From Streptococcus sanguinis (lineage in GTDB: Bacteria; Bacillota; Bacilli; Lactobacillales; Streptococcaceae), in NCBI RefSeq assembly GCF_900635155.1, contig NZ_LR134002.1:1116001-1180000 (forward strand): 64,000 nt of DNA, given 5' to 3'. A program made the translations under genes and the position numbers. Shown piece after piece: positions 1-64,000 of this stretch. Below the pieces are notes generated by a model that saw only the letters and a list, made by a program, of their open reading frames with translations, searched no databases and was not told the origin of the DNA. Each line of letters begins with the position of its first letter. The stretch's first letter is position 1.

Positions 1-2
1 TT

Positions 3-125
3 CGATCCTGGAAGGACGATTATTCACGAGTTGGCAAAGGAGTCACACTTTTCGAGGATGAAATGATTGTCCTGAGGAAAGTGTTGCAACAATTAAATCT
101 AACAGAAGATAGAAAAGAGGAATAA
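3..125 (+). CDS. PC4/YdbC-like ssDNA-binding protein, C-terminal part
   Basis: Partial gene cut by the window start; the last 40 codons are visible and end at TAA. The visible part has the Trp-Lys-Asp...Gly-Lys-Gly-Val-Thr-Leu pattern followed by an acidic helix with a Leu-rich end. This is typical of the C-terminal half of PC4-like (YdbC) single-stranded DNA-binding proteins, which are common in Gram-positive conjugative elements. In the element it probably protects or organises ssDNA during transfer. The next gene starts 5 bp downstream, so it is in the same transfer operon. Only the tail is visible, so the call is tentative. Confidence 0.55.
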   Translation, partial: RSWKDDYSRVGKGVTLFEDEMIVLRKVLQQLNLTEDRKEE

Positions 126-130
126 AACAA

Positions 131-358
131 ATGGAAACGGCAGTAAAAGTATTTCAAATGTTACAGATCATTGTAGGTATTACAGGTTTAGTCTGGGTAC
201 TAGTTGGTGTTATTGAATTTTTCGGAGGACGAAACAATAATGACTCGATGCGTCAGGAAAAAGGCGCAAATTCAATGATCAATGGTGGCGCTGTTGGTGT
301 AATTGCAGTTTCAGTCTGCCAAGCAATCATTACAGCGCTTAATTCAATTCCAAAATAA
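131..358 (+). CDS. small VirB2/Maff2-like membrane protein
   Basis: 75-residue protein with two hydrophobic segments (about residues 8-32 and 50-68) separated by a short hydrophilic loop rich in Gly, Asn, Arg and Lys. Two-helix proteins of this size at this place in Gram-positive type IV secretion operons are annotated as TrbC/VirB2-like pilin or Maff2 family proteins. The start is an ATG after an A-rich spacer, with GAAAAGAGG upstream. It sits directly before the VirB6-like gene, as expected for the membrane part of the channel. There is no catalytic motif; the assignment rests on size, topology and position. Confidence 0.6.
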   Translation: METAVKVFQMLQIIVGITGLVWVLVGVIEFFGGRNNNDSMRQEKGANSMINGGAVGVIAVSVCQAIITALNSIPK

Positions 359-380
359 GTAGTGAAAGGAGCTAGAGGGA

Positions 381-1112
381 ATGGATAGCATTAGTAAATC
401 TCTAGCTAGCTATAGTTCAACCGTTAATCAGTATGCGGACAAAATCAATAATGCCTTATTGCCTATTGCAGCAGTCATTATTTTAACTTTCTTCCTTTTC
501 GACATGATGTCCTGGAATAGGAGATTAGGTCAAGAGGGAGGGAGTTTAACCATACAGCTTTGGATGGAGGTAGCCTTGGGCTATATTCTAGCCTTTATGT
601 TGGTTTATTTCAGCTCAGAAATTTTTGATGTTATAGTCTACTTTTTCAATAAAGGCATTACCTTAGTCAACAGTGTCCTGCCAAAGACAGGTTTCAAATC
701 TGATATAGATACTTCAGGAGTGAGCGGCTGGATCATGAAACAAATAGTTGGCTTAGTTGGTTCAGCAACCGATTTTGTTGGGAACGTTTGTGCTGGAATT
801 ATTGCCTTTCTAAGATTTTTCCAGATGTATATTCTCAAGGCTGTGGCACCAATTTTGACAGCTTTATTCATGTCAGAAAAGACAAGAAATATCACTATTA
901 ATTTTCTAAAGCTTTTTGCAGCTTATGCTTTTCAAGGATTGTTGTTGGTCATTGTTATTAAACTTTATCCAGCTTTAGTTTCAGATGATATGTTTAAGGC
1001 AGGTAAGGGCGATTGGGTAACTGCTTTTGCTTCTATTGGTAAAAGCGTTGTTTACATCATGTGTCTCTTTGGTAGTCAAAAACAAGCGAAAACACTCTTA
1101 AATGCTATGTAA
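381..1112 (+). CDS. VirB6/TrbL-like polytopic conjugation channel protein
   Basis: 243-residue integral membrane protein with about six hydrophobic segments (near 25-45, 60-85, 110-130, 138-165, 175-200 and 210-235). The ribosome binding site is GAAAGGAG upstream of the ATG. Its place between a two-helix VirB2-like protein and the PrgI/VirB4 pair matches VirB6/TrbL-like inner channel subunits of Gram-positive conjugation systems. No enzymatic motif is seen. The assignment rests on topology and gene order, because VirB6-type proteins diverge strongly in sequence. Confidence 0.6.
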   Translation: MDSISKSLASYSSTVNQYADKINNALLPIAAVIILTFFLFDMMSWNRRLGQEGGSLTIQLWMEVALGYILAFMLVYFSSEIFDVIVYFFNKGITLVNSVLPKTGFKSDIDTSGVSGWIMKQIVGLVGSATDFVGNVCAGIIAFLRFFQMYILKAVAPILTALFMSEKTRNITINFLKLFAAYAFQGLLLVIVIKLYPALVSDDMFKAGKGDWVTAFASIGKSVVYIMCLFGSQKQAKTLLNAM

Positions 1113-1163
1113 AAATCATAAAAAATATGGTAAAATAATTCTAATATATTAGGAGGTGAGGTC

Positions 1164-1574
1164 ATGGCAGAAATGAAGTATCAAATCAGGCGAGAAGGCA
1201 GTCATTTCAAATTATCTTTTCCCGAAGAAGAGCCAGCTACTGTACCATTCCAACCATCAAAGACGAAGAAGTATAAGCCATCCATTTGGTCTAAGATTGG
1301 TACTTTTTTTGATATTGCATTCAACATCATTGTCATGGTGTTTGGATTTCTGATTGCGACCCCATTCTTTATCCTAAATGTTCTGTTGAATTGGGTAGTT
1401 ATGTTTCTTGGATTGTCTCTCTTCTGGATATTTGCTTATTTTGCTTATAGAGTCTTTATCTTGAATGTCGTTGAAGGAGGAAATCCATTTGAGACTGGTT
1501 GGTCAGTATTAGCTATTTTACTTATTTCTTTTATCGGAGCTATTATGGCTACCATTAGCAAAATCAGAGAATAA
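1164..1574 (+). CDS. conjugation-operon membrane protein of unknown family
   Basis: 136-residue protein with a basic, Pro-containing N-terminal 45 residues followed by three closely spaced hydrophobic segments (about 47-72, 74-98 and 112-132). A good ribosome binding site (TTAGGAGGTGAGG) precedes the ATG. It lies between the VirB6-like and VirB3-like genes, so it is probably an accessory membrane component of the mating channel. I do not recognise a named family. Confidence 0.6.
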   Translation: MAEMKYQIRREGSHFKLSFPEEEPATVPFQPSKTKKYKPSIWSKIGTFFDIAFNIIVMVFGFLIATPFFILNVLLNWVVMFLGLSLFWIFAYFAYRVFILNVVEGGNPFETGWSVLAILLISFIGAIMATISKIRE

Positions 1575-1597
1575 AACTGAATTGAATAGGTTGAACT

Positions 1598-1625
1598 AAC
1601 ACTTTGCAAGGCAAGGTGTTTTTTA
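1598..1625 (+). terminator. intra-operon hairpin with T-run
   Basis: Stem AACACTTTGC / GCAAGGTGTT with a 3-nt loop (one T-G wobble), followed by six T residues. It sits between the 136-residue membrane protein gene and the PrgI-like gene. Because the same operon continues 20 bp later, it may act as a partial terminator that lowers expression of the VirB3/VirB4 genes. Confidence 0.6.
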
Positions 1626-1645
1626 ATTGGCTAGAAGGAGGCAGA

Positions 1646-2005
1646 ATGAACAATAAACTAGGGAGTGAATTTATAAAAACGTTTGATGATTATGAACGCC
1701 CGATAGCGTTTGGAATGACCAAACGAATTCTAATCTTGGTGTTGGGGATTGTGCTAGTTTCGGCTATTACAATCACCATTTCACTGATGGGACTCTCGGA
1801 TATTTTAATGTACCTAACGGCTTTTATCGTTGCCCCGCCTTTTGTAATTTATGGGCTAGGCTTTGATGAACTCGTTAAGGATAGAGTGATGTTTAATTTA
1901 AAAGTCCAAAAAAGGGGCTATTTAACAGAATTTGAGGAAGGAGAGGAGTTTACAAAAGATGATTTTAAACTTTGGAGGAAAGTCAAAGAATTTGACGAAA
2001 GCTGA
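1646..2005 (+). CDS. PrgI family (VirB3-like) conjugation protein
   Basis: 119-residue protein with two adjacent hydrophobic segments (about 25-45 and 48-68) and a charged C-terminal half. This is the PrgI/TcpE/VirB3-like layout, in which the protein helps anchor the VirB4 ATPase to the membrane. The start at 1646 is preceded by AGAAGGAGG at good spacing; an upstream in-frame TTG would run through the terminator hairpin and is rejected. Its last 47 bp overlap the start of the VirB4 gene, the usual translational coupling of this pair. Confidence 0.75.
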   Translation: MNNKLGSEFIKTFDDYERPIAFGMTKRILILVLGIVLVSAITITISLMGLSDILMYLTAFIVAPPFVIYGLGFDELVKDRVMFNLKVQKRGYLTEFEEGEEFTKDDFKLWRKVKEFDES

Positions 2006-4325
2006 AAAGGAACGTCGCAATCGTCTAAGACGGACACTGAAGGCATCTACACAGAATACTATCAAGTACAATAGCCTGTATGAAAACGGACTATTGCACG
2101 TCGCTAAAGATAAATGGTCTAGAACCTATCGCCTGGGTGACGTAGCCTATTTATCGGCTAATCAGGAAGAGAAAATCGATGTGATAGATACTCATGCCGA
2201 AGCGCTCAATTCTTTGGACTCAGGATCAACCTTTCAGCTTCTGGTTATCAATAGAAAAATTGAAGATAACACAGTTGAACGGATCAAGTATGAAGAGGTT
2301 GGGGATGGTTTCGACAACTTCCGAAAAGAATACAACGATATGATTGAGAGCCGTTTTTCTAGTGACTCAAAGAATTTTCAGGTTGAGAAATATGTCACGA
2401 TTGGAACAGAAGCCTATAATCGGGAGCAGGCGGATGCCAATTTGAAAGAAATTGGCAGTTCGCTTGAAAATCAGTATGCTCAGATGGATATTGGTTTTCA
2501 AGAACTAGACGGAAAAGAGCGCTTGGATGTCTTTGCGGAGTTGCTGCTGGGTAAACACAGACTCCCTTACTCTTACCGGGATATTGCCCTATCTGAATTG
2601 CATAGTAAGGACTTTATTGCTCCTAACCGACTGCATTTCTTAGAAAATCGTCTACGGATCAATGATGGAGTAGCTAAGGTTATGTATGCCCGAAACTTTC
2701 CAACCTTTCTAACTGATCGGATGATTAAAAATCTGACGGATATTGGAGAGGAGTTGGCAATTACGGTTCAGGCTGTACCTTATGAACCAGCAGAGTTCTT
2801 GAAGAAGATTAACAATGCTGACACCACTATCAAGACTGAAATGATTAAGGCTCAACGTTCTGGTGCGCAAGAAGGAGTAGACCAGGAGCTGGCAGTCAGT
2901 GGTCGAGCAAAGGAAATTTCTGAGTCTACCAAACGCTGGAAAGAAGAAATTGACGACAACGATCAAAAAGCTTTTTCAGGGCTGATTGCTCTTTATTTCA
3001 AGGCTAAAGATGAAGACGAATTAGCCAATATAACTGATAAGGTTTTGACTGCTGCTCGTAAGGTTGGGGTTGACTTTCAAGAGTGTTTCTACTACCAGGA
3101 AGAGGGGCTGAATACCATTCTTCCTATCGGCCATACATTCTTAAATGTGAAACGTCGTTTTATCCGTGATATGACGACAGCTAACCTGGCAACCCAAGTA
3201 CCTTTTACTAACGTTGATTTGAAATCAGATAGTGACCGTGCCTTGTATTACGGCCAAAATCAGCTTTCAAACAATGTTATCACGGTTGATCGGAAAGCAG
3301 ACTTGAATACTGGTTCAGGAGTTGTACTTGGTTCTTCTGGTTCCGGAAAATCTGTAACGGTCAAGAGTATGGAGATTATCCCAACTTATCTCAAGAACCC
3401 AGAAGACAGAATTATCATTGTTGACCCGGAAGATGAATACTCTGATATTGGTCGAGAATTTGGGGCGCAGCTGGTGGATATTTTCATCGGCTCCAAGTCT
3501 CACCTTAATTTACTTGATTTACCGGATGTAAGCCAGCTCAAGGATGAAGATAATGATCCAATCGGAGATAAATCAAATCTGCTTATGGGGCTATTTGAGT
3601 CTATTCTGGATGAGGTTGGGGATGTTGAGTACACAATCATTGATCGTGTTACCAGGGAGACTTACCGTCGATTTGAAAAGAGCGATCGGACTCCAACCCT
3701 GAAGGATTGGCATGATGTCTTGGAAGAGCAAGAAGAACCAGAGGCTCAGGAACTGGCTCTTAAATCTGAAATCTATGCAAAAGGGTCACAAAATATCTTT
3801 GCTCATGAAACCAATGTCGATATTACAGACCGCTTTGTTATCTTTAATCTGAAGCGGTTGACTGGTAAGTTGAAGCCTTTTGCGATGATGGTTATTCAGG
3901 ACTATATCTGGAACCAGGTTGTCGCCTCTCAAGGACAACTGACAACCCGTATTTACTTTGACGAAGTACAGCTGTACTTCAAGGAAGAAGCTCAAGCTAT
4001 CTTCTTTACTGAATTGTATTCTCGGGTGCGGAAATATGGGGCAATCGCAACAGCCATTACCCAAAATATTGAAACCCTGATGAACAAAGAAGAAGGACGG
4101 AAGTTAGTTTCCAACAGTGAATTTATGATTTTACTAAAGCATAAGAAATCAGATTTGCTGGCTTTATCAAGAGCTATAACCCTTACCCCAACCTTAATTC
4201 GATATATTGAAAAGCCAAAAGCCAAGGGAACAGGCTTAATAGTGGCTGGTCAAGTGGTCGTGCCTTTTGAAAACCCAATACCAAAAAACACTCGATTATT
4301 TGAATTGATTGCAACAGATGCTTAA
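1959..4325 (+). CDS. VirB4 family conjugation ATPase
   Basis: About 788 residues, the usual size of Gram-positive VirB4/TrsE ATPases that power substrate transfer and channel assembly at the membrane. The Walker A motif GSSGSGKS is at about 458-465. The Walker B region, with a hydrophobic strand ending in Asp-Glu (YFDEVQ), is near 664, and an Asp-Pro-Glu-Asp-Glu-Tyr motif follows the P-loop as in this family. The N-terminal half is the VirB4-specific domain. ATG at 1959 is chosen because GGAGAGGAG lies about 10 nt upstream; a TTG at 1932 and one at 1992 are alternatives. The start overlaps the PrgI-like gene. Confidence 0.93.
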   Translation: MILNFGGKSKNLTKAEKERRNRLRRTLKASTQNTIKYNSLYENGLLHVAKDKWSRTYRLGDVAYLSANQEEKIDVIDTHAEALNSLDSGSTFQLLVINRKIEDNTVERIKYEEVGDGFDNFRKEYNDMIESRFSSDSKNFQVEKYVTIGTEAYNREQADANLKEIGSSLENQYAQMDIGFQELDGKERLDVFAELLLGKHRLPYSYRDIALSELHSKDFIAPNRLHFLENRLRINDGVAKVMYARNFPTFLTDRMIKNLTDIGEELAITVQAVPYEPAEFLKKINNADTTIKTEMIKAQRSGAQEGVDQELAVSGRAKEISESTKRWKEEIDDNDQKAFSGLIALYFKAKDEDELANITDKVLTAARKVGVDFQECFYYQEEGLNTILPIGHTFLNVKRRFIRDMTTANLATQVPFTNVDLKSDSDRALYYGQNQLSNNVITVDRKADLNTGSGVVLGSSGSGKSVTVKSMEIIPTYLKNPEDRIIIVDPEDEYSDIGREFGAQLVDIFIGSKSHLNLLDLPDVSQLKDEDNDPIGDKSNLLMGLFESILDEVGDVEYTIIDRVTRETYRRFEKSDRTPTLKDWHDVLEEQEEPEAQELALKSEIYAKGSQNIFAHETNVDITDRFVIFNLKRLTGKLKPFAMMVIQDYIWNQVVASQGQLTTRIYFDEVQLYFKEEAQAIFFTELYSRVRKYGAIATAITQNIETLMNKEEGRKLVSNSEFMILLKHKKSDLLALSRAITLTPTLIRYIEKPKAKGTGLIVAGQVVVPFENPIPKNTRLFELIATDA

Positions 4326-4339
4326 TAGGAGGTGAAACG

Positions 4340-7000
4340 TTGTCAAGAAAATCAAGACGAGAAGTGAGAGAAGCCAAAGCGGAGTACAGAGAAATCAATT
4401 CTCAGATTAAGACAACGAAAGCCTCTTATCAGGCAGGCAATAAAAGAGAAAGAGAGCTTCTCAATCCGCAAACCGCTGCAGAAAAGCATTACGTCACTAG
4501 AAAGGCGGAAGCTAGAAATGCGGTGGCAAAAGGCGAACTCAAAGTCTTAAAAGAAAAGAAACAAGTTGCTAAAGATAAGAAGAAGCGAGCAATAGAAAGA
4601 AATGGCGGCAGCAATTTTCAAAAAACTGGTCATATGTTGCATCAGCAGGCTTCTTATTTGGTGGATGAAGCGTTCTCGGGCGATGATGTCCTGGAAGATG
4701 TCGCTTCAGCAAGGAGGACAATTCGTCGTACACATGCAGAAATAAGACGAGCTAAGAAAGTTGGTCGCTATACTGCAAAGATTGCGAAAGGAACAACTAG
4801 AGCTATTTATGGAGCCAGCAATCGCACTTATAACTTAGTTCGTGGTCGTGGCTTTACTCGTACCCCAGTTTCTAAACGGTGGGAAACCAAATTTAGAAAT
4901 AGATACCAGCGTCTACGTTCACGATTGAGAGTAAAGAGGGCGAAGAAAACTGCTAGTGTTGCAGGTAAGGTCACGGCTAAAGTTGGAAAGCTGCTTTTAA
5001 CAGCTATCAAAAATCCTTTATCCGCTAAAGCCTATCTGATTGTATTTGTAGCCGTGCTGGTTATTGTGCTTCTAGGTGCATTATTTGGAGGCGGAAGCTC
5101 TACGGTGTCACAGAATGAGTTTGACCTGACGGATGCCTGGACGCACCTCAGTAAACTCGATAGGGAAAAGTCAACTGATGAAGTTGATTACTGGAGCGAT
5201 ATAGACTCGGTCATGATGTTTATGGGCTATAAATACAGTGATTATAAACTGGATAAGCCCTATAACAAAAAGAAAGGGATACTAGAGTTCGATAAACCTT
5301 ATCGAGACTTGTTGACGGATATTTGGAATGAAATGAATGGAGATAAAGATAATCTCCAAACAATGGAAGAGGTAATCAAATCCAGCAAGCATGACTATAT
5401 CAAACTTTCTAAAAAGGATCAGGAAGAATTTGGGGAAGTAGTTGAGCAAGCTAAACAAGTTGGCTTTTACATTAACTATAATGACTTAGAGCATCCGTTC
5501 TCGAAGGAAACATCTGACGAAACTGTCGAAGGAGTCACTATCACAAAGCGCTTTGGTTACGAAAGTAAGGATAAACTTTATGAGGGTTCTGTCTTACAGG
5601 CTTCTAAAGGTTCTCCAATATACGCAACCATGCCAGGTACAGTTGAAATCAAAGACGGAGACTTTATCATCAAGGATAAAAAGCGGGAATTCACCTACAA
5701 AAAAGTAGATGAAGCCCGCTTTAAATCCGGTGATAAAGTTCTGCCAGGGGATGAAATCGGAGCGGTTGGTTCGGAAGATGGCCAAGAGGTTTTTTATAAA
5801 AAACTCAAGGATCGGAAGAAAAAAGAATGGGTCTATGTCAATCCAGGCTTTTATCTTCCAAATGCTAGCTATACACAGACAACGTCGGTATTAAAAGATA
5901 TAGATTTTGACGGGGACACCTCAAAAAGGATTGATCAAACCTATCAATATCTGAAAAAATACGAACCAAAAACAACCAAAAAAGGAGCGTCAGCCTTTAT
6001 GGGAAATTTTATGGTGGAAAGTGGCATTAAGGCCAAAAGAGCTGAAGGTGACTATCTCAATCCTCCTATCGGTGCTTCCTCCAATTCCTGGGATGACCCT
6101 GCTTGGCTTTCTATCAATGGCCCTGCTATTTATAATGGACGTTATCCGAATATTCTTCGTAGAGGTCTAGGGTTAGGACAGTGGACAGATACTGGTGATG
6201 GTTCTTTACGTCATACCATGTTACTTGAATATGCCAAGAAAAAAAATAAAAAGTGGTATGACCTAGAATTACAGATTGATTTTATCTTCAACGGGGATTC
6301 ACCATATTACATTGAAATTGCTAAGCGGATTGCGACTAGCAATGACAATGTAGAGTCTCTTGCGACTCAATTTTTAATCAACTGGGAGGGGAATCCTGGT
6401 GATAAGTTGCTGCAGAGACAGGACAGCGCCAAGCAAATTCTTTCTTATTTGGAAAATGGCGGTGGTAGCGGAGGAGCTTCCTTTATCAAGCCAAATGGCA
6501 AATATGCTCCAATTTTTAATACTGATTATTGGGTGATGCAACCGTATGGGTTCACACCTTGGTCTTCCGGGGCAGGAGGCGGTCTGTACGGCCCGTCTGG
6601 TGGGAAACATACGGGTGTAGATTTAGCACCGCTGAGCGTCCAATATGGGACGTCTGTATTGCCGGCAGATGTGCCGGTCTACTCTATCACAGATGGAACT
6701 GTTTATAACACAGGATATTCTGCTATTGGTGGTTATCAGATTACGATTATTCCAGAGGGAACCAATCAGTATCTGTATTACGGTCACTTAAAAGAGCAGC
6801 CGAAGCTAGCTTCTGGAACAAAAGTCAAGGCTGGTCAACAAATTGCTCTATTGGGAAATTCAGGTGCTACAACGATCTATCACGTTCATCTAGAAATTAG
6901 CCCGACTCCAGCGATTGGTACAGCGGCTAGTCCGGATCCATCTTTCCTCATTACAGGTGGGCCCGCACTAGTACAAAGCCAACAAATCAAAATTAAATAA
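4340..7000 (+). CDS. membrane-anchored cell-wall hydrolase with lysozyme-like and M23 domains (VirB1-like)
   Basis: 886-residue protein that opens the peptidoglycan for the conjugation channel. The first 230 residues are very rich in Lys and Arg and probably cytoplasmic. One membrane helix follows at about 230-250. Residues about 380-510 look like an M23 fold without the catalytic His/Asp. Residues about 520-710 are a phage-tail-lysozyme-like domain with a probable catalytic Glu near 560 (FMVESG). The C-terminus is an M23 metallopeptidase with H757...D761 and the HVH motif at 848-850. The start is TTG at 4340, supported by AGGAGG 8 nt upstream. It lies 14 bp after VirB4. Confidence 0.88.
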   Translation: MSRKSRREVREAKAEYREINSQIKTTKASYQAGNKRERELLNPQTAAEKHYVTRKAEARNAVAKGELKVLKEKKQVAKDKKKRAIERNGGSNFQKTGHMLHQQASYLVDEAFSGDDVLEDVASARRTIRRTHAEIRRAKKVGRYTAKIAKGTTRAIYGASNRTYNLVRGRGFTRTPVSKRWETKFRNRYQRLRSRLRVKRAKKTASVAGKVTAKVGKLLLTAIKNPLSAKAYLIVFVAVLVIVLLGALFGGGSSTVSQNEFDLTDAWTHLSKLDREKSTDEVDYWSDIDSVMMFMGYKYSDYKLDKPYNKKKGILEFDKPYRDLLTDIWNEMNGDKDNLQTMEEVIKSSKHDYIKLSKKDQEEFGEVVEQAKQVGFYINYNDLEHPFSKETSDETVEGVTITKRFGYESKDKLYEGSVLQASKGSPIYATMPGTVEIKDGDFIIKDKKREFTYKKVDEARFKSGDKVLPGDEIGAVGSEDGQEVFYKKLKDRKKKEWVYVNPGFYLPNASYTQTTSVLKDIDFDGDTSKRIDQTYQYLKKYEPKTTKKGASAFMGNFMVESGIKAKRAEGDYLNPPIGASSNSWDDPAWLSINGPAIYNGRYPNILRRGLGLGQWTDTGDGSLRHTMLLEYAKKKNKKWYDLELQIDFIFNGDSPYYIEIAKRIATSNDNVESLATQFLINWEGNPGDKLLQRQDSAKQILSYLENGGGSGGASFIKPNGKYAPIFNTDYWVMQPYGFTPWSSGAGGGLYGPSGGKHTGVDLAPLSVQYGTSVLPADVPVYSITDGTVYNTGYSAIGGYQITIIPEGTNQYLYYGHLKEQPKLASGTKVKAGQQIALLGNSGATTIYHVHLEISPTPAIGTAASPDPSFLITGGPALVQSQQIKIK

Positions 7001-7014
7001 TAAAAGGAGTACAC

Positions 7015-7605
7015 ATGATTGACGAAAGAAAGGTGAAAATCTTTAAACTCATTGGATTGGGAGGGGGTATTGTTTTGCTCCTTCTCCTGATGTTCTTCTG
7101 GCAAGGGGGCAACAAAAACAGTTCTAATGAGAACAACAACCAGATTGCCAGTCGTCAGGTCTCAGCTTTTTTAAAGGCCTATTTTAATAAAGACAAGGTA
7201 GGCTCAAACCGAGAAGACTATCAGCCTTACTTGACGAAGCAAGCCTATCAGGAAGAGGTGGCCAATGAGGAGGAGCCGGGCTTTAAAGTCCGAACCTCCC
7301 TCATGCAAAATTTCCGTTATAAGTCTTCAAAAATCTATGTAGGTACGGAGGAACCGGTTGTCTTTGCGACAGTAACCTATGAATATGACAGTGTGAGCCA
7401 GAAGAAACGGGAGGAAGACCAGCAAAAGACAATCCGAACAACCAATAGCTACAGCCTGAAACTAACTTATAAGGAAGTAGACGGAAAACAGCTGATCGAT
7501 AAGATTGAGATTGTCAATCTCAATCCGGTTGGGGAAGCCGGCCAGCAAACAGACGAATATGCGCCAGGAGTTATTAACCTAGAAGATATGAATAAGGAGG
7601 AGTGA
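7015..7605 (+). CDS. VirB8/TcpC-like conjugation protein, copy 1
   Basis: 196-residue protein with a short basic N-terminus, one membrane helix (about 14-30), a Ser/Asn linker and a soluble domain of about 140 residues with an NTF2-like feel, as in VirB8/TcpC channel proteins. It shares a colinear pattern with the next protein: an N-terminal LKLxG-type helix start, then the core pattern of an aromatic-rich helix, Asn-Arg-x-x-Tyr, Tyr-x-x-x-Val-Ala and a Glu-Glu/Asp-Glu-Pro turn. The ribosome binding site is AAAAGGAG. It is probably translationally coupled to the following gene. Confidence 0.65.
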   Translation: MIDERKVKIFKLIGLGGGIVLLLLLMFFWQGGNKNSSNENNNQIASRQVSAFLKAYFNKDKVGSNREDYQPYLTKQAYQEEVANEEEPGFKVRTSLMQNFRYKSSKIYVGTEEPVVFATVTYEYDSVSQKKREEDQQKTIRTTNSYSLKLTYKEVDGKQLIDKIEIVNLNPVGEAGQQTDEYAPGVINLEDMNKEE

Positions 7606-7610
7606 AATCA

Positions 7611-8243
7611 TTGCTAGACCTTAAAAAAATTAAGATTTTGAAACTCGTTGGGTGGATTTTACTAGTTATTTTGGCAGCCTTGATTGGTTTCTCAGCCGGC
7701 CAAGGTTCCACTAAGACCAAGACACAAGAAAAGCCGAAGCAAAAAACAACCATTGCCAGCAGTTCTTTTAATGTGAAACAGAAAGATGTAGAAGAATTTC
7801 TACTCAACTATTACACAAAAAAGGATTTGGGTGAAAACCGCAAGCGCTACAAGGAATACATGACAGAAGGCATGTATTCCCAAGAAGTCGCTAAAGAAGA
7901 TGAACCTCAAAATCAGACTTATAAAGGCTTTGTTGTAGATTTTGAATATCAAGGTTCAGAAATCTATATCGATGAAAAAAACCATCAGGTGCTTGCTCAA
8001 GTACGTTACACTAACACGTTACTGGACGAGAAGAAGAACTATGACTCAGCTGTTAAAGACGTTCAAAATCAAACAGTCTTAAAGCTGAGCTACTCCGAAG
8101 ATAACGGGAAATTCAAAATCAGTAAAATTGAAACAATGGCTCTAATGGATTTGCCTTCTTCTACCGGAACAACCTCTCAGTCAGAAGCAGGGCATCCAGA
8201 AGAAGAAGCGACAACGACTGCATCAAGCAGCTCAAGCAACTAG
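7611..8243 (+). CDS. VirB8/TcpC-like conjugation protein, copy 2
   Basis: 210-residue paralogue of the preceding protein with the same layout: basic start, one membrane helix (about 12-29), Lys/Thr/Gln-rich linker, NTF2-like domain and an acidic, Ser/Thr-rich tail. TTG at 7611 is chosen over GTG at 7602. It puts AAGGAGG at normal spacing, and the resulting N-terminus (MLDLKKIKILKLVG) aligns residue for residue with that of copy 1 (MIDERKVKIFKLIG). The pair probably forms a hetero-oligomeric layer of the channel. This is inferred from family and context. Confidence 0.65.
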   Translation: MLDLKKIKILKLVGWILLVILAALIGFSAGQGSTKTKTQEKPKQKTTIASSSFNVKQKDVEEFLLNYYTKKDLGENRKRYKEYMTEGMYSQEVAKEDEPQNQTYKGFVVDFEYQGSEIYIDEKNHQVLAQVRYTNTLLDEKKNYDSAVKDVQNQTVLKLSYSEDNGKFKISKIETMALMDLPSSTGTTSQSEAGHPEEEATTTASSSSSN

Positions 8244-8264
8244 AAACCGAAAAGGAGAGAAAGA

Positions 8265-8522
8265 ATGGTCACTAGAAAATCACAACAACTGAAAGCAAAA
8301 TTGGAGAAGCTAGAAAAGGATTTAGCAAAAATCAAGAGTCAAAAGGCTCAACTTGCTGAAAAAGAGAAAGATTTGCTGAAGCAGCAAAAGGCTGCAGATG
8401 CTGAGTATATTCTCGCTTTGATGGCCGAGTCCAATAGAACAAGAGAAGAGTTTGAACAATTTGCACAAGTCAAGGCTGCTAATGCTGAGAATGGCGGTGA
8501 TGCTCATGTTCCGACTCACTAA
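8265..8522 (+). CDS. small coiled-coil protein, DUF4315-like
   Basis: 85-residue, highly charged protein. Residues 5-50 form a continuous Lys/Glu/Leu heptad pattern (coiled coil), followed by a short helix ending near FEQFAQ. This resembles DUF4315 proteins found in Gram-positive conjugative elements, whose function is unknown. The ribosome binding site AAAGGAGAG is well placed. The end of the gene overlaps the start of the next one. Confidence 0.6.
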   Translation: MVTRKSQQLKAKLEKLEKDLAKIKSQKAQLAEKEKDLLKQQKAADAEYILALMAESNRTREEFEQFAQVKAANAENGGDAHVPTH

Positions 8523-9462
8523 TATTCAGACTAGACAACAAGAAACATACACCAATCGGGATGAACTCCTGGCCAATGTCAATGAAAAGTCTGTCTGGGC
8601 AGAAGACAGAAGAGAGTCCTTCATGTTATTTCTGGAGCAGGTCGTTGAAGATGGCTCTATCCTAGACACGATGAATTTGATGCTTCCTTTGCATGCGATA
8701 GTAGAAGAAGCTCTAGCCGGCTTTGGACTGAAGCGAGAGAAAAAAGGCTTTTCTTTGCTTCAACGGAACAAGTCGCAGACGGCATCGTTCCAGGAAGAAC
8801 CCAAGAAAGAGTTGAAACAAGAGCCTACAAAGCCAATCTCAGCACCTCCATCTAGCAATAACCCTTTTCAGGTTCCTCAGGAACCGGCTAAAACAATTCA
8901 GCCGACTATTCCTGTTGAACCCCAGAAAGTTGAGCAGCAACCAAAAGTGAATAATAAAAAAATTGCCCCTCAATCAAAAGAAAAACAAAAATCTATTGGC
9001 TTAATTTGGAAAATTGTTGCTATTGGAGCGCTGGGCTTATCTATTGGCGCTCTTGCTATATCACCGGCTCAAATAGCAATCAGTAATCAAAAGCTGACAA
9101 AGCAGATAAATCAACTGGAGAAACGGCTAGCCGATGAAGAAGCCCAGGGGCAGGTGGAAGCAGTAGGACGCTTCTTCATTGCGAACTACTACTCAGGAAA
9201 TCAAGAAAACATAACAAATTTTCTGAGTAAGAAGATGAAATCGGAAGGAGTAGAAGTCAAGTCAGAACAGCTACAGTCAACCATCTATGAAAAGCAGAAA
9301 GTCACAAAAGATATTATTTCAGTAACTTTTGTGGTGACTACTAAGGGAGCAGATGACAGCATAAAAACAAGTCGCTTAACTCTCCCTTTCAAGATCGATA
9401 AAAAATCCGTTTATGGCTATGTCCTAGACGGCCAGCCAAAAACATCAAAATTTGGCAGATAA
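8506..9462 (+). CDS. conjugation-operon protein with one membrane helix
   Basis: About 318 residues. The N-terminal 100 residues are helical and acidic. A Pro/Gln/Lys-rich linker covers about 105-160. One membrane helix is at about 165-190, followed by a short coiled coil (QKLTKQINQLEKRL) and a C-terminal domain with a possible NTF2-like beta pattern. The start is uncertain: ATG at 8506 has a weak GGTGA, and other in-frame starts at 8491 and 8452 lie further inside the preceding gene. Position and topology suggest another structural subunit of the mating apparatus. I do not recognise a family. Confidence 0.55.
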   Translation: MFRLTNIQTRQQETYTNRDELLANVNEKSVWAEDRRESFMLFLEQVVEDGSILDTMNLMLPLHAIVEEALAGFGLKREKKGFSLLQRNKSQTASFQEEPKKELKQEPTKPISAPPSSNNPFQVPQEPAKTIQPTIPVEPQKVEQQPKVNNKKIAPQSKEKQKSIGLIWKIVAIGALGLSIGALAISPAQIAISNQKLTKQINQLEKRLADEEAQGQVEAVGRFFIANYYSGNQENITNFLSKKMKSEGVEVKSEQLQSTIYEKQKVTKDIISVTFVVTTKGADDSIKTSRLTLPFKIDKKSVYGYVLDGQPKTSKFGR

Positions 9463-9509
9463 TGGAATATCACTATAAATATAATTATAAACATAATGAG
9501 GTATAAAAA

Positions 9510-10268
9510 ATGAAAAAATGGACTAAACTTATCACACTATCATCTGTTGCAGTATTGACTTCAGCAAGCTCTCTGACCGCTTTTGCGAATGACAGCTCTG
9601 GAACTGTTCCAGCTTCTACTGACGTGCCAGCGGTTGTAACAGTTCCTTCAACCGGAGAGACTACACCAACAACTCCGCCAGTTTCTGACACAACAGCGCC
9701 ATCTGTTCCAAGTCAACCCACTCAACCAACAACCAGCAATCCAACTGATAGCACGACAACTCAACCTGCTTCAACAGACACTGCCGCTGGTTCTGGTGTC
9801 ACTGTTCCAACAGTTGACGGGGGATCTGCGGTCTTGAACCCAAATATTAGCGTTCCAACTAACAATCCCAACGTTTCAGCTCAAACAGCTGTAGACGCTG
9901 GAGCAAGTCAGGTTGGAACCACTTCTCAAGTAACTGGTCAGGTTGTGGCGAATGTCAATTCTGCATCACCAATCCAAACCAACACGGGCTATCAGGTAAT
10001 CTCTACAAAGGATAGTCAAGTTGTGGTTGCTTATGCAGACGGAACAACTGATACAGTATCAGCTGAAGTCGTTGGGGCTACAGTCAATGCGGATAAGACA
10101 ATCAGTCTTACTAATCAATCAGGAGAAAAAGCAACTTTACCAAGTACCTCTCTGCAGCTACCACACACTGGCGAAAAAGAAGAAGCGATGATGTCCTGGG
10201 CTGGAGCTGGTTTGCTAGCTGTAGTTGGTGCTTATTTTCTCAAGAAGAAATCTGCTGAAATCAAATAA
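9510..10268 (+). CDS. LPXTG cell-wall-anchored Pro/Thr-rich surface protein
   Basis: 252 residues. A Sec signal peptide (about 1-27, ending in an AFA-type site) is followed by about 70 residues rich in Pro, Thr, Ser and Val. A less biased beta-rich region covers about 100-210. The sorting signal LPHTG is at about 217, followed by a hydrophobic helix and a Lys-rich tail. Sortase would attach it to the wall. Surface proteins inside conjugative elements often mediate cell contact or aggregation, which is inference here. A terminator follows, so it ends a transcription unit. The 47-bp gap upstream is AT-rich with a GAGG ribosome binding site. Confidence 0.85.
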   Translation: MKKWTKLITLSSVAVLTSASSLTAFANDSSGTVPASTDVPAVVTVPSTGETTPTTPPVSDTTAPSVPSQPTQPTTSNPTDSTTTQPASTDTAAGSGVTVPTVDGGSAVLNPNISVPTNNPNVSAQTAVDAGASQVGTTSQVTGQVVANVNSASPIQTNTGYQVISTKDSQVVVAYADGTTDTVSAEVVGATVNADKTISLTNQSGEKATLPSTSLQLPHTGEKEEAMMSWAGAGLLAVVGAYFLKKKSAEIK

Positions 10269-10275
10269 CCAAATA

Positions 10276-10310
10276 GAGCGGTCAGTTAGGAAATAATGAC
10301 CGCTTTTTTT
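10276..10310 (+). terminator. terminator after LPXTG gene
   Basis: Stem GCGGTCA / TGACCGC with a 12-nt loop, followed by seven T residues. It separates the LPXTG gene from the pcfB-virD4 pair. Confidence 0.85.
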
Positions 10311-10326
10311 AGAAAGGAGCGTAGGA

Positions 10327-10866
10327 ATGGATCAGGAAAGAGTTGCAACAAAGGTAGTAGATGTTTATAAACTGACTGGTGAGTTGTTTTTAAAGACTAT
10401 GTACCAAATGCTTGAGGGAAGCTACCAAAAAGTAAAAGAGCGAGCTGAGAGCAAGGTATTTACTGATAAGGCTAACTGGAATAAATTCATGGCTACCAAT
10501 GAGACAAAGCACTTTCAAACATTCATGGTTAGTGAGGTTAATTCTGATCGGCTAGAGGAGTATTTGAAAGGCTATGAGGTTGGTTTTGCTGTCAAGGACA
10601 ACAAAGACGGCACCTGTACCATTGCTATCGATGCAAAAAATGTGAAAGCTCTGGAGGCTAGTTTCAAAGGGGTTATAAATGACTTAACCGATCCTGGAAA
10701 AGCTGAAAAGGTCACAAATAACCTGGTTAAGAACTCAAAAAATATGAACCTTCAGGAAAAATTGGCTTACCATAAGCAGCAAGTAAAAGTTGAAATTCAA
10801 GCTAAGTCTGTTGAAAAAGCAGTTATACCTAAGAAGACTCTAGCTAAAGATGATAGGGGGTTATAA
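10327..10866 (+). CDS. PcfB-like (DUF3801) relaxosome/coupling accessory protein
   Basis: 179-residue soluble protein starting with a Met-Asp-Gln-Glu-Arg-Val-Ala-Thr-Lys helix, typical of DUF3801 (PcfB) proteins. In the enterococcal pCF10 system PcfB helps dock the relaxosome to the coupling ATPase PcfC. It lies immediately before the VirD4/PcfC homologue (adjacent stop and start), the conserved neighbourhood. The ribosome binding site is AGAAAGGAG. The C-terminal 40 residues are Lys-rich. Confidence 0.75.
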   Translation: MDQERVATKVVDVYKLTGELFLKTMYQMLEGSYQKVKERAESKVFTDKANWNKFMATNETKHFQTFMVSEVNSDRLEEYLKGYEVGFAVKDNKDGTCTIAIDAKNVKALEASFKGVINDLTDPGKAEKVTNNLVKNSKNMNLQEKLAYHKQQVKVEIQAKSVEKAVIPKKTLAKDDRGL

Positions 10867-12708
10867 ATGATTACAGAGCAAAAGAAGCGGAAATTTTTAC
10901 CTTATCTGATAGCTGGACTAATCTTTTCTTATTTGGCTCATTGGCTGGTCAAGCTATATGATCTTGCACCAGCAACAGAAGGAGCTATTATCTTTGATAA
11001 TGCTCGCTTAGACTGGATGATGGAAAACTGGAGTAGTAAATCTTTAATCGATTTTAGCTTCACTGCCGTTAGTTTGTACGGAGCAGGAATTGCTTTATTT
11101 ATCGTTCTAATGTTCTATCTACGGATAGGAGATAGAGGACGCTATCGATACGGTGAAGAATATGGTTCAGCTCGTTATGCAACGGTCAAGGAGCTGGCCA
11201 GCTTTCGGGATAAAGAACCGGAAAATGATATGATTTTCACTCAAAATGCCAGAATGGGGCTATTTAACAAACGGCTGCCTTTCAATCGTCAGCTTAACAA
11301 GAATACACTGACCGTCGGCTTGCCTGGGGATGGTAAGACCTATACTTTTGTAAAACCTAATTTGATGCAGATGAACAGCTCTTTTGTGGTTACTGATCCC
11401 AAAGGGCTTTTAGTTCGAGAGTGCGGAAAAATGCTCGAAGAAAACGGCTATACAATCAAAATTTTTGATCTGGTAAACTTTACTAATTCCAATCAATTTA
11501 ACGTGTTCCACTATATGCACGATGAAATGGATATTGACCGAGTTGCAACGGCTCTAAAAGAAGGTACAAAGGTTTCAAACAACCTGGGAGAAGATTTTTG
11601 GAATAAAGCAGAAATGCTCCTTACCAGGGCACTGATTGGCTATCTCTATTTTGACGGCAAGGTGCTTGGGAAATACGAACCAAATATCGCCCAGATGACG
11701 GATCTTCTGAGAAATATCCAACGAGAGCATGAGGACGTTCCTAGTCCGGTTGAGCGGATGTTTGAAGAGCTAGAAGAAGAACAACCTGGAAACTATGCTT
11801 GTAGACAATGGCAGCTTTTTATAGACAATGCAAAAGGACGAACAGCTACATCTGTTCGTATCATGGCGACTACTGTTTTTGCAGCCTTTGACCATGATGT
11901 CGTTAGAAATTTGATCTCTCGTGATTCAATGGAAATGGAAAAATGGCAAACAGAAAAAACAGCAGTCTTTATCGCCATTCCTGAAACAGATAAGTCTTTC
12001 AACTTCATTGCAACGGTCATGTTTACCATGATGTTTAGAGAGTTGCCGAAAACGGCAGACAAAATTCTCCAGGGGCTACATCCGACTTGCCAGCCAGAGG
12101 ACTTGCTTCATATTCGCTTAATTTTAGATGAATTTGTCAATTTTGGTCGCTTTCCATTTTTTACGGAAGTTCAGTCTTCTGTACGTTCTCGTGAAATATC
12201 GATAGATATTATTATTCAAGCGATTAGCCAGCTAAAAACGGTGTATAAAGACCAGTGGGAAACAATTTTCAATAATTCTGCTACACTGCTTTATCTGGGA
12301 ACGAATGACGAGTTTACGATGAAATACTTCTCAATGAGGAGTGGGAAACAAACAATCAATGTAAAAAGTCAGTCGATCACTCGAGGGGCGCAAGGCTCCA
12401 GCAGTCAATCCATTCAAACCATCCAACGGGATTTATTAACTCCAGACGAGGTGGCCAGAATAGGAGTAGACGAAGCTTTAGTCTTTATCTCTAAGCAGCA
12501 TGTATTCAAGGATAAAAAGACCAACATGCAGCAGCATCCACGGGCTAAAGAACTAGCTAATAGCCCTAGTGATAAAAATTGGTATCGCTATATCCGTTCC
12601 ATGTCTGATATGGATGATTGGGATGCCAATGTCAACCACGATAGGGTGATAGAAACAACTGGCGCAAAGGTGCTAGAAGTAAAATTGCCATTTGAGGAAG
12701 TGGCTTAA
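10867..12708 (+). CDS. VirD4/PcfC type IV coupling protein
   Basis: 613-residue membrane ATPase that links the relaxase-DNA complex to the channel. Two N-terminal membrane helices (about 13-30 and 62-85) precede a TraG/TraD-type ATPase domain. The Walker A motif GLPGDGKT is at 151-158, and the Walker B Asp-Glu pair is near 421-422 (ILDEFVNFG). The conserved region around TDPKG follows the P-loop. The length is normal for the family. ATG follows the stop of the PcfB-like gene, with GATAGGGGG upstream. The gene ends just before an imperfect hairpin. Confidence 0.93.
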   Translation: MITEQKKRKFLPYLIAGLIFSYLAHWLVKLYDLAPATEGAIIFDNARLDWMMENWSSKSLIDFSFTAVSLYGAGIALFIVLMFYLRIGDRGRYRYGEEYGSARYATVKELASFRDKEPENDMIFTQNARMGLFNKRLPFNRQLNKNTLTVGLPGDGKTYTFVKPNLMQMNSSFVVTDPKGLLVRECGKMLEENGYTIKIFDLVNFTNSNQFNVFHYMHDEMDIDRVATALKEGTKVSNNLGEDFWNKAEMLLTRALIGYLYFDGKVLGKYEPNIAQMTDLLRNIQREHEDVPSPVERMFEELEEEQPGNYACRQWQLFIDNAKGRTATSVRIMATTVFAAFDHDVVRNLISRDSMEMEKWQTEKTAVFIAIPETDKSFNFIATVMFTMMFRELPKTADKILQGLHPTCQPEDLLHIRLILDEFVNFGRFPFFTEVQSSVRSREISIDIIIQAISQLKTVYKDQWETIFNNSATLLYLGTNDEFTMKYFSMRSGKQTINVKSQSITRGAQGSSSQSIQTIQRDLLTPDEVARIGVDEALVFISKQHVFKDKKTNMQQHPRAKELANSPSDKNWYRYIRSMSDMDDWDANVNHDRVIETTGAKVLEVKLPFEEVA

Positions 12709-12709
12709 C

Positions 12710-12750
12710 CAAAAGAAAACCTGTTAGGATTACCTACCAGGGTTCTTTTG
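12710..12750 (+). terminator. imperfect terminator hairpin after virD4
   Basis: AAAAGAAAACCTG pairs imperfectly with CAGGGTTCTTTT across a loop of about 14 nt. It is T-rich at the 3' side and may separate virD4 from the following small genes. Confidence 0.45.
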
Positions 12751-12774
12751 TATTTTGAGGAAATGGAGGAGAAC

Positions 12775-13116
12775 ATGATACAAGCAACTAATATGAGAGG
12801 AATAGGTTATTTTGATACCCTTTTTTCAGCCGTTGAGATGCCAACGATGGCAGAAGCCCTGAAGCGATTTGCCCTTGAACATCAAGTGACTGAAAAGAGC
12901 AATCAGGGGGAGGTCTTAAACGACTTTGTTAGCATCTTGATTAAAACATTAGACGTTGAGGATTTTCAAGCAGTCTCTACACAGCTTTTTAGCTACCCTA
13001 AACGGTATAGAGGAGTGCTTGAAGTTGAGGAGATTGAACCTTCTAAAGAAAAGTTGACTTACTTAAAAGCTAATATTGAGAGCTTACTTCAGGAAGAAAT
13101 AGAGGTGATGAAATGA
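12775..13116 (+). CDS. hypothetical element protein
   Basis: 113-residue acidic, mostly helical soluble protein with no recognised motif. ATG at 12775 is chosen because GGAGG lies 5 nt upstream; in-frame ATG at 12763 and TTG at 12748 would overlap that site. Its stop overlaps the next start (ATGA), so the two are translationally coupled. It lies between the coupling protein and the broken topoisomerase. Function unknown. Confidence 0.55.
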   Translation: MIQATNMRGIGYFDTLFSAVEMPTMAEALKRFALEHQVTEKSNQGEVLNDFVSILIKTLDVEDFQAVSTQLFSYPKRYRGVLEVEEIEPSKEKLTYLKANIESLLQEEIEVMK

Positions 13117-13373
13117 CTGAAGAGGAACTTATTAAACTTTCTACCATCCATGAGGTTTTAAGTGCAGGTGATGATATTTTAAAAGCTCAAGTTTTACTAA
13201 AAAATGCAACTCAAACCTTGGTCAATTATGCAAGTGAAAAGCCAGCTGTGATGTACCAGGAACATACACGTATAGTTGATACGCTACTTCAGACGATTTC
13301 AGAACTTGATGGCTTGGTGGAGACTGAAGACAGTCTCTTTATGGTTGAGAATATTAACTTACTTGATGACTAA
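13113..13373 (+). CDS. hypothetical element protein
   Basis: 86-residue acidic helical protein coupled to the preceding gene by a 4-bp overlap. No motif or family is recognised. The end overlaps by 15 bp the end of the convergent gene on the minus strand. Confidence 0.5.
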   Translation: MTEEELIKLSTIHEVLSAGDDILKAQVLLKNATQTLVNYASEKPAVMYQEHTRIVDTLLQTISELDGLVETEDSLFMVENINLLDD

Positions 13374-13928
13374 GTCGTCAATAATTATGGTATGGCTCTT
13401 AAGAGGGTTACTACTGAAAACCAAAGTACAGCCCATACTTTGAACCTTGTAAGCTACGCTTTTCCCATAGAAACGGGAGATTTTTTCAAATTGATCCTTA
13501 CTCATTTTTGATTGTCTTAAGTGACTGAGGTAGATAGTATCTCTTGACTGTTCTGTTACTTGACGAACCATAGTCTGATATTGTGTTGGGTCAAGCCTTT
13601 CTAATTGTTCATCAGTTATTTTTGAAAGCCTGTCAATTAAATCTTCCCAAAACATATCTAATTTATTGTCAACGGCGATAATTGGATAAATTTGGGAGAA
13701 GTATTCTGTTTGCCAATAGGCGTTAAATTGATACTTGTCATCTTTAAGATATAAATTCAGTTGACGGCAGACTTGGAGATTTTCAGTTGAGATAACAACA
13801 AACAATTGGAAATGATCATCATCAGTATTGGCTATGATGCTGATGTCTCCTGAATGGAACATGTAATTATATCTAAAATGTTTAGTTTGTAATTGTTCAA
13901 TGTTAAAAAATGCGTGTGTAAAATCCAT
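13359..13928 (-). CDS. hypothetical protein, only minus-strand gene in the element
   Basis: 189-residue soluble protein with alternating aromatic/hydrophobic beta-like segments in the first 110 residues and a helical Gln/Arg-rich second half. The minus-strand start has AAGGAG upstream at normal spacing, so it is likely translated. It may be a DUF6037-type protein, but I cannot confirm this. It is the only gene of the element facing the other way, and it sits between the coupling/accessory genes and the damaged topoisomerase. This suggests independently expressed cargo. Function unknown. Confidence 0.6.
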   Translation of the reverse strand: MDFTHAFFNIEQLQTKHFRYNYMFHSGDISIIANTDDDHFQLFVVISTENLQVCRQLNLYLKDDKYQFNAYWQTEYFSQIYPIIAVDNKLDMFWEDLIDRLSKITDEQLERLDPTQYQTMVRQVTEQSRDTIYLSHLRQSKMSKDQFEKISRFYGKSVAYKVQSMGCTLVFSSNPLKSHTIIIDDLVIK

Positions 13929-13995
13929 AGGGCTACTCCTTATAACTTTATTTAATTATAACACAAAAACCAAAGAAAGAGAGGTTGCCGTATCT

Positions 13996-14661
13996 ATGAA
14001 ATATCTGGTATTGGCAGAAAAGCCTGACCAAGCCAAGAAGTACGCTCAAGCCCTGGGGCAAGCAAAGAATGAAAAAGGGGCTTGGAAAGTCAAGACAGAC
14101 CTGCTAGATGGTCAAGTGACAATTGTTTCTGCGGTTGGTCACCTGGTAGAGATTAAAAATCCATATCAGAACTATGAAAATTGGGACTTAGCCAATCTTT
14201 CTGCCTTTCCTGAAGCCTTCGAGTATGAAGTCAAAGCTGATAAGAAAAAGCAGTTTAATTTGATTAAGCGAGAAGTCAATCAAGCAGACTGTATCATCAT
14301 TGGGACGGATGCTGACCGTGAAGGTGAGTCAATCGCCTATCTTATTTTAAGGTTGATACCAAATGCGCTTAAAAAGGCCAAGTATCGTCTTTGGGTCAAT
14401 TCATTGACCGACGCAGGTATCGTCAAAGCGTTCAAAAGTCTAAGACCTGCGGAGGAAACCCGTCAATATGCGGAAGAAGCAGAAGCACGTGCAAAGTCAG
14501 ATTGGTTGGTAGGCTTTAACTTTAGCCCCTGGACTTCCTTGAAACTTCAGGAAATGGGCTACCTTAGCGAGAAGGACAAGAAATTTTCGGTTCATCGAGC
14601 AGACCAAAAAAGCCATAACGGCACAATTAGAGAAAGGAGCAGGATAGATGGCGAGTATTGA
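13996..14661 (+). pseudogene. type IA topoisomerase (TopB-like), truncated by internal deletion
   Basis: 221 codons. Residues 1-190 match the start of a topoisomerase III: an N-terminal TOPRIM domain (LAEKPDQAKKY; TDADREGES near 104-112) and the beginning of the next domain (KSDWLVGFNFSPWTSLKLQEMGYL). The catalytic Tyr domain and the rest are missing; functional homologues are several hundred residues longer. After about residue 200 the reading does not look like the family. In the alternative frame the DNA reads a Lys/Gln-rich tail ending in TAG just before the next start codon, which suggests a deletion that also changed the frame. The TOPRIM fragment may still be made but cannot relax DNA. 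Confidence 0.75.
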
Positions 14662-17600
14662 AGAACTCAAAGCCCTGTCAATCCTAGAAGTGGCAGAAAG
14701 TCTGGGCATGAGTTTACAGCGAACAGGAAGCTATACTTACGCTTGGGAAGAACATGACTCTTTCACTATCAATGTTAGGGAAAACTATTTCAATTGGTTT
14801 GCCCGTAGCAATGGTGGGGATGTCATTAAAATGGTCCAAGTGGTCCAGGAGGAATTGACAGGGGAAAAGCTTTCTTTTAAGCAGGCGAAGCACTTCCTGG
14901 AAGAAGGTAGTTTTGACGTGGTCGATGTGACCAGCGTTCCTGAAAAAGAACCTTTCAGCTATTACCTTGAGCCTTATGAAACTAAGTTCATAGAAGCCAG
15001 GGAATACCTGAAGGAAGTCAGGGGCTTGAGTGATGAAACGATTGACTTTTTCGGTGAAAAAGGAGTCTTAGCTCAAGCTACAAAAAAGACAGGCAATTAC
15101 TATGAGCCTATCATTGTCTTTAAGAGCTTAAATAGCCAAAATGAGGTCATAGGAGCGTCTTTGCAGGGGATAAGGGAAAATCATGACCTCTACGAAAGAG
15201 GCCGCTTAAAACAGATTATGAGAGCTTCTGACGGCCTAACAGGAATGCACATCGACATTGGCCAGCCAAAGCGGCTTGTTTTTGCAGAAGCTCCTATTGA
15301 TTTAATGAGTTACTATGAGCTGCACAAAGACGAATTATCTGGCGTGCGTCTGGTAGCAATGGATGGCTTGAAAGAGTCAACCATCAGCCGGCACGTCGCT
15401 GAACTCTTGTATGAACTAGGAGAAATCAAAGCCCAGGTCAAACCTGAGAACTATTCAACCTTTCTATCTCAAACGGCAGAGGTCACAGATTTTTTCAAAG
15501 ATGGGAAACACCAGGAGCTAATCACTTTAGCAGTAGATAATGATGCAGCAGGTCATACTTTCATAAATCGCCTAGCTGATAAAGGAATTTCTTTCAGTTC
15601 AGATTTGCCATCGATGCCAGCTGGTAGAGATAAAATGGACTGGAACGACGCCTTAAAGGAGAGCAAAGAAAAAGCTCTTGACCGAAGCCAAGAGCCTATT
15701 AATAACATTGGGGGCGAACTAATCAATCGCAATTCCGGTTATTTAGAAGGCGAACCTTCAAGGACAGCACCACAGCCTGAAGAGCCAAAGGCTCAACCTG
15801 ATTTTCCTGCCAATGTTCAATTATATTTTAACATTGAACGGCCTAAAAAGTCAAGTGTGCGCCTTAGAAAAGGCTATCACTATGCGACGAATAAAGATAT
15901 TCGTTTTCTAAATCGTTATGCGGATGATATTCAAAAATCAGCTTCCTGGTATCTGCAAGAATTAGCAAACAGCAAGGTTACTTATTTCTACCAGGACAAG
16001 GAAGATGTTCAGATGCTTCAGGTGAATTTTGAAAAACGTCATTGGATGCACTTGACGGGGATTGCTCCTGTATATTCTGATTGGGTGGATAACCTTTCTG
16101 AGCAATTTATAGAAGACGTAGCAGCAGGAAAAGGGAACTTTGCCAACTTGAGCCTGGGGCTAGGGTTTAGAGATAAAGTGAAATTAATGCCATTGTTGCC
16201 TGAAATTTTTGAAACAGACTCCTTTGTCTTCGATGATTTGTCTTCCGTTGAGAAGATGGGGCGCTTGGATGTAGCTAATGCCATCCGATCAGATGATCGG
16301 GATGTGATGCTGGCTTTCAGGACGGATGATAGCTCTTCTTTTCCAGCAACTTTACTGAATCCTAATCAAACACTTAATGTTGAGTTAGACGCTCTAAATC
16401 AAGAAAAAACGATTTTGGGAGTCTTTGTTGAGAAGAACAACGAAATCAAAACTTTATCGGTAAATAAAGAGTTTGTTGTTGATGGCGGCCAGCAAATGCT
16501 TGAAACCTTGAAGCAACATCAAGGAATAGAAATTTTAAAGGAGAATTTATCAATGCCAGAAAATCAAGCCCAAAGTTTAAGAGAGCGTGTTGAACAAATC
16601 CAACGAGAAGACCAGGAAAGACAACAAGCTCTAGCCCAAAAAGAAGAGTTAGAACGAGACTCAGACGGGGACGGAATTCCAGACGCTGTAGAGCGCAACA
16701 TGGGAACCAATCCTTATAGTCCAGATACTGACGGAGACGGAAAGTCTGATCAGGAAGAAATTTCTTACGGCTCAAATCCTTTGGCAGCTGATAACTCTAA
16801 AAATGAAAATCTTTCTTCTTCCGGGCAGCAAAAAACAGTTGCTGAATTGATTGCTGCAAAAGATAGTAAAGGTCTTGCCCAAGTTCTAAAAGAAGGAGTA
16901 AAAGATTATTTCAAGTCTGACACATACAAGCAATATTTATTAGCTATGAGTAAGTTTCACAATTACTCACCACTGAATATTCAAATGATTTTGAGACAAA
17001 ATCCAAGAGCTTCTCATGTCGCATCTTTCAAAAAATGGAAGGATGAATTTAGCAGAAGTGTTAATAAAGGAGAAAAAGCATTGCGGATTTTTGCTCCTAT
17101 AACAGTGAAAAAAAGAGATCCAAAAACGAATGAGCCACTGCTTGATAAAGATGGAAAAGAAATTACTTATACCTCTTTTAAGCTCGTTCCAGTCTTTGAT
17201 GTTTCTCAGACTGATGGGAAAGAATTGCCTAAACCAGTCTATGAACTGAAAGGCTCTTATCAAGATTATGGCAATCTTTATAAGTCCGCTAAAGAGGTAT
17301 CCGAAGCTAACGGAGTTCCAATTTCTTTTAGCGAAGATACAAAGGGAGCCAAGGGATATTACTCACCTGTCAGCAATGAAATTGTTATCAAAAAAGGTCT
17401 GTCTGAGCAGCATACGTTAAAAACTATCTTTCATGAAATGGCACATTCAGATTTACACAATTTGGAAAAAAGAGCGGAGACTCCATTTAATTTAAGCACT
17501 GCAGAATTGCAAGCGGAGTCAGTAGCCTTTGTTGTATCTAGTCATTATGGACTTGATACAAGCGAATATAGTTTTGGATATTTGGCTAATTGGACGCAAG

Positions 17601-17851
17601 ACCCAAGAGGACTTAGTGACTTAGAAGGACAAATCAAAATTGTTCAAAAAGAAGCTGACAGTTTGATTGCTAGAATTGACCAAGCTCTTGAAAAGTATCA
17701 AAGTAAAGAATTGACAAAGGACGCTTTTCAACAAAAGCTAGACCGATTGAAAGAGCAATCCAAAGAACAAACTTTAGAGTCAAAAGAGAAAGAGACGGCG
17801 AAAGATGAAATAAAAAAAGCCGAGAAGAGCAACAATCAGCTGAACCTGTAA
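14648..17851 (+). CDS. LtrC-like fusion: primase-like/TOPRIM, TSP3-type Ca-binding repeats, ArdC domain, zincin metallopeptidase
   Basis: 1067 residues. The first 90 resemble a DnaG-type zinc-finger fold without its Cys residues. About 95-330 is a DUF3991/TOPRIM-like region with a Glu motif (FAEAPIDL) and D297-N-D299. About 370-660 is an uncharacterised middle region. About 671-715 holds two Asp-rich repeats of the thrombospondin-3 type (DSDGDGIPD, DTDGDGKSD). About 730-880 is an ArdC-like N-terminal ssDNA-binding/anti-restriction domain. HEMAH at 929-933, with a downstream Glu near 957, is a zinc metallopeptidase motif. It probably acts in the recipient to prime DNA and counter defences. It overlaps the topoisomerase fragment by 14 bp. 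A run of seven A near the end may mark a frameshift. Confidence 0.8.
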   Translation: MASIEELKALSILEVAESLGMSLQRTGSYTYAWEEHDSFTINVRENYFNWFARSNGGDVIKMVQVVQEELTGEKLSFKQAKHFLEEGSFDVVDVTSVPEKEPFSYYLEPYETKFIEAREYLKEVRGLSDETIDFFGEKGVLAQATKKTGNYYEPIIVFKSLNSQNEVIGASLQGIRENHDLYERGRLKQIMRASDGLTGMHIDIGQPKRLVFAEAPIDLMSYYELHKDELSGVRLVAMDGLKESTISRHVAELLYELGEIKAQVKPENYSTFLSQTAEVTDFFKDGKHQELITLAVDNDAAGHTFINRLADKGISFSSDLPSMPAGRDKMDWNDALKESKEKALDRSQEPINNIGGELINRNSGYLEGEPSRTAPQPEEPKAQPDFPANVQLYFNIERPKKSSVRLRKGYHYATNKDIRFLNRYADDIQKSASWYLQELANSKVTYFYQDKEDVQMLQVNFEKRHWMHLTGIAPVYSDWVDNLSEQFIEDVAAGKGNFANLSLGLGFRDKVKLMPLLPEIFETDSFVFDDLSSVEKMGRLDVANAIRSDDRDVMLAFRTDDSSSFPATLLNPNQTLNVELDALNQEKTILGVFVEKNNEIKTLSVNKEFVVDGGQQMLETLKQHQGIEILKENLSMPENQAQSLRERVEQIQREDQERQQALAQKEELERDSDGDGIPDAVERNMGTNPYSPDTDGDGKSDQEEISYGSNPLAADNSKNENLSSSGQQKTVAELIAAKDSKGLAQVLKEGVKDYFKSDTYKQYLLAMSKFHNYSPLNIQMILRQNPRASHVASFKKWKDEFSRSVNKGEKALRIFAPITVKKRDPKTNEPLLDKDGKEITYTSFKLVPVFDVSQTDGKELPKPVYELKGSYQDYGNLYKSAKEVSEANGVPISFSEDTKGAKGYYSPVSNEIVIKKGLSEQHTLKTIFHEMAHSDLHNLEKRAETPFNLSTAELQAESVAFVVSSHYGLDTSEYSFGYLANWTQDPRGLSDLEGQIKIVQKEADSLIARIDQALEKYQSKELTKDAFQQKLDRLKEQSKEQTLESKEKETAKDEIKKAEKSNNQLNL

Positions 17852-17917
17852 AGGATATTGTTGCTCAATTATCTGACGGCTTTATGCAACGAAGAAAGAC
17901 AACGGAGGAAACATGAA

Positions 17918-18178
17918 ATGACAGAAAATGTTGAAACAACTCTACTGCTAAATCTATTCTATTTTGAGAATGGACGTTACAGCAGAAATGAAGATTTTAT
18001 TGCAGCAAAACGCAGAAAGGCTATTGCTTTACTGGATGAAGATGCAGAAGATTTGAAAGAGATTGATCCAGAATTGGCTCTAGAATATACAGAGACGATT
18101 GACTATCTGGACTCTATTTCAGATGAAGCCTATCAGGCTGTTAAGGTCGATTTGCTTTCAAGAATTGAAAGCAAATAA
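17918..18178 (+). CDS. small conserved element protein
   Basis: 86-residue acidic, helical protein. ATG at 17918 is chosen because GGAGG lies 9 nt upstream; upstream in-frame codons overlap what is probably the lost tail of the previous gene. No motif is recognised. It is placed between the primase/ArdC fusion and the presumed oriT, so it may belong to the DNA-processing module. Function unknown. Confidence 0.5.
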   Translation: MTENVETTLLLNLFYFENGRYSRNEDFIAAKRRKAIALLDEDAEDLKEIDPELALEYTETIDYLDSISDEAYQAVKVDLLSRIESK

Positions 18179-18179
18179 C

Positions 18180-18380
18180 GTCCAAAGGACGGAAAAGGGG
18201 CTTGGGGATTTCCCCAAAACTTTGAAAGGTTTTCCTGCTCCTAAATTGGCAAAATGCCAGTTTTTGGAGTTTGGAAAATCTTTTAAAATGCGTAAGGTGA
18301 TATCACCTTGCTATGCTTGCCAGTTTGAAAAGTATAGAGGGAGCCAATGCAGATGTCAATAGGAAATTCGAGGAAAAAAT
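18180..18380 (+). other. probable oriT region (palindrome cluster upstream of mobC-relaxase)
   Basis: A 200-bp non-coding gap directly upstream of the MobC and relaxase genes, the usual place of oriT. It holds three inverted repeats: TTGGGG-AT-TTCCCCAA near 18205, TTGGCA-AAA-TGCCAG near 18246, and the perfect palindrome AAGGTGATATCACCTT near 18294, followed by a GCTTGCCAG motif. The nick site cannot be assigned by eye. Confidence 0.55.
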
Positions 18381-18755
18381 ATGAGCGATCCAAAAAAATT
18401 ATATAGACAAATACAAAAAATTATGCGAGTAACACCTGAAGAAAATGAGCTTATCAATCGAAGAATGGCTCAACATAATTTTTCAAATTTCAACACCTAC
18501 GCTCGCTATATGCTACTGACTGGTGAGGTAGTGACGGTAGATTATTCAGAACTAATTAAACTGAGAACAGAGATAAATCGGATTGGTACGAACATCAACC
18601 AGCTAGCAAGATATGTCAACACGAACGAGGAAATCAGCTTAGAAAATTATCAAAACTTACAGCACTCACTCGCAAAAGTAAAGCGCTTGATGGAAGAAAA
18701 TTTCAATCACGAAATTTCTCAGATTGAAAAGCTGCTAAAGGAAAGACGGGGGTAA
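18381..18755 (+). CDS. mobC: MobC family relaxosome protein
   Basis: 124-residue protein with an N-terminal ribbon-helix-helix-like section (residues about 15-50, including a Thr-Pro-Glu-Glu-Asn-Glu-Leu start) and the RTEINRIGTNINQLARYVN signature near 62-80 that typifies MobC (MOBP-associated) proteins. It binds oriT and helps the relaxase open the nick region. It lies 8 bp before the relaxase gene and 2 bp after the presumed oriT. Confidence 0.88.
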   Translation: MSDPKKLYRQIQKIMRVTPEENELINRRMAQHNFSNFNTYARYMLLTGEVVTVDYSELIKLRTEINRIGTNINQLARYVNTNEEISLENYQNLQHSLAKVKRLMEENFNHEISQIEKLLKERRG

Positions 18756-18762
18756 AAATGTC

Positions 18763-20409
18763 TTGGTCGTAACAAAAGTAAAACAAATAAAATCGGTCAA
18801 TAAATTAGCTGAAGGTCTGAAATATATCAAAGATGGAGCGAAAACGATTGGAACAGAATTACTAGATCCTGACTTGAATTTTCCTATCAAAATTGTTAAT
18901 GGTCAGCCTGTCTCTCAGCTGGTTTCTGGAAATTTGCTGGTCGATGTGGACTCGGCCTTTTCTGAAATGATGCAGTTAAAACAGCTGGCCAATATTGAAA
19001 AAGGTCGGCCGATTAACAATGAAGAATTTTCAAAAAATGATGTTTTAGCTCACCATGTTATCCAGTCCTTTTCTCCAGAAGATAATCTAACACCAGAGCA
19101 AGTTCATGAGATTGGACGAAAGACTGCGCTTGAACTGACAGGTGGAAGTCATCAGTTTGTCATTGCTACTCATTTAGATAAAGGCCATCTGCACAATCAC
19201 ATTTATATCAATTCGACTAATTCGATTACACTTAATAAATTTCGTTGGCAGAAAAAAACCAAGAGTGCCTTAGAGAAAATTTCTGATAAACATGCGGACG
19301 TTGCTGGTGCTAGTATTATAGCTGTAAAAAATCCTTTTGGTCATAAAGAATACGCAGCTTATCGCAGAGAAAATTCATTCAAGTTAGAAATTAAATCTAG
19401 GCTTGAGTTCTTGCTCAAACACTCAACCAGCTTAGACGATTTTCAGGATAAAGCAAAAGCCTTAAATCTAGCGGTTGACTTTTCTGGGAAGTATGCAAAA
19501 TACAAATTGCTAGATCAAGAGCAGAAGAGAAATACTAGAGACAGTACCTTATCCAAAAAAGGACGGTACTCTCAAGAACAAATTAGGGAGCGCCTGGCAA
19601 AGAATGAAATTGTTCATCCTTTAGAGAAAATCAAAACTGAATATGACAAGCTGCAAGCGGAAAAAGCTGAGGACTTTGAAAAGAGGGTCAAGATTGAACC
19701 GTGGCAAGTCGAGTACGAGACAGACTCAGGTATCTATCTACAAATTCAATACGGGATAGCAAACCAGGGAACTGTAAAAATTCCTAACCGGCTGATTGAT
19801 AAACAAGAAGATGGCAGCTTTGATATTTTTATCAAAAAATCTGACTTTTTCTATTTCATCAATCCTGATAATTCTACTAGCAATAAGTTTATGAAAGGTT
19901 CAACTTTAATCAATCAACTAGCTTATGAGAGCGGCGAATATGTGCTGACTAAAAATCCTAATATTTCAAAATTGGAACAGTTAGTCAAGGAATATAATTA
20001 TCTTGTCAGTCACAATGTCTCTGACTCAGACCAGTTTCATGATTTAAGAGATCGTTTCATTGAACAGATTGAAGAAACGCAACAATCTCTCAAACGGTTA
20101 GATGACAAAATCGAGCGACTCAATAAGATAGCCTCTGCCCTGGAAGATATTCATTTGGAAAACCCTATCGATGCAAAAGCTGCTTATCAGGTTTTAGAGC
20201 AGTACTCAATATCTTCTGAAGTAGATCCAAAAGATATTGAAAAACAAGTGATTGAGGTTTCTGTTGAGCGGAAAGGGCTGAAAGATAAGTTTGATAGTAT
20301 CGTCAAAGACTTTACTCAGTATGAAAAATTAGAACGTAACGCTGAAGCAAGAAGAACAAATCAGAGTCTATATGGTAAAATTGAACCAAAAGAAGATTTA
20401 ACAAAATAG
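18763..20409 (+). CDS. MOBP-type relaxase (Relaxase/mobilisation nuclease, VirD2-like)
   Basis: 548 residues. The N-terminal 200 residues form the relaxase domain. The motif I region has a candidate catalytic Tyr at about 21 (GLKYIKDGAKT). The metal-binding motif III is H142-L-H144-N-H146. The C-terminal half is helical and rich in Lys and Glu, with coiled-coil sections. It would nick oriT, attach to the 5' end and pilot the strand through the VirD4/VirB4 channel. The start is TTG at 18763 after a GGGGG ribosome binding site; no better codon is nearby. Confidence 0.9.
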   Translation: MVVTKVKQIKSVNKLAEGLKYIKDGAKTIGTELLDPDLNFPIKIVNGQPVSQLVSGNLLVDVDSAFSEMMQLKQLANIEKGRPINNEEFSKNDVLAHHVIQSFSPEDNLTPEQVHEIGRKTALELTGGSHQFVIATHLDKGHLHNHIYINSTNSITLNKFRWQKKTKSALEKISDKHADVAGASIIAVKNPFGHKEYAAYRRENSFKLEIKSRLEFLLKHSTSLDDFQDKAKALNLAVDFSGKYAKYKLLDQEQKRNTRDSTLSKKGRYSQEQIRERLAKNEIVHPLEKIKTEYDKLQAEKAEDFEKRVKIEPWQVEYETDSGIYLQIQYGIANQGTVKIPNRLIDKQEDGSFDIFIKKSDFFYFINPDNSTSNKFMKGSTLINQLAYESGEYVLTKNPNISKLEQLVKEYNYLVSHNVSDSDQFHDLRDRFIEQIEETQQSLKRLDDKIERLNKIASALEDIHLENPIDAKAAYQVLEQYSISSEVDPKDIEKQVIEVSVERKGLKDKFDSIVKDFTQYEKLERNAEARRTNQSLYGKIEPKEDLTK

Positions 20410-20426
20410 AAAAGGGTTTTATTGCC

Positions 20427-21233
20427 ATGAAAAAGAAAGATTTGCCAAAAATTATTATTATTGCTATTGTTATTTTGTTTGTAATACCATTACTTATAAA
20501 TCTATCCTTTAAAATTGCCTCTATACGTTTGTTAGCTGCCGAGTGGACAGCAGGAGATTTGCTGTCTTTCTATGGTGCTGTTCTTGGAGCAGTCATAACA
20601 TTAATAGGTCTATTTTTCACATTAGATTATCAATCAAAACAAGGCAGAAAAGATGATGAAATCAAGTATAAGCCTATTTTAAGATTCAACTCAATGAATA
20701 ATGAATTTGAGGAATTAATGGGAAGACAAGAAGTAATCGTATCTTTTCCGTTTGGATCGTCCGAACAAAAGATCAAGAAGAAATCATCAGAATTAGATAA
20801 GAGAATTTATGAAATATTTACTAAAGACCTCACTCATTTTCATATGGTATTAAAAAATAAAGGAAGAGGAGAAGCGACTAAGGTATCTTTAGATAAAGCA
20901 GTTCTAAAAAATGCAAAGTTGGATAAAGAAAGTCACTTATATATTAAACAATCTTTTCCGGTTTCTTTAGGTGAAATTATTGTAGATGAAACAGTTGATA
21001 TTGATATTGTTTTACCTAACTTTATGTTTTTAAAAGATGGTATTTCAGAGGATTTTATTTTCATCGAATTAGAGATATCTTATGATGATATATTTCAAAG
21101 AAATAGAACGACTATCAAAACATTATTCCGTTTTAAAGTTACTCCTAAAGTAGGATATGAAGCTCCATACTACAAAGAAGGTTTCAAATTGAATAAAGTA
21201 AAAGTTGAATTCATGGAATTTCGACAAATCTAA
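20427..21233 (+). CDS. two-helix membrane protein of unknown function (cargo)
   Basis: 268 residues with two membrane segments (about 8-30 and 43-66, joined by a short Glu/Trp/Thr loop) and a large C-terminal domain of beta character, probably cytoplasmic. Base composition is clearly more AT-rich than in the transfer genes, which suggests separate acquisition. The start is ATG at 20427 after AAAAGGG. It lies 17 bp behind the relaxase and just before a palindrome cluster and a resolvase. I do not recognise the family. Two-helix proteins of this shape occur among element cargo and defence-associated proteins, but nothing here shows such a role. Confidence 0.6.
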   Translation: MKKKDLPKIIIIAIVILFVIPLLINLSFKIASIRLLAAEWTAGDLLSFYGAVLGAVITLIGLFFTLDYQSKQGRKDDEIKYKPILRFNSMNNEFEELMGRQEVIVSFPFGSSEQKIKKKSSELDKRIYEIFTKDLTHFHMVLKNKGRGEATKVSLDKAVLKNAKLDKESHLYIKQSFPVSLGEIIVDETVDIDIVLPNFMFLKDGISEDFIFIELEISYDDIFQRNRTTIKTLFRFKVTPKVGYEAPYYKEGFKLNKVKVEFMEFRQI

Positions 21234-21305
21234 TGGCCAATAAGGTATGCCCTATTGGCCTTGCACGTGCAACTTGATTTTACTGGCCTGAAGAAACGGC
21301 CAATA
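21234..21305 (+). promoter_or_regulatory. palindrome cluster upstream of resolvase (possible res site)
   Basis: GGCCAATA at 21235, its inverted copy TATTGGCC at 21253, the perfect 12-bp palindrome TTGCACGTGCAA at 21261, and a third GGCCAATA at 21298. This could be the resolvase binding/crossover region, an operator, or in part a terminator of the previous gene. There is no T-run. Confidence 0.45.
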
Positions 21306-21331
21306 GAGTTAGGCAAAAAGGAGGTAAGAAA

Positions 21332-21919
21332 ATGTCGAAAATCGGTTATGCCAGAATCAGCTCGGCCGATCAAAATCTATCTCGGCAACTGGAGCAGCTG
21401 AAGGGATGTGAGAAGATTTTTCAAGAAGCGGCCAGCGGAGCCAGCAAGGAGCGGCCCCAGCTGCAGGCTCTCCTGGGGTATGTCCGAGAGGGTGATGTAG
21501 TCACCGTAACAGAGCTAGAGCGTCTGGGTCGAAACAATCAGGAGCTGACAGAGATAATGGCTGCCTTACAAACAAAGGGAGCAACTTTGGAGGTGCTAAA
21601 TCTTCCAACCCTGAGAGGAATTGAGGATGACAATCTCAGGCGGCTTCTGAATAGTCTAATTTTAGAAATATATAAGTATCAAGCGCAGGCTGAACGAGAG
21701 CGCATCAAGGAGCGCCAACGTCAGGGGATTGTTCTTGCCAAGGCTCAGGGTAAGTACCAGGGCAGGAAGGCTCTCTATACTGAAGATGATGAGCGTCTGC
21801 AGCATGCCTTTGATTTGTATCTTCAGGGATATACAGATAGAGACGTTAGTAAGCTGACTGGAATATCAGAAAGGACTTTTAGGCGGTATCGAGATAAATT
21901 TCATATCAAGCGAAAATAA
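21332..21919 (+). CDS. serine recombinase (resolvase/invertase family)
   Basis: 195 residues, the normal length of small serine resolvases. The N-terminal catalytic domain begins GYARISSADQN, with Arg8 and the nucleophile Ser10. The LERLGRNNQE helix and the RERQRQGI hinge follow. The C-terminus is a helix-turn-helix (DVSKLTGISERTFRRYRDKF). It may resolve element dimers or cointegrates, which suits an element with plasmid-like maintenance. A strong ribosome binding site (AAAAAGGAGGT) precedes it. GC content is higher than in the flanking cargo. The stop codon lies inside a 17-bp perfect palindrome. Confidence 0.9.
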   Translation: MSKIGYARISSADQNLSRQLEQLKGCEKIFQEAASGASKERPQLQALLGYVREGDVVTVTELERLGRNNQELTEIMAALQTKGATLEVLNLPTLRGIEDDNLRRLLNSLILEIYKYQAQAERERIKERQRQGIVLAKAQGKYQGRKALYTEDDERLQHAFDLYLQGYTDRDVSKLTGISERTFRRYRDKFHIKRK

Positions 21920-21951
21920 AAAAATATTATTTTTATAATATTTTTTTATTT
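21914..21951 (+). terminator. AT-only perfect hairpin overlapping resolvase stop codon
   Basis: Seventeen-base perfect arms (21914-21930 and 21935-21951) around a TTTT loop, made only of A and T. It may terminate resolvase transcription or act as a partition/replication site. The core motif returns in inverted form at about 21983-22003. Confidence 0.6.
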
Positions 21952-22088
21952 ACTTTTAATTATTTTTGTAGTATAATTATATTATAAAAATAATATTAAA
22001 ATAATTGATAGAAAGCTGATGCGAAATAAATCCTAGAAATTCTCTCGCAGAAACAGCAATCTTGGGAATATAAAATGAGGTTAGTAAA

Positions 22089-22880
22089 ATGAAAAGTATT
22101 TTGAGGTACCCAGGGAGTAAATGGAATCTGGCCAGTAAAATTGTTGACTTGATGCCAGATCATAAGAGTTATCTAGAGCCATTCTTTGGCAGCGGAGCTG
22201 TTCTCTTTACAAAAACTTTAAGTAGCATTGAGACAGTTAATGACTTAAATGATGATGTTGTTAATCTATTTCAAGTTATCCAACAAGAACCAGAGACTTT
22301 AATCGAAAAATTGTTTTTGACTCCTTATAGTCGAAAAATCTATGACAATGCTTGGGAAATACAGCCAAAGAATGAGGTAGACAAAGCCCTTAATTTCATT
22401 ATTCGGTCACTGATGTCTCACGGTTTTAGGAATTTTGAAAAATCTGGCTGGAAACGTGATGTGAATGGACGTGAAAGAGCCTATGCAGTCAAGCATTGGA
22501 ACGAACTGCCAGAACTTATTCAAGAAATTTCTCTGCGGCTAAAGCAGGTTCAGATTGAATGTCGTCCAGCATTTGATTTGATTTCTGAGTATGACCGTGA
22601 AAATGTATGCATGTATATAGATCCTCCTTATGTCCTTAGTACAAGGACAAGGAAACAGTATACTATTGAGATGGAAGACCAGGAACACGAGGAATTGCTG
22701 GATATCCTGAACCAATCTAAGGCAAAAATTCTCTTAAGCGGTTATGACAGTGAACTTTATAAAAAGCAACTGAGAAACTGGGAAAGAGTTGAGTTTGCGG
22801 CTACTGCAGAGCATGGTTTACCTAGAACAGAAGTTCTTTGGATGAATTATCAGTCAAAGAAACAGCTTGAATTGTTTTAA
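22089..22880 (+). CDS. dam: D12-class DNA N6-adenine methyltransferase (Dam-like)
   Basis: 263 residues, the normal size of Dam/DpnM-type enzymes. The N-terminal SAM-binding motif is YPGSKWNL with FFGSGAVLF near 35-43, and the catalytic DPPY is at 178-181. No cognate restriction gene is visible nearby, so it is probably an orphan methylase that protects the element from host restriction on entry or marks replication. The recognition site cannot be read from sequence; GATC is likely for this family. It is expressed from an AT-rich promoter region (TATAAT near 21973), with a leader of about 110 bp. Confidence 0.9.
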   Translation: MKSILRYPGSKWNLASKIVDLMPDHKSYLEPFFGSGAVLFTKTLSSIETVNDLNDDVVNLFQVIQQEPETLIEKLFLTPYSRKIYDNAWEIQPKNEVDKALNFIIRSLMSHGFRNFEKSGWKRDVNGRERAYAVKHWNELPELIQEISLRLKQVQIECRPAFDLISEYDRENVCMYIDPPYVLSTRTRKQYTIEMEDQEHEELLDILNQSKAKILLSGYDSELYKKQLRNWERVEFAATAEHGLPRTEVLWMNYQSKKQLELF

Positions 22881-23006
22881 AAACTAAGTTACTTTGCTAG
22901 AAAATTCTAGGTGAGTCTTTCTGAATATGAGTTATTGATAAATCATAAAATGAAGGCTTCTAGCGACCAATTAAGGTATAATAGACTATAGAAAAGAGGA
23001 TTTGAA

Positions 23007-23828
23007 ATGAAGATTATTACATTTGCAGCTATCAAAGGTGGGGTAGGTAAAACAACCCTAGCATTTAATTTCAGTGAGTGGTTGGCTCGCCAAGGAAAAA
23101 AGGTTTTAGTAATTGACTTGGATCATCAGTGTAATCTGACACAAACCTATGATATTTACGATGACACTGACACAGTGGCTAATATCTTTAAGGGTGAGGG
23201 AGAGGTAAAACTTATTCCTGTTAAGTCCAATATAACTCTCATTCCTGGCTATATGCAACTAGACACAATCGAAAAGCACCTTGAAAACAAGGTCAATAAA
23301 GATATGCTGTTGTATATGTGGTTGGAAGATCATTACGATGAAAAAAATCTTGAGCAGTTTGATTATGTGATTATTGACTGTCATCCAGACTTTTCAACGG
23401 CTACTAGGAATGCTATAGCCGTTAGTCACTCTATTATCAGTCCGATTATCCCAAGCGAACATGGTTACAATGCCAAGTTTAACCTGGAGGATAGGTTGGA
23501 GAATTTCAGAAACGAAGTTATTAATTATCGAACTAGAGAAAGCTATATCACCGCTCAGCTCTACTTCGTACCAAACATGATTAAGCATAATACTAACTCT
23601 TCTAGAAGCCTATTAGAGACTTTAAATCAGGCTGAGGATGACAACACTATCTTTTTACCGGGAACGCAGGAAGTTGTTTATATTCCTCAAAAAGAATTGT
23701 TTAACAAATCAACGATGGATAAACAGTCTATTTTTGAAATGGCTGAGGATGCTGCTGTTCTTCAAAGAAATCGAAGATTCTTTGAAGAAATGGATCAGAC
23801 TTTTCAAGTTATTTGTGATATAATATGA
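23007..23828 (+). CDS. parA: ParA family partition ATPase
   Basis: 273 residues. The deviant Walker A motif KGGVGKTT is at residues 10-17, and the LVIDLDHQCN segment (about 34-43) and YVIIDCHPD (about 120-128) are the other ParA/Soj motifs. It would segregate or stabilise the element when it exists as a circle, as reported for TnGBS elements with plasmid-like maintenance. A TATAAT at 22978 and a GAAAAGAGG ribosome binding site precede it. The partner genes follow after an AT-rich palindrome. Confidence 0.92.
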   Translation: MKIITFAAIKGGVGKTTLAFNFSEWLARQGKKVLVIDLDHQCNLTQTYDIYDDTDTVANIFKGEGEVKLIPVKSNITLIPGYMQLDTIEKHLENKVNKDMLLYMWLEDHYDEKNLEQFDYVIIDCHPDFSTATRNAIAVSHSIISPIIPSEHGYNAKFNLEDRLENFRNEVINYRTRESYITAQLYFVPNMIKHNTNSSRSLLETLNQAEDDNTIFLPGTQEVVYIPQKELFNKSTMDKQSIFEMAEDAAVLQRNRRFFEEMDQTFQVICDII

Positions 23829-23832
23829 AAAT

Positions 23833-23895
23833 AATAGTTTTATCATATTATAAAATGATAAAACTAATTGATAAATATTATAAAAATAGTTTAAA
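23833..23895 (+). promoter_or_regulatory. AT-rich inverted repeat (possible centromere or operator)
   Basis: AGTTTTATCAT and ATGATAAAACT are perfect 11-bp inverted repeats separated by ATTATAA, followed by a copy of ATATTATAAAAATA near 23875. The latter is shared with the 21.9-22.0 kb repeats. Its place between parA and its partner gene suits a parS or autoregulatory operator. Confidence 0.5.
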
Positions 23896-23908
23896 AAGGA
23901 GAAACAAG

Positions 23909-24142
23909 ATGGCATTCGAAGCAAAAAGAGATAAAATCAAAAAGGCTCTTGGAGAGCCGATAGATAAAAAAACAATTCCTAGTGTTAGTTTACCGAGCAG
24001 AGAGGAGCCTGATTTAGTTCCCTCTACCTATACACTGGAGAGAAGGAATAAGGAAAAGCTGGCTCGTTTAGCAAAAGCTAACGGATATGAGAAATCTACT
24101 GCAGCATTCCTTAATGATTTAATAGCAGGCATCCAAGAATAG
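23909..24142 (+). CDS. small ribbon-helix-helix-like partition partner
   Basis: 77 residues. A basic N-terminus (MAFEAKRDKIKKAL) is followed by a Pro-rich linker and a C-terminal unit with the pattern TYTLERRNKEKLARLAKANGYEKSTAAFLNDLI, which looks like a CopG/RHH DNA-binding fold. Small RHH proteins commonly act as the centromere-binding partner of ParA. ATG at 23909 has AAAAGGAG at good spacing; the longer upstream reading crosses the palindrome and is not used. Confidence 0.65.
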   Translation: MAFEAKRDKIKKALGEPIDKKTIPSVSLPSREEPDLVPSTYTLERRNKEKLARLAKANGYEKSTAAFLNDLIAGIQE

Positions 24143-24215
24143 AAAAATATTGTTTTTATATGATGAATATAAGATAAAAAACAAAATAAATCTATTTTGA
24201 AAAAGGTGGGGCTCT

Positions 24216-24890
24216 ATGAACAAACAAAGCAAAAACAAAAAGCGTTTAAAAAAATTAGCAAAAGAATCTAAAGCTAAGATTGAGAAGAACAGAATGGCTA
24301 TAGAAGAATATTGCTATCAACAAATTTCTCATCTGGAGTTTTTAAATGAACTTGAAAAGAGGAGTATTGCAAAAAGTATAGCAAGAGTACCTAAAAATTA
24401 TGCTAGGGATTCTGAATCGATTAAAGATTGGTGGAATTACTGTCAATATCCGGCAAATTTCGGAGGATACCTCCCCCATCTTAATATAACGATATGCATA
24501 GGAAAATTAGCAACCATCTTAAAAAGGCAGAATTTTGAGACATGTCAAATAGCCTCTAAACGATTTTCTGAAATTAAAGAAGAGGTAGATGTTAGCAATA
24601 TCGATAAGAAGTGTGTTTATTACCAGAACGAAGATCTATCAGATGTAGAATTAAAAGACGAACCAATCATTATTTTAAAAGATTTAAATGGGCTCTGTAG
24701 AGTTATAGATGGGAATCATAGGGCTACAAACGCCGTGAAGAATAATCTCCCTTATTTAGATGCATATATTGTTGACGATGCATTTATAACAGATAACGAT
24801 TGTTTTGGCACTAGATATGATCAAGAATTATATTTTGCTAATAAGATGATGTATGATACTTATTATAAACGTTATCCAGATTTATATTGA
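24216..24890 (+). CDS. ParB/Srx-like domain protein
   Basis: 224 residues. The N-terminal 50 are Lys-rich and helical. The C-terminal half contains a strand-turn-strand leading to VIDGNHRATNAVK (about 168-180), the DGNHR-type motif of ParB/sulfiredoxin-like folds. This superfamily includes partition proteins and nucleotide-using nucleases. Together with ParA it may be part of element maintenance, but it could be independent cargo. Very AT-rich compared with the transfer module. A terminator follows directly. Confidence 0.5.
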   Translation: MNKQSKNKKRLKKLAKESKAKIEKNRMAIEEYCYQQISHLEFLNELEKRSIAKSIARVPKNYARDSESIKDWWNYCQYPANFGGYLPHLNITICIGKLATILKRQNFETCQIASKRFSEIKEEVDVSNIDKKCVYYQNEDLSDVELKDEPIIILKDLNGLCRVIDGNHRATNAVKNNLPYLDAYIVDDAFITDNDCFGTRYDQELYFANKMMYDTYYKRYPDLY

Positions 24891-24915
24891 CTTTCCGGGT
24901 TGGAAAGTCTTTTTT
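24889..24915 (+). terminator. terminator after ParB-like gene
   Basis: Stem GACTTTCC / GGAAAGTC with loop GGGTT, followed by six T residues. It overlaps the stop codon. Confidence 0.85.
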
Positions 24916-25011
24916 GTCATTTCAGGGATAAAAAATGACATTTCAGAGGTGAGTTACTCCAAAATATTTGGTACATGGTAAACTTTTCTTATCACTTGAA
25001 GGAGGAAAGAA

Positions 25012-25131
25012 ATGCTGAGAAAATTGAAAAGCTGGCATAAAAAATATTTTGGAGTTGGAAGTACCTTTTATCGTAAAATAGCCCACTTTGAAAGCTGGCT
25101 ATATGATGCGATTGTTTCCAAACTATTCTAA
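25012..25131 (+). CDS. 39-residue basic peptide
   Basis: Short gene with a strong ribosome binding site (GAAGGAGG, 8 nt before the ATG). The peptide is rich in Lys, Trp, Phe and Tyr, with an amphipathic pattern (MLRKLKSWHKKYFGVG... SWLYDAIVSKLF). It is followed at once by a structured non-coding stretch with a terminator. Size, charge and the neighbouring RNA could suit a small toxin or regulatory peptide, but no family is recognised. Confidence 0.45.
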   Translation: MLRKLKSWHKKYFGVGSTFYRKIAHFESWLYDAIVSKLF

Positions 25132-25149
25132 AGTTTGTGTTATACTGGT

Positions 25150-25209
25150 TGTGAGGTGGTAACCCTAACAACTATCTCTTGCCTGGCCTGTTGGTCAGGC
25201 TCTTTTTTT
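25150..25209 (+). ncRNA. candidate small RNA with intrinsic terminator
   Basis: TATACT at 25141 could be a -10 box, though the -35 is weak. The following 60 nt contain a stem GTTGT...ACAAC with an internal GTGGTAACCC, then a terminator stem GCCTG / CAGGC and seven T residues. Possibilities are an antisense copy-control or antitoxin RNA, or an attenuator before the transposase gene. Confidence 0.45.
25181..25209 (+). terminator. terminator upstream of transposase gene
   Basis: GCCTG...CAGGC stem followed by TCTTTTTTT. It would isolate the transposase gene from upstream transcription. Confidence 0.75.
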
Positions 25210-25277
25210 ATCATGGACTTGAAAATTTCACCAAAAAACAATAATATAATACCTAAGTTTTAGAAAGGGGTTAGCTT

Positions 25278-26657
25278 ATGGGTGTGACTGTCCTGGATGA
25301 AAGAAAATTTTTAGCAGATTTGAGAAAGCAGAATGAAGAAGCCTTCCTGAAGGCTGTAACTCGATATGATGATCAGGTTGCCCCGTCTATGCGTGCCAGG
25401 GGCTACAAATTGAAAAATAGATCAGCCCGTACAGTTGCTTTTATCTTTGGGGAAATTTGCTTTGAAAGAAACCGCTGGTACAAAAAGGGAACTTGCAAGG
25501 TGCCGGTGGATGAATGGCTTGGCTTGGAGAAACACAGCCGTTTCAGCATGGAGCTGATTTATCAAATTAACCAGATTTCAACGTGTACCACTTACCGCAA
25601 AACAGCGGATCTGATAGAGTTTATGACTGGTATCAATCTAACAAAAGATACTGTCCTGAAAGCTGTTAAGCGAGCTGCAGCGCTCAAGAAGGAACAAGAA
25701 GAATATGACCTTCTGTCTCTTACGGAAGTTACAGAGGAAAACAAAAAAAGCCCTGAGAGGCTCTACATTGAAGGTGATGGAGTCTGGGTCAAAACACGAT
25801 CTAAACAAGGAGAGGAAGCCAAATATAGCAATATCTCTCATTATGTCATCCATACAGGAAGCGAGCAGGTCGGCCAGTCCAAACGCAGGCAGTTAAAAAA
25901 TAAAAAGAACGTGCTTTCTTTATCTGGTAGCAAAGCCAAAGAGCAGGCATTAGATTACGTGCATCAGACCTATAAAACAGGAAAGGGAACAACCCTTATT
26001 ACTAATTCTGATGGCGGTCCGGGTTATGGAGGCAAAGTTTTCAAGGATTTTGCGGCCGCTTTTAAAGTTCAAAGACATGAGCATTTCTGGGATCCGTACC
26101 ATTTGCAGCAAGAGATAGAAAAGAATTATAAAGCGCAGCCAGAAGAGCTAAAAGAACTCTTGAAACAGGCTATTTATCAGCATGACTTTGACCTTCTTCA
26201 AACAACCATTGACACAACAGAAAGTCTAATTGACGACGAGGAAGAAACGGCTTCTTTTCAGGACTTTGCCAGAAGGCTGAAGCGTAATTTTAGTTATACA
26301 AAGCCTGCCTCACTTCGCAATCTCCCAAAGAAAGGAATTGGTGTGATGGAGTCGCAGCATAGGCGCCTTACTTACAGAATGAAGAACCAGGGAATGATCT
26401 GGAGTTTAGAGGGGGCTGAGATTATGGCTAATATGATATTAGCTGTAGAAGAAGGTACCCTAAGAGAGTTGTTTTTCGGGGACTGGCGTAAAGCATCTCA
26501 AAAAATGAAAGGGTTAGATAAGGTTTCTGGAGGAAAAGTAAGAAAATACATGAACCATTTGGACAGTCTAAAGCGGAATTTCCAGATTGGAGAGGGAAGA
26601 AAGGCACATAAAGCTCGACGTCAAAGTCATAAAAAAGGTGCTACTATCCTAAGATAA
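25278..26657 (+). CDS. UPF0236/ISLre2-like DDE transposase (TnGBS-type)
   Basis: 459 residues, normal for UPF0236 (ISLre2-related, Mutator superfamily) transposases. Recognisable features are the N-terminal Cys-poor domain with RSARTVAFIFGEICFERNRWYK, the VEGDGVW-like strand (YIEGDGVWVK, about 167) carrying a catalytic Asp, the NSDGGPGYG segment (about 243) with a second acidic residue, and the C-terminal GIGVMESQHRRLTYRMKNQGM block with a Glu. In TnGBS elements this enzyme moves the whole conjugative element and chooses sites upstream of sigma-A promoters. The ribosome binding site is AAAGGGG. It is the last gene before the right end. Confidence 0.88.
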   Translation: MGVTVLDERKFLADLRKQNEEAFLKAVTRYDDQVAPSMRARGYKLKNRSARTVAFIFGEICFERNRWYKKGTCKVPVDEWLGLEKHSRFSMELIYQINQISTCTTYRKTADLIEFMTGINLTKDTVLKAVKRAAALKKEQEEYDLLSLTEVTEENKKSPERLYIEGDGVWVKTRSKQGEEAKYSNISHYVIHTGSEQVGQSKRRQLKNKKNVLSLSGSKAKEQALDYVHQTYKTGKGTTLITNSDGGPGYGGKVFKDFAAAFKVQRHEHFWDPYHLQQEIEKNYKAQPEELKELLKQAIYQHDFDLLQTTIDTTESLIDDEEETASFQDFARRLKRNFSYTKPASLRNLPKKGIGVMESQHRRLTYRMKNQGMIWSLEGAEIMANMILAVEEGTLRELFFGDWRKASQKMKGLDKVSGGKVRKYMNHLDSLKRNFQIGEGRKAHKARRQSHKKGATILR

Positions 26658-26731
26658 TCAAACAGTCCTGTATAGTTCTTCTGGGGTTGAAAACTCTAGG
26701 GTTTATTTGACATGCCGTCATCATTTTTCTG

Positions 26732-26760
26732 TTGACATCGCTTGAAATTAGTTGTATAAT
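26732..26760 (+). promoter_or_regulatory. consensus sigma-A promoter next to element end
   Basis: TTGACA at 26732, a 17-bp spacer and TATAAT at 26755, a perfect match. It starts about 16 bp right of the inferred element end, the spacing known for TnGBS insertion. It drives transcription into the structured RNA region, antisense to the minus-strand RNA. Confidence 0.85.
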
Positions 26761-26775
26761 TATAGCAATAAGAAA

Positions 26776-26846
26776 CAAAAAAAGAGGCAGGTGCGCTAAC
26801 ACCTACCTCCACCGAGTAAACAAGTACAGTTGTGTTACTCAGTCTT
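26776..26846 (-). ncRNA. about 70-nt structured RNA with own promoter and terminator (Fst/par antitoxin-like)
   Basis: Minus-strand promoter TTGACA (complement of 26876-26881), 17-bp spacer, TAAACT (complement of 26853-26858). The RNA would start near 26846. It holds a hairpin GAGTAA...TTACTC and a terminator GAGGTAGGTG...CACCTGCCTC followed by seven T. Size and convergent-promoter layout resemble the RNAII antitoxin of Fst-type systems. No toxin reading frame was found beside it, so the family is uncertain. Confidence 0.6.
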
Positions 26847-26984
26847 TAATCTAGTTTACAGCATAAAGTAGAGAATGTCAAGGCTGAAGTGAACGATTGT
26901 ATACGTTTGCATCTCATTTCCTTGAATTTCTGCTATTTTTTTATCTTCTCAAAAATTGAGACACATACTTTTAGATTAAATACC

Positions 26985-27014
26985 TTGACAAAACGGAAAA
27001 TGATAAGGTAAACT
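26985..27014 (+). promoter_or_regulatory. promoter of asd-upstream RNA
   Basis: TTGACA at 26985, an 18-bp spacer and TAAACT at 27009. Confidence 0.7.
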
Positions 27015-27019
27015 ATATT

Positions 27020-27163
27020 TCGTGCGATGAGTCGATATGCAGTTTTTCTGCAAATTGAAGCATGGGAGGTCATAAACGCAGGAGCGGACCTTGATCAGTT
27101 GTGTGAACCTGCTGATCACACGAAAGTGCCCTTATCCCCAGTCTATGGATTGGGGATTTTTCT
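27020..27163 (+). ncRNA. structured RNA upstream of asd, probably the asd RNA motif
   Basis: From its own promoter the RNA runs about 140 nt. The ends of the body pair (TTTCGTG near 27019 with CACGAAA near 27119), giving a rod-like fold with inner stems. It is followed by an intrinsic terminator ATCCCCA / TTGGGGAT and a T-run at 27135-27162. A lactic-acid-bacterial RNA found upstream of asd (asd motif, known in Streptococcus pyogenes as an independent transcript) fits by position and size. I recall the family, not its exact consensus. With its own terminator it probably acts in trans. Confidence 0.6.
27135..27163 (+). terminator. terminator of asd-upstream RNA
   Basis: Stem ATCCCCA / TTGGGGAT with a loop of about 8-9 nt, followed by TTTTTCT. 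Confidence 0.8.
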
Positions 27164-27167
27164 ATGT

Positions 27168-27549
27168 CTCTTAGAGAGGCAAGAAGGATTGTCTCAGCCG
27201 AGCTTAGAGACATTGATGCTGAGACGCGCAGTGTCGTGAGCGCTATTGCTCTTGATGAAACAACTTCGCAGAAGGCAGTTGAGTCGTAGAGCAATGGATG
27301 CAGTTTTGTTCGTAAGAACAAAAGCTGAAAACCCTGAGACCCCTCTTAGATAGGCAAGACAGTTAGTCGCAGCCGAGCTTAGAGACATAGATGCTGAGAC
27401 GGACTGTGTCGTGAGTGCTATTACTCTTGATGAAACGAATCTGCAGTAAGAAGTTGAGTCGAAGAGCAATGGATGCAGTTTTGATCGTGAGAGCAAAATC
27501 TGTAAACCTTGAAAGATCTCTTAGTGATGCAAGGAAGTTGGTGCAGTTT
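27168..27549 (+). repeat. 175-bp tandem repeats upstream of asd
   Basis: Two full units start with CTCTTAGA at 27168 and 27343, and a third partial unit starts at 27518 (period exactly 175 bp). Each full unit contains GAGCTTAGAGACAT, TGTCGTGAG, an ATTGCTCT / AGAGCAAT inverted pair and a hairpin TTTTG(T/A)TC / GA(A/G)CAAAA. No continuous reading frame is possible because 175 is not a multiple of three. Confidence 0.8.
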
Positions 27550-27589
27550 ATCTAAAATATCGCACTTATATTCTATTCTTCAGAAAAAT

Positions 27590-27617
27590 TTGCATTTTTC
27601 CCTAAAAATAGTATAAT
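27590..27617 (+). promoter_or_regulatory. asd promoter
   Basis: TTGCAT at 27590, a 16-bp spacer and TATAAT at 27612, 44 bp before the asd start. Confidence 0.75.
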
Positions 27618-27660
27618 ACTAACAATACAAAATTTTTTGAAAATTCAGAGAGGTTATCGC

Positions 27661-28737
27661 ATGGGATATACAGTTGCTGTAGTAGGTGCCACTGGTGCCG
27701 TTGGATCTCAAATGATTAAAATGCTGGAAGAGTCTAGCCTTCCAATTGATAAAATACGCTATCTAGCGTCTGCTCGTTCAGCTGGTAAAGTTCTCCAGTT
27801 CAAGGGACAAGACATTACTATTGAAGAGACGACTGAGACAGCTTTTGAAGATGTAGATATTGCTCTCTTTTCAGCTGGTGGTTCTACCTCAGCAAAATTC
27901 GCTCCTTACGCAGTCAAAGCTGGAGCAGTAGTGGTCGATAACACCTCTTATTTCCGTCAAAATCCTGATGTTCCTTTGGTTGTTCCAGAAGTCAACGCCC
28001 ATGCCTTAGATCAGCACAAGGGAATTATCGCTTGCCCTAACTGCTCGACAATTCAGATGATGGTGGCTTTAGAGCCTGTTCGTCAGCAATGGGGGCTGGA
28101 GCGCATCATTGTGTCTACCTATCAAGCTGTTTCTGGTGCAGGTATGGGAGCTATTCTTGAAACCCAAGCTCAATTGCGCTCTGTTCTCAATGATGGTGTA
28201 AATCCTAAGGACACGGAAGCCAATATCCTCCCATGTGGCGGCGATAAAAAACATTATCCTATTGCTTTTAATGCCTTACCTCAGATTGATGTCTTTACAG
28301 ATAACGACTACACTTATGAAGAGATGAAGATGACCAAGGAAACTAAGAAAATCATGGAAGATGATTCTATTGCTGTTTCTGCGACATGTGTCCGTCTTCC
28401 TATTTTGTCTGCTCACTCAGAGTCTGTCTACATCGAGACTAAGGAAGTTGCCCCTATTGACCAGGTAAAAGCAGCAATCGCAGCTTTCCCAGGTGCAGTT
28501 CTGGAAGATGATGTAGCTCATCAGGTTTATCCGCAAGCAATCAATGCGGTTGGCAAGAAAGAAACCTTTGTCGGTCGGATTCGCAAGGATCTTGATGCCA
28601 AAAAAGGAATCCATATGTGGGTCGTTTCAGACAATCTTCTTAAAGGAGCAGCTTGGAATTCTGTTCAAATCGCAGAGACACTACATGAGCGTGGTTTAGT
28701 TCGTCCGACAGCAGAAGTGATTTTTGAATTAAAATAA
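27661..28737 (+). CDS. asd: aspartate-semialdehyde dehydrogenase
   Basis: 358 residues, the normal length. It makes aspartate semialdehyde from aspartyl phosphate with NADPH, the branch point to lysine/diaminopimelate, threonine and methionine. The N-terminal Rossmann motif [12 protein letters not shown] is followed by the catalytic Cys at about 128 (CPNCSTIQM) and a substrate-binding RLP segment with HSESV, whose His is the likely acid/base. ATG at 27661 (AGAGAGG upstream) is used rather than an in-frame TTG 24 bp earlier. dapA, which uses its product, follows 82 bp later. Confidence 0.96.
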
Positions 28738-28763
28738 AGTGACCAAGGAAACTTGACAGCACA

Positions 28764-28795
28764 GGGTTGAATAATCGTTCTTTCAACCCTCTTTT
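28764..28795 (+). terminator. terminator between asd and dapA
   Basis: Stem GGGTTGA / TCAACCC, loop of about 12 nt, followed by TCTTTTC. A TATAAT at 28798 probably belongs to a dapA promoter overlapping it. Confidence 0.75.
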
Positions 28796-28819
28796 CGTAT
28801 AATAAAGAGAGGTAAGTTT

Positions 28820-29755
28820 ATGGCGTATGCGGATCTGAAAAACTGTAAAATCATCACAGCTTTTATTACTCCTTTTCATGAAGATGGCTCCATCAATTTT
28901 GAAGCTATTCCAGACTTGATTGAGCACCTTTTGGCCCACCATACAGATGGGATTTTGCTGGCTGGAACAACTGCTGAAAGTCCAACCCTGACTCACGATG
29001 AAGAGTTGGAGTTATTTGCGGCAGTTCAAAAGGTTGTTAAAGGACGTGTCCCTTTGATAGCCGGTGTTGGTACCAATGAAACACGCGACTCTATCGAATT
29101 CGTCAAAGAAGTGGATGAATTTGGTGGTTTTGCAGCTGGTTTGGCCATTGTTCCCTATTATAATAAACCTTCTCAGGAAGGGATGTATCAGCACTTTAAA
29201 GCCATTGCGGATGCTTCAAACCTGCCCATCATTATCTACAATATACCTGGCCGGGTAGTAGTTGAGATGACACCTGAGACTATGCTGAGGTTAGCAGAAC
29301 ATCCAAATATTATCGGCGTTAAAGAATGTACCAGTCTGGCGAATATGGCCTATCTGATTGAACATCGTCCAGAGGAGTTTCTGATTTATACCGGTGAGGA
29401 TGGCGATGCATTTCATGCTATGAATCTGGGGGCTGATGGAGTTATTTCAGTTGCTTCTCACACAAACGGTGATGAAATGTTTGAAATGCTGGACGCTATT
29501 GAACACAATGACATCAAAAAAGCAGCAGCTATCCAACGGAAATTCATCCCTAAAGTCAATGCCCTTTTCTCTTACCCAAGTCCAGCTCCAGTCAAGGCAG
29601 TACTCAATTACTTAGGATTTGCAGCTGGGCCAACCCGCTTACCACTTGTGCCAGCACCCGAAGAAGATGCCAAACGCATTATCAAGGTCGTGGTTGATGG
29701 CGACTATCAAGCAACCAAAGAGACGGTTAAAGGTGTATTGAGACCGGATTATTGA
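28820..29755 (+). CDS. dapA: 4-hydroxy-tetrahydrodipicolinate synthase
   Basis: 311 residues, TIM-barrel aldolase family. It condenses pyruvate with aspartate semialdehyde, the first committed step to diaminopimelate and lysine for the peptidoglycan cross-link. Visible motifs are the GTTAESPTL loop (about 48-56), the [14 protein letters not shown] segment, the catalytic Tyr in IIYNIPGR (about 139) and the Schiff-base Lys at 168 in GVKECT. The ribosome binding site is AGAGAGG. It is paired with asd upstream. Confidence 0.96.
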
Positions 29756-29805
29756 TTGATGCAGCAGTCTTAGGAATGCCATAGATAAAAATAATTAAGA
29801 AAGAA

Positions 29806-30414
29806 TTGAATATTGTGACAGAAAAACATAGTGAACGAATTGAGGAGTATAAAACTAAACATAGACTGGAAAAACTTGAAGGTAAAAAAGTTTATGATAA
29901 GCCGGTTATTCGGACCGGTGATAAGGCAGGATGCTATGGTTCAGCATTGATTTTGCTTGGATTTGTTTTAGGAGTTATTTATTTACTTCTTATACTTATA
30001 ACTGATTGGGATCTGAAACTTTTCTCTTTCATCTGGGAAACACTTGTTGCGTTAGGGATTGTTTTCAGCCTTTTTGGAGCTTTTAAAATCGGTCAGTTGG
30101 AGTTGCACAGTTTGTCAATGGTAGCTGATAAAGAGAAAAATTTTGAAATCGATAAAGCTTTCAATCTTTATAACATTATTCACAAACCAACAAAGAAAAT
30201 TCTACTTCAATATGATAGTGAGGATGATAGTTTAATTTCTCTAAACGCTGGAGGAGAGTTATTAGTTGAGCTCTTAAAGAGAGTTGAAGAAGAAAAATTG
30301 TCATTTAAGCCTATTAACAAAACATTGAGTTTAGAAGAAGTGTCTGAAAATCACTGGAAAATGCACTATCGTTACAAAAAACAAGACATAACATTAGAGA
30401 AATCCGATACATGA
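29806..30414 (+). CDS. membrane protein of unknown function
   Basis: About 200 residues with two close membrane helices (about 47-70 and 78-98) flanked by charged N- and C-terminal parts. The start is uncertain: TTG at 29806 or GTG at 29815, both with a weak AAGAAAG upstream. It is more AT-rich than asd and dapA. No recognised family. It ends before a weak hairpin at 30490-30519. Confidence 0.5.
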   Translation: MNIVTEKHSERIEEYKTKHRLEKLEGKKVYDKPVIRTGDKAGCYGSALILLGFVLGVIYLLLILITDWDLKLFSFIWETLVALGIVFSLFGAFKIGQLELHSLSMVADKEKNFEIDKAFNLYNIIHKPTKKILLQYDSEDDSLISLNAGGELLVELLKRVEEEKLSFKPINKTLSLEEVSENHWKMHYRYKKQDITLEKSDT

Positions 30415-30489
30415 TGTTTGGCTTGCTAAGTTAGTCGTCTTGACTTAAACTTAAAAGTGAATTCAGTATCTGATAGTTTATGAAGACCA

Positions 30490-30519
30490 TAAAATGGATT
30501 GCCTAGAGCAGTCCTTTTA
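30490..30519 (+). terminator. probable terminator
   Basis: AAAATGGATTGC / GCAGTCCTTTT with loop CTAGA and one wobble pair, followed by a T-rich tail. It lies in a 292-bp gap without genes that also holds the promoter and leader of the next gene. Confidence 0.55.
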
Positions 30520-30557
30520 TATAGTCTTTTAAGACTAAAGAAAAAAGGAAACTTCCT

Positions 30558-30586
30558 TTGAAAAATATTGGAAAAAATTATATAAT
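30558..30586 (+). promoter_or_regulatory. promoter of ATP-cone gene, with long leader
   Basis: TTGAAA at 30558, a 17-bp spacer and TATAAT at 30581. The transcript would have a leader of about 110 nt containing GGTCTG...CAGACT, an inverted pair around a T-rich loop (30597-30630). Confidence 0.65.
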
Positions 30587-30706
30587 GTAAAAGTATGGTC
30601 TGGTTTTCAGATTTCTTTTTGATCAGACTATAGATAACTAGATTGGCAGCAGTCATGTTAGAGACATACATTAGATTAGAAATATATAATATAAAAGGAG
30701 TTTTTT

Positions 30707-31045
30707 ATGCAAGTTATTAAACGGAGCGGTGAGGTTGTTGAATTTGACCCAGATAAAATTTATCAAGCAGTTTTAAAGGCAGCGCAGACTGTCTATGTGT
30801 TGACAGATGATTTACGTCAGAATTTAGCGCAGGTTACAAAAAAGGTCGTTCTGGATTTGGAAGAAGCTAAGGTTGAACGTGCGACGATCAGTATGATTCA
30901 GTCCATGGTTGAAAGCCGCCTCTTGGGTGCAGGCTATATTACCATTGCAGAGCATTATATTTCCTATCGCTTGCAGCGCGATTTAGAGCGCAACGGCTAT
31001 GGAGATCATATCGCTGTACATCTTCATTTTGAGCAAGTAAGATAA
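30707..31045 (+). CDS. stand-alone ATP-cone domain protein
   Basis: 112 residues that consist almost only of an ATP-cone. It starts MQVIKRSGEVVEFDPDKIYQAV, the nucleotide-binding signature known from NrdR and from the N-terminus of ribonucleotide reductases, and ends soon after the domain. It has no zinc ribbon (not NrdR) and no reductase domain. It may sense ATP/dATP or be a remnant regulatory subunit. The ribosome binding site is AAAAGGAG and a clear terminator follows, so it is a single-gene unit. Confidence 0.75.
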   Translation: MQVIKRSGEVVEFDPDKIYQAVLKAAQTVYVLTDDLRQNLAQVTKKVVLDLEEAKVERATISMIQSMVESRLLGAGYITIAEHYISYRLQRDLERNGYGDHIAVHLHFEQVR

Positions 31046-31051
31046 AATCAG

Positions 31052-31074
31052 AAAGGCCCTAGAGGGCTTTTTTT
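31052..31074 (+). terminator. terminator after ATP-cone gene
   Basis: AAGGCCCT / AGAGGGCTTTTTTT hairpin with a T-run. Confidence 0.85.
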
Positions 31075-31187
31075 GCTCTTGAGGTAGAGTGTATCACTTT
31101 AGCATTCACCCGCTTAAATTCTAGAAATATGTTAAAATAGGTAAAGATATAAAATTTTATCAATGATATTCATTGAAAGGATAAATT

Positions 31188-32039
31188 ATGGCAACGATTC
31201 AATGGTTTCCGGGGCATATGTCCAAGGCACGGAGACAGGTACAGGAAAATATTAAGTTTGTTGATTTTGTGACGATACTGGTCGATGCGAGACTTCCTTT
31301 ATCCAGTCAAAATCCTATGCTGACTAAAATTGTGGGTGATAAACCTAAGCTTCTGATTTTAAACAAAGCTGATTTGGCAGACCCTGTTCGTATTAAGGAA
31401 TGGCAGAGCTATTTTGAAAGTCAGGGGATTCCGACTTTGTCTATTAACTCCAAAGAGCAATCTGCTGTAAAAAAAGTAACAGACGCAGCCAAGAAGCTTA
31501 TGACAGATAAATTAGCACGTCAAAGGGAAAGAGGAATTCGTATCGAAACCCTGCGGACCATGATTATCGGTATTCCAAATGCTGGAAAATCAACCCTCAT
31601 GAATCGCTTGGCAGGTAAGAAAATTGCAGTTGTAGGGAATAAGCCAGGTGTGACAAAAGGTCAGCAATGGCTCAAGTCGAATAAAGACTTGGAAATCTTA
31701 GATACACCAGGGATTCTCTGGCCTAAGTTTGAAGATGAGACGGTTGCTCTCAAGCTCGCCCTGACTGGAGCTATTAAGGATAATCTGCTACCTATGGATG
31801 AGGTGACGATTTTCGGCCTTAATTATTTTAAGGAGCATTATCCTGAGGAGCTGACAGCACGCTTCAAGCAGCTGAATCTAAGTCAGGAAGCACCAGACAT
31901 GATTATGGATATGACCAAAAAGCTCGGCTTCCGCGATGACTATGACCGTTTTTACAGTCTTTTTGTCAAAGATGTCCGCGATGGCAAGCTAGGTCGTTAT
32001 TGCTTGGATACGGTTGGAGAACTAGATGGCAACGATTAA
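31188..32039 (+). CDS. rbgA: ribosome biogenesis GTPase RbgA (YlqF)
   Basis: 283 residues. It is a circularly permuted GTPase: the G4 motif NKAD (about 58-61) comes before G1 (GIPNAGKST, about 126-134) and G3 (DTPG, about 170). It starts with the family signature [11 protein letters not shown]. It acts in late assembly of the 50S subunit. The C-terminal helical domain is present. The 3' end overlaps the rnhB start by 14 bp, the usual coupling in Firmicutes. Confidence 0.96.
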
Positions 32040-32790
32040 AGAAATCCAGCAACGTTTAGAGTTAGTGACTGATTTGGCTGATCCTTTTCTGGCAGAAGAG
32101 GCGAATGATCCACGCAGTGGAGTTCAAAAGGCGATTGAAAAGCGTAAAAGAGCTATTCAGGCGGAGTTAGATGAGGATTTGCGTCTGGAGCAGATGTTAC
32201 GGTATGAAAAAGAACTTTATAAAGCCGGCTATCAGGCGATTGCTGGAATTGATGAAGTTGGTCGTGGTCCTTTGGCTGGGCCGGTTGTCGCTGCAGCTGT
32301 CATCTTACCTCTAGGATGTAAAATTAAAGGGCTCAACGACAGCAAGAAGATTCCCAAGAAAAAGCACCAAGAAATCTATCAAGCAGTCATGGATAAAGCT
32401 TTGGCAGTCGGTATTGGCCTGATGGACAGTAATATTATTGATCAAGTCAATATCTACGAAGCGACCAAGCTTGCTATGAAAGAGGCTTTGTCTAAATTGA
32501 GTCTCAAGCCAGATTATCTGCTGATTGATGCTATGAAACTGGATGTTGAGATTCCGCAAGAGTCCATCATCAAGGGTGATGCTAACTCTCTGTCTATCGC
32601 AGCGGCAAGTATTGTTGCTAAGGTTACTCGGGATAAGCTGATGGCAGACTACGACAAGGAATTTCCCGGCTATGGTTTTGCGAAAAATGCTGGTTATGGG
32701 ACCAAAAGTCATTTGCAAGGATTGGAAAGAAACGGCGTAACTCCTATTCATCGCAAGACATTTGAACCCGTAAAATCAATGTGTGAATAA
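32026..32790 (+). CDS. rnhB: ribonuclease HII
   Basis: 254 residues, normal for Firmicutes RNase HII with an N-terminal extension of about 70 residues. It removes RNA from RNA-DNA hybrids and single ribonucleotides from DNA. The catalytic domain begins [15 protein letters not shown], giving the Asp-Glu pair, with a further Asp in LLIDAMKL (about 166). HRKTFEP closes the domain. Translation starts inside the rbgA gene. Confidence 0.96.
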
Positions 32791-32809
32791 ACATAAAAAG
32801 GAGGATGCC

Positions 32810-33373
32810 ATGCGAAGCGAATACGAAAAGATGATTGCTGGGGAGATTTACCGACCACAAGATGAAGATTTAAGAAAAATTAGAGCCTGCTCCAAAGAAT
32901 TTCAATATCGTTTTAACCAAGAGCGAGACAGCGACCGGCGCAGTGCTATTATCAAAGAATGGTTTGGCAGCACAGGGGAGAATCTTGCTATGAAGCCTGA
33001 TTTGGTCTGTGATTATGGAATCAATATTCATCTAGGGGAGAATTTTTGTTCTAACTGGAATCTGACTATGTTGGACGTTTGCCCCATTCGCATCGGAGAT
33101 AATGCTTTGCTTGGTCCAAATTGCCAGTTTCTGACACCTCTTCATCCGCTTGATCCAGTGGAAAGAAATTCCGGTATTGAGTACGGAGCACCAATCACTA
33201 TTGGTGATAATTTCTGGGCTGGCGGCGGTGTGACAATTCTGCCAGGCGTGATACTAGGGGATAATGTGGTAGTCGGAGCAGGAGCGGTTGTGACCAAGTC
33301 TTTTGGTGACAATGTAGTCTTGGCTGGTAATCCAGCACGAATTATTAAGGAAATCCCTGTTCATAAAGAATAA
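32810..33373 (+). CDS. maltose/galactoside O-acetyltransferase-like hexapeptide protein
   Basis: 187 residues. Left-handed beta-helix acetyltransferase of the Maa/LacA type: a helical N-terminal MEKM-like cap (SEYEKMIAGEIYRPQD), then hexapeptide repeats with the catalytic His in FLTPLHPLDP (about 113). It transfers acetyl from acetyl-CoA to a sugar; the exact acceptor is unclear. ATG at 32810 is chosen because AAAAGGAGG lies just upstream; an in-frame GTG at 32783 overlaps rnhB. A terminator follows about 70 bp later. Confidence 0.85.
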   Translation: MRSEYEKMIAGEIYRPQDEDLRKIRACSKEFQYRFNQERDSDRRSAIIKEWFGSTGENLAMKPDLVCDYGINIHLGENFCSNWNLTMLDVCPIRIGDNALLGPNCQFLTPLHPLDPVERNSGIEYGAPITIGDNFWAGGGVTILPGVILGDNVVVGAGAVVTKSFGDNVVLAGNPARIIKEIPVHKE

Positions 33374-33443
33374 AAGATGGGTTAAAGGCAATAGGCAAGG
33401 AGATTAGCTATTGACAACATCAAATTCAATAAAATCGTAAAGA

Positions 33444-33470
33444 AGGAACTGTATTGCAGTTCTTTTTTTG
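33444..33470 (+). terminator. terminator upstream of dprA
   Basis: GGAACTG / CAGTTC stem with a TATTG loop, then seven T residues. Confidence 0.8.
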
Positions 33471-33505
33471 AATTTTTTTACGAATTAAGAAAGTGAGGTG
33501 AAAAA

Positions 33506-34348
33506 ATGAATAATTTTGAGATTTATAAAATGAAAAAAGCTGGTTTGACTAATCATCAGGTTTTAAACGTTTTGAGATACGCCGAGAGTAGAGATGGCAA
33601 GCTTTCTCTCCGAGATAAGGCTGTCGTATCTGAGTGCCGTAATCCCGCTCTCTTTATAGAGAAATACAAGGGGCTTGATTTACCAGCTTTGAAGGAAGAA
33701 TTTGAACTTTTCCCGTCCTTTTCTATTTTGGATGATATTTACCCTTGGGATTTATGCGAGATTTATGATGCCCCGACTTTGTTATTTTATCAGGGAAATC
33801 TAAAACTACTAGAATTGCCCAAGGCAGCGGTCGTTGGCAGTCGAGACAGCAGCAAGCAAGGAAATGCCTCCGTACAAAAGATTGTCAAGGAGCTAAATAA
33901 TGAATTGGTTATCGTCAGCGGCCTGGCTCGTGGAATAGATACAGCGGCTCACATGGCAGCCTTGCAAAACGGAGGTCAGACGATTGCTGTCATCGGAACG
34001 GGATTAGATGTCTTTTATCCTAAGGCAAATAAAAAACTACAGTCTTACATTGGCAAAAATCATTTATTGCTGACAGAGTATGGTCCAGGTGAACAGCCTT
34101 TGAAGTTTCATTTTCCAGAGCGCAATCGTATCATCGCTGGTCTCTGTCGAGGCGTCATCGTGGCAGAAGCTAAGATGCGCTCAGGCAGCCTGATTACCTG
34201 TGAGCGAGCGATGGAAGAAGGGCGGGATGTCTTTGCTATTCCGGGGTCTATTTTAGATGGTAAATCTGACGGTTGCCATCATCTGATTCAAGAGGGCGCA
34301 AAGTGCATCACATCAGGATCTGACGTCCTTTCTGAGTTTGATTTTTAA
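33506..34348 (+). CDS. dprA: DNA-processing protein DprA
   Basis: 280 residues. It loads RecA on incoming single-stranded DNA during natural transformation. The extended Rossmann fold is visible: AVVGSRDSSKQG, then VSGLARGIDTAAH (about 136-148), AVIGTGLDVFYP, and the SGSLITCERAMEEGRD block. The N-terminal SAM-like region is short, as in streptococci. No ComX box was searched systematically. topA follows on the same strand, a common streptococcal neighbourhood. Confidence 0.95.
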   Translation: MNNFEIYKMKKAGLTNHQVLNVLRYAESRDGKLSLRDKAVVSECRNPALFIEKYKGLDLPALKEEFELFPSFSILDDIYPWDLCEIYDAPTLLFYQGNLKLLELPKAAVVGSRDSSKQGNASVQKIVKELNNELVIVSGLARGIDTAAHMAALQNGGQTIAVIGTGLDVFYPKANKKLQSYIGKNHLLLTEYGPGEQPLKFHFPERNRIIAGLCRGVIVAEAKMRSGSLITCERAMEEGRDVFAIPGSILDGKSDGCHHLIQEGAKCITSGSDVLSEFDF

Positions 34349-34441
34349 AACAAGTTTTCCTATAAGAAAAGTTAGCAGTTGACATCTACCAAAAAATAGT
34401 TTAAACTCTATGAGATTTATTTCTTATAGAAGGTGTCTAAA

Positions 34442-36526
34442 TTGGTTACAAAAACAAAGAAGAAGTCTACGACCAAGAAAAATCTTGTCATCGTAGAGTC
34501 GCCTGCTAAGGCAAAAACAATAGAAAAATATCTGGGACGAAACTACAAGGTTCTGGCCAGTGTCGGGCATATTCGTGACCTGAAAAAGTCTACTATGTCC
34601 ATTGATTTTGAGAATAACTATGAGCCGCAATACATCAATATTCGTGGTAAAGGGCCCTTGATTAATGACTTGAAAAAAGAAGCGAAGAAAGCTAAGCAAG
34701 TTTTTCTGGCAAGTGACCCGGACCGCGAAGGAGAAGCTATTTCTTGGCATCTGGCCCATATTCTTAATCTGGATGAGAAAGAGAAAAACCGTGTCGTCTT
34801 CAATGAAATCACCAAAGATGCGGTCAAGAATGCTTTTAAAGAGCCACGCCAGATTGATATGGATCTGGTCGATGCGCAGCAGGCTCGCCGAGTTCTGGAT
34901 CGCTTGGTTGGTTATTCCATTTCTCCTATTCTCTGGAAAAAAGTCAAAAAAGGCTTGTCAGCTGGTCGGGTGCAGTCTGTCGCTCTCAAGCTGATTATCG
35001 ACCGGGAAAATGAAATCAATGCCTTCAAACCAGAAGAATACTGGACAATTGACGGAACCTTCAAGAAAGGAACCCGTCAGTTCCAGGCCAGCTTCTATGG
35101 TATGAATGGTAAAAAGATGAAGCTGACCAACAACGATGAGGTCAAAGAAGTTCTGTCTCACCTCAAGGGGGATGACTTTACAGTCGACAGTGTCGAAAAG
35201 AAAGAGCGTCGACGCAATGCTCCGCTACCCTACACGACTTCCTCTATGCAGCAGGATGCCGCTAATAAGATTAATTTCCGGACTCGTAAGACAATGATGG
35301 TGGCTCAGCAGCTCTATGAAGGGATTAATATCGGTTCTGGCGTACAAGGTCTTATTACCTATATGCGTACCGACTCGACTCGTATCAGCCCAGTAGCGCA
35401 GAATGAAGCAGCAAGCTTTATCACGGATAAATTTGGCACCAAATATTCCAAACATGGCAGTAAGGCTAAGAACGCTTCTGGCGCTCAAGATGCCCACGAG
35501 GCCATTCGTCCTTCAAGCGTTTTCAATACACCGGAAAGTATCGCAAAGTATCTGGATAAGGATCAACTTAAGCTCTATACGCTGATTTGGAACCGTTTTG
35601 TAGCCAGCCAAATGACAGCAGCAGTCTTTGATACAATGAATGTTAAGCTGGGGCAAAATGGTGTCCAATTTGCTGCCAACGGCAGTCAGGTCAAGTTTGA
35701 TGGCTATCTGGCTATTTATAACGACTCTGACAAGAATAAAATGCTGCCAGATATGGAAAAGGGCGATACCGTCAAACGTATCAATACCAATCCAGAACAG
35801 CACTTTACCCAGCCACCTGCTCGTTATTCTGAAGCGACTCTTATCAAGACTTTAGAAGAAAATGGTGTTGGCCGTCCGTCTACCTATGCACCGACCATTG
35901 AAACTATTCAGAAACGATATTACGTTAAGCTGGTTTCCAAGCGCTTTGAGCCGACGGAACTAGGTGAAATTGTCAATTCACTGATTGTCGAATTCTTCCC
36001 TGGCATTGTAAATGTGAAATTTACAGCAGAAATGGAAGCTAAACTAGATGATGTAGAAGTTGGCAAAGAGCAATGGCAGAAAGTTATTGACGAGTTTTAT
36101 AAACCTTTTGAAAAGGAAGTGGCTAAAGCCGAAACTGAAATGGAGAAAATCCAGATCAAGGATGAGCCAGCTGGTTTTGACTGTGAGGTCTGTGGCAGTC
36201 CGATGGTCATCAAATTGGGTAGATTTGGCAAGTTCTACGCTTGCAGCAATTTCCCAGACTGTCGTCACACTCAGGCTATTGTCAAAGAAATCGGCGTGAC
36301 CTGCCCGCAGTGTCAGAAAGGTCAAGTTATTGAGCGTAAGACTAAACGAAATCGCATTTTCTACGGCTGTGATCGTTATCCTGACTGTGATTTTACATCT
36401 TGGGACAAGCCGGTTGGCAGAAACTGTCCAAAATGTGACCATTATCTGATTGAAAAGAAAGTTCGTGGTGGCGGTAAGCAGGTAGTCTGCAGCAATGGCG
36501 ATTACGAAGAAGAAAAAGTGAAATAA
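34442..36526 (+). CDS. topA: DNA topoisomerase I
   Basis: About 694 residues. Type IA enzyme that relaxes negative supercoils. The TOPRIM domain starts [19 protein letters not shown] and has [10 protein letters not shown]. The catalytic Tyr is at about 307 in [13 protein letters not shown]. Three C-terminal Cys-rich modules follow ([22 protein letters not shown]). TTG at 34442 is preferred because AGAAGG lies 8 nt upstream; GTG at 34433 is too close to it. This full-length copy contrasts with the broken topoisomerase in the mobile element. Confidence 0.95.
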
Positions 36527-36584
36527 CATTTTTTACATAATTTATATTACGTAGAATATCTTTCTGAAGAAGAGGTGAGGGTTT

Positions 36585-37079
36585 ATGACAGATAAATTTG
36601 CAGAATTTCTAAAAATCGCGTCTCAACTGAATAAGATGGGCATTGTTCCACTTCTGATGGGTTCTCTAGGTCTGGAGCAAGTTACTGGACAAGACTGGCA
36701 GGCGCGTGATATTGATATTCATGTTCATGGTGATGAGCGTGGTTGGGAAGCACCAGATGAAGAACGTATTTACGATATGGACAAGATTGAGCCTATGATG
36801 GAGCGCTTGGGTTATCGCTTAGTCGATCTGCACGAGCATGAATTTCAAAAAGAAGGCTTATCTATTGAATTTGGAGCCATGGAAACCTTGGAGGCATTCG
36901 CTGGTGTGCCGCTAGAGAAGTTGACTCGAAAAGAAGTTGAAGATGTTGAGTTTCTACTGCCGAATGCAGAGCAATTTTTAGCTATCTACCGTGCTTCTTC
37001 TCAAGATTCTTACCGAAATGAAAATAACAATCATAAGGATTTTGCTAAGATTGCTTACTTGGAAAAAATGACAAAATGA
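36585..37079 (+). CDS. nucleotidyltransferase-fold-like protein of unknown substrate
   Basis: 164 residues. The segment MGSLGLEQVTGQDWQARDIDIHVHG (about 21-45) has the Gly-Ser plus Asp-x-Asp pattern of minimal nucleotidyltransferases, with a later Glu-containing strand (IEFGAM). It is annotated in some streptococci under a misleading tryptophan-pathway name, which the sequence does not support. The ribosome binding site is AAGAGGTGAGG. It is a single gene with a terminator. Confidence 0.6.
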   Translation: MTDKFAEFLKIASQLNKMGIVPLLMGSLGLEQVTGQDWQARDIDIHVHGDERGWEAPDEERIYDMDKIEPMMERLGYRLVDLHEHEFQKEGLSIEFGAMETLEAFAGVPLEKLTRKEVEDVEFLLPNAEQFLAIYRASSQDSYRNENNNHKDFAKIAYLEKMTK

Positions 37080-37113
37080 TAGACATTCAGGAATTCTCCT
37101 GTCTGTCTTTTTT
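37080..37113 (+). terminator. terminator after nucleotidyltransferase-like gene
   Basis: AGACA-TT-CAGGA / TCCTG-TC-TGTCT hairpin with a 4-nt loop and a T-run. Confidence 0.8.
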
Positions 37114-37172
37114 ACTATCTTTTTGTTATAATGGTCAGAGTGAAAATCTAGAAATATCCAAGGGAGAGTATC

Positions 37173-38507
37173 ATGTCATCATCCTATATCAATGTTATCG
37201 GTGCTGGTCTGGCTGGCAGTGAAGCAGCTTACCAGATTGCCAAGCGTGGCATCCCAGTCAAACTCTATGAAATGCGGGGTGTTAAGTCAACACCTCAGCA
37301 CAAAACTGCAGACTTTGCAGAACTGGTCTGCTCTAACTCTCTGCGAGGAGATGCGCTGACCAATGCAGTCGGTCTGCTCAAGGAAGAAATGCGACGGTTG
37401 GACTCGGTCATCTTAAGGTCAGCAGAAGCGACTCGGGTGCCAGCGGGTGGTGCTTTAGCGGTTGATAGAGAAGGTTTTTCTCAGATGGTAACGGAGCTAG
37501 TGACCAATCATCCATTGATTGAGGTCATTCGTGAAGAAATCACCGAAATTCCAGAAGATGCCATCACAGTTATTGCGACAGGACCCTTGACCAGCGATGC
37601 TTTGGCCGAAAAAATCCACGCGCTCAATGGGGGAGACGGTTTTTACTTCTACGATGCAGCAGCGCCAATCATCGATGTCAATACCATTGATATGACCAAG
37701 GTCTATCTCAAATCCCGCTATGATAAGGGGGAAGCAGCCTATCTCAATGCACCTATGACTAAGCAAGAATTTATGGATTTCCATGATGCTTTGGTCAATG
37801 CTGAGGAAGCACCGCTCAATTCCTTTGAAAAAGAAAAATACTTTGAAGGCTGCATGCCTATTGAAGTCATGGCTAAGCGAGGGATTAAAACTATGCTTTA
37901 TGGACCGATGAAGCCAGTTGGTTTGGAATATCCAGATGACTATCAAGGCCCTCGAGATGGTGAATATAAGACGCCATACGCTGTGGTGCAGCTTCGTCAG
38001 GATAATGCAGCGGGCAGTCTTTACAACATCGTTGGCTTCCAAACTCATCTCAAGTGGGGCGAGCAAAAACGGGTCTTTCAAATGATTCCTGGCCTTGAGA
38101 ATGCAGAATTTGTCCGCTATGGTGTCATGCATCGAAACTCTTATATGGACTCTCCAAATCTGCTTGAACAGACTTTCCGCTCTAAGAAACAGCCAAATCT
38201 TTTCTTTGCAGGTCAAATGACTGGAGTTGAAGGGTACGTAGAGTCAGCAGCTTCAGGTCTAGTTGCTGGTATTAACGCTGCTCGACTCTTCAAGGGAGAA
38301 GAAGCACTTGTCTTTCCAGAAACAACAGCTATTGGAAGTCTGCCTCATTATGTTACTCATGCTGACAGCAAGCATTTCCAACCCATGAATGTCAATTTTG
38401 GGATTATCAAAGAATTGGAAGGTCCGCGCATTCGTGATAAAAAAGAACGTTACGAAAAAATCGCCGAGCGAGCATTAAAAGACTTACAATTTTATCAAGA
38501 AATTTAA
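37173..38507 (+). CDS. trmFO: tRNA uridine-54 C5-methyltransferase TrmFO
   Basis: 444 residues, normal length. Folate/FAD-dependent enzyme that makes m5U54 in the T loop of tRNA. The N-terminal FAD motif is [24 protein letters not shown] and the C-terminal [25 protein letters not shown] are family signatures. The ribosome binding site is AAGGGAGAG. Its last codons are partly repeated 500 bp downstream behind the DUF1801 gene. Confidence 0.96.
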
Positions 38508-38562
38508 AAAAAGTTAGGATTTTCTTGATTTTGTGCTATAATAAATAAAAAATTTGGAAATC
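38463..38562 (+). repeat. trmFO tail and downstream promoter, copy 1 of a duplication
   Basis: GCCGAGCGAGC at 38463, the AAAGTTAGGA element near 38511 and the TATAATAAATAAAAA promoter part near 38537 recur in the same order at 38961-39108. The two copies flank the DUF1801 gene. Confidence 0.75.
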
Positions 38563-38605
38563 GGACATCAATGACCAACCTACAATCTCAAATTAGGAGG
38601 AGACC

Positions 38606-38956
38606 ATGAACCAAAAAGTAAAAAATCTGCTGGATGATTGGCTAATTAATAATCCTGCCTTGTATGAAATCGCCAATAGTGTGCGCACGAAAATACGGCA
38701 ACTGTCAGATACGGTAGTCGAAGAAGTGAAATATGGCGGTATTTTGTTTGCCGCCCCCGAACCGTTTTGCGGCATTTTTGTTTATAAGCAGCATGTAACT
38801 GTGGAATTTGGTCGTGGCGCCGAGATGGCAGACCCATACGGTTTGTTGGAAGGCAAGGGTAAAGGCCGTCGCCATTTGAAATTACATACGCTTGAAGATA
38901 TAGAAAACAAGCATTTGACGGATTACTTGCGATTGGCTCAAAAAGCAGCAGAATAA
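38606..38956 (+). CDS. DUF1801 (YdhG-like) protein, inserted gene
   Basis: 116 residues, full-length member of the small DUF1801 family (VKYGGILFAAPEPFCGIFVYKQHVTVEFGRGAE... LEGKGKGRRHLKLH). The biochemical role is unknown. The ribosome binding site is TAGGAGGAG. The middle of the gene has GC-rich, CGG/GCC-rich codon use (for example near 38745-38775) unlike its neighbours. With the duplicated trmFO tail on both sides, this suggests acquisition by recombination. Confidence 0.8.
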   Translation: MNQKVKNLLDDWLINNPALYEIANSVRTKIRQLSDTVVEEVKYGGILFAAPEPFCGIFVYKQHVTVEFGRGAEMADPYGLLEGKGKGRRHLKLHTLEDIENKHLTDYLRLAQKAAE

Positions 38957-38960
38957 AATT

Positions 38961-39108
38961 GCTGAGCGAGCCTTGCAGGATTTACACCTTATTTGGATAA
39001 ATAATCTATTTTCTATCATTATCTAATAAAAATCATCAAAAAGTTAGGAAATCCCTAACTTTTTTGCTTAATTTGTGATATAATAAATAAAAATTTTGAA
39101 AATAGAAA
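38961..39108 (+). repeat. trmFO tail and promoter, copy 2 of a duplication
   Basis: In one frame it still reads KIAERALQDL, matching the trmFO C-terminus [10 protein letters not shown]. It is followed by an AAAGTTAGG terminator hairpin and the TATAATAAATAAAAA promoter part that now precedes the esterase operon. Confidence 0.75.
39040..39066 (+). terminator. terminator before esterase operon
   Basis: AAAAGTTAGG / CCCTAACTTTTTT hairpin with a 4-nt loop. Confidence 0.8.
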
Positions 39109-39119
39109 GTTTTCTGAAA

Positions 39120-39944
39120 ATGAATAAATCCTATTTTTATCTTGAAATGAAAACACATGAATTAGTCGTTCCTTATACCAAGCAGAAACGCCGTGTCCGC
39201 GTATTACTTCCAAAGAACTATAGTCAGGATACAAACAAGACCTATCCGGTCGTTTATTTTCATGACGGACAAAATGTTCTTTATAGCAAGGAATCTTTCA
39301 GCGGCCATTCGTGGAAGGTGATTCCGACAATCAAGCGTAATCCAGATATTGAAAAAATGATTGTTGTGGCTATTGACAACGATGGCCAAGGGCGGATGAA
39401 TGAGTATTCAGCTTGGAAGTTCCAAGAGTCCAATATTCCCGGTATTCAGTTTGGCGGCAAGGGAACGGAGTATGCGGAGTTTGTCATGGAAGTTGTCAAG
39501 CCTTTTATTGATCAGCATTATCGAACTAAGTCTGATCGGATGCATACGGCCATGATCGGCTCTTCTCTTGGGGGGAATATCAGCCAGTTTATCGGTGTTG
39601 AATACCAAGATCAGATTGGTTGTCTGGGCATCTTTTCATCAGCTAATTGGCTACATCAGGAAGCTTTTGACCGCTATATTGAGAGAAAAACACTCCAGGC
39701 AGACCAGCGAATTTTCATTTATGTTGGGACGGAAGAGGCTGATGATACAGATAAGACATTGATGGCGGGCAATATCAAGCAGGCCTATATTGATTCATCG
39801 CTCAGCTATTTCCGACAGTTACTTGTGTCTGGGGTAGACTTAGCCAATATCCAGATTAAAATCCAGTCTGGAGCTATTCACAATGAAATCGCTTGGGCGG
39901 AGCACTTGCCGGACTGTTTCCGTTTTATCGGCGAAAAATGGTAA
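39120..39944 (+). CDS. esterase of the esterase-D/Fes-like family (PF00756 type)
   Basis: About 274 residues, alpha/beta hydrolase. The nucleophile elbow GSSLGG with Ser near 146, YFHDGQN near 45, and a late His in GAIHNEIAW suggest a complete triad. Relatives hydrolyse esters of small molecules or siderophores. The start is uncertain: ATG at 39120, ATG at 39147, or TTG at 39096. It is the first gene of a three-gene operon with a second esterase and an ATP-grasp ligase. Confidence 0.82.
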   Translation: MNKSYFYLEMKTHELVVPYTKQKRRVRVLLPKNYSQDTNKTYPVVYFHDGQNVLYSKESFSGHSWKVIPTIKRNPDIEKMIVVAIDNDGQGRMNEYSAWKFQESNIPGIQFGGKGTEYAEFVMEVVKPFIDQHYRTKSDRMHTAMIGSSLGGNISQFIGVEYQDQIGCLGIFSSANWLHQEAFDRYIERKTLQADQRIFIYVGTEEADDTDKTLMAGNIKQAYIDSSLSYFRQLLVSGVDLANIQIKIQSGAIHNEIAWAEHLPDCFRFIGEKW

Positions 39945-39976
39945 GATAGTCAAACACTAAGAAAGAGGTAGAAACT

Positions 39977-40717
39977 ATGCATGTAGAATTTTTAAGTCAT
40001 TGGAGCAGCAATCTAGGCCGTGAAATGTATGTCAATCGCTATGGCCACGCTGGGCTCCCGATTATAGTCTTTGCATCATCAGGCGGCAGCCATAATGAGT
40101 ATGCTGACTTCGGCATGATTGAAGCCTGCGCAGGTTTTATTGAGGCCGGTAAGGTCCAGTTTTTCACTCTTAGCAGTGTTGATAGTGAGAGCTGGTTGGC
40201 GGACTGGAAGCATCCTCACGATCGAGCAGAAATGCATCGTGCATATGAGCGTTATGTCATCGAGGAAGCTATTCCTTTCGTTAAGCATAAGACAGGCTGG
40301 TTTGACCCTATGATGACGACAGGCTGCTCCATGGGAGCTTATCATGCTGTTAATTTCTTCCTGCAGCATCCAGATGTTTTCAATAAAGTGATTGCCCTCA
40401 GTGGTGTCTATGATGCACGTTTCTTTGTCGGTGATAATTTGAGCGACGAAGTCATTTATCAAAACTCGCCAGCTGACTATATCTGGAACCAAAATGATGG
40501 CTGGTTTATTGACCGCTATCGACAGGCGGATATTATCGTTTGTACTGGCTTGGGCGACTGGGAGCAGGATGGCCTGCCTTCCTTCTACACGCTGAAAGAG
40601 GCTTTTGAGCATAAGAATATTCCAGCTTGGTTTGCTGAATGGGGCCACGATGTTTCCCATGACTGGGTTTGGTGGCGTAAGCAAATGCCTTTTTTCCTTA
40701 ATGAACTCAATCTTTAA
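39977..40717 (+). CDS. second esterase-like alpha/beta hydrolase
   Basis: 246 residues. The nucleophile elbow is GCSMGAYHAV with Ser near 116, the early strand IVFASSGGSHNEYADFG forms the oxyanion region, and the end EWGHDVSHDWVWWRKQM carries the catalytic His. It belongs to the same PF00756-like group as the preceding gene but is diverged. The ribosome binding site is AAAGAGG. It is only 12 bp from the ATP-grasp gene. Confidence 0.82.
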   Translation: MHVEFLSHWSSNLGREMYVNRYGHAGLPIIVFASSGGSHNEYADFGMIEACAGFIEAGKVQFFTLSSVDSESWLADWKHPHDRAEMHRAYERYVIEEAIPFVKHKTGWFDPMMTTGCSMGAYHAVNFFLQHPDVFNKVIALSGVYDARFFVGDNLSDEVIYQNSPADYIWNQNDGWFIDRYRQADIIVCTGLGDWEQDGLPSFYTLKEAFEHKNIPAWFAEWGHDVSHDWVWWRKQMPFFLNELNL

Positions 40718-40729
40718 AGGAGGTTTCCT

Positions 40730-41896
40730 ATGAATTATATCGTTATTTCTCCCTATTATCCGCAAAATTTCCAACAGTTTACTGTGGAACTGGCCAATAA
40801 AGGTATCACTGTTCTGGGAATTGGTCAGGAGCCTTATGACCAGCTAGACCAGCCTTTGAAGGATTCATTGACTGAATACTTCAGAGTAGAAAATCTTGAA
40901 AATCTTGACGAAGTCAAAAGAGCTGTCGCCTTTCTTTTCTACAAGCATGGGCCTATTGATCGGATTGAGTCTCATAACGAATACTGGCTGGAACTGGACG
41001 CTGAGTTGCGCGAGCAATTCAATGTTTTTGGAGCAAAACCAAAAGACTTGAAAAAGACCAAGTTCAAATCTGAGATGAAGAAACTCTTTAAAAAAGCAGG
41101 TGTTCCAGTCGTACCTGGTCAGATTGTCAATACAGAAGCTGGAGCTGATTTGGCTGTCAAGAAACTTGGCCTGCCTTTGATTGCTAAGCCTGATAATGGA
41201 GTGGGAGCAGCTGCGACCTTTAAATTGGAAACAGCAGAAGATGTCGAACGATTCAAGCAAGAATGGGATCATCAGACAGCTTATTTCTTTGAAAAGTTTG
41301 TCCAGTCTGGCGAAATCTGTACTTTTGATGGTTTGGTAGATAAGGACGGTCAGATTGTCTTTGCAACCACCTTTGACTATGCGCATACACCGCTGGATTT
41401 GATGATGTATAAAATGGACAATTCCTACTACGTTCTCAAGGATATGGATCCAAAGCTACGTGCTTATGGAGAAGCGATTGTCAAAATCTTCGGCATGAAA
41501 GAACGTTTTTTCCATATTGAGTTCTTCCGCGAGGGTGATGATTATGTAGCCATTGAGTACAATAATCGTCCAGCAGGTGGCTTTACCATTGATGTCTATA
41601 ATTTCGCTCACTCAATCGATCTTTACAGAGGCTATGCAGCGATTGTAGCAGGAGAGCCTTTCCCAGCTGCCCACATGGAGCCACTGTATTGTCTGGCAAC
41701 CTCACGCCGTGCATCAACGAACTATGCTTACCCTGAGGCTGACTTGCTGGAGAAATACAAAGATAATTTCAAGGTTAAAAAAGACATGCCAGCCGCATTT
41801 GCGGAGCTGCAAGGTGACTACCTCTATATGCTGACAACACCAAGCCGCGAGCAGATGGAGCAGATGATTGCAGACTTTGCTAAACAGGCAGACTAA
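40730..41896 (+). CDS. ATP-grasp ligase
   Basis: 388 residues. ATP-grasp fold: an N-terminal Rossmann-like domain with FYKHGPIDRIESHNEYWLE, ATP-binding Lys in PLIAKPDNGVGAA (about 145-157), FEKFVQSGEICTFDG, and metal-binding FHIEFFREGDDYVAIEYNNRPAGG. It would join a carboxylate to an amine or thiol using ATP; the substrates are unknown. It follows two esterases, so the operon may make or process a small amide. The ribosome binding site is AAAGGAGG. Confidence 0.85.
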   Translation: MNYIVISPYYPQNFQQFTVELANKGITVLGIGQEPYDQLDQPLKDSLTEYFRVENLENLDEVKRAVAFLFYKHGPIDRIESHNEYWLELDAELREQFNVFGAKPKDLKKTKFKSEMKKLFKKAGVPVVPGQIVNTEAGADLAVKKLGLPLIAKPDNGVGAAATFKLETAEDVERFKQEWDHQTAYFFEKFVQSGEICTFDGLVDKDGQIVFATTFDYAHTPLDLMMYKMDNSYYVLKDMDPKLRAYGEAIVKIFGMKERFFHIEFFREGDDYVAIEYNNRPAGGFTIDVYNFAHSIDLYRGYAAIVAGEPFPAAHMEPLYCLATSRRASTNYAYPEADLLEKYKDNFKVKKDMPAAFAELQGDYLYMLTTPSREQMEQMIADFAKQAD

Positions 41897-41993
41897 TCAG
41901 AGGCGTGCTCTGCTATTATTTTCGTATAACAGTTTCAAAATAGTAAAAACTACTCTAGCACAAAAAGTTTGTGAAATTTCTATTTTGGTGTCG

Positions 41994-42031
41994 AAAACCA
42001 GTTTATCCAATGGATTGACTGGTTTTTCTTT
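41994..42031 (+). terminator. terminator after ATP-grasp gene
   Basis: AAAACCAGT / ACTGGTTTTT stem with a 15-nt loop and TTTCTTT. Confidence 0.8.
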
Positions 42032-42055
42032 GTGAAATATAAGTGAGCAAAAGTT

Positions 42056-42084
42056 TTGACAGTGCTTACAGCTTTAGATAGAAT
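42056..42084 (+). promoter_or_regulatory. promoter of the pdh/aco operon
   Basis: TTGACA at 42056, a 17-bp spacer and TAGAAT at 42079, 34 bp before the E1-alpha start. Confidence 0.75.
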
Positions 42085-42118
42085 TAAATAGAAGAATTAT
42101 GCTTAGAAAGGCAAAAAA

Positions 42119-43087
42119 ATGGCAACTTTAGATAAAGATCTTTTGTTAGAGATGTTCCGTAAGATGGAAGAAATCCGTCGTATGGACTTAAAAATTGCTC
42201 AACTTGTAAAAAAAGGAAAGGTTCCTGGAATGACTCACTTCTCAGTGGGTGAGGAAGCAGCTAATGTCGGTGCTATGCTGGCCTTAAATGAGGATGATTT
42301 ACTGACTTCTAATCACCGGGGACACGGTCAAGCTATCGCCAAAGGAATCAACCTCAACGAAATGATGGCGGAAATCCTAGGGAAATACACCGGAACCTGT
42401 AAAGGAAAAGGCGGCTCTATGCACATTGCTGACCTAGATGCCGGAAACCTTGGTGCTAATGGTATCGTAGGCGGTGGCATGGGAATTGCTGTCGGAGCAG
42501 CTCTGACCCAGCAAATGCATAAGACAGGCAAGATTGTTGTCTGCTTCTTTGGTGACGGTGCTACCAACGAAGGTGTCTTCCACGAAGCGGTCAACATGGC
42601 TTCTATCTGGAACCTTCCAGTAATTTTCTATTGTATAAATAACGGCTATGGTATTTCTGCTGACATCAAGAAAATGACCAATGTAGAGCACATCCATGAG
42701 CGCAGCGCAGCTTATGGCATTCCAGGTATGTTCATCGAAGATGGCAATAATGTTCTGGATGTCTATGAAGGCTTCCAAAAGGCTGTGGAGCATGTTCGCA
42801 GTGGTAAAGGACCTGTCTTGATTGAGAGCGTAACCTATCGTTGGTTGGGACACTCGTCTTCTGACCCAGGTAAATACCGTACTCGTGAAGAAGTAGAAGA
42901 ATGGAAGAAGAAGGATCCAATCGAAAATCTTCGTAAATACTTGCTGGAAAACAAGATTGCAAGCGAGGAAGAGCTGGAAGCTATCCAAGCTGGAGTCAAA
43001 GAAGCAGTAGAAGCGTCTGTCAAGTTCGCAGAAGATAGCCCATTCCCACCGCTTGAATCTGCCTTTGAAGATATTTACGCGGACTAA
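42119..43087 (+). CDS. pdhA: 2-oxo acid (pyruvate/acetoin) dehydrogenase E1 component, alpha subunit
   Basis: 322 residues. The thiamine-diphosphate motif is GDGATNEGVFHEAVNMA...NN (about 141-175), with the substrate loop YRWLGHSSSDPGKYRTREE containing the phosphorylation-loop-like Ser region. With the beta subunit it decarboxylates pyruvate (or acetoin) and passes the acyl group to lipoyl. Streptococcal clusters of this order are named pdh or aco. It is first in the operon, with a consensus promoter. Confidence 0.93.
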   Translation: MATLDKDLLLEMFRKMEEIRRMDLKIAQLVKKGKVPGMTHFSVGEEAANVGAMLALNEDDLLTSNHRGHGQAIAKGINLNEMMAEILGKYTGTCKGKGGSMHIADLDAGNLGANGIVGGGMGIAVGAALTQQMHKTGKIVVCFFGDGATNEGVFHEAVNMASIWNLPVIFYCINNGYGISADIKKMTNVEHIHERSAAYGIPGMFIEDGNNVLDVYEGFQKAVEHVRSGKGPVLIESVTYRWLGHSSSDPGKYRTREEVEEWKKKDPIENLRKYLLENKIASEEELEAIQAGVKEAVEASVKFAEDSPFPPLESAFEDIYAD

Positions 43088-43105
43088 AGAGAGGAGAAAA
43101 AGAAA

Positions 43106-44098
43106 ATGGAAACTAAAACTATGTCTTTTCGTGACACCATTATCCTCGCTATGTCTGAGGAAATGCGTCGCGATGAAAATGTACTCTTGATGGGAGAAGA
43201 TGTCGGAGTCTTTGGTGGAGATTTCGGAACATCTGTTGGTATGCTGGAAGAGTTTGGACCAGAGCGTGTACGTGACTGTCCGATTTCGGAAGCAGCGATT
43301 TCTGGAGCAGCAGCTGGAGCAGCTATGACAGGGCTGCGTCCAATCGTAGACATGACCTTTATGGACTTCTCTGTAATCGCTATGGATGCTATTGTCAACC
43401 AAGCCGCTAAAACGCGCTATATGTTTGGCGGAAAAGGACAAGTGCCAATGACTGTCCGTTGTGCAGCAGGTAATGGAGTTGGCTCTGCAGCTCAACACTC
43501 TCAGTCTTTGGAATCTTGGTTTACCCACATTCCAGGGCTTAAGGTAGTCGCTCCAGGAACTCCGGCAGATATGAAGGGGCTCCTTAAAGCTTCTATCCGA
43601 GACAACAACCCGGTCATTATCCTAGAATACAAGTCTGAATTTAACCAAAAAGGCGAGGTGCCACTAGATCCTGAGTATGTGATCCCACTCGGTGTAGGTG
43701 AAATCAAAAAAGAAGGTACCGATGTAACAGTTGTTACCTACGGCAAAATGCTGCGCCGTGTCATGCAGGCCGCTGAAGAATTAGCAGAAGAAGGTATCTC
43801 TGTAGAAGTGGTTGACCCGCGTACATTGGTGCCACTTGATAAAGACATTATCATCAATTCTGTTAAGAAGACTGGTAAGGTCGTTTTGGTTAATGATGCC
43901 CACAAAACTAGCGGTTTCATTGGTGAAATTTCAGCGATTATTTCTGAGTCTGAAGCATTTGACTATTTAGATGCTCCAATCCGCCGTTGTGCAGGTGAAG
44001 ATGTGCCAATGCCTTATGCACAAAACTTGGAAAATGCGATGATTCCGACCGTTGAAAGCATCAAAGACGCTATTCGGAAGACATATCATAAAGAATAA
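43106..44098 (+). CDS. pdhB: 2-oxo acid dehydrogenase E1 component, beta subunit
   Basis: 330 residues. Transketolase-like beta subunit: MGEDVGVFGGDFG (about 28-40), DCPISEAAISGAAAGAAMTGLRPIVDM (about 55-82), and the C-terminal VEVVDPRTLVPLDKD and APIRRCAGEDVPMPYA blocks. It forms the E1 heterotetramer with the preceding gene, 18 bp upstream. After it comes an unusual 710-bp gap with palindromes and tandem repeats before the E2 gene. Confidence 0.93.
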   Translation: METKTMSFRDTIILAMSEEMRRDENVLLMGEDVGVFGGDFGTSVGMLEEFGPERVRDCPISEAAISGAAAGAAMTGLRPIVDMTFMDFSVIAMDAIVNQAAKTRYMFGGKGQVPMTVRCAAGNGVGSAAQHSQSLESWFTHIPGLKVVAPGTPADMKGLLKASIRDNNPVIILEYKSEFNQKGEVPLDPEYVIPLGVGEIKKEGTDVTVVTYGKMLRRVMQAAEELAEEGISVEVVDPRTLVPLDKDIIINSVKKTGKVVLVNDAHKTSGFIGEISAIISESEAFDYLDAPIRRCAGEDVPMPYAQNLENAMIPTVESIKDAIRKTYHKE

Positions 44099-44125
44099 GG
44101 TATAATATAGAAAAGGCTTTCTCAC

Positions 44126-44163
44126 AGATTAGATTACATAAATTATTTTATGTAATCTAATCT
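44126..44163 (+). repeat. perfect 16-bp-arm palindrome in pdhB-pdhC gap
   Basis: Arms at 44126-44141 and 44148-44163 are exact inverted copies (AGATTAGATTACATAA) around ATTATT. It may act as a terminator or processing site of the upstream half of the operon, though the T-run is poor. Confidence 0.75.
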
Positions 44164-44179
44164 TGTGTAGAGGGTCAAA

Positions 44180-44580
44180 GTTGCTAAAATTTTACTAATT
44201 ACAGACAATCGATATTCGGACCGATTTTATCCGATGAGCGAATTAGTAGGTCTACAAGGTTGATTGCCGATAGCGGTAACCATAATAACTTTAGATACAT
44301 TTGTATCCAAGTTGCTTGTAGAGTTGCAACAGGAGAGAGTCGAATCGATAATATTCGACGAACGACTTAGTAAGTCTACTAGGGTGTCCGCTTGATAGCG
44401 GCAACCGTAGTAACTTGAGATACGTTTGTATCCAAGTTACTTGTAAAGTTGCAACAGGAGAGAGTTGAATCGATGATATTCGACGAACGACTTAGTAAGT
44501 CTACTAGGTTGGTCGCCGATAGCGACAACCGTAATAACTTGAGATACGTTTGTATCCAAGTTACTTGTAGAGTTGAACAC
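44180..44580 (+). repeat. about 125-bp tandem repeats in pdhB-pdhC gap
   Basis: Units start at GTTGC/GTTGA near 44180 (diverged, 143 bp), 44323, 44448 and 44572 (periods 125 and 124). Each contains ATATTCG, CTTAGTAAGTCTACTAGG, a GATAGCGGCAACC element and an inverted pair AACTT-GATAC...GTATC-AAGTT. No coding potential is apparent. Confidence 0.85.
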
Positions 44581-44593
44581 GGGCTAAAAGCTT

Positions 44594-44799
44594 GGAAAAA
44601 AGATAAAGCGCCTTGGCTTCATCGAAGCCTGCGTTGATTTCCTATTTTTCAGTCGCTTTTTAACGCCCTTAGTATCATGTAATTGAATTCGGACGGAGGT
44701 CTGTGAAAAAAAGATAGATTTCCTTGTGTTCATCGAACACAGCGTCAATCTCCTATTTTTTCATTGCCCTCTGCGTCCTTAATATCTTATAATAGAATT
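44594..44799 (+). repeat. two paralogous hairpin units with a compensated stem
   Basis: Units at 44594-44689 and 44703-44799 share GAAAAAA(A)GATA, CCTT, a small hairpin, GCGT(T/C)(G/A)AT, TCCTATTTTT and the trailing GTATCATG / ATATCTTA. The small hairpin is GGCTTC-ATC-GAAGCC in one and TGTGTTC-ATC-GAACACA in the other, so paired bases changed together. The second copy ends in a TATAAT-like box just upstream of the E2 gene. Confidence 0.75.
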
Positions 44800-44808
44800 G
44801 GAGAGGTC

Positions 44809-45852
44809 ATGGCTGATGATAAGCTAAGAGCGACTCCTGCAGCTAGAAAGTTAGCGGATGATTTGGGAATCAACCTCTATGATGTTTCTGGCTCAGGTGC
44901 AAACGGTCGTGTCCACAAAGAAGACGTGGAAACTTATAAAGATACAAATGTGGTGCGCATTTCACCACTGGCAACACGAATTGCCCAAGAACACAATATT
45001 GCTTGGCAAGAGATTCAAGGAACTGGCCATCGTGGTAAGATTATGAAGAAGGATGTCCTTGCCTTCTTGCCCGAGAATGTTGAGAGCGATACAATCAAAT
45101 CTCCTGCTCAAATTGAAAAAGTGGAAGAAGTGCCTGATAATGTCACTCCTTACGGTGAAATTGAGCGTATTCCAATGACGCCAATGCGGAAGGTTATCGC
45201 TCAGCGGATGGTAGAATCTTACCTGACAGCGCCAACATTCACCCTTAACTATGATGTTGATATGACAGAAATGCTGGCCTTGCGTAAAAAAGTGCTAGAG
45301 CCAATCATGGAAGCAACTGGCAAGAAAGTAACTGTCACAGACCTGCTTTCGATGGCTGTTGTGAAGACACTGATGAAACATCCTTACCTCAATTCGACCT
45401 TGACAGAGGATGGCAAAACCATTATCACACACAACTATGTCAACCTTTCAATGGCAGTCGGTATGGATAATGGCCTGATGACACCAGTTGTCTACAATGC
45501 AGAAAAAATGAGCCTATCAGAGCTTGTAGTAGCCTTTAAAGATGTAATCGGACGTACCTTGGAAGGCAAGTTGGCTCCAAGCGAGCTGCAAAATTCAACC
45601 TTCACAATCAGTAACTTAGGTATGTTTGGCGTTCAGTCCTTTGGTCCAATCATCAACCAGCCAAACTCTGCTATCTTGGGCGTAAGCTCAACAGTGGAAA
45701 AACCTGTCGTTGTTAACGGCGAAATTGTTATCCGTCCAATTATGAGTCTGGGCTTGACTATTGATCACCGTGTTGTTGACGGAATGGCTGGAGCTAAGTT
45801 TATGAAGGACTTGAAGGCTTTGATTGAAGACCCAATTTCAATGTTGGTATAA
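44809..45852 (+). CDS. pdhC: 2-oxo acid dehydrogenase E2 component (acyltransferase) without lipoyl domain
   Basis: 347 residues. It lacks the N-terminal lipoyl domain usual for E2. It starts with a peripheral subunit-binding domain (KLRATPAARKLADDLGINL... VSGSGANGRVHKEDVE, about 4-42), then a second similar domain (ISPLATRIAQEHNI... GTGHRGKIMKKDV, about 49-86), then the catalytic domain with DHRVVDGMAGAKF (His near 319). The lipoyl function is probably supplied by the E3 protein, which carries one. ATG at 44809 has GGAGAGG. Confidence 0.92.
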   Translation: MADDKLRATPAARKLADDLGINLYDVSGSGANGRVHKEDVETYKDTNVVRISPLATRIAQEHNIAWQEIQGTGHRGKIMKKDVLAFLPENVESDTIKSPAQIEKVEEVPDNVTPYGEIERIPMTPMRKVIAQRMVESYLTAPTFTLNYDVDMTEMLALRKKVLEPIMEATGKKVTVTDLLSMAVVKTLMKHPYLNSTLTEDGKTIITHNYVNLSMAVGMDNGLMTPVVYNAEKMSLSELVVAFKDVIGRTLEGKLAPSELQNSTFTISNLGMFGVQSFGPIINQPNSAILGVSSTVEKPVVVNGEIVIRPIMSLGLTIDHRVVDGMAGAKFMKDLKALIEDPISMLV

Positions 45853-45925
45853 GATTTTTCTTTGCTATTCTAAAAAGCAAAGAGGCACTCAGCAAATGAA
45901 AAACTAGTTAGAAAAGGAAAGAAAA

Positions 45926-47632
45926 ATGGCTTTAGAAGTAATTATGCCCAAAGCCGGCGTGGATATGACCGAAGGGCAAATTGTCCAATGGAATAAGAAA
46001 GTCGGCGAATTTGTCAAAGAAGGAGAAATCCTTTTGGAAATCATGACTGACAAGGTCAGCATGGAATTGGAAGCTGAAGAAGATGGCTATCTGATTGCCA
46101 TTCTCAAAGGTGACGGAGAAACTGTTCCAGTAACGGAAGTCATCGGTTACTTGGGAGAAGAAGGAGAAAATATCCCAACTTCTGGCGGATCTGCACCTGC
46201 GGAAGCACCAACTCCTGCAACAACGGCAACAAGCACAGATGATGATAAGAGTGATGATGCTTACGATATCGTTGTTATCGGTGGCGGACCTGCTGGTTAT
46301 GTAGCGGCCATCAAAGCAGCTCAGCTGGGTGGCAAGATTGCCTTGGTTGAGAAGTCTGAGCTAGGCGGAACCTGCTTGAACCGTGGCTGTATTCCTACCA
46401 AGACTTACCTGCACAATGCTGAAATCATTGAAAACCTTGGTCATGCAGCGAGTCGCGGTATCATTATCGAAAATCCAAGCTTCTCAGTAGACATGGACAA
46501 GGTTCTAGAAACTAAAAACAAGGTTGTCAATACGCTTGTTGGCGGTGTTGCTGGCCTTCTCCGAAGCTATGGCGTAGATGTTCATAAGGGGATTGGTACC
46601 ATTACTAAAGACAAGAATGTTCTTGTAAACGGCAGCGAGTTGCTAGAAACGAAGAAGATTATCTTGGCTGGTGGTTCCAAAGTCAGCAAGATCAATGTTC
46701 CTGGCATAGAATCATCTCTCGTCATGACCAGTGATGATATTCTGGAAATGAACGAAGTGCCAGAAAATCTGGTTATTATCGGCGGTGGTGTTGTTGGTAT
46801 TGAGCTAGGCCAAGCCTTCATGACATTTGGCTCAAAAGTTACCGTTATCGAAATGATGGACCGCATTGTACCAGCTATGGATGCGGAAGTTTCTAAAAAC
46901 CTTCGCCTCATCTTGGAGCGCAAGGGCATGACAATTTTGACTGAAACCAAGTTGGAAGAAATCGTCGAAGAAAACGGCAAACTCCGTATCAAGGTTGAAG
47001 GAAAAGAAGATATTCTAGCAGATAAGGCTCTGCTGTCTATCGGACGCGTGCCAGACCTAGAAGGCATCGGTGAGGTTGAATTCGAACTGGATCGCGGCCT
47101 TATCAAGGTCAATGAGTACATGGAAACTTCTGTTCTAGGTATTTACGCACCAGGTGATATCAATGGTACTAAGATGCTGGCTCATGCAGCCTTCCGTATG
47201 GGTGAAGTTGCTGCTGAAAATGCTCTGAAAGGCAATCACCATGTTGCTAAACTCAATCTGACACCTGCGGCTATCTACACCCTGCCAGAAGTAGCAGCAG
47301 TTGGTTTGACAGAAGAGCAAGCTCGTGAGAAATACGATGTAGCAATTGGTAAGTTTAACTTCGCTGCTAACGGCCGTGCTATTGCTTCAGACGCAGCTCA
47401 AGGCTTCGTTAAAGTCATCGCTGACAAGAAGTATGGTGAAGTGCTTGGTGTCCATATCATCGGTCCTGCTGCTGCAGAATTGATCAACGAAGCATCAACC
47501 ATCATCGAAATGGAAATCACCGTAGAAGAAATGCTTAAGACCATTCACGGTCACCCAACTTTCTCAGAAGTTATGTACGAAGCATTTGCGGACGTACTGG
47601 GATTGGCAGTTCACTCACCTAAGAAAAAATAA
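45926..47632 (+). CDS. lpdA: dihydrolipoamide dehydrogenase (E3) with N-terminal lipoyl domain
   Basis: 568 residues, about 100 longer than plain E3. Residues 1-80 are a lipoyl domain with the modified Lys in IMTDKVSME (about 43). An Ala/Pro/Thr linker follows, then the flavoprotein: GGGPAGYVAAIKAAQ, the redox pair GGTCLNRGC, NAD-binding IIGGGVVGIELGQ, and the C-terminal HGHPTFSEVMYEA with the catalytic His-Glu. It reoxidises lipoyl groups of the complex. lplA follows. Confidence 0.95.
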   Translation: MALEVIMPKAGVDMTEGQIVQWNKKVGEFVKEGEILLEIMTDKVSMELEAEEDGYLIAILKGDGETVPVTEVIGYLGEEGENIPTSGGSAPAEAPTPATTATSTDDDKSDDAYDIVVIGGGPAGYVAAIKAAQLGGKIALVEKSELGGTCLNRGCIPTKTYLHNAEIIENLGHAASRGIIIENPSFSVDMDKVLETKNKVVNTLVGGVAGLLRSYGVDVHKGIGTITKDKNVLVNGSELLETKKIILAGGSKVSKINVPGIESSLVMTSDDILEMNEVPENLVIIGGGVVGIELGQAFMTFGSKVTVIEMMDRIVPAMDAEVSKNLRLILERKGMTILTETKLEEIVEENGKLRIKVEGKEDILADKALLSIGRVPDLEGIGEVEFELDRGLIKVNEYMETSVLGIYAPGDINGTKMLAHAAFRMGEVAAENALKGNHHVAKLNLTPAAIYTLPEVAAVGLTEEQAREKYDVAIGKFNFAANGRAIASDAAQGFVKVIADKKYGEVLGVHIIGPAAAELINEASTIIEMEITVEEMLKTIHGHPTFSEVMYEAFADVLGLAVHSPKKK

Positions 47633-47647
47633 TTTAAAAGATAGATT

Positions 47648-47682
47648 AGACTGGGCATAAATCATCGTTCCAGTCTCTATCG
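47648..47682 (+). promoter_or_regulatory. hairpin and promoter-like box between lpdA and lplA
   Basis: AGACTGG / CCAGTCT inverted repeat (extended by outer GATAGA / TCTATC) next to GTATAAAG and an AGAGG ribosome binding site. Possibly an attenuator or separate start of lplA. Confidence 0.45.
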
Positions 47683-47698
47683 TATAAAGAGGTAGCTT

Positions 47699-48688
47699 AT
47701 GAAATACATTGTTAACTACTCAAATGATACAGCTTTTAATATTGCTCTGGAAGAATATGCTTTCAAACACCTCTTAGATGAGGATGAAATTTTCCTGCTC
47801 TGGATTAACAAACCCTCTATCATAGTGGGACGTCACCAAAATACCATCGAAGAAATCAACCGTGATTATGTTCGTGAGCATGGCATTGAGGTCGTACGTC
47901 GTATCAGTGGCGGTGGAGCTGTTTATCATGATCTAAACAACCTTAACTACACCATTATCTCCAAGGAAAGCGAAGACCGCGCTTTTGACTTCAAGAGCTT
48001 TTCTACGCCGGTTATCAACACCTTGGCTGAACTTGGAGTAAAGGCTGAATTCACCGGCCGTAATGATCTGGAGATTGATGGCAAGAAGTTCTGTGGCAAT
48101 GCACAGGCCTATATTAATGGCCGTATCATGCACCATGGCTGCCTACTCTTTGATGTTGATTTGTCTGTCTTGGCCAATGCGCTTAAGGTTTCTAAAGACA
48201 AGTTCGAATCAAAAGGCGTTAAATCCGTCCGTGCACGCGTGACAAATATTGTCAATGAATTACCAGAAAAGATTACTGTCGAAGAATTCCGCGACCTGCT
48301 TCTGGACTACATGAAGAAAGAATATCCAGAAATGACAGAATATGTTTTCTCCGAGAATGAACTGGAAGAAATCAAGCAAATCAGAGATAGCAAGTTTGGA
48401 ACTTGGGACTGGAACTACGGTAAATCACCTGAATACAACGTGCGCCGTGGGACCAAGTTTACCAGCGGTAAGGTAGAAATCTTTGCCAATGTTGTTGAAT
48501 CAAAGATTCAGGATATTAAAATCTATGGAGACTTTTTTGGTATTGAAGACGTAGCAGCAGTAGAAGATGTGCTGCGCGGCGTTAAATACGAACGCGAAGA
48601 TGTCCTTAAAGCTCTTGAAACGATTGATATCAGCCGCTACTTTGCTGGAATCAGCAGAGAAGAGATTGCTGAAGCTATCGTTGGTTAA
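47699..48688 (+). CDS. lplA: lipoate-protein ligase
   Basis: 329 residues. Attaches lipoate to lipoyl domains through a lipoyl-AMP intermediate. Motifs are RRISGGGAVYHDLNNLNYT (about 66-84), FTGRNDLEIDGKKFCGNAQ (about 120-138) and an accessory C-terminal domain (FGTWDWNYGKSPEYN). Its place behind the lipoyl-bearing E3 shows that it serves this complex. It ends before a strong terminator. Confidence 0.94.
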   Translation: MKYIVNYSNDTAFNIALEEYAFKHLLDEDEIFLLWINKPSIIVGRHQNTIEEINRDYVREHGIEVVRRISGGGAVYHDLNNLNYTIISKESEDRAFDFKSFSTPVINTLAELGVKAEFTGRNDLEIDGKKFCGNAQAYINGRIMHHGCLLFDVDLSVLANALKVSKDKFESKGVKSVRARVTNIVNELPEKITVEEFRDLLLDYMKKEYPEMTEYVFSENELEEIKQIRDSKFGTWDWNYGKSPEYNVRRGTKFTSGKVEIFANVVESKIQDIKIYGDFFGIEDVAAVEDVLRGVKYEREDVLKALETIDISRYFAGISREEIAEAIVG

Positions 48689-48710
48689 AATATGACATTA
48701 TGACATAAAG

Positions 48711-48741
48711 AAAACCAAGCTCTCGAAGAGTTTGGTTTTTC
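48711..48741 (+). terminator. terminator of the pdh-lplA operon
   Basis: AAAACCAA-G-CTCT / AGAG-T-TTGGTTTTT hairpin with a T-run. Confidence 0.85.
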
Positions 48742-48861
48742 ATGTAAACAGTATATTTCAAATCAACAACATTCTTACGTTTCCTTAACCAGCTAGTTTT
48801 CTCTAGGCTTTATCTACCAGATATGATAAAATGATAGGGAATCAGAGAAAGAGGTGTCTTG

Positions 48862-49500
48862 ATGCAGAAAGTCCCAGTAGAAAGCCTTGGTCTGTTTGAG
48901 CAGTTGGACCGCACAGTTGTAGCTTTTCTGAAGAAAAAACCATCTCCTAATCCAGACAACTTTTATGTTAGCATATCTGCAGAAGATTATGAGAAAAAGA
49001 AAGAAGAATTTGAAAAATCAGGCTATCAAGCCGTGAAATTGCCACTTGGCATGGCGTTAGATAATGTTATTCAGCAACCTTCTTTCCAAAATCTTGTCAT
49101 TGGCGGGCTCTACATGGTAGATGTCTTCGTTCCCAAGGAAGACCTAATGCCCTTAAAGGACCTAGTTGATAGCTTCTGCATCATGTTTGCAGCAGCTAAT
49201 AATCGAATAGAGAATATCAAGGCTTACGATCTGATGAAGAGTAAAACTGTCTATTTTATCGGAAGACTCTTCACGGACAACCCTCAGCCAGGTGATGAAG
49301 TTAGCTTTGAAGGGCTGAATAGGGAGACAGCAGACGGCTCCTACGAAGCGGTCAAATGCTTCCTAACTAGAGAAAGCGCTGAAAAGTACAATGCCAAAAA
49401 TCGACCTGTCACAGCAGCAAACCTTGAACATCTCAAGCACTTCTGGGGCAAGCCGCTGATTGTTGAACCACATCGAAATTATTGGATTGAGTTTATATAA
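48862..49500 (+). CDS. hypothetical conserved protein
   Basis: 212 residues, soluble, mixed alpha/beta, no signal peptide or membrane segment. The N-terminal half has a Lys-rich helix (SAEDYEKKKEEFEKSGYQ), and the C-terminal half begins RLFTDNPQPGDEVSFEGLN, a possible small beta domain. ATG at 48862 with GAAAGAGG upstream; a TTG codon directly before it is not used. A terminator follows. I do not recognise the family. Confidence 0.6.
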   Translation: MQKVPVESLGLFEQLDRTVVAFLKKKPSPNPDNFYVSISAEDYEKKKEEFEKSGYQAVKLPLGMALDNVIQQPSFQNLVIGGLYMVDVFVPKEDLMPLKDLVDSFCIMFAAANNRIENIKAYDLMKSKTVYFIGRLFTDNPQPGDEVSFEGLNRETADGSYEAVKCFLTRESAEKYNAKNRPVTAANLEHLKHFWGKPLIVEPHRNYWIEFI

Positions 49501-49501
49501 A

Positions 49502-49542
49502 AGAAAGAGCGAAGTATCTACAATAGATTTCTCGCTCTTTTG
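49502..49542 (+). terminator. bidirectional terminator between hypothetical gene and xerS
   Basis: GAAAGAGCGA / TCGCTCTTTTG stem with a long loop. Confidence 0.75.
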
Positions 49543-49579
49543 TTGCACTCTTTTTTCACATATTTTAAATTATGTAACT

Positions 49580-50653
49580 TTATAGTTTATCCAAAGCATT
49601 CTTTTGCTCGTCATTGACAATGTGGGTGTAGAGGTCCGTTACCTGAGTGCTAGCATGTCCTAGCTGATGACTGACGAGAACTTGAGACTTGGTTGCATCG
49701 TATAAACGTGTAGCAAGCGTATGGCGGAGTTTGTGAGGCGTCACTCGCACCTTGAAGTCCTCAGAATACTTGGCCACCATTTTTTCGACACTAGAAGCAT
49801 CGATTCGATTAGGAGTGCCACGGTATTCAGTCAAAAAGAAGGCTGTATCAGTCTTTTCGGCCTTGTATCGTTTGCTTCGAATGCTCAGATAGTCTTCTAA
49901 ATAGGGCTTAGCAAAAGCAGCAACATTGACAGAATCCCTTTTCCCCCCTTTTCTAGTCACTTCAATGACCATCATTTTGAGATTGATGTCTTTTAGGTCT
50001 AGATTGACAGCTTCAGACAGACGAACACCAGAGGCTAGCAGCAAGGCAATGATGGCTAGATCACGTTCCTTGTTTTTGTTGAAGGAGGACAGAGCGCGGT
50101 TAGAGAGCTTCTTAGGGTACTCCGTATCAATATACTGGAGAAATTCTTCCGTCTCATCCCCTAAAAAGAGCTTCTGCTTAATGTTCTCTGCACGAGCAGC
50201 CAGAGTTTCCTTTTTCTTCTTGGTAGCAACCTTTTTCATCACATTTCGATAGAAGTAGGGCTCACCTTGCTCGTTTTCCACTTCCTCAGTCAAATATTTG
50301 TAGAGGCTGGACAAGGCTGAAAGAGTCCGGTTGATGGTTGTCTGGGAAACACCGTTTTGAGTCGTATTAGCATTGAGAAGCGGCCGCTCTCGCAGATACA
50401 GAATGAAGGCCTCCATGTCTTTCTTGGTCATATTTTCCAAGACCGATAGAGGAATCTCAGCAATATGCGAAGCATCCGTTATACCAGATTCAAGCACCCA
50501 GTTAAAAAAGCGATCATATTCTTTGAGGTATTCGTATAAGGTTGTAAAACTATAAGGCACCGCCAGCTTAGACTGGTAATATTCCAGAATGTACCAAGGC
50601 ATAGTGGCCTTGAGTTTATCAATTCTTTCTAATAGCAATTCACGTTTCACCAC
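49580..50653 (-). CDS. xerS: tyrosine recombinase XerS
   Basis: 357 residues. Streptococcal single Xer recombinase that resolves chromosome dimers at difSL. The N-terminal SAM-like DNA-binding domain is followed by the catalytic Arg in [15 protein letters not shown] (about 217), [13 protein letters not shown] with His/Arg (about 305-310), [16 protein letters not shown] with the second His and nucleophile Tyr (about 340). It is transcribed away from the adjacent dif site, the standard arrangement. Confidence 0.96.
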
Positions 50654-50699
50654 AATTCTCCGTTTTCTCTATAACAGTAGTATAGCATATCTAGATATA

Positions 50700-50732
<33 letters not shown>

Positions 50733-50780
50733 GATAGAGAGAAGTAAGCAATCTGACTTTACTACAAAATAGATAATAAA

Positions 50781-50820
50781 AACAAGACAGAATTGATGAG
50801 CTAAACTCTGTCTTGTTTTT
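50781..50820. terminator. terminator-like hairpin between dif and mepB remnant
   Basis: AACAAGACAGA / TCTGTCTTGTT perfect stem with a 15-nt loop; T-run on the + side (TTTTT). Confidence 0.7.
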
Positions 50821-50828
50821 CCTAAAAC

Positions 50829-51170
50829 TTATTCTTCTAATTCGATTTTTTGAAAATAATCCAGTTGCCATTTTTGTGTTGCCTGAGCTGTTTTATTTAA
50901 ATTTGTGCACCAGGACGGATAAAAACGCATAGCCATCTTTCCTTTACAATCCTTTCTAGAAAGAATTTTTTTACTGATAGCTACCTCTTTGGGAATTATA
51001 AATAAACCACAATGACAGTCGTCGATAACGACAATAAACCAGTTCAGTTCATCTATATTCTTGATCGTCCTTTGGCTTAATCAAAATGCTTTCATAGTCT
51101 TCATTCCATTTTTCATTTATCAGATCGAAGTTACCATAATACCTAATGAAGAATCTCTACCATTTTCATT
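50829..51170 (-). pseudogene. mepB-like remnant, frameshifted
   Basis: On the minus strand one frame reads NFDLINEKWNEDYESILIKPKDDQEYR and stops. A shifted frame continues with DELNWFIVVIDD, GLFIIPKEVAISKKILS, then FYPSWCTNLNKTAQATQKWQLDYF and a stop at 50829. This is the MepB family pattern (IFPKEVL...YPPW...NKTA..TQKWQ). A frameshift near 51054 breaks it, and no start with a ribosome binding site is visible, so it is an inactive copy. Confidence 0.7.
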
Positions 51171-51221
51171 GTTTTATTGTCTTTCTAATTTTTACTAAAA
51201 TTAAATTATGTAAAATATTTA

Positions 51222-52022
51222 CTATAACAAAAACTCCCTAATCAAATCAATTACCTGATCATTTTGCGGCAAGGAAGAATGATGGGCATCCTTGCCTACG
51301 ACGACTACCTCTCTGTGCGAGGCAATCTTTCCTTTGTAAATCAAACTCCCGGCCTCTACACTGCTTTTATGGACAATTCCGTCACCATCTCGGAAAAAGA
51401 TTCCCAAAATCGACAAATGCTGAAGCTTCTTAGGAAGTTTTTCCTGGTTGGCTACAAAGTCATCTAACATCTCAACTCGATGATTGAGATTCTTCTTGTT
51501 CAGATTATAAGGACTGCCAATAGTCAGGAGTTTTTCCATCTCAAGTCCGGAATGATTTGCTAGGTATTGCTGCAGAAATACTGTATAAACTAGACCACCG
51601 TTAGAATGCCCCAGCGCCTTAAACCTGTTAAAAGAATACTTCTCTCGTAAGACAGTCAAGACAGCGTCAAACATTGCTGCCTGCTGCTTTATATTTTCAT
51701 AACCATCACGATTATTTTGAAAGCCAATCACAAAAATGGGGTTTATGTCTTTCCGCTTCAAATGCCCTCTGTAGGTCATGTGTCCGTCATTCCAGACTTT
51801 AATACGGACCAGACTATGATTCGGATGCTGATTCCTGTTAATTTTTTTAACCATTCGATTAAAACGATTCTCTGTCGCCGAACTACCTGGAATCATGATA
51901 ATAGGACGTATTTCGACCTTGCTGGTAGGTAGATGAGAAATAGGGTGGGAAGGCATCTTGTTTAATAATTTTTGAAAGGTCTTAGCAAGTCGATGAATGC
52001 ATCGAGTCAAAAAAGGCTTCAT
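51222..52022 (-). CDS. alpha/beta hydrolase, DUF915 type
   Basis: 266 residues. IIMIPGSSATENRFNRMV (oxyanion region), nucleophile elbow LGHSNGGLVYTVF (Ser about 134), LTIGSPYNL and the late DAHHSSLPQND with the catalytic His. DUF915 hydrolases are often annotated as cell-surface hydrolases, but this copy has no clear signal peptide. The start at 52022 has GGAG upstream; a longer in-frame start at 52061 is less likely because it enters the terminator. A second, membrane-anchored relative is at 58.3-59.2 kb. Confidence 0.8.
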   Translation of the reverse strand: MKPFLTRCIHRLAKTFQKLLNKMPSHPISHLPTSKVEIRPIIMIPGSSATENRFNRMVKKINRNQHPNHSLVRIKVWNDGHMTYRGHLKRKDINPIFVIGFQNNRDGYENIKQQAAMFDAVLTVLREKYSFNRFKALGHSNGGLVYTVFLQQYLANHSGLEMEKLLTIGSPYNLNKKNLNHRVEMLDDFVANQEKLPKKLQHLSILGIFFRDGDGIVHKSSVEAGSLIYKGKIASHREVVVVGKDAHHSSLPQNDQVIDLIREFLL

Positions 52023-52053
52023 TCTAGTCTCCGTATCTGAATCTGATGTTTTC

Positions 52054-52097
52054 AAAAACAAGCCACATAAAACTTAGTTATGCGACTTGTTTTTTTG
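52054..52097 (-). terminator. terminator downstream of ffh
   Basis: AACAAG..CATAA pairs with TTATG..CTTGTT across a short loop. T-runs are present on both sides, so it can act in both directions. Confidence 0.7.
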
Positions 52098-52100
52098 TTA

Positions 52101-53675
52101 TTACTTCCGCTTCTTCTTGTTTTTCTTCATTTGCTTGGCCATCTTGTTCATGCTGCGTCGCATCAGAAACTCTCCAGCTTTCCCTTTGAGACCGCCACCA
52201 AACATTTGGCTCATATCCGGCATGCCAGCTCCTCCCAAAGCTGACATATCCGGCATACCGCCTTGGCCCATCATACCTTCCAGCGCTGACATATCAGGCA
52301 TTCCTCCGCCACCTGGCATGTTCTTAGGCATATTGTTTGGATTAAGACCCATTTGCTTCATCATCTTGCTCATATCGCCTGATAGAACGCCCTGCATCAT
52401 CTGCTTAGCTTGATTGAAGTCTTTGATAAATTTATTAACATCAACGAAGCTGTTACCTGAACCATTGGCAATCCGACGGCGACGGCTAGGACTCAGCAAG
52501 TCAGGATTTTCCCGCTCAGCCGGTGTCATAGAGGATACGATGGCACGTTTGCGGGCAATTTCTTTCTCATCCACTTTGATATTCTTGAGGGCAGGATTAT
52601 TGGCCATGCCTGGAATCAGCTTGAGCAAATCTTCCATAGGTCCCATGCCTTGTACCTGATCCAGCTGATCAATGAAGTCATTGAAATCAAAGGTGTTTTC
52701 TCGCATCTTTTCAGCCATTTCAAGCGATTTTTTCTCATCGTATTCCTGAGAGGCTTTTTCAATCAGAGTCAGCATGTCCCCCATACCCAAAATCCGGCTG
52801 GACATGCGGTCTGGGTGGAAGGTTTCGATATCAGTAATCTTTTCACCGGTACCAGTAAATTTAATGGGCTTACCAGTAATCTGACGGACAGACAAGGCTG
52901 CACCGCCACGGGTATCCCCATCAATCTTGGTCAAGATAACCCCAGTCACTTCCAGTTGACTGTTAAATTCGCGAGCGACATTAGCTGCTTCCTGACCAAT
53001 CATGGCATCGACAACCAAGAGGATTTCATTCGGATTAGCCAGCGCTTTGACATCTGACAGCTCCTGCATGAGCTTTTCGTCAATCTGTAGACGCCCAGCC
53101 GTATCAATTAGGACATAATCGTTGTGGTTGGCTTTTGCCTGCTCCAGACCTTGACGGACAATCTCAACAGCCGGAACTTCCGTACCTAAAGCAAAAACTG
53201 GTACATCAATTTGCTGTCCAAGTGTTTTCAACTGATCAATAGCCGCCGGACGGTAAATATCCGCCGCAATCATGAGCGGACGAGCATTTTCTTCTTTCTT
53301 GAGTTTATTAGCAAGCTTACCAGCAAAGGTGGTTTTACCTGCCCCTTGCAGACCAACCATCATGATAATAGTTGGAATTTTTGGTGACTTGATAATCTCA
53401 GCAGTATCAGAACCCAAGATAGTTGTCAGCTCTTCGTCAACAATCTTGATAATCTGTTGCGCTGGATTGAGGGTATCAATAACCTCATGGCCGACAGCAC
53501 GCTCACGGACTTTCTTGATAAAGTCTTTGACAACTGGCAGGGCAACGTCGGCTTCTAAAAGGGCCAGACGAATCTCTTTGGTTGCTTCCTGAACATCGCT
53601 CTCTGAGATTTTTCCTTTTCTGCGCAGATTTTTAAAGACGTTCTGCAAACGTTCCGTTAAACTTTCAAATGCCAT
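52101..53675 (-). CDS. ffh: signal recognition particle protein Ffh
   Basis: 524 residues. GTPase that binds 4.5S RNA and signal peptides and delivers nascent chains to FtsY/SecYEG. The N domain is followed by G1 GLQGAGKTTFAGKLA (about 107), DTAGRLQID (about 190) and TKIDGDTRGGAAL (about 247). The Met-rich M domain begins around 300 and contains SPSRRRRIANGSG. The tail is unusually long, with repeats of GMPDMSAL/GGMPDMSAL type before a Lys-rich end. ylxM lies upstream in the same direction. Confidence 0.97.
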   Translation of the reverse strand: MAFESLTERLQNVFKNLRRKGKISESDVQEATKEIRLALLEADVALPVVKDFIKKVRERAVGHEVIDTLNPAQQIIKIVDEELTTILGSDTAEIIKSPKIPTIIMMVGLQGAGKTTFAGKLANKLKKEENARPLMIAADIYRPAAIDQLKTLGQQIDVPVFALGTEVPAVEIVRQGLEQAKANHNDYVLIDTAGRLQIDEKLMQELSDVKALANPNEILLVVDAMIGQEAANVAREFNSQLEVTGVILTKIDGDTRGGAALSVRQITGKPIKFTGTGEKITDIETFHPDRMSSRILGMGDMLTLIEKASQEYDEKKSLEMAEKMRENTFDFNDFIDQLDQVQGMGPMEDLLKLIPGMANNPALKNIKVDEKEIARKRAIVSSMTPAERENPDLLSPSRRRRIANGSGNSFVDVNKFIKDFNQAKQMMQGVLSGDMSKMMKQMGLNPNNMPKNMPGGGGMPDMSALEGMMGQGGMPDMSALGGAGMPDMSQMFGGGLKGKAGEFLMRRSMNKMAKQMKKNKKKRK

Positions 53676-53702
53676 TTTTATTTCTCCTAGTTTCTATTTC
53701 AA

Positions 53703-53918
53703 TCAATTCAGTGGAAATTTTCCAAAACGTGTTAAACAAGCGTATTCCTCAGCAGATATTTCTTTCATAATCTCATTTGGGTATCCCCAGCAGCTGAAGC
53801 CTTCTTGCATTGCCTTAGAAAGATTGTCAGGGGAGATGATTTGTACCCTGGCAGGAAAAGGTTTTTCCAACTCCAACAACCAGCAAGACATTCCCTTGTA
53901 GATAACTTGCTTAGCCAT
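53703..53918 (-). CDS. small hypothetical protein between ylxM and ffh
   Basis: 71 residues, mixed composition with two Cys-Trp pairs (SCWLLELE and SCWGYPNE). No membrane segment. The start codon ATG at 53918 is 3 bp downstream (on the minus strand) of the ylxM stop codon at 53921-53923; a GTG at 53924 is an alternative. Found in the ylxM-ffh operon, so it is co-expressed, but no role is known. Confidence 0.6.
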   Translation of the reverse strand: MAKQVIYKGMSCWLLELEKPFPARVQIISPDNLSKAMQEGFSCWGYPNEIMKEISAEEYACLTRFGKFPLN

Positions 53919-53920
53919 AG

Positions 53921-54253
53921 TCACTCTCGGTTGTCAATACCCGACAGAATCCCGATCTGCTCTTGCAGATAGCTGTCTTCAGGGTATTTCTCCGTAATTT
54001 GGTCAAATATCTGACTTCTAACAATGTAGTCCGAGTACATGTGCAGCTTTTTCTCATAGTCTTCCAGAATCTTCTCTGTACGCTTGATATTATCATAAAC
54101 GGCCTGACGGCTGACACCAAACTCCTCAGCTATCTCAGCCAGGCTGTAGTCATCCGCATAATAGAGCTCGATATAGTTCATCTGCTTGTCAGTCAAAAGC
54201 GCCGCATAAAACTCAAAGAGAGCATTCATTCGGTTTGTTTTTTCAATTTCCAT
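53921..54253 (-). CDS. ylxM: YlxM family SRP-associated helix-turn-helix protein
   Basis: 110 residues. The family pattern is visible: [56 protein letters not shown], a sigma-70 region-4-like helix-turn-helix. YlxM modulates the SRP pathway and its gene precedes ffh throughout Firmicutes. The minus-strand start at 54253 has a GAAA-rich upstream region. Confidence 0.9.
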
Positions 54254-54369
54254 AAGAAATATTATACCAGAAAAGCATGATAAACTCTAGTCTGACAAGG
54301 GAAATAAACACTCGAAATATGAGATTGCAAAAGGTCAATCAGCTTTTTTTGCCGAGTGAAAGACAAGTT

Positions 54370-54398
54370 AAAAACTCTTAGTGATAACCAAGAGTTTT
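54370..54398 (-). terminator. terminator of the GntR gene
   Basis: AAAACTCTT / AAGAGTTTT stem with a 10-nt loop, at the correct side of the minus-strand gene. Confidence 0.75.
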
Positions 54399-54405
54399 GC
54401 AGCTA

Positions 54406-55104
54406 TTAATTGTTTTCCAAATAAAATTCAAAACGATCGCCGACATACTGGCTTTTTACATATTCAAAAGCTGTACCATCGTCAAAGTAAGAGATCTGAG
54501 TCAGTCCTAAGATGGCATGGCCGCGAGGAATATCGAGGTAATTGGCGATTTTTTCCTTAGCTAGCCGAGCATAGATAGTCTGCTGGGACTTGCCGATCTT
54601 ATAGCCATGTTCCTGCAAGGTCTGGAAGAAATGACTGGTCACCTCTTCTTTTTTAAAATTCTTAATGAACTTCTCTGGAATTGAAGCCACCTCGTAGACC
54701 ACCGGCAAATCGTCAGCGTAGCGAACCCGCTCCATCCGAATGACATTTTCTGTCTTATGGATGCCTAGCTTTTCCACTTCCTGCTCACTCGGCAGAGTGC
54801 GTCGATAAGAAATGAGCTGACTGGACGGCGTTTTGCCTTGTGCTTTCATGATTTCCGTGAAGCTGGTGGTGCCGCGCATTTTCTCCTGAACGCGTGTGCT
54901 GGCTACAAAGGTTCCACTACCGACCCGACGCTCCAGCACTCCCTCCTCAACCAAGAGCGTGATGGCCTGACGCAGGGTCATACGGCTGACCTTAAAGGTT
55001 TCGGCTAGATCTCGCTCACTGGGCAGGCGCTCTCCAATCTCCCAAACGGCATCGTCGATGTCTTTTTTAATCTGATCATGAATTTTGATATATGCGGGTA
55101 ACAT
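54406..55104 (-). CDS. GntR/HutC family transcriptional regulator with UTRA domain
   Basis: 232 residues. N-terminal winged helix ([43 protein letters not shown], about 27-68), then a UTRA ligand-binding domain that would sense a phosphorylated sugar or similar molecule. It is a stand-alone gene upstream of guaA on the opposite strand. The inverted repeat ATTTGGTAC...GTACCAAAT directly upstream suggests autoregulation and perhaps control of distant genes. Confidence 0.88.
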
Positions 55105-55121
55105 GTCGGCTCTTCTTTCTT

Positions 55122-55153
55122 ATTTGGTACCTTCCTTTATTTTAGTACCAAAT
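55122..55153. promoter_or_regulatory. putative GntR operator
   Basis: Perfect 9-bp inverted repeat ATTTGGTAC / GTACCAAAT with a 14-bp spacer, about 20 bp upstream of the GntR gene start. Confidence 0.6.
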
Positions 55154-55342
55154 ACTTCAAATGTCAAACTAAATGATAAGTATTAGCTCTCAAACGCTTG
55201 CTTTTCTCACGATTCTAGCTGTTTAGTCAAATAAAGTCTCATATTCGCTTTTTCATCACTCTTACTCCTTATTACCTTGGAAAAATTCCTTTTTTGTGAT
55301 AAAATGAGGGGAAAAGATTACTTCTTTTAAGAAAGGGAACAG

Positions 55343-56905
55343 ATGACAACTAGAACTGAATTGCAAGATGTCGAAAAGATCATCGTGCTTGATTACGGAA
55401 GCCAGTACAACCAGCTGATTTCACGCCGCATTCGTGAAATCGGTGTTTTTTCTGAGCTCAAGAGCAACAAGATTACTGTTGACGAAGTCCGTGCTATCCA
55501 GCCTGTCGGGATTATCCTTTCAGGCGGTCCGAATTCTGTATATGAAGACGGCTCCTTTGATATTGACCCAGAAATTTTCGAGTTGGGAATCCCGATTTTG
55601 GGGATCTGCTATGGTATGCAACTGTTGACTCACAAGCTGGGCGGCAAGGTTGTCCCTGCTGGTCATGCTGGAAATCGAGAATATGGGCAGTCAACTCTGT
55701 CACATACTGCTAACTCCAGCCTTTTCAACGGAACACCTGAAAGCCAGCTAGTTCTTATGAGCCATGGAGATGCAGTAACAGAAATTCCTGCTGACTTTGT
55801 CCGTACTGGTACTTCTGCTGACTGTCCTTTTGCAGCAATTGAAAATCCTGCTAAGAAAATCTACGGCATTCAGTTCCACCCTGAGGTTCGTCATTCGGAG
55901 TTTGGCTACGATATTCTTCGTAACTTTGCTCTGAATATTTGTGGAGCCAAAGGCGACTGGTCTATGGATAACTTCATTGACATGGAAATCCAAAAAATCC
56001 GCCAAACCGTCGGTGACAAGAAGGTGCTGTTGGGACTTTCTGGTGGTGTAGACTCTTCTGTCGTCGGTGTTCTCTTGCAGAAAGCAATCGGTGATCAACT
56101 AATCTGTATCTTTGTGGATCATGGTCTTTTGCGTAAAGGCGAAGCTGATCAGGTCATGGATATGCTTGGCGGCAAATTTGGTTTGAATATCGTCAAGGCA
56201 GACGCAGCTAAACGTTTCCTTGATAAACTAGCCGGTGTTTCAGATCCGGAGCAAAAACGTAAAATCATCGGAAACGAGTTTGTCTATGTCTTTGACGACG
56301 AAGCCAGCAAACTGAAAGATGTAAAATTCTTGGCTCAAGGAACGCTCTATACAGACGTTATCGAATCTGGCACCGACACCGCTCAGACTATCAAGTCTCA
56401 CCATAACGTTGGTGGTCTGCCGGAAGACATGCAGTTTGAGCTGATTGAGCCGTTGAACACACTTTATAAGGACGAAGTTCGTGCTTTGGGTACAGAGCTT
56501 GGTATGCCTGATGAAATTGTCTGGCGCCAACCATTCCCAGGACCAGGACTTGCTATTCGCGTTATGGGAGAAATCACTGAGGAAAAATTAGAAACTGTCC
56601 GCGAATCGGATGCTATTCTCCGCGAAGAAATCGCCAAAGCTGGTCTTGACCGCGACATCTGGCAATACTTTACTGTTAATACTGGAGTCCGTTCGGTTGG
56701 TGTCATGGGCGACGGCCGGACTTACGACTACACAATTGCGATTCGCGCCATCACTTCTATCGATGGAATGACAGCTGACTTTGCCAAGATTCCTTGGGAT
56801 GTCCTGCAAAAAATCTCTGTTCGTATCGTCAACGAAGTAGACCATGTCAACCGCATCGTCTATGATATCACCAGCAAACCACCTGCAACTGTAGAGTGGG
56901 AGTAA
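55343..56905 (+). CDS. guaA: GMP synthase (glutamine-hydrolysing)
   Basis: 520 residues. Converts XMP to GMP. N-terminal class I glutamine amidotransferase with nucleophile Cys in [10 protein letters not shown] (about 88) and His-Glu in [12 protein letters not shown] (about 178). The ATP-pyrophosphatase domain has the P-loop [11 protein letters not shown] (about 230). The C-terminal dimerisation domain ends KPPATVEWE. The ribosome binding site is AAAGGGAA. No riboswitch fold is obvious in the leader. Confidence 0.97.
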
Positions 56906-56936
56906 GAAATAAATCTAATTTGAAATATTAAAAGTA

Positions 56937-56973
56937 AAAATCCTCCACTAGAACGCTTCTGATGGAGGATTTA
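56937..56973 (+). terminator. guaA terminator
   Basis: AATCCTCCA / TGGAGGATT stem followed by a weak T tract. Confidence 0.75.
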
Positions 56974-56994
56974 ACATATTAAGAAATAACAAAC

Positions 56995-57027
56995 AAGGCT
57001 GGGACTAACATGTCCCAGCCTTGTTTT
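56995..57027 (-). terminator. terminator of DUF1002 gene (bidirectional)
   Basis: AAGGCTGGGAC / GTCCCAGCCTT perfect 11-bp stem, 6-nt loop, T-rich both ways. The GGCTGGGACA core is also found in the 59.2-kb repeat. Confidence 0.8.
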
Positions 57028-57041
57028 ACATAGTCTTAGAA

Positions 57042-58022
57042 TTAACCGCCAAACAATCCTTTAAAGAAGTTGACAATGGCATTCCAGATATTAGAAAAGA
57101 AATTACCGCCTTCTTGAAGGAGGCCATTTGCATCAAAGTTAAGGTTAATATTGTTAAAGGTATCCCCTGCCTTTGAAACAATACTGTCTTTCAAGTCACT
57201 AAGCGTCTTTGTAAAGTCAGAATCCGTAATGACTCCACTGTTTGAAAGATTGACAGCGAAATTCACGATGAGGTTGATTTGGTCACTGGTCACTGACTGA
57301 GTCAGACCGTAGTTTTTCAAGGTTTCTTCGACAATCTTACGGACATCATCTGCTGTCAGATTGCTGTTGTTCTTCTTAGCGTTGGCGATAGCCGCTTTGA
57401 TATCAGCCAGAGCCACGTTGAGCTTGTCTGCGTCATAGCCTTCCTTACCTGTGTTTTCAGCATTGATACCAGAAAGGGCAGCCAGTTCTTCCTGCGCTAG
57501 GTTTTTATTTTCCTGAGGAATGGTCGCTCCATTATCTTCCAGAGAGTAGTAAATCCCTGCCAAGGCGCTCTCACCTGTTACCGGAATCGGTGCAGCAACG
57601 GTAATCTGCGCGTGCTGAACCCCTAGAGTAACAGCCGCATTGCGATACATATCTTCTGTAACCTTGGTGATGTTTTGCGGAGTGACAATTTTGACCTCTA
57701 ATGGCTTATTGCTGCCTAATTTCTGGATTTTTACAGAAGAATAAAGCTGCAGGCTAGGGTCATTGGCAACATCCATGATTTTAGAGTAGACTTCCGGTGT
57801 CATGGTCTTAAGTGGCTTGCTGTCACTAGATGAATTGTAGCCCAACATCTGCAAGGTCTGCTGTTTTTGGCTCTCATCTAAGGAGTAACCCAGCACATAC
57901 TCTGGCTGCACGTATGTCTCATCAATGACTTTCTGAACATTTGAATCGGCAGCTGCGGTCGATACAGTAAACAGAGTAGCCAGCAAGGCTCCTGCTGTCA
58001 TTAAAGTTTTTTTGAATTTCAT
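57042..58022 (-). CDS. secreted DUF1002 protein
   Basis: 326 residues. A Sec signal peptide (about 1-25, KFKKTLMTAGALLATLFTVSTAAA) is followed by the DUF1002 region (YVLGYSLDESQKQQTLQMLGY... VTLGVQHAQITVAAPIPVTGESALAGIY). The C-terminal part is helical with Asn-rich turns and ends in a hydrophobic NFFSNIWNAIVNFFKGLFGG, which could attach to the membrane. Function unknown; conserved in Firmicutes. The start at 58022 has GAGGAAA. It is a single gene with its own terminator. Confidence 0.85.
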   Translation of the reverse strand: MKFKKTLMTAGALLATLFTVSTAAADSNVQKVIDETYVQPEYVLGYSLDESQKQQTLQMLGYNSSSDSKPLKTMTPEVYSKIMDVANDPSLQLYSSVKIQKLGSNKPLEVKIVTPQNITKVTEDMYRNAAVTLGVQHAQITVAAPIPVTGESALAGIYYSLEDNGATIPQENKNLAQEELAALSGINAENTGKEGYDADKLNVALADIKAAIANAKKNNSNLTADDVRKIVEETLKNYGLTQSVTSDQINLIVNFAVNLSNSGVITDSDFTKTLSDLKDSIVSKAGDTFNNINLNFDANGLLQEGGNFFSNIWNAIVNFFKGLFGG

Positions 58023-58298
58023 ATTTTTTCCTCTTTTCCTCCCGCTATAGTTTCCCAAATTCTATAGCTTTTTTATAGAGCAAACCTTTTATCTGAGTTC
58101 CTCTAATTTCTGTTTCTTGAGCTTGTAATTTTCGCTCCATTTGATGTCCAGAGTGCTTCAGTTAAGTTGCTGCAATGATGGAGTTATTATTATCTCATCC
58201 ATAAATGGCTCGAGATAATAGATACATTTTACAACATTTCTCAAAGAAGTTCAAAGAAAAAACAGTCACTGAATTTGCTAGCCAGCAACTGCTCTTTT

Positions 58299-59153
58299 CT
58301 ACTTTTTCCAAAGGAAGTCTATCAGTAACTCGTCTACTTCTGGATTCTCATGCAATTGGCTGTGCTGAGCCAACTGACCTGTGATTTTCTTTTCCTGATA
58401 AGATTTAGCATTCTCAACTAGGAGATATTTGAGGCTTCGAGAAGAAATATTGAGGACAGAACCGTCGGATTCATTTTTAAAATCACCGTAAATGTTCAAA
58501 ACATCTACCTGATCTTGCGGGTAAACTTCTCGTAATCCCAGTAGATTTTGATAAGTCTGGCTCATAGCATTAGGCTGGCCAGTTTGGTCATCTAAGATAC
58601 TCAAATCTTCAGGCAAGTCCCTTCCTTCCAGACCATTAACATGGTTGGCAATATTGACCTGCTTTTGCAACTGAGGAAGATTTTCATCCTGACCGTTCTC
58701 CAGCATATAAAAGAGGATGGACATATTCCCCATCGAATGGCCTACTAGATTCATCTTATCAAATCCATAAGTTTCTTGTAGCTTACGAATCACAGCTGCT
58801 GCATATTTGCCATCTTGAGCATAGTCGGCATTGCGGTTATCTTCGTAGTTTACCTTAATAATGGGATTGATAGCACCTTTCGGTATCTCTCCTAATAAGC
58901 TTACTTGCCCATTTTTACTGACATTTGCTGTGATAATTGTCTGAGTGACTCCAGCCTTTTTGGCAGCCTCTGTCATATGATTTTCAGCATTAGAGCTGGA
59001 TCCAAAACCATGGAAAAACAAGGTCGGCGTTGTTGACTGCACATATTGTTTTGTGTTGAGCTCAGTGGCTTCTTTATGGTTGTAAAAAGCTGTTAGACCG
59101 GCAATTGTCACCAAAACCAGAATGAGGAGTTTAAAACCAAGTTTCTTGTTCAT
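58299..59153 (-). CDS. membrane-anchored alpha/beta hydrolase, DUF915 type
   Basis: 284 residues. One N-terminal membrane helix (about 6-24), then TLFFHGFGSSSNAENHMTEA, nucleophile elbow LVGHSMGNMSILFYML (Ser about 142), a late Asp region (DVLNIYGDFKNESDGSV) and His in AQHSQLHENPEVDELL. Probably acts outside the membrane on an unknown ester. Base composition is like its neighbours. Relative of the hydrolase at 51.2-52.0 kb, but with an anchor. Confidence 0.85.
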   Translation of the reverse strand: MNKKLGFKLLILVLVTIAGLTAFYNHKEATELNTKQYVQSTTPTLFFHGFGSSSNAENHMTEAAKKAGVTQTIITANVSKNGQVSLLGEIPKGAINPIIKVNYEDNRNADYAQDGKYAAAVIRKLQETYGFDKMNLVGHSMGNMSILFYMLENGQDENLPQLQKQVNIANHVNGLEGRDLPEDLSILDDQTGQPNAMSQTYQNLLGLREVYPQDQVDVLNIYGDFKNESDGSVLNISSRSLKYLLVENAKSYQEKKITGQLAQHSQLHENPEVDELLIDFLWKK

Positions 59154-59231
59154 TTTTCATTCCTTTTTATGATAGATGTACAAAATTATATCATGTATCC
59201 ATCATGGTTACAAATATCTGGATTATTACTT

Positions 59232-59424
59232 CACCATCAAAAAAGAGGCTGGGACAAAAGTCCTAGCCTCTCAATTGTCTTTGGATTGTCGAGCAAGACG
59301 CAGTGGTTGAGTGGGCTCTACTACGCTGATTTCATCAGCTTTTACAGCCCTACTCAACTGTGCGGAGGTGGGACGACGAAATCGAATTCTAACGAATTAC
59401 CGATTTCTGTCCCACTCTCTAAAA
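59232..59424. repeat. intergenic repeat with GAGGCTGGGACA ends
   Basis: A 265-bp gap between two minus-strand genes holds a hairpin AGAGGCTGGGAC / GTCCTAGCCTCT, a middle section with a TGAGTGGG and CTACTACGCTGATTTCATCAGC inverted pair, and an end CGGAAATCG-like arm AAATCG...CGATTT next to GTCCCACTCT. It resembles interspersed streptococcal intergenic elements and may serve as terminator. Confidence 0.6.
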
Positions 59425-60021
59425 CCATTTTAAGAGGCGCATGATGTGCATGTTCATCTTGACCTGGCGGGAATAATAATAATTACCGCCGTTTATATAG
59501 AGTTCTGGACCGTGGAAAATTGAAATCAGGTTATAGTAGCCGTAGGTCTTGCCAGTTACATTTCCTAAGCTTGGCGCTACTACATCTTTGGAATATTTCT
59601 TAGCCAGTTCTAGCGTATTTTCGCCACCGTTTTTAGCTACATAGTCGATATAGGCCTGACCGAAATTATAGGCTTGTACTGCTGTCCAAACATCCACCTT
59701 TTTCTCGCTGGCTAACTCTAGGTTATCAGATAAGGTCTGAACTCCCTGGCGAATACTTTCTTTGTTGTCCGTGATGGCATTGGTCTGACCAGTTGCGCTT
59801 TCACTGGACTGCATGACATCGGTGTCTTTTCCCTTGGTCTCTGTATAAATCATGGCCAGCACCAATTCTTCATTGGCCGCTGTGTCCTGCTCATCAAGCA
59901 CTTCTCTGACCAATGTCTGATACTTCATGACCTGCTTGACATCATGATGAACCTGATAAATCTTGTAGCCAGCAAAGAGCACGAAAAGGACTAAAATCAG
60001 TCTTCTTAGAAATTTAAACAT
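59419..60021 (-). CDS. lysozyme-like transglycosylase-fold protein
   Basis: 200 residues. One N-terminal membrane helix (about 7-24), then a small lysozyme-like domain with candidate catalytic Glu in [23 protein letters not shown] (about 61), [17 protein letters not shown], and [15 protein letters not shown]. It would cut peptidoglycan glycan strands outside the membrane. Its start is directly at the stop of the nucleoid-protein gene, so it is in the glyA operon. Confidence 0.82.
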
Positions 60022-60995
60022 TATTTATTTTGGATATCCTCGATGTTCTTAATCAAAATAGAATAGGTCCCGTTATCGTTCTGGATAAATTCTACCGACT
60101 CTGCGTCCTGATAGATATTATTAGGAACGATGAGTTCAATTCCATTTGAAAGGGAGAGTTTCTGATTTTCGAACTTTTTCTTCTGGCGGCTGCTGTCAAT
60201 CTCATCAAACTTGACTGGCTCAGGAATAGCTTCCTTGACTTGGTCAATAAAGGTAAGTCGGGCAGTCAGATTGCTGTCAAAAAGATCATCGGCAAGTTTC
60301 TCAGGCGACAGTTCGTCATTTTCTTCCAAATTTTTGAAAATACTGGATTTGACCTTGGACTGGAACTGAAAATCGTCTTTGTTAAAACTTTCGGCAACTT
60401 TTTGAGCAGTCCTCTCAAGTGCTTTGATTGATTTCTTAGCTGAGATTGTCGGATTGACCTGCAAGAGATTGTCTGACATATAATTGAGAAAGGCACCGTT
60501 ATACTTGATGCGCTTTTCAATCAGATGGTACTTGCGAGATTTGAGATTAATGACCAAAGCCTCGTCCGCACCCGTACCAAAGCCAGGCAGATTGTTCTGC
60601 GTCAACTTGATAGGATTGTCCACCTCGCCACCTAAGTGGGTCAGAGTTTCCCGCAGAGCAATCCGCAGAAAAGCAAAGTGCTCCACACCTTCTTTGTCAA
60701 ACTGGACAAAAATCAGATCATTGGTTTTCTGGTTTTCACTGACAGAAAACTCCTCCTGCCAGAGCTTGGCAACTGTCACTGATGTTTCCAATAGGTCGTC
60801 TGAAAGCTGGGCTAAAAAGACATTTTCAGGATCGAAAACACCTGTTTTAGCATCGTCAGAATAGACCCGTTCAATCTTCTTGCGCAGGTATTCTTCAATC
60901 TTGGGAGTAATGTTGAGAAACTTATCCGCCAGCAGCAGTTCGGTATCAGCTGGGCTGAATTGATGAATAATGGCTTTTTTTACGTAAATATCCAT
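60021..60995 (-). CDS. 37-kDa nucleoid-associated protein (NdpA/YejK-like)
   Basis: 324 residues, normal for the family. The conserved start [15 protein letters not shown] and the central [15 protein letters not shown]... [24 protein letters not shown]-like block are typical. It binds DNA, but the precise role is unclear. The gene starts 2 bp after glyA and its stop overlaps the next start, so the three are co-translated. Confidence 0.85.
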
Positions 60996-60996
60996 C

Positions 60997-62259
60997 TTAG
61001 TTCAAGCCCTCATAGAGTGGAAAAGCGTCCGTCAATTCGCGAACTTCCGCCCGCACCTGATTCAGCACCGCTTCGTTTTCAGCGTTTTCCAGAGCCTTGA
61101 TAATGAGCTCGGCTACCTTGATACTTTCTGTTACACCAAAGCCTCGAGCTGCAATGGCTGCTGTACCGATACGAATTCCGCTAGTCTTAAATGGTGATAA
61201 AGTCTCGTAAGGGATGGAATTTTTATTAAGCGTGATATTAACCTCATCCAAGAGATTTTGCGCTACTTTTCCATTTTCTACAACCTTAGTAACATCCACC
61301 AAGAAAAGGTGATTTTCAGTACCGTCAGAAATCACACGGAACTTGTCATGCTGACGGAAGACTTGGGCCATGGCTTGGGCATTATCCAAAATCTGCTGGG
61401 CATAAATCTTGAAAGCTGGGTCAAGCACTTCTTTAAAGGCAACTGCTTTGGCTGCAATGACGTGTTCCAACGGTCCGCCTTGAATGCCTGGGAAGATAGC
61501 TGAGTTAATTTTCTTAGCCAATTCTTCATCATTTGTCAAAATCAAACCACCGCGAGGTCCTCGCAAGGTCTTGTGGGTTGTCGTGGTTGTGATATCCGCA
61601 TAAGGCACAGGGCTAGGATGGAGACCTGCAGCAACCAAACCAGCGATGTGAGCCATATCAACCATGAGCTTAGCACCTACCGCATCAGCGATTTCACGGA
61701 ATTTTGAAAAGTCAATAATATGAGAGTAAGCTGAAGCCCCTGCCACAATCAGCTTAGGCTGTACTTCTTTGGCTTGCTGGAGAATAGCATCAAAGTCCAG
61801 TAATTCTGTTTCTGGGTCTACGCTATAAGATACAAAATTATAGGTTTGCCCAGAGAAGCTGACTGATGCACCATGAGTCAAGTGGCCTCCGGCAGACAGA
61901 TCCATGCCCATAACTGTATCACCTGGCTCAATCAAAGCCATATAAGCTGCACAATTAGCCTGGCTGCCTGAGTGGGGTTGCACATTAGCAAACTTGGCAC
62001 CAAAAATTTCCTTGGCGCGTTCAATTGCCAGACTCTCAATCACATCCACTACATCTGTCCCACCATAGTAACGGCGGCCTGGGTAGCCCTCAGCGTACTT
62101 ATTGGTCAAAATTGAACCTTGAGCAGCCATGACAGCTTTAGAAACGACATTTTCTGAAGCGATTAGTTCAATATTATGTTGCTGACGTTCTTCTTCTTTA
62201 GCAACTGCTTCCCAAATCTCTGGGTCAAATGCTTTGTAGTCTTCTTGGTCAAAAATCAT
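60997..62259 (-). CDS. glyA: serine hydroxymethyltransferase
   Basis: 420 residues. PLP enzyme that interconverts serine and glycine with tetrahydrofolate, feeding one-carbon metabolism. Motifs are [57 protein letters not shown], and the PLP-binding Lys in [15 protein letters not shown] (about 228). It lies downstream of sua5 and upstream of the nucleoid-protein gene. The ribosome binding site is AAGGGAGAC. Confidence 0.97.
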
Positions 62260-62306
62260 AAGGTGTCTCCCTTCTTTTGCGAAAATAGGACCTTAGGTCC
62301 TAAAAG

Positions 62307-62897
62307 TTAAAAGTTTATACCACTTACCCGGGCGAGAATATCCTCGCGAGTAATCGCTCCCTGGCGTAAAATAAGAGTCTTTTCTCCAGACAAGTCTAAA
62401 ATGGTTGAATCCTGACCTGTCAGAGCAGCATCATCTTTTACTCCCGAGACTTGCTTTTGAAAATCCATCATAATCTGCTGAAAAGAAGTTCCACTAGCTT
62501 TTCCAGAAAGATTGGCGGATGGACCAATCAAGGGACCGTACTTCCGAATCAAGTCCAGCGTAACTGGATGCTTAGGAATCCGAAAACCCACGGTTTCCAT
62601 ACCTGAGTTTATCCAAACAGGCACTCGGTCATTGGCCTGGAGGATAATAGTCAGCGGCCCAGGTAGAAAGGCTTGATAGAGCTGCTCTAGGTAGCTGGGC
62701 TGGTTCTTAGAAAAAACATAAATCTCTTCCAAGCTAGCCACATTGAGATTAAGAGCCTTGTCACGAGGTCTTCGTTTTAATTCGTAGACACGTTCAACCG
62801 CCTCTTGATTCAAAGCCTGGGCAAAGAGGCCATAAACTGTTTCTGTCGGCAGGACAACTGCTCCGCCTGCTGCCAGAGTCTTCTCTATCTTATCCAT
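62307..62897 (-). CDS. threonylcarbamoyl-AMP synthase (Sua5/YwlC)
   Basis: 196 residues. YrdC-type domain that makes threonylcarbamoyl-AMP for the t6A37 tRNA modification. Signatures are GGAVVLPTETVYGLFAQ (about 12-28), KRRPRDKALNLNV, and the nucleotide-binding LIGPSANLSGKASGT (about 126). Shorter than B. subtilis Sua5 because it lacks the C-terminal Sua5 domain, like YrdC/YciO. It overlaps prmC by 8 bp. Confidence 0.92.
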   Translation of the reverse strand: MDKIEKTLAAGGAVVLPTETVYGLFAQALNQEAVERVYELKRRPRDKALNLNVASLEEIYVFSKNQPSYLEQLYQAFLPGPLTIILQANDRVPVWINSGMETVGFRIPKHPVTLDLIRKYGPLIGPSANLSGKASGTSFQQIMMDFQKQVSGVKDDAALTGQDSTILDLSGEKTLILRQGAITREDILARVSGINF

Positions 62898-63720
62898 TGT
62901 CCATCGCCACCATTCTATCTTTGCCGAATTGATCTTTCAGAACTCGGATTCGTTTTTGCGGAAAAGATTTTTTTAGTAACTCCCTGACACCGTCTCCTTG
63001 CTTGTAACCAATTTCCAGATAGATCTTTCCCTTTTCTGTCAGATAGTCTCCTGCCTGCTCGGCTATTTTCCGGTAGACTGCATAGCCATCTTCCTCCGCA
63101 AAGAGAGCCATGTGAGGCTCTGAAGTCAAAACATTAAGTCCAACTTCATGCTTATCTTCTTCTGAAATATAAGGCGGATTGGAGGCGATAATGTCAAATT
63201 TTCCTTGTATTGTATCCAAGCAATCAGATTGGACAAAAGTGAGGTTGAGTCCGCAAGACTGAGCATTTTCTGCTGCCAAGGAAAGAGCATCTTTTGACAG
63301 ATCAGAAGCAGTAATCTTCCAGTCTGGGCGGCTGTTTGCTAGTGCAAGAGCAATGGCTCCGCTACCTGTTCCGATATCCAAGATAGACAGAGAACTTTCG
63401 GGATTTTCTGACAAAATCAGCTCCACCAACTCCTCCGTCTCAGGCCTTGGAATCAGAACTCGCTCATCCACCTTGAGAGTCAAACCGTTAAAGTCACTGC
63501 TCCCAATGATATACTGGGCTGGCTTGTGAGCAAGCAGCTGCTCTTGAATTGCTTTTAGCTGCTCACGGTCTTCCCGGCTGACTTCTGTCCGAAGCTTTAG
63601 AACAAAGTCGGTAAAGGAGAGCTCGTTGAGAGCCCGATAAACGAAAGACAGGCTTTCTGCTTCTTCTCCCGCTGCTACTAGCTCCTGCTCTAACTCAGTC
63701 AAATATTGAGTCAATGTCAT
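62890..63720 (-). CDS. prmC: release factor glutamine methyltransferase
   Basis: 276 residues. Methylates the Gln of the GGQ motif in RF1 and RF2. N-terminal helical domain, then SAM motif LSILDIGTGSGAIALALA (about 110-127) and the substrate motif NPPYISEED (about 180). It shares a base with the prfA stop region, so the substrate and enzyme genes are translationally coupled. Confidence 0.95.
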   Translation of the reverse strand: MTLTQYLTELEQELVAAGEEAESLSFVYRALNELSFTDFVLKLRTEVSREDREQLKAIQEQLLAHKPAQYIIGSSDFNGLTLKVDERVLIPRPETEELVELILSENPESSLSILDIGTGSGAIALALANSRPDWKITASDLSKDALSLAAENAQSCGLNLTFVQSDCLDTIQGKFDIIASNPPYISEEDKHEVGLNVLTSEPHMALFAEEDGYAVYRKIAEQAGDYLTEKGKIYLEIGYKQGDGVRELLKKSFPQKRIRVLKDQFGKDRMVAMDNG

Positions 63721-64000
63721 TATTTATTCAGCTCTTCTAGTTTTTGTGTTTGGTCATAGAGAACCAAGGCATCAACAACTTCATCCAGTTTGCCAGCTAA
63801 AATCGTATCCAGCTTTTGCAGAGTCAATCCAATACGGTGGTCTGTCACACGGTTTTGTGGGAAATTATAGGTGCGAATCCGCTCTGAGCGATCGCCTGTA
63901 CCAATTGTGGACTTGCGCTCTGCATCTTGCTCATCTTGAGCAATTTGAGCAAAGTGGTCTGCCACACGAGCTCGGATGATTTTCATAGCCTTATCTCGGT
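63720..64000 (-). CDS. prfA: peptide chain release factor 1, C-terminal part
   Basis: Partial: the gene continues past the window end. The last 93 codons visible contain ...[54 protein letters not shown], the conserved RF1 C-terminal sequence. The GGQ motif lies beyond the window. RF1 ends translation at UAA and UAG. prmC follows directly. Confidence 0.95.

Follow-up and report, generated by a model that had tools for sequence, protein, structure and literature searches.

The right end of a TnGBS-type ICE of Streptococcus sanguinis carries an outward promoter followed by a structured RNA, which is probably the promoter and antisense-controlled leader of the element's own rep/tra operon, split from that operon by the ends of the integrated element and switched on by circularization. 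The ICE measures 29,193 bp (genome 1,113,776-1,142,968) and most of it lies within the window, by which we mean the whole stretch of 64,000 nucleotides analysed here. Its right 26,968 bp occupy positions 1..26968 (plus strand), whereas the left 2,225 bp (genome 1,113,776-1,116,000; L011 17776-20000) precede the window and contain the left terminal inverted repeat (IRL), a terminator named T2, a 53-aa ORF and repA.

Three lines of evidence put the right end of the ICE at 26,968: its inverted repeats, a 9-bp duplication that is perfect, and empty sites that are uninterrupted in five relatives. IRL, whose start precedes the window by 2,225 bp, and the right repeat IRR (26946..26968, plus strand) are identical at 19 of 25 positions and finish with a terminal C, and in this element an imperfect likeness of the two ends, with gaps, reaches ~60 bp. 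The duplication, TTTTAGATT, flanks both ends of the ICE, its right copy lying at 26969..26977 (no strand assigned). When positions 26500-27700 were compared with 147 genomes of the genus, the alignment of element-free relatives began at 26,969 and none reached further left, so that the sequence up to 26,968, including that up to 26,731, is absent from them; G132 (S. sanguinis SK49), whose element is 97-98% identical, has its copy at another place, and this second locus aligned at 98% up to 26,968 only. Five relatives possess an uninterrupted empty site in which a single copy of the duplication joins the left flank directly to the right flank (95.0-95.9% over 419 bp), and a sixth has it at 85%. 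The inverted repeats, the 8-9 bp duplication and the empty sites that the original prediction had proposed to look for were thus all found, the left end 2,225 bp beyond the window, and yet they move the right end 237 bp further right than the 26,731 it had given. At the left edge the insertion took the place of the stop codon in a GNAT acetyltransferase-like gene (identified by eye), which lengthens the product by six residues. In S. sanguinis KO16 (G241, L062) the same MarS promoter is targeted on the right as in the window, and at the left end the adjoining 1,193 bp of host sequence are gone, as in a transposase-type adjacent deletion.

The target of the insertion is the promoter of the MarS/asd sRNA (26985..27014, plus strand, TTGACA-18-TAAACT, 10/12 consensus), whose -35 box at 26,985 is 16 bp from IRR. 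The ICE had been predicted to sit beside an intact RNA locus, and it does adjoin an intact host RNA gene, but that gene is MarS/asd (27022..27161, plus strand, Rfam match to RF01732) and not the RNA that follows the promoter at 26,732; the latter promoter, taken at the time for the insertion target, is internal to the element. The TnGBS rule that IRR lies 15-17 bp upstream of a sigma-A -35 box, as given in the part of PMC3942029 consulted, is obeyed as had been claimed, with a spacing of 16 bp, though measured from 26,968 to 26,985. Among related elements the same spacing prevails: with repeated flanks merged and G108 skipped for its Ns, 32 distinct right flanks remained, and a promoter of at least 9/12 was present at offset 16 in 22 of them and at offset 17 in 6, compared with 0-2 at each of the remaining offsets between 5 and 30. 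Since several elements of different genomes share promoter targets (the right flanks of G045, G202 and G209, with G136 similar, and also those of G184, G197, G172 and G066), preferred insertion sites exist. Between MarS and asd (27160-27540) the window also holds two similar stretches of ~170 bases in tandem, with a relative elsewhere in the genome, at 74,847.

The transposase gene (25278..26657, plus strand) encodes a DDE transposase of the UPF0236/ISLre2 family, the assignment made in the original prediction, with matches to PF06782 (3.7e-30) and to the NCBIfam ISLre2 model (231.8 bits, cut-off 200); a search for PDB sequence matches to it found none. The candidate DDE triad, picked by eye, is D167, D245 and E358, which gives a D2-E distance of 113 aa (the range of the insert in TnGBS-family transposases is 99-138 aa), and a D(2)H motif is present 27 aa after D245, the family range being 11-19 aa after D2. 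The stretch directly before this gene (25012-25208) contains an ORF of 39 aa that has a ribosome-binding-like site, and also a strong terminator (stem 25181-25200). Among the remaining genes are those for a VirB4-like conjugation ATPase of the CD1110 family (1932..4325, plus strand, above the NCBIfam cut-off), a VirD4-like coupling protein of the CD1115 family found by profile searches (10867..12708, plus strand), a MobA/VirD2-like relaxase (18763..20409, plus strand; a profile match, the NCBIfam relaxase models scoring below their cut-offs) and a ParA-like partition ATPase (23007..23828, plus strand), so that conjugation genes, the RepA_N replicase and ParA are all identified in the ICE. No integrase family was detected among 24 element proteins scanned with Pfam, in agreement with the original prediction, and a serine resolvase (21332..21919) is internal to the element.

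On the features tested, namely transposase, inverted repeats, duplication, target spacing and the conjugation, RepA_N and ParA genes, the element belongs to the TnGBS family, and its description as a transposase-driven TnGBS-type ICE holds. According to the sections consulted of PMC3942029 and PMC4701971, it shares with TnGBS1 and TnGBS2, whose transposases are p-MULT 3, the transposase family, inverted repeats with a terminal C, the 9-bp duplication, the insertion 16 bp upstream of -35 with IRR beside the promoter, RepA_N, ParA, the conjugation genes and a presumed circle intermediate. In those sections terminal repeats are described as 18-39 bp long and ending in C (PMC3942029), the target duplication is 8 bp in the set of PMC4701971, and replication of the family is reported to depend on circularization (PMC3942029).

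Both the promoter at 26,732 and the structured RNA behind it are part of the element, and the promoter points outward. The promoter (26732..26760, plus strand, TTGACA-17-TATAAT) matches the consensus at 12 of 12 positions, as had been noticed earlier, and perfect sites of this kind number 19 in the whole genome. The structured RNA that was expected directly behind it is also there: the predicted leader runs from an estimated start site to the element end (26768..26968, plus strand) and matches a covariance model at 26776-26918 (E 1.9e-12), while no Rfam family was found for this right-end module. The leader comprises stem-loop HP1 (26784..26809, plus strand) and stem-loop HP2 with a variable recognition loop (26811..26843, plus strand), followed by a convergent promoter on the minus strand (26853..26881, TTGACA-17-TAAACT). 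As HP1 reads on the minus strand as an intrinsic terminator (a stem with a T-run, 26810-26777) that the convergent promoter faces, an antisense RNA of ~70 nt (26777..26846, minus strand) is predicted. Such a convergent antisense promoter with a terminated small RNA inside a leader is, at the level of sequence, the signature of antisense-RNA transcription attenuators of the pIP501/pT181/Anti-Q kind. Closer to the end lies a candidate antiterminator, AT2 (26912..26932, plus strand), complementary to the 5' arm of T2 at the left end, and the attenuator HP3, which usually follows the antisense promoter, is degenerate in the window element (G000) and likewise in G241.

The module, in the order outward promoter, HP1, HP2, convergent antisense promoter and usually HP3, is present 104-268 bp downstream of the transposase in 91 of 97 long transposase matches, fragments being left out of the count. 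Among the six matches without it, G080 meets a contig end, G087 and G277 have internal stops and G227 is only 30% identical; the others are G213:C204 and G219, the latter absent from the covariance-model genus sample, its module being found in the order sample. The covariance model gave 110 module matches in 78 of 279 genus genomes. Of the 295 genomes in the order sample 9 gave a match, all but one belonging to the genus, and in the class sample matches were confined to the genus (4 of 299 genomes). The ninth genome of the order sample, G355, belongs to another family of the order and has a weak module match (E 1e-4), a transposase-sized ORF and, 16 bp ahead of a TTGACA, an end resembling IRR (L195), from which the layout may occur outside Streptococcus.

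Thirty-six elements were delimited at both ends (38 pairs of RepA_N gene and transposase, that is 37 plus the window element, minus G080 and G130 at contig ends and G219 with its right end missing, plus G248s), and 33 of these carry an exact 9-bp duplication. Promoter-like outward and convergent sites occupy corresponding places in all 36, as picked by a script at loose thresholds, the outward picks for G108 and G248s being set by hand. The link between module and transposase extends across the Rep types RepA_N and PriCT_1; inheritance of the module only with RepA_N is ruled out by a PriCT_1 element and by a carrier plasmid with a Rep_3-type gene. Short RepA_N ORFs beside some transposases had suggested small IS-like elements, a reading that was rejected, as the one case that was resolved, G248s, measures ~43 kb and has a PriCT_1 gene close to the left end; the left ends of G142s and G282s were not found in about 63 and 39 kb, respectively. 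We also looked for unsplit rep leaders among 19 modules not adjoining a listed transposase: none of the nine stretches examined is a module before a rep gene, and those of G033, G054, G148, G114 and G268, genomes outside the 82 with a transposase match, are read as right-end remnants before host genes. Decayed, scar-like right ends with the module standing alone before host genes were seen at L188, L189, L190, L192 and L196 (G033, G050, G054, G114 and G268). In one locus survey 13 of 30 loci were readable, the rest being reversed or out of frame.

The pairing of HP1-HP3 is supported by covariation. In 23 non-redundant leaders, which remained after removal of those at least 92% alike, 85.1% of cells are paired as opposed to 36-48% in slid versions, and two-sided cells number 74 compared with 27.4 in shuffles, none of 500 shuffles being as high; the structure was taken from G106, itself one of the tested sequences. 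The covariation of the HP3 antiterminator is mixed, as two-sided cells are matched by 0 of 500 shuffles, pairs changed on both sides by 105 of 500 and pair types by 223 of 500. When leaders were folded up to the 5' arm of HP3, the antiterminator reached a probability of 0.70 and HP2 0.08, and blocking the antisense target brought HP3 to 0.82; these are means of 21 leaders that leave out G000 and G241 and follow the HP3 register of G106, in which G045, G101 and G184 score 0. Most leaders have a terminator before the element end.

Loops such as that of HP2 are typical recognition sites of antisense RNAs. Among 59 modules we counted 41 different HP2 loops (from 62 right ends, 3 of which lack HP2 by the patterns used; six right ends with no located left end were included for the loops only). 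In 14 sister pairs the loop has 13 substitutions in 122 positions versus 34 in 1922 elsewhere (p 1.6e-6), the loops being identical in 7 of the 14, and the centre of HP1 is not significantly faster (7/196, p 0.096). Co-resident pairs number 22; the same loop is found in 4 of them, all exact copies, and most of the others are distant overall, while the co-resident G023a and G023b are 93% alike and differ by six loop bases. Between some close relatives the HP1 loop is inverted, one being the reverse complement of the other (G000 versus G132, and G205 versus the G184 group), which would alter antisense specificity in one step.

The counterpart of the leader is at the left end, where the rep operon begins behind T2. 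This terminator lies inside IRL in 22 of 23 left ends and is followed by the rep region; G101 has no T2 by the rule used and is missing from the T2 folding sets. Before repA, 2 promoter-like sites were observed in 14 elements versus 8 expected from mononucleotide shuffles, and a separate scan of the window element, whose rep distance is too short in that count, gave none on the plus strand between IRL and L011 18850. The repA gene starts 0.3 to about 2.8 kb inside IRL, a left-end position owed partly to selection as RepA_N elements were chosen by a RepA_N gene upstream of the transposase, and in some elements other ORFs come first, which could have their own promoters. A similar non-coding stretch precedes the same small transfer ORF at L011 19250-19440 and at ~6290-6490 of L202 (plasmid pSUT-380-1); it is possibly a further structured RNA or a transfer origin, and L011 17700-19999 gave no Rfam match above cut-off.

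Folding of the left ends of 22 elements indicates that the two halves can pair across the junction. The T2 stem has a probability of 0.94 next to the host flank and of 0.92 when non-cognate right ends are joined to it, compared with 0.56 in the cognate circle, and the pairing of the T2 5' arm with the right end is 0.72 for cognate versus 0.43 for non-cognate ends. The response varies among elements: in 9 of the 22 modelled circles T2 drops below 0.5, and in 10, including the window element with its stem at 0.96, it stays at 0.9 or above. Before its 3' arm is made, the T2 5' arm of the window element pairs with its own right end at 0.82, a value that none of the 21 non-cognate ends reaches. Cognate ends have no advantage over non-cognate ones in G210, G142a and G142b, and only 6 of the 22 elements have the cognate end among their two best partners.

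Joined forms of the two halves exist in nature. Plasmid p1_CUN_G3 of S. ruminicola (41,625 bp) is a TnGBS-type element deposited as a circular plasmid with its inverted repeats joined, and reads transposase, outward promoter, HP1, HP2, antisense promoter, HP3, IRR, ATA, IRL, T2, a 55-aa ORF and RepA_N. S. parasuis pSUT-380-1 (25,027 bp), whose VirB4 is 84.8% identical to that of the window ICE and whose replication gene is of the Rep_3 type, has neither a transposase match at E 1 or better nor inverted repeats above background, and it carries the module (E 8.8e-11), an AT2/T2 pair and, after these, transfer genes whose counterparts in the window ICE were recognised by eye. Because both features are retained in the absence of transposase and inverted repeats, the module appears to be a leader of the rep/tra operon, and AT2/T2 pairing to be independent of transposon ends. 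In Lactococcus piscium pCMTALT02A (VirB4 65% identical) no module (best E 0.26) and no transposase match were found.

It is conceivable that the complementarity of right and left ends amounts to no more than an extended inverted repeat to which the transposase binds, the T2 antiterminator being a by-product. The ends of the window element, alike over ~60 bp with gaps, and the 10 of 22 elements whose T2 does not open in the circle speak for this, and part of the AT2/T2 complementarity could indeed serve DNA binding. As a full explanation we find it unlikely, for the repeats published for these elements in PMC3942029 span 18-39 bp, mean pairing is better with cognate than with non-cognate right ends, the AT2/T2 pair of pSUT-380-1 exists apart from repeats and transposase, and HP1-HP3 and the antisense promoter are left unaddressed. 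Still less probable, in our estimate, is an insertion of the usual TnGBS kind whose right-end RNA has no role in rep/tra control and acts only as an insulator that keeps transcripts of transposase and leader from IRR and the host. HP1 and HP3 are terminators that would shield the host, and the module is tied to the transposase in RepA_N and PriCT_1 elements alike, but a strong outward promoter, a convergent antisense promoter and a hypervariable loop would all be superfluous to an insulator, and the module also precedes the transfer genes of the transposase-free plasmid. That the module acts mainly on the host, its outward promoter driving or disturbing the downstream gene, here MarS, we hold to be very improbable: the promoter is aimed at the host and degenerate HP3 makes read-out possible in this element, but the targets vary (32 distinct flanks) while the module is conserved, and in most leaders a terminator comes before the end. 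An element end at 26,731 with the promoter at 26,732 as target draws on the perfect consensus match of that promoter and is, given the inverted repeats, duplication and empty sites, next to inconceivable.

We thus return to the reading of a split operon. The DDE transposase has put the ICE in front of the MarS sRNA promoter, at a distance of 16 bp. In the integrated state rep/tra should be off, since 29 kb separate the promoter and leader from the rep/tra half and the promoter is directed at the host. Once the transposase makes the circle, IRR would meet IRL and the leader would run into T2 and repA. The ~70-nt antisense RNA from the convergent promoter is predicted to bind HP1-HP2. With antisense scarce, the 3' arm of HP2 would capture the 5' arm of HP3, and the segment before IRR the 5' arm of T2, so that transcription continues; with antisense abundant, HP3 would form and transcription would stop. 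The output of the operon would then track the copy number of the circle, which is how pIP501/pT181 and the Anti-Q system of pCF10 behave, and specificity (incompatibility) would reside in the HP2 loop. Because HP3 is degenerate in the window element, control there would rest on T2 as the sole attenuator, and some read-out toward MarS is possible. We infer from the sequence that both RNAs are made, that attenuation and antisense action operate and that integrated copies are silent. For the family as a whole we incline, with some reserve, to the view that circularization is the on-switch and that the hypervariable loop defines incompatibility groups, co-resident ICEs sensing only their own circles.

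The control would work as in pIP501/pT181 attenuation and pCF10 Anti-Q, and the circle dependence as in Tn916. In the leader of the conjugation operon of pCF10, a convergent antisense RNA induces termination (prgQ/Anti-Q; PMC6540685, in part), and the VirB4 proteins of such E. faecalis plasmids are related to that of the ICE (about 43%); unlike the ICE, in which leader and operon occupy opposite ends of an integrated element, pCF10 is described there as an autonomous plasmid under pheromone control. In pIP501/pT181, as presented in the portion consulted of PMC5703833, an antisense RNA likewise acts against a long leader and alternative pairing decides on a terminator before rep, but the leader is another one, and rep is here RepA_N, or PriCT_1 in G248s; from the same portion, RepA_N plasmids outside staphylococci appear to be devoid of such RNA control. 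In Tn916 too the operon gets its promoter only upon joining of the ends (Celli and Trieu-Cuot 1998, as cited in PMC6540685), but this is a tyrosine-recombinase element, and the part of PMC6540685 consulted describes no comparable antisense-gated leader for it. In PMC3942029 and PMC4701971, as far as their consulted sections go, TnGBS is discussed with no mention of an antisense-gated right-end leader or of its split from the rep operon. A search for publications on TnGBS together with antisense RNA found none, and the combination of a split leader and operon with an antisense gate had no earlier description in the parts of the literature searched, a comparison outside which the primary TnGBS papers lie.

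ICEs of the TnGBS type, which are common among streptococci, are known to replicate in circular form, and the literature examined, as far as it was covered, does not describe how their replication and transfer are restrained. A split operon with an antisense-gated junction would be a direct answer to what restrains rep/tra in the chromosome and limits it in the circle. If it is true, the coexistence of such ICEs would be predictable from a few loop bases, and integrative elements would be tied to the copy-control logic of plasmids.
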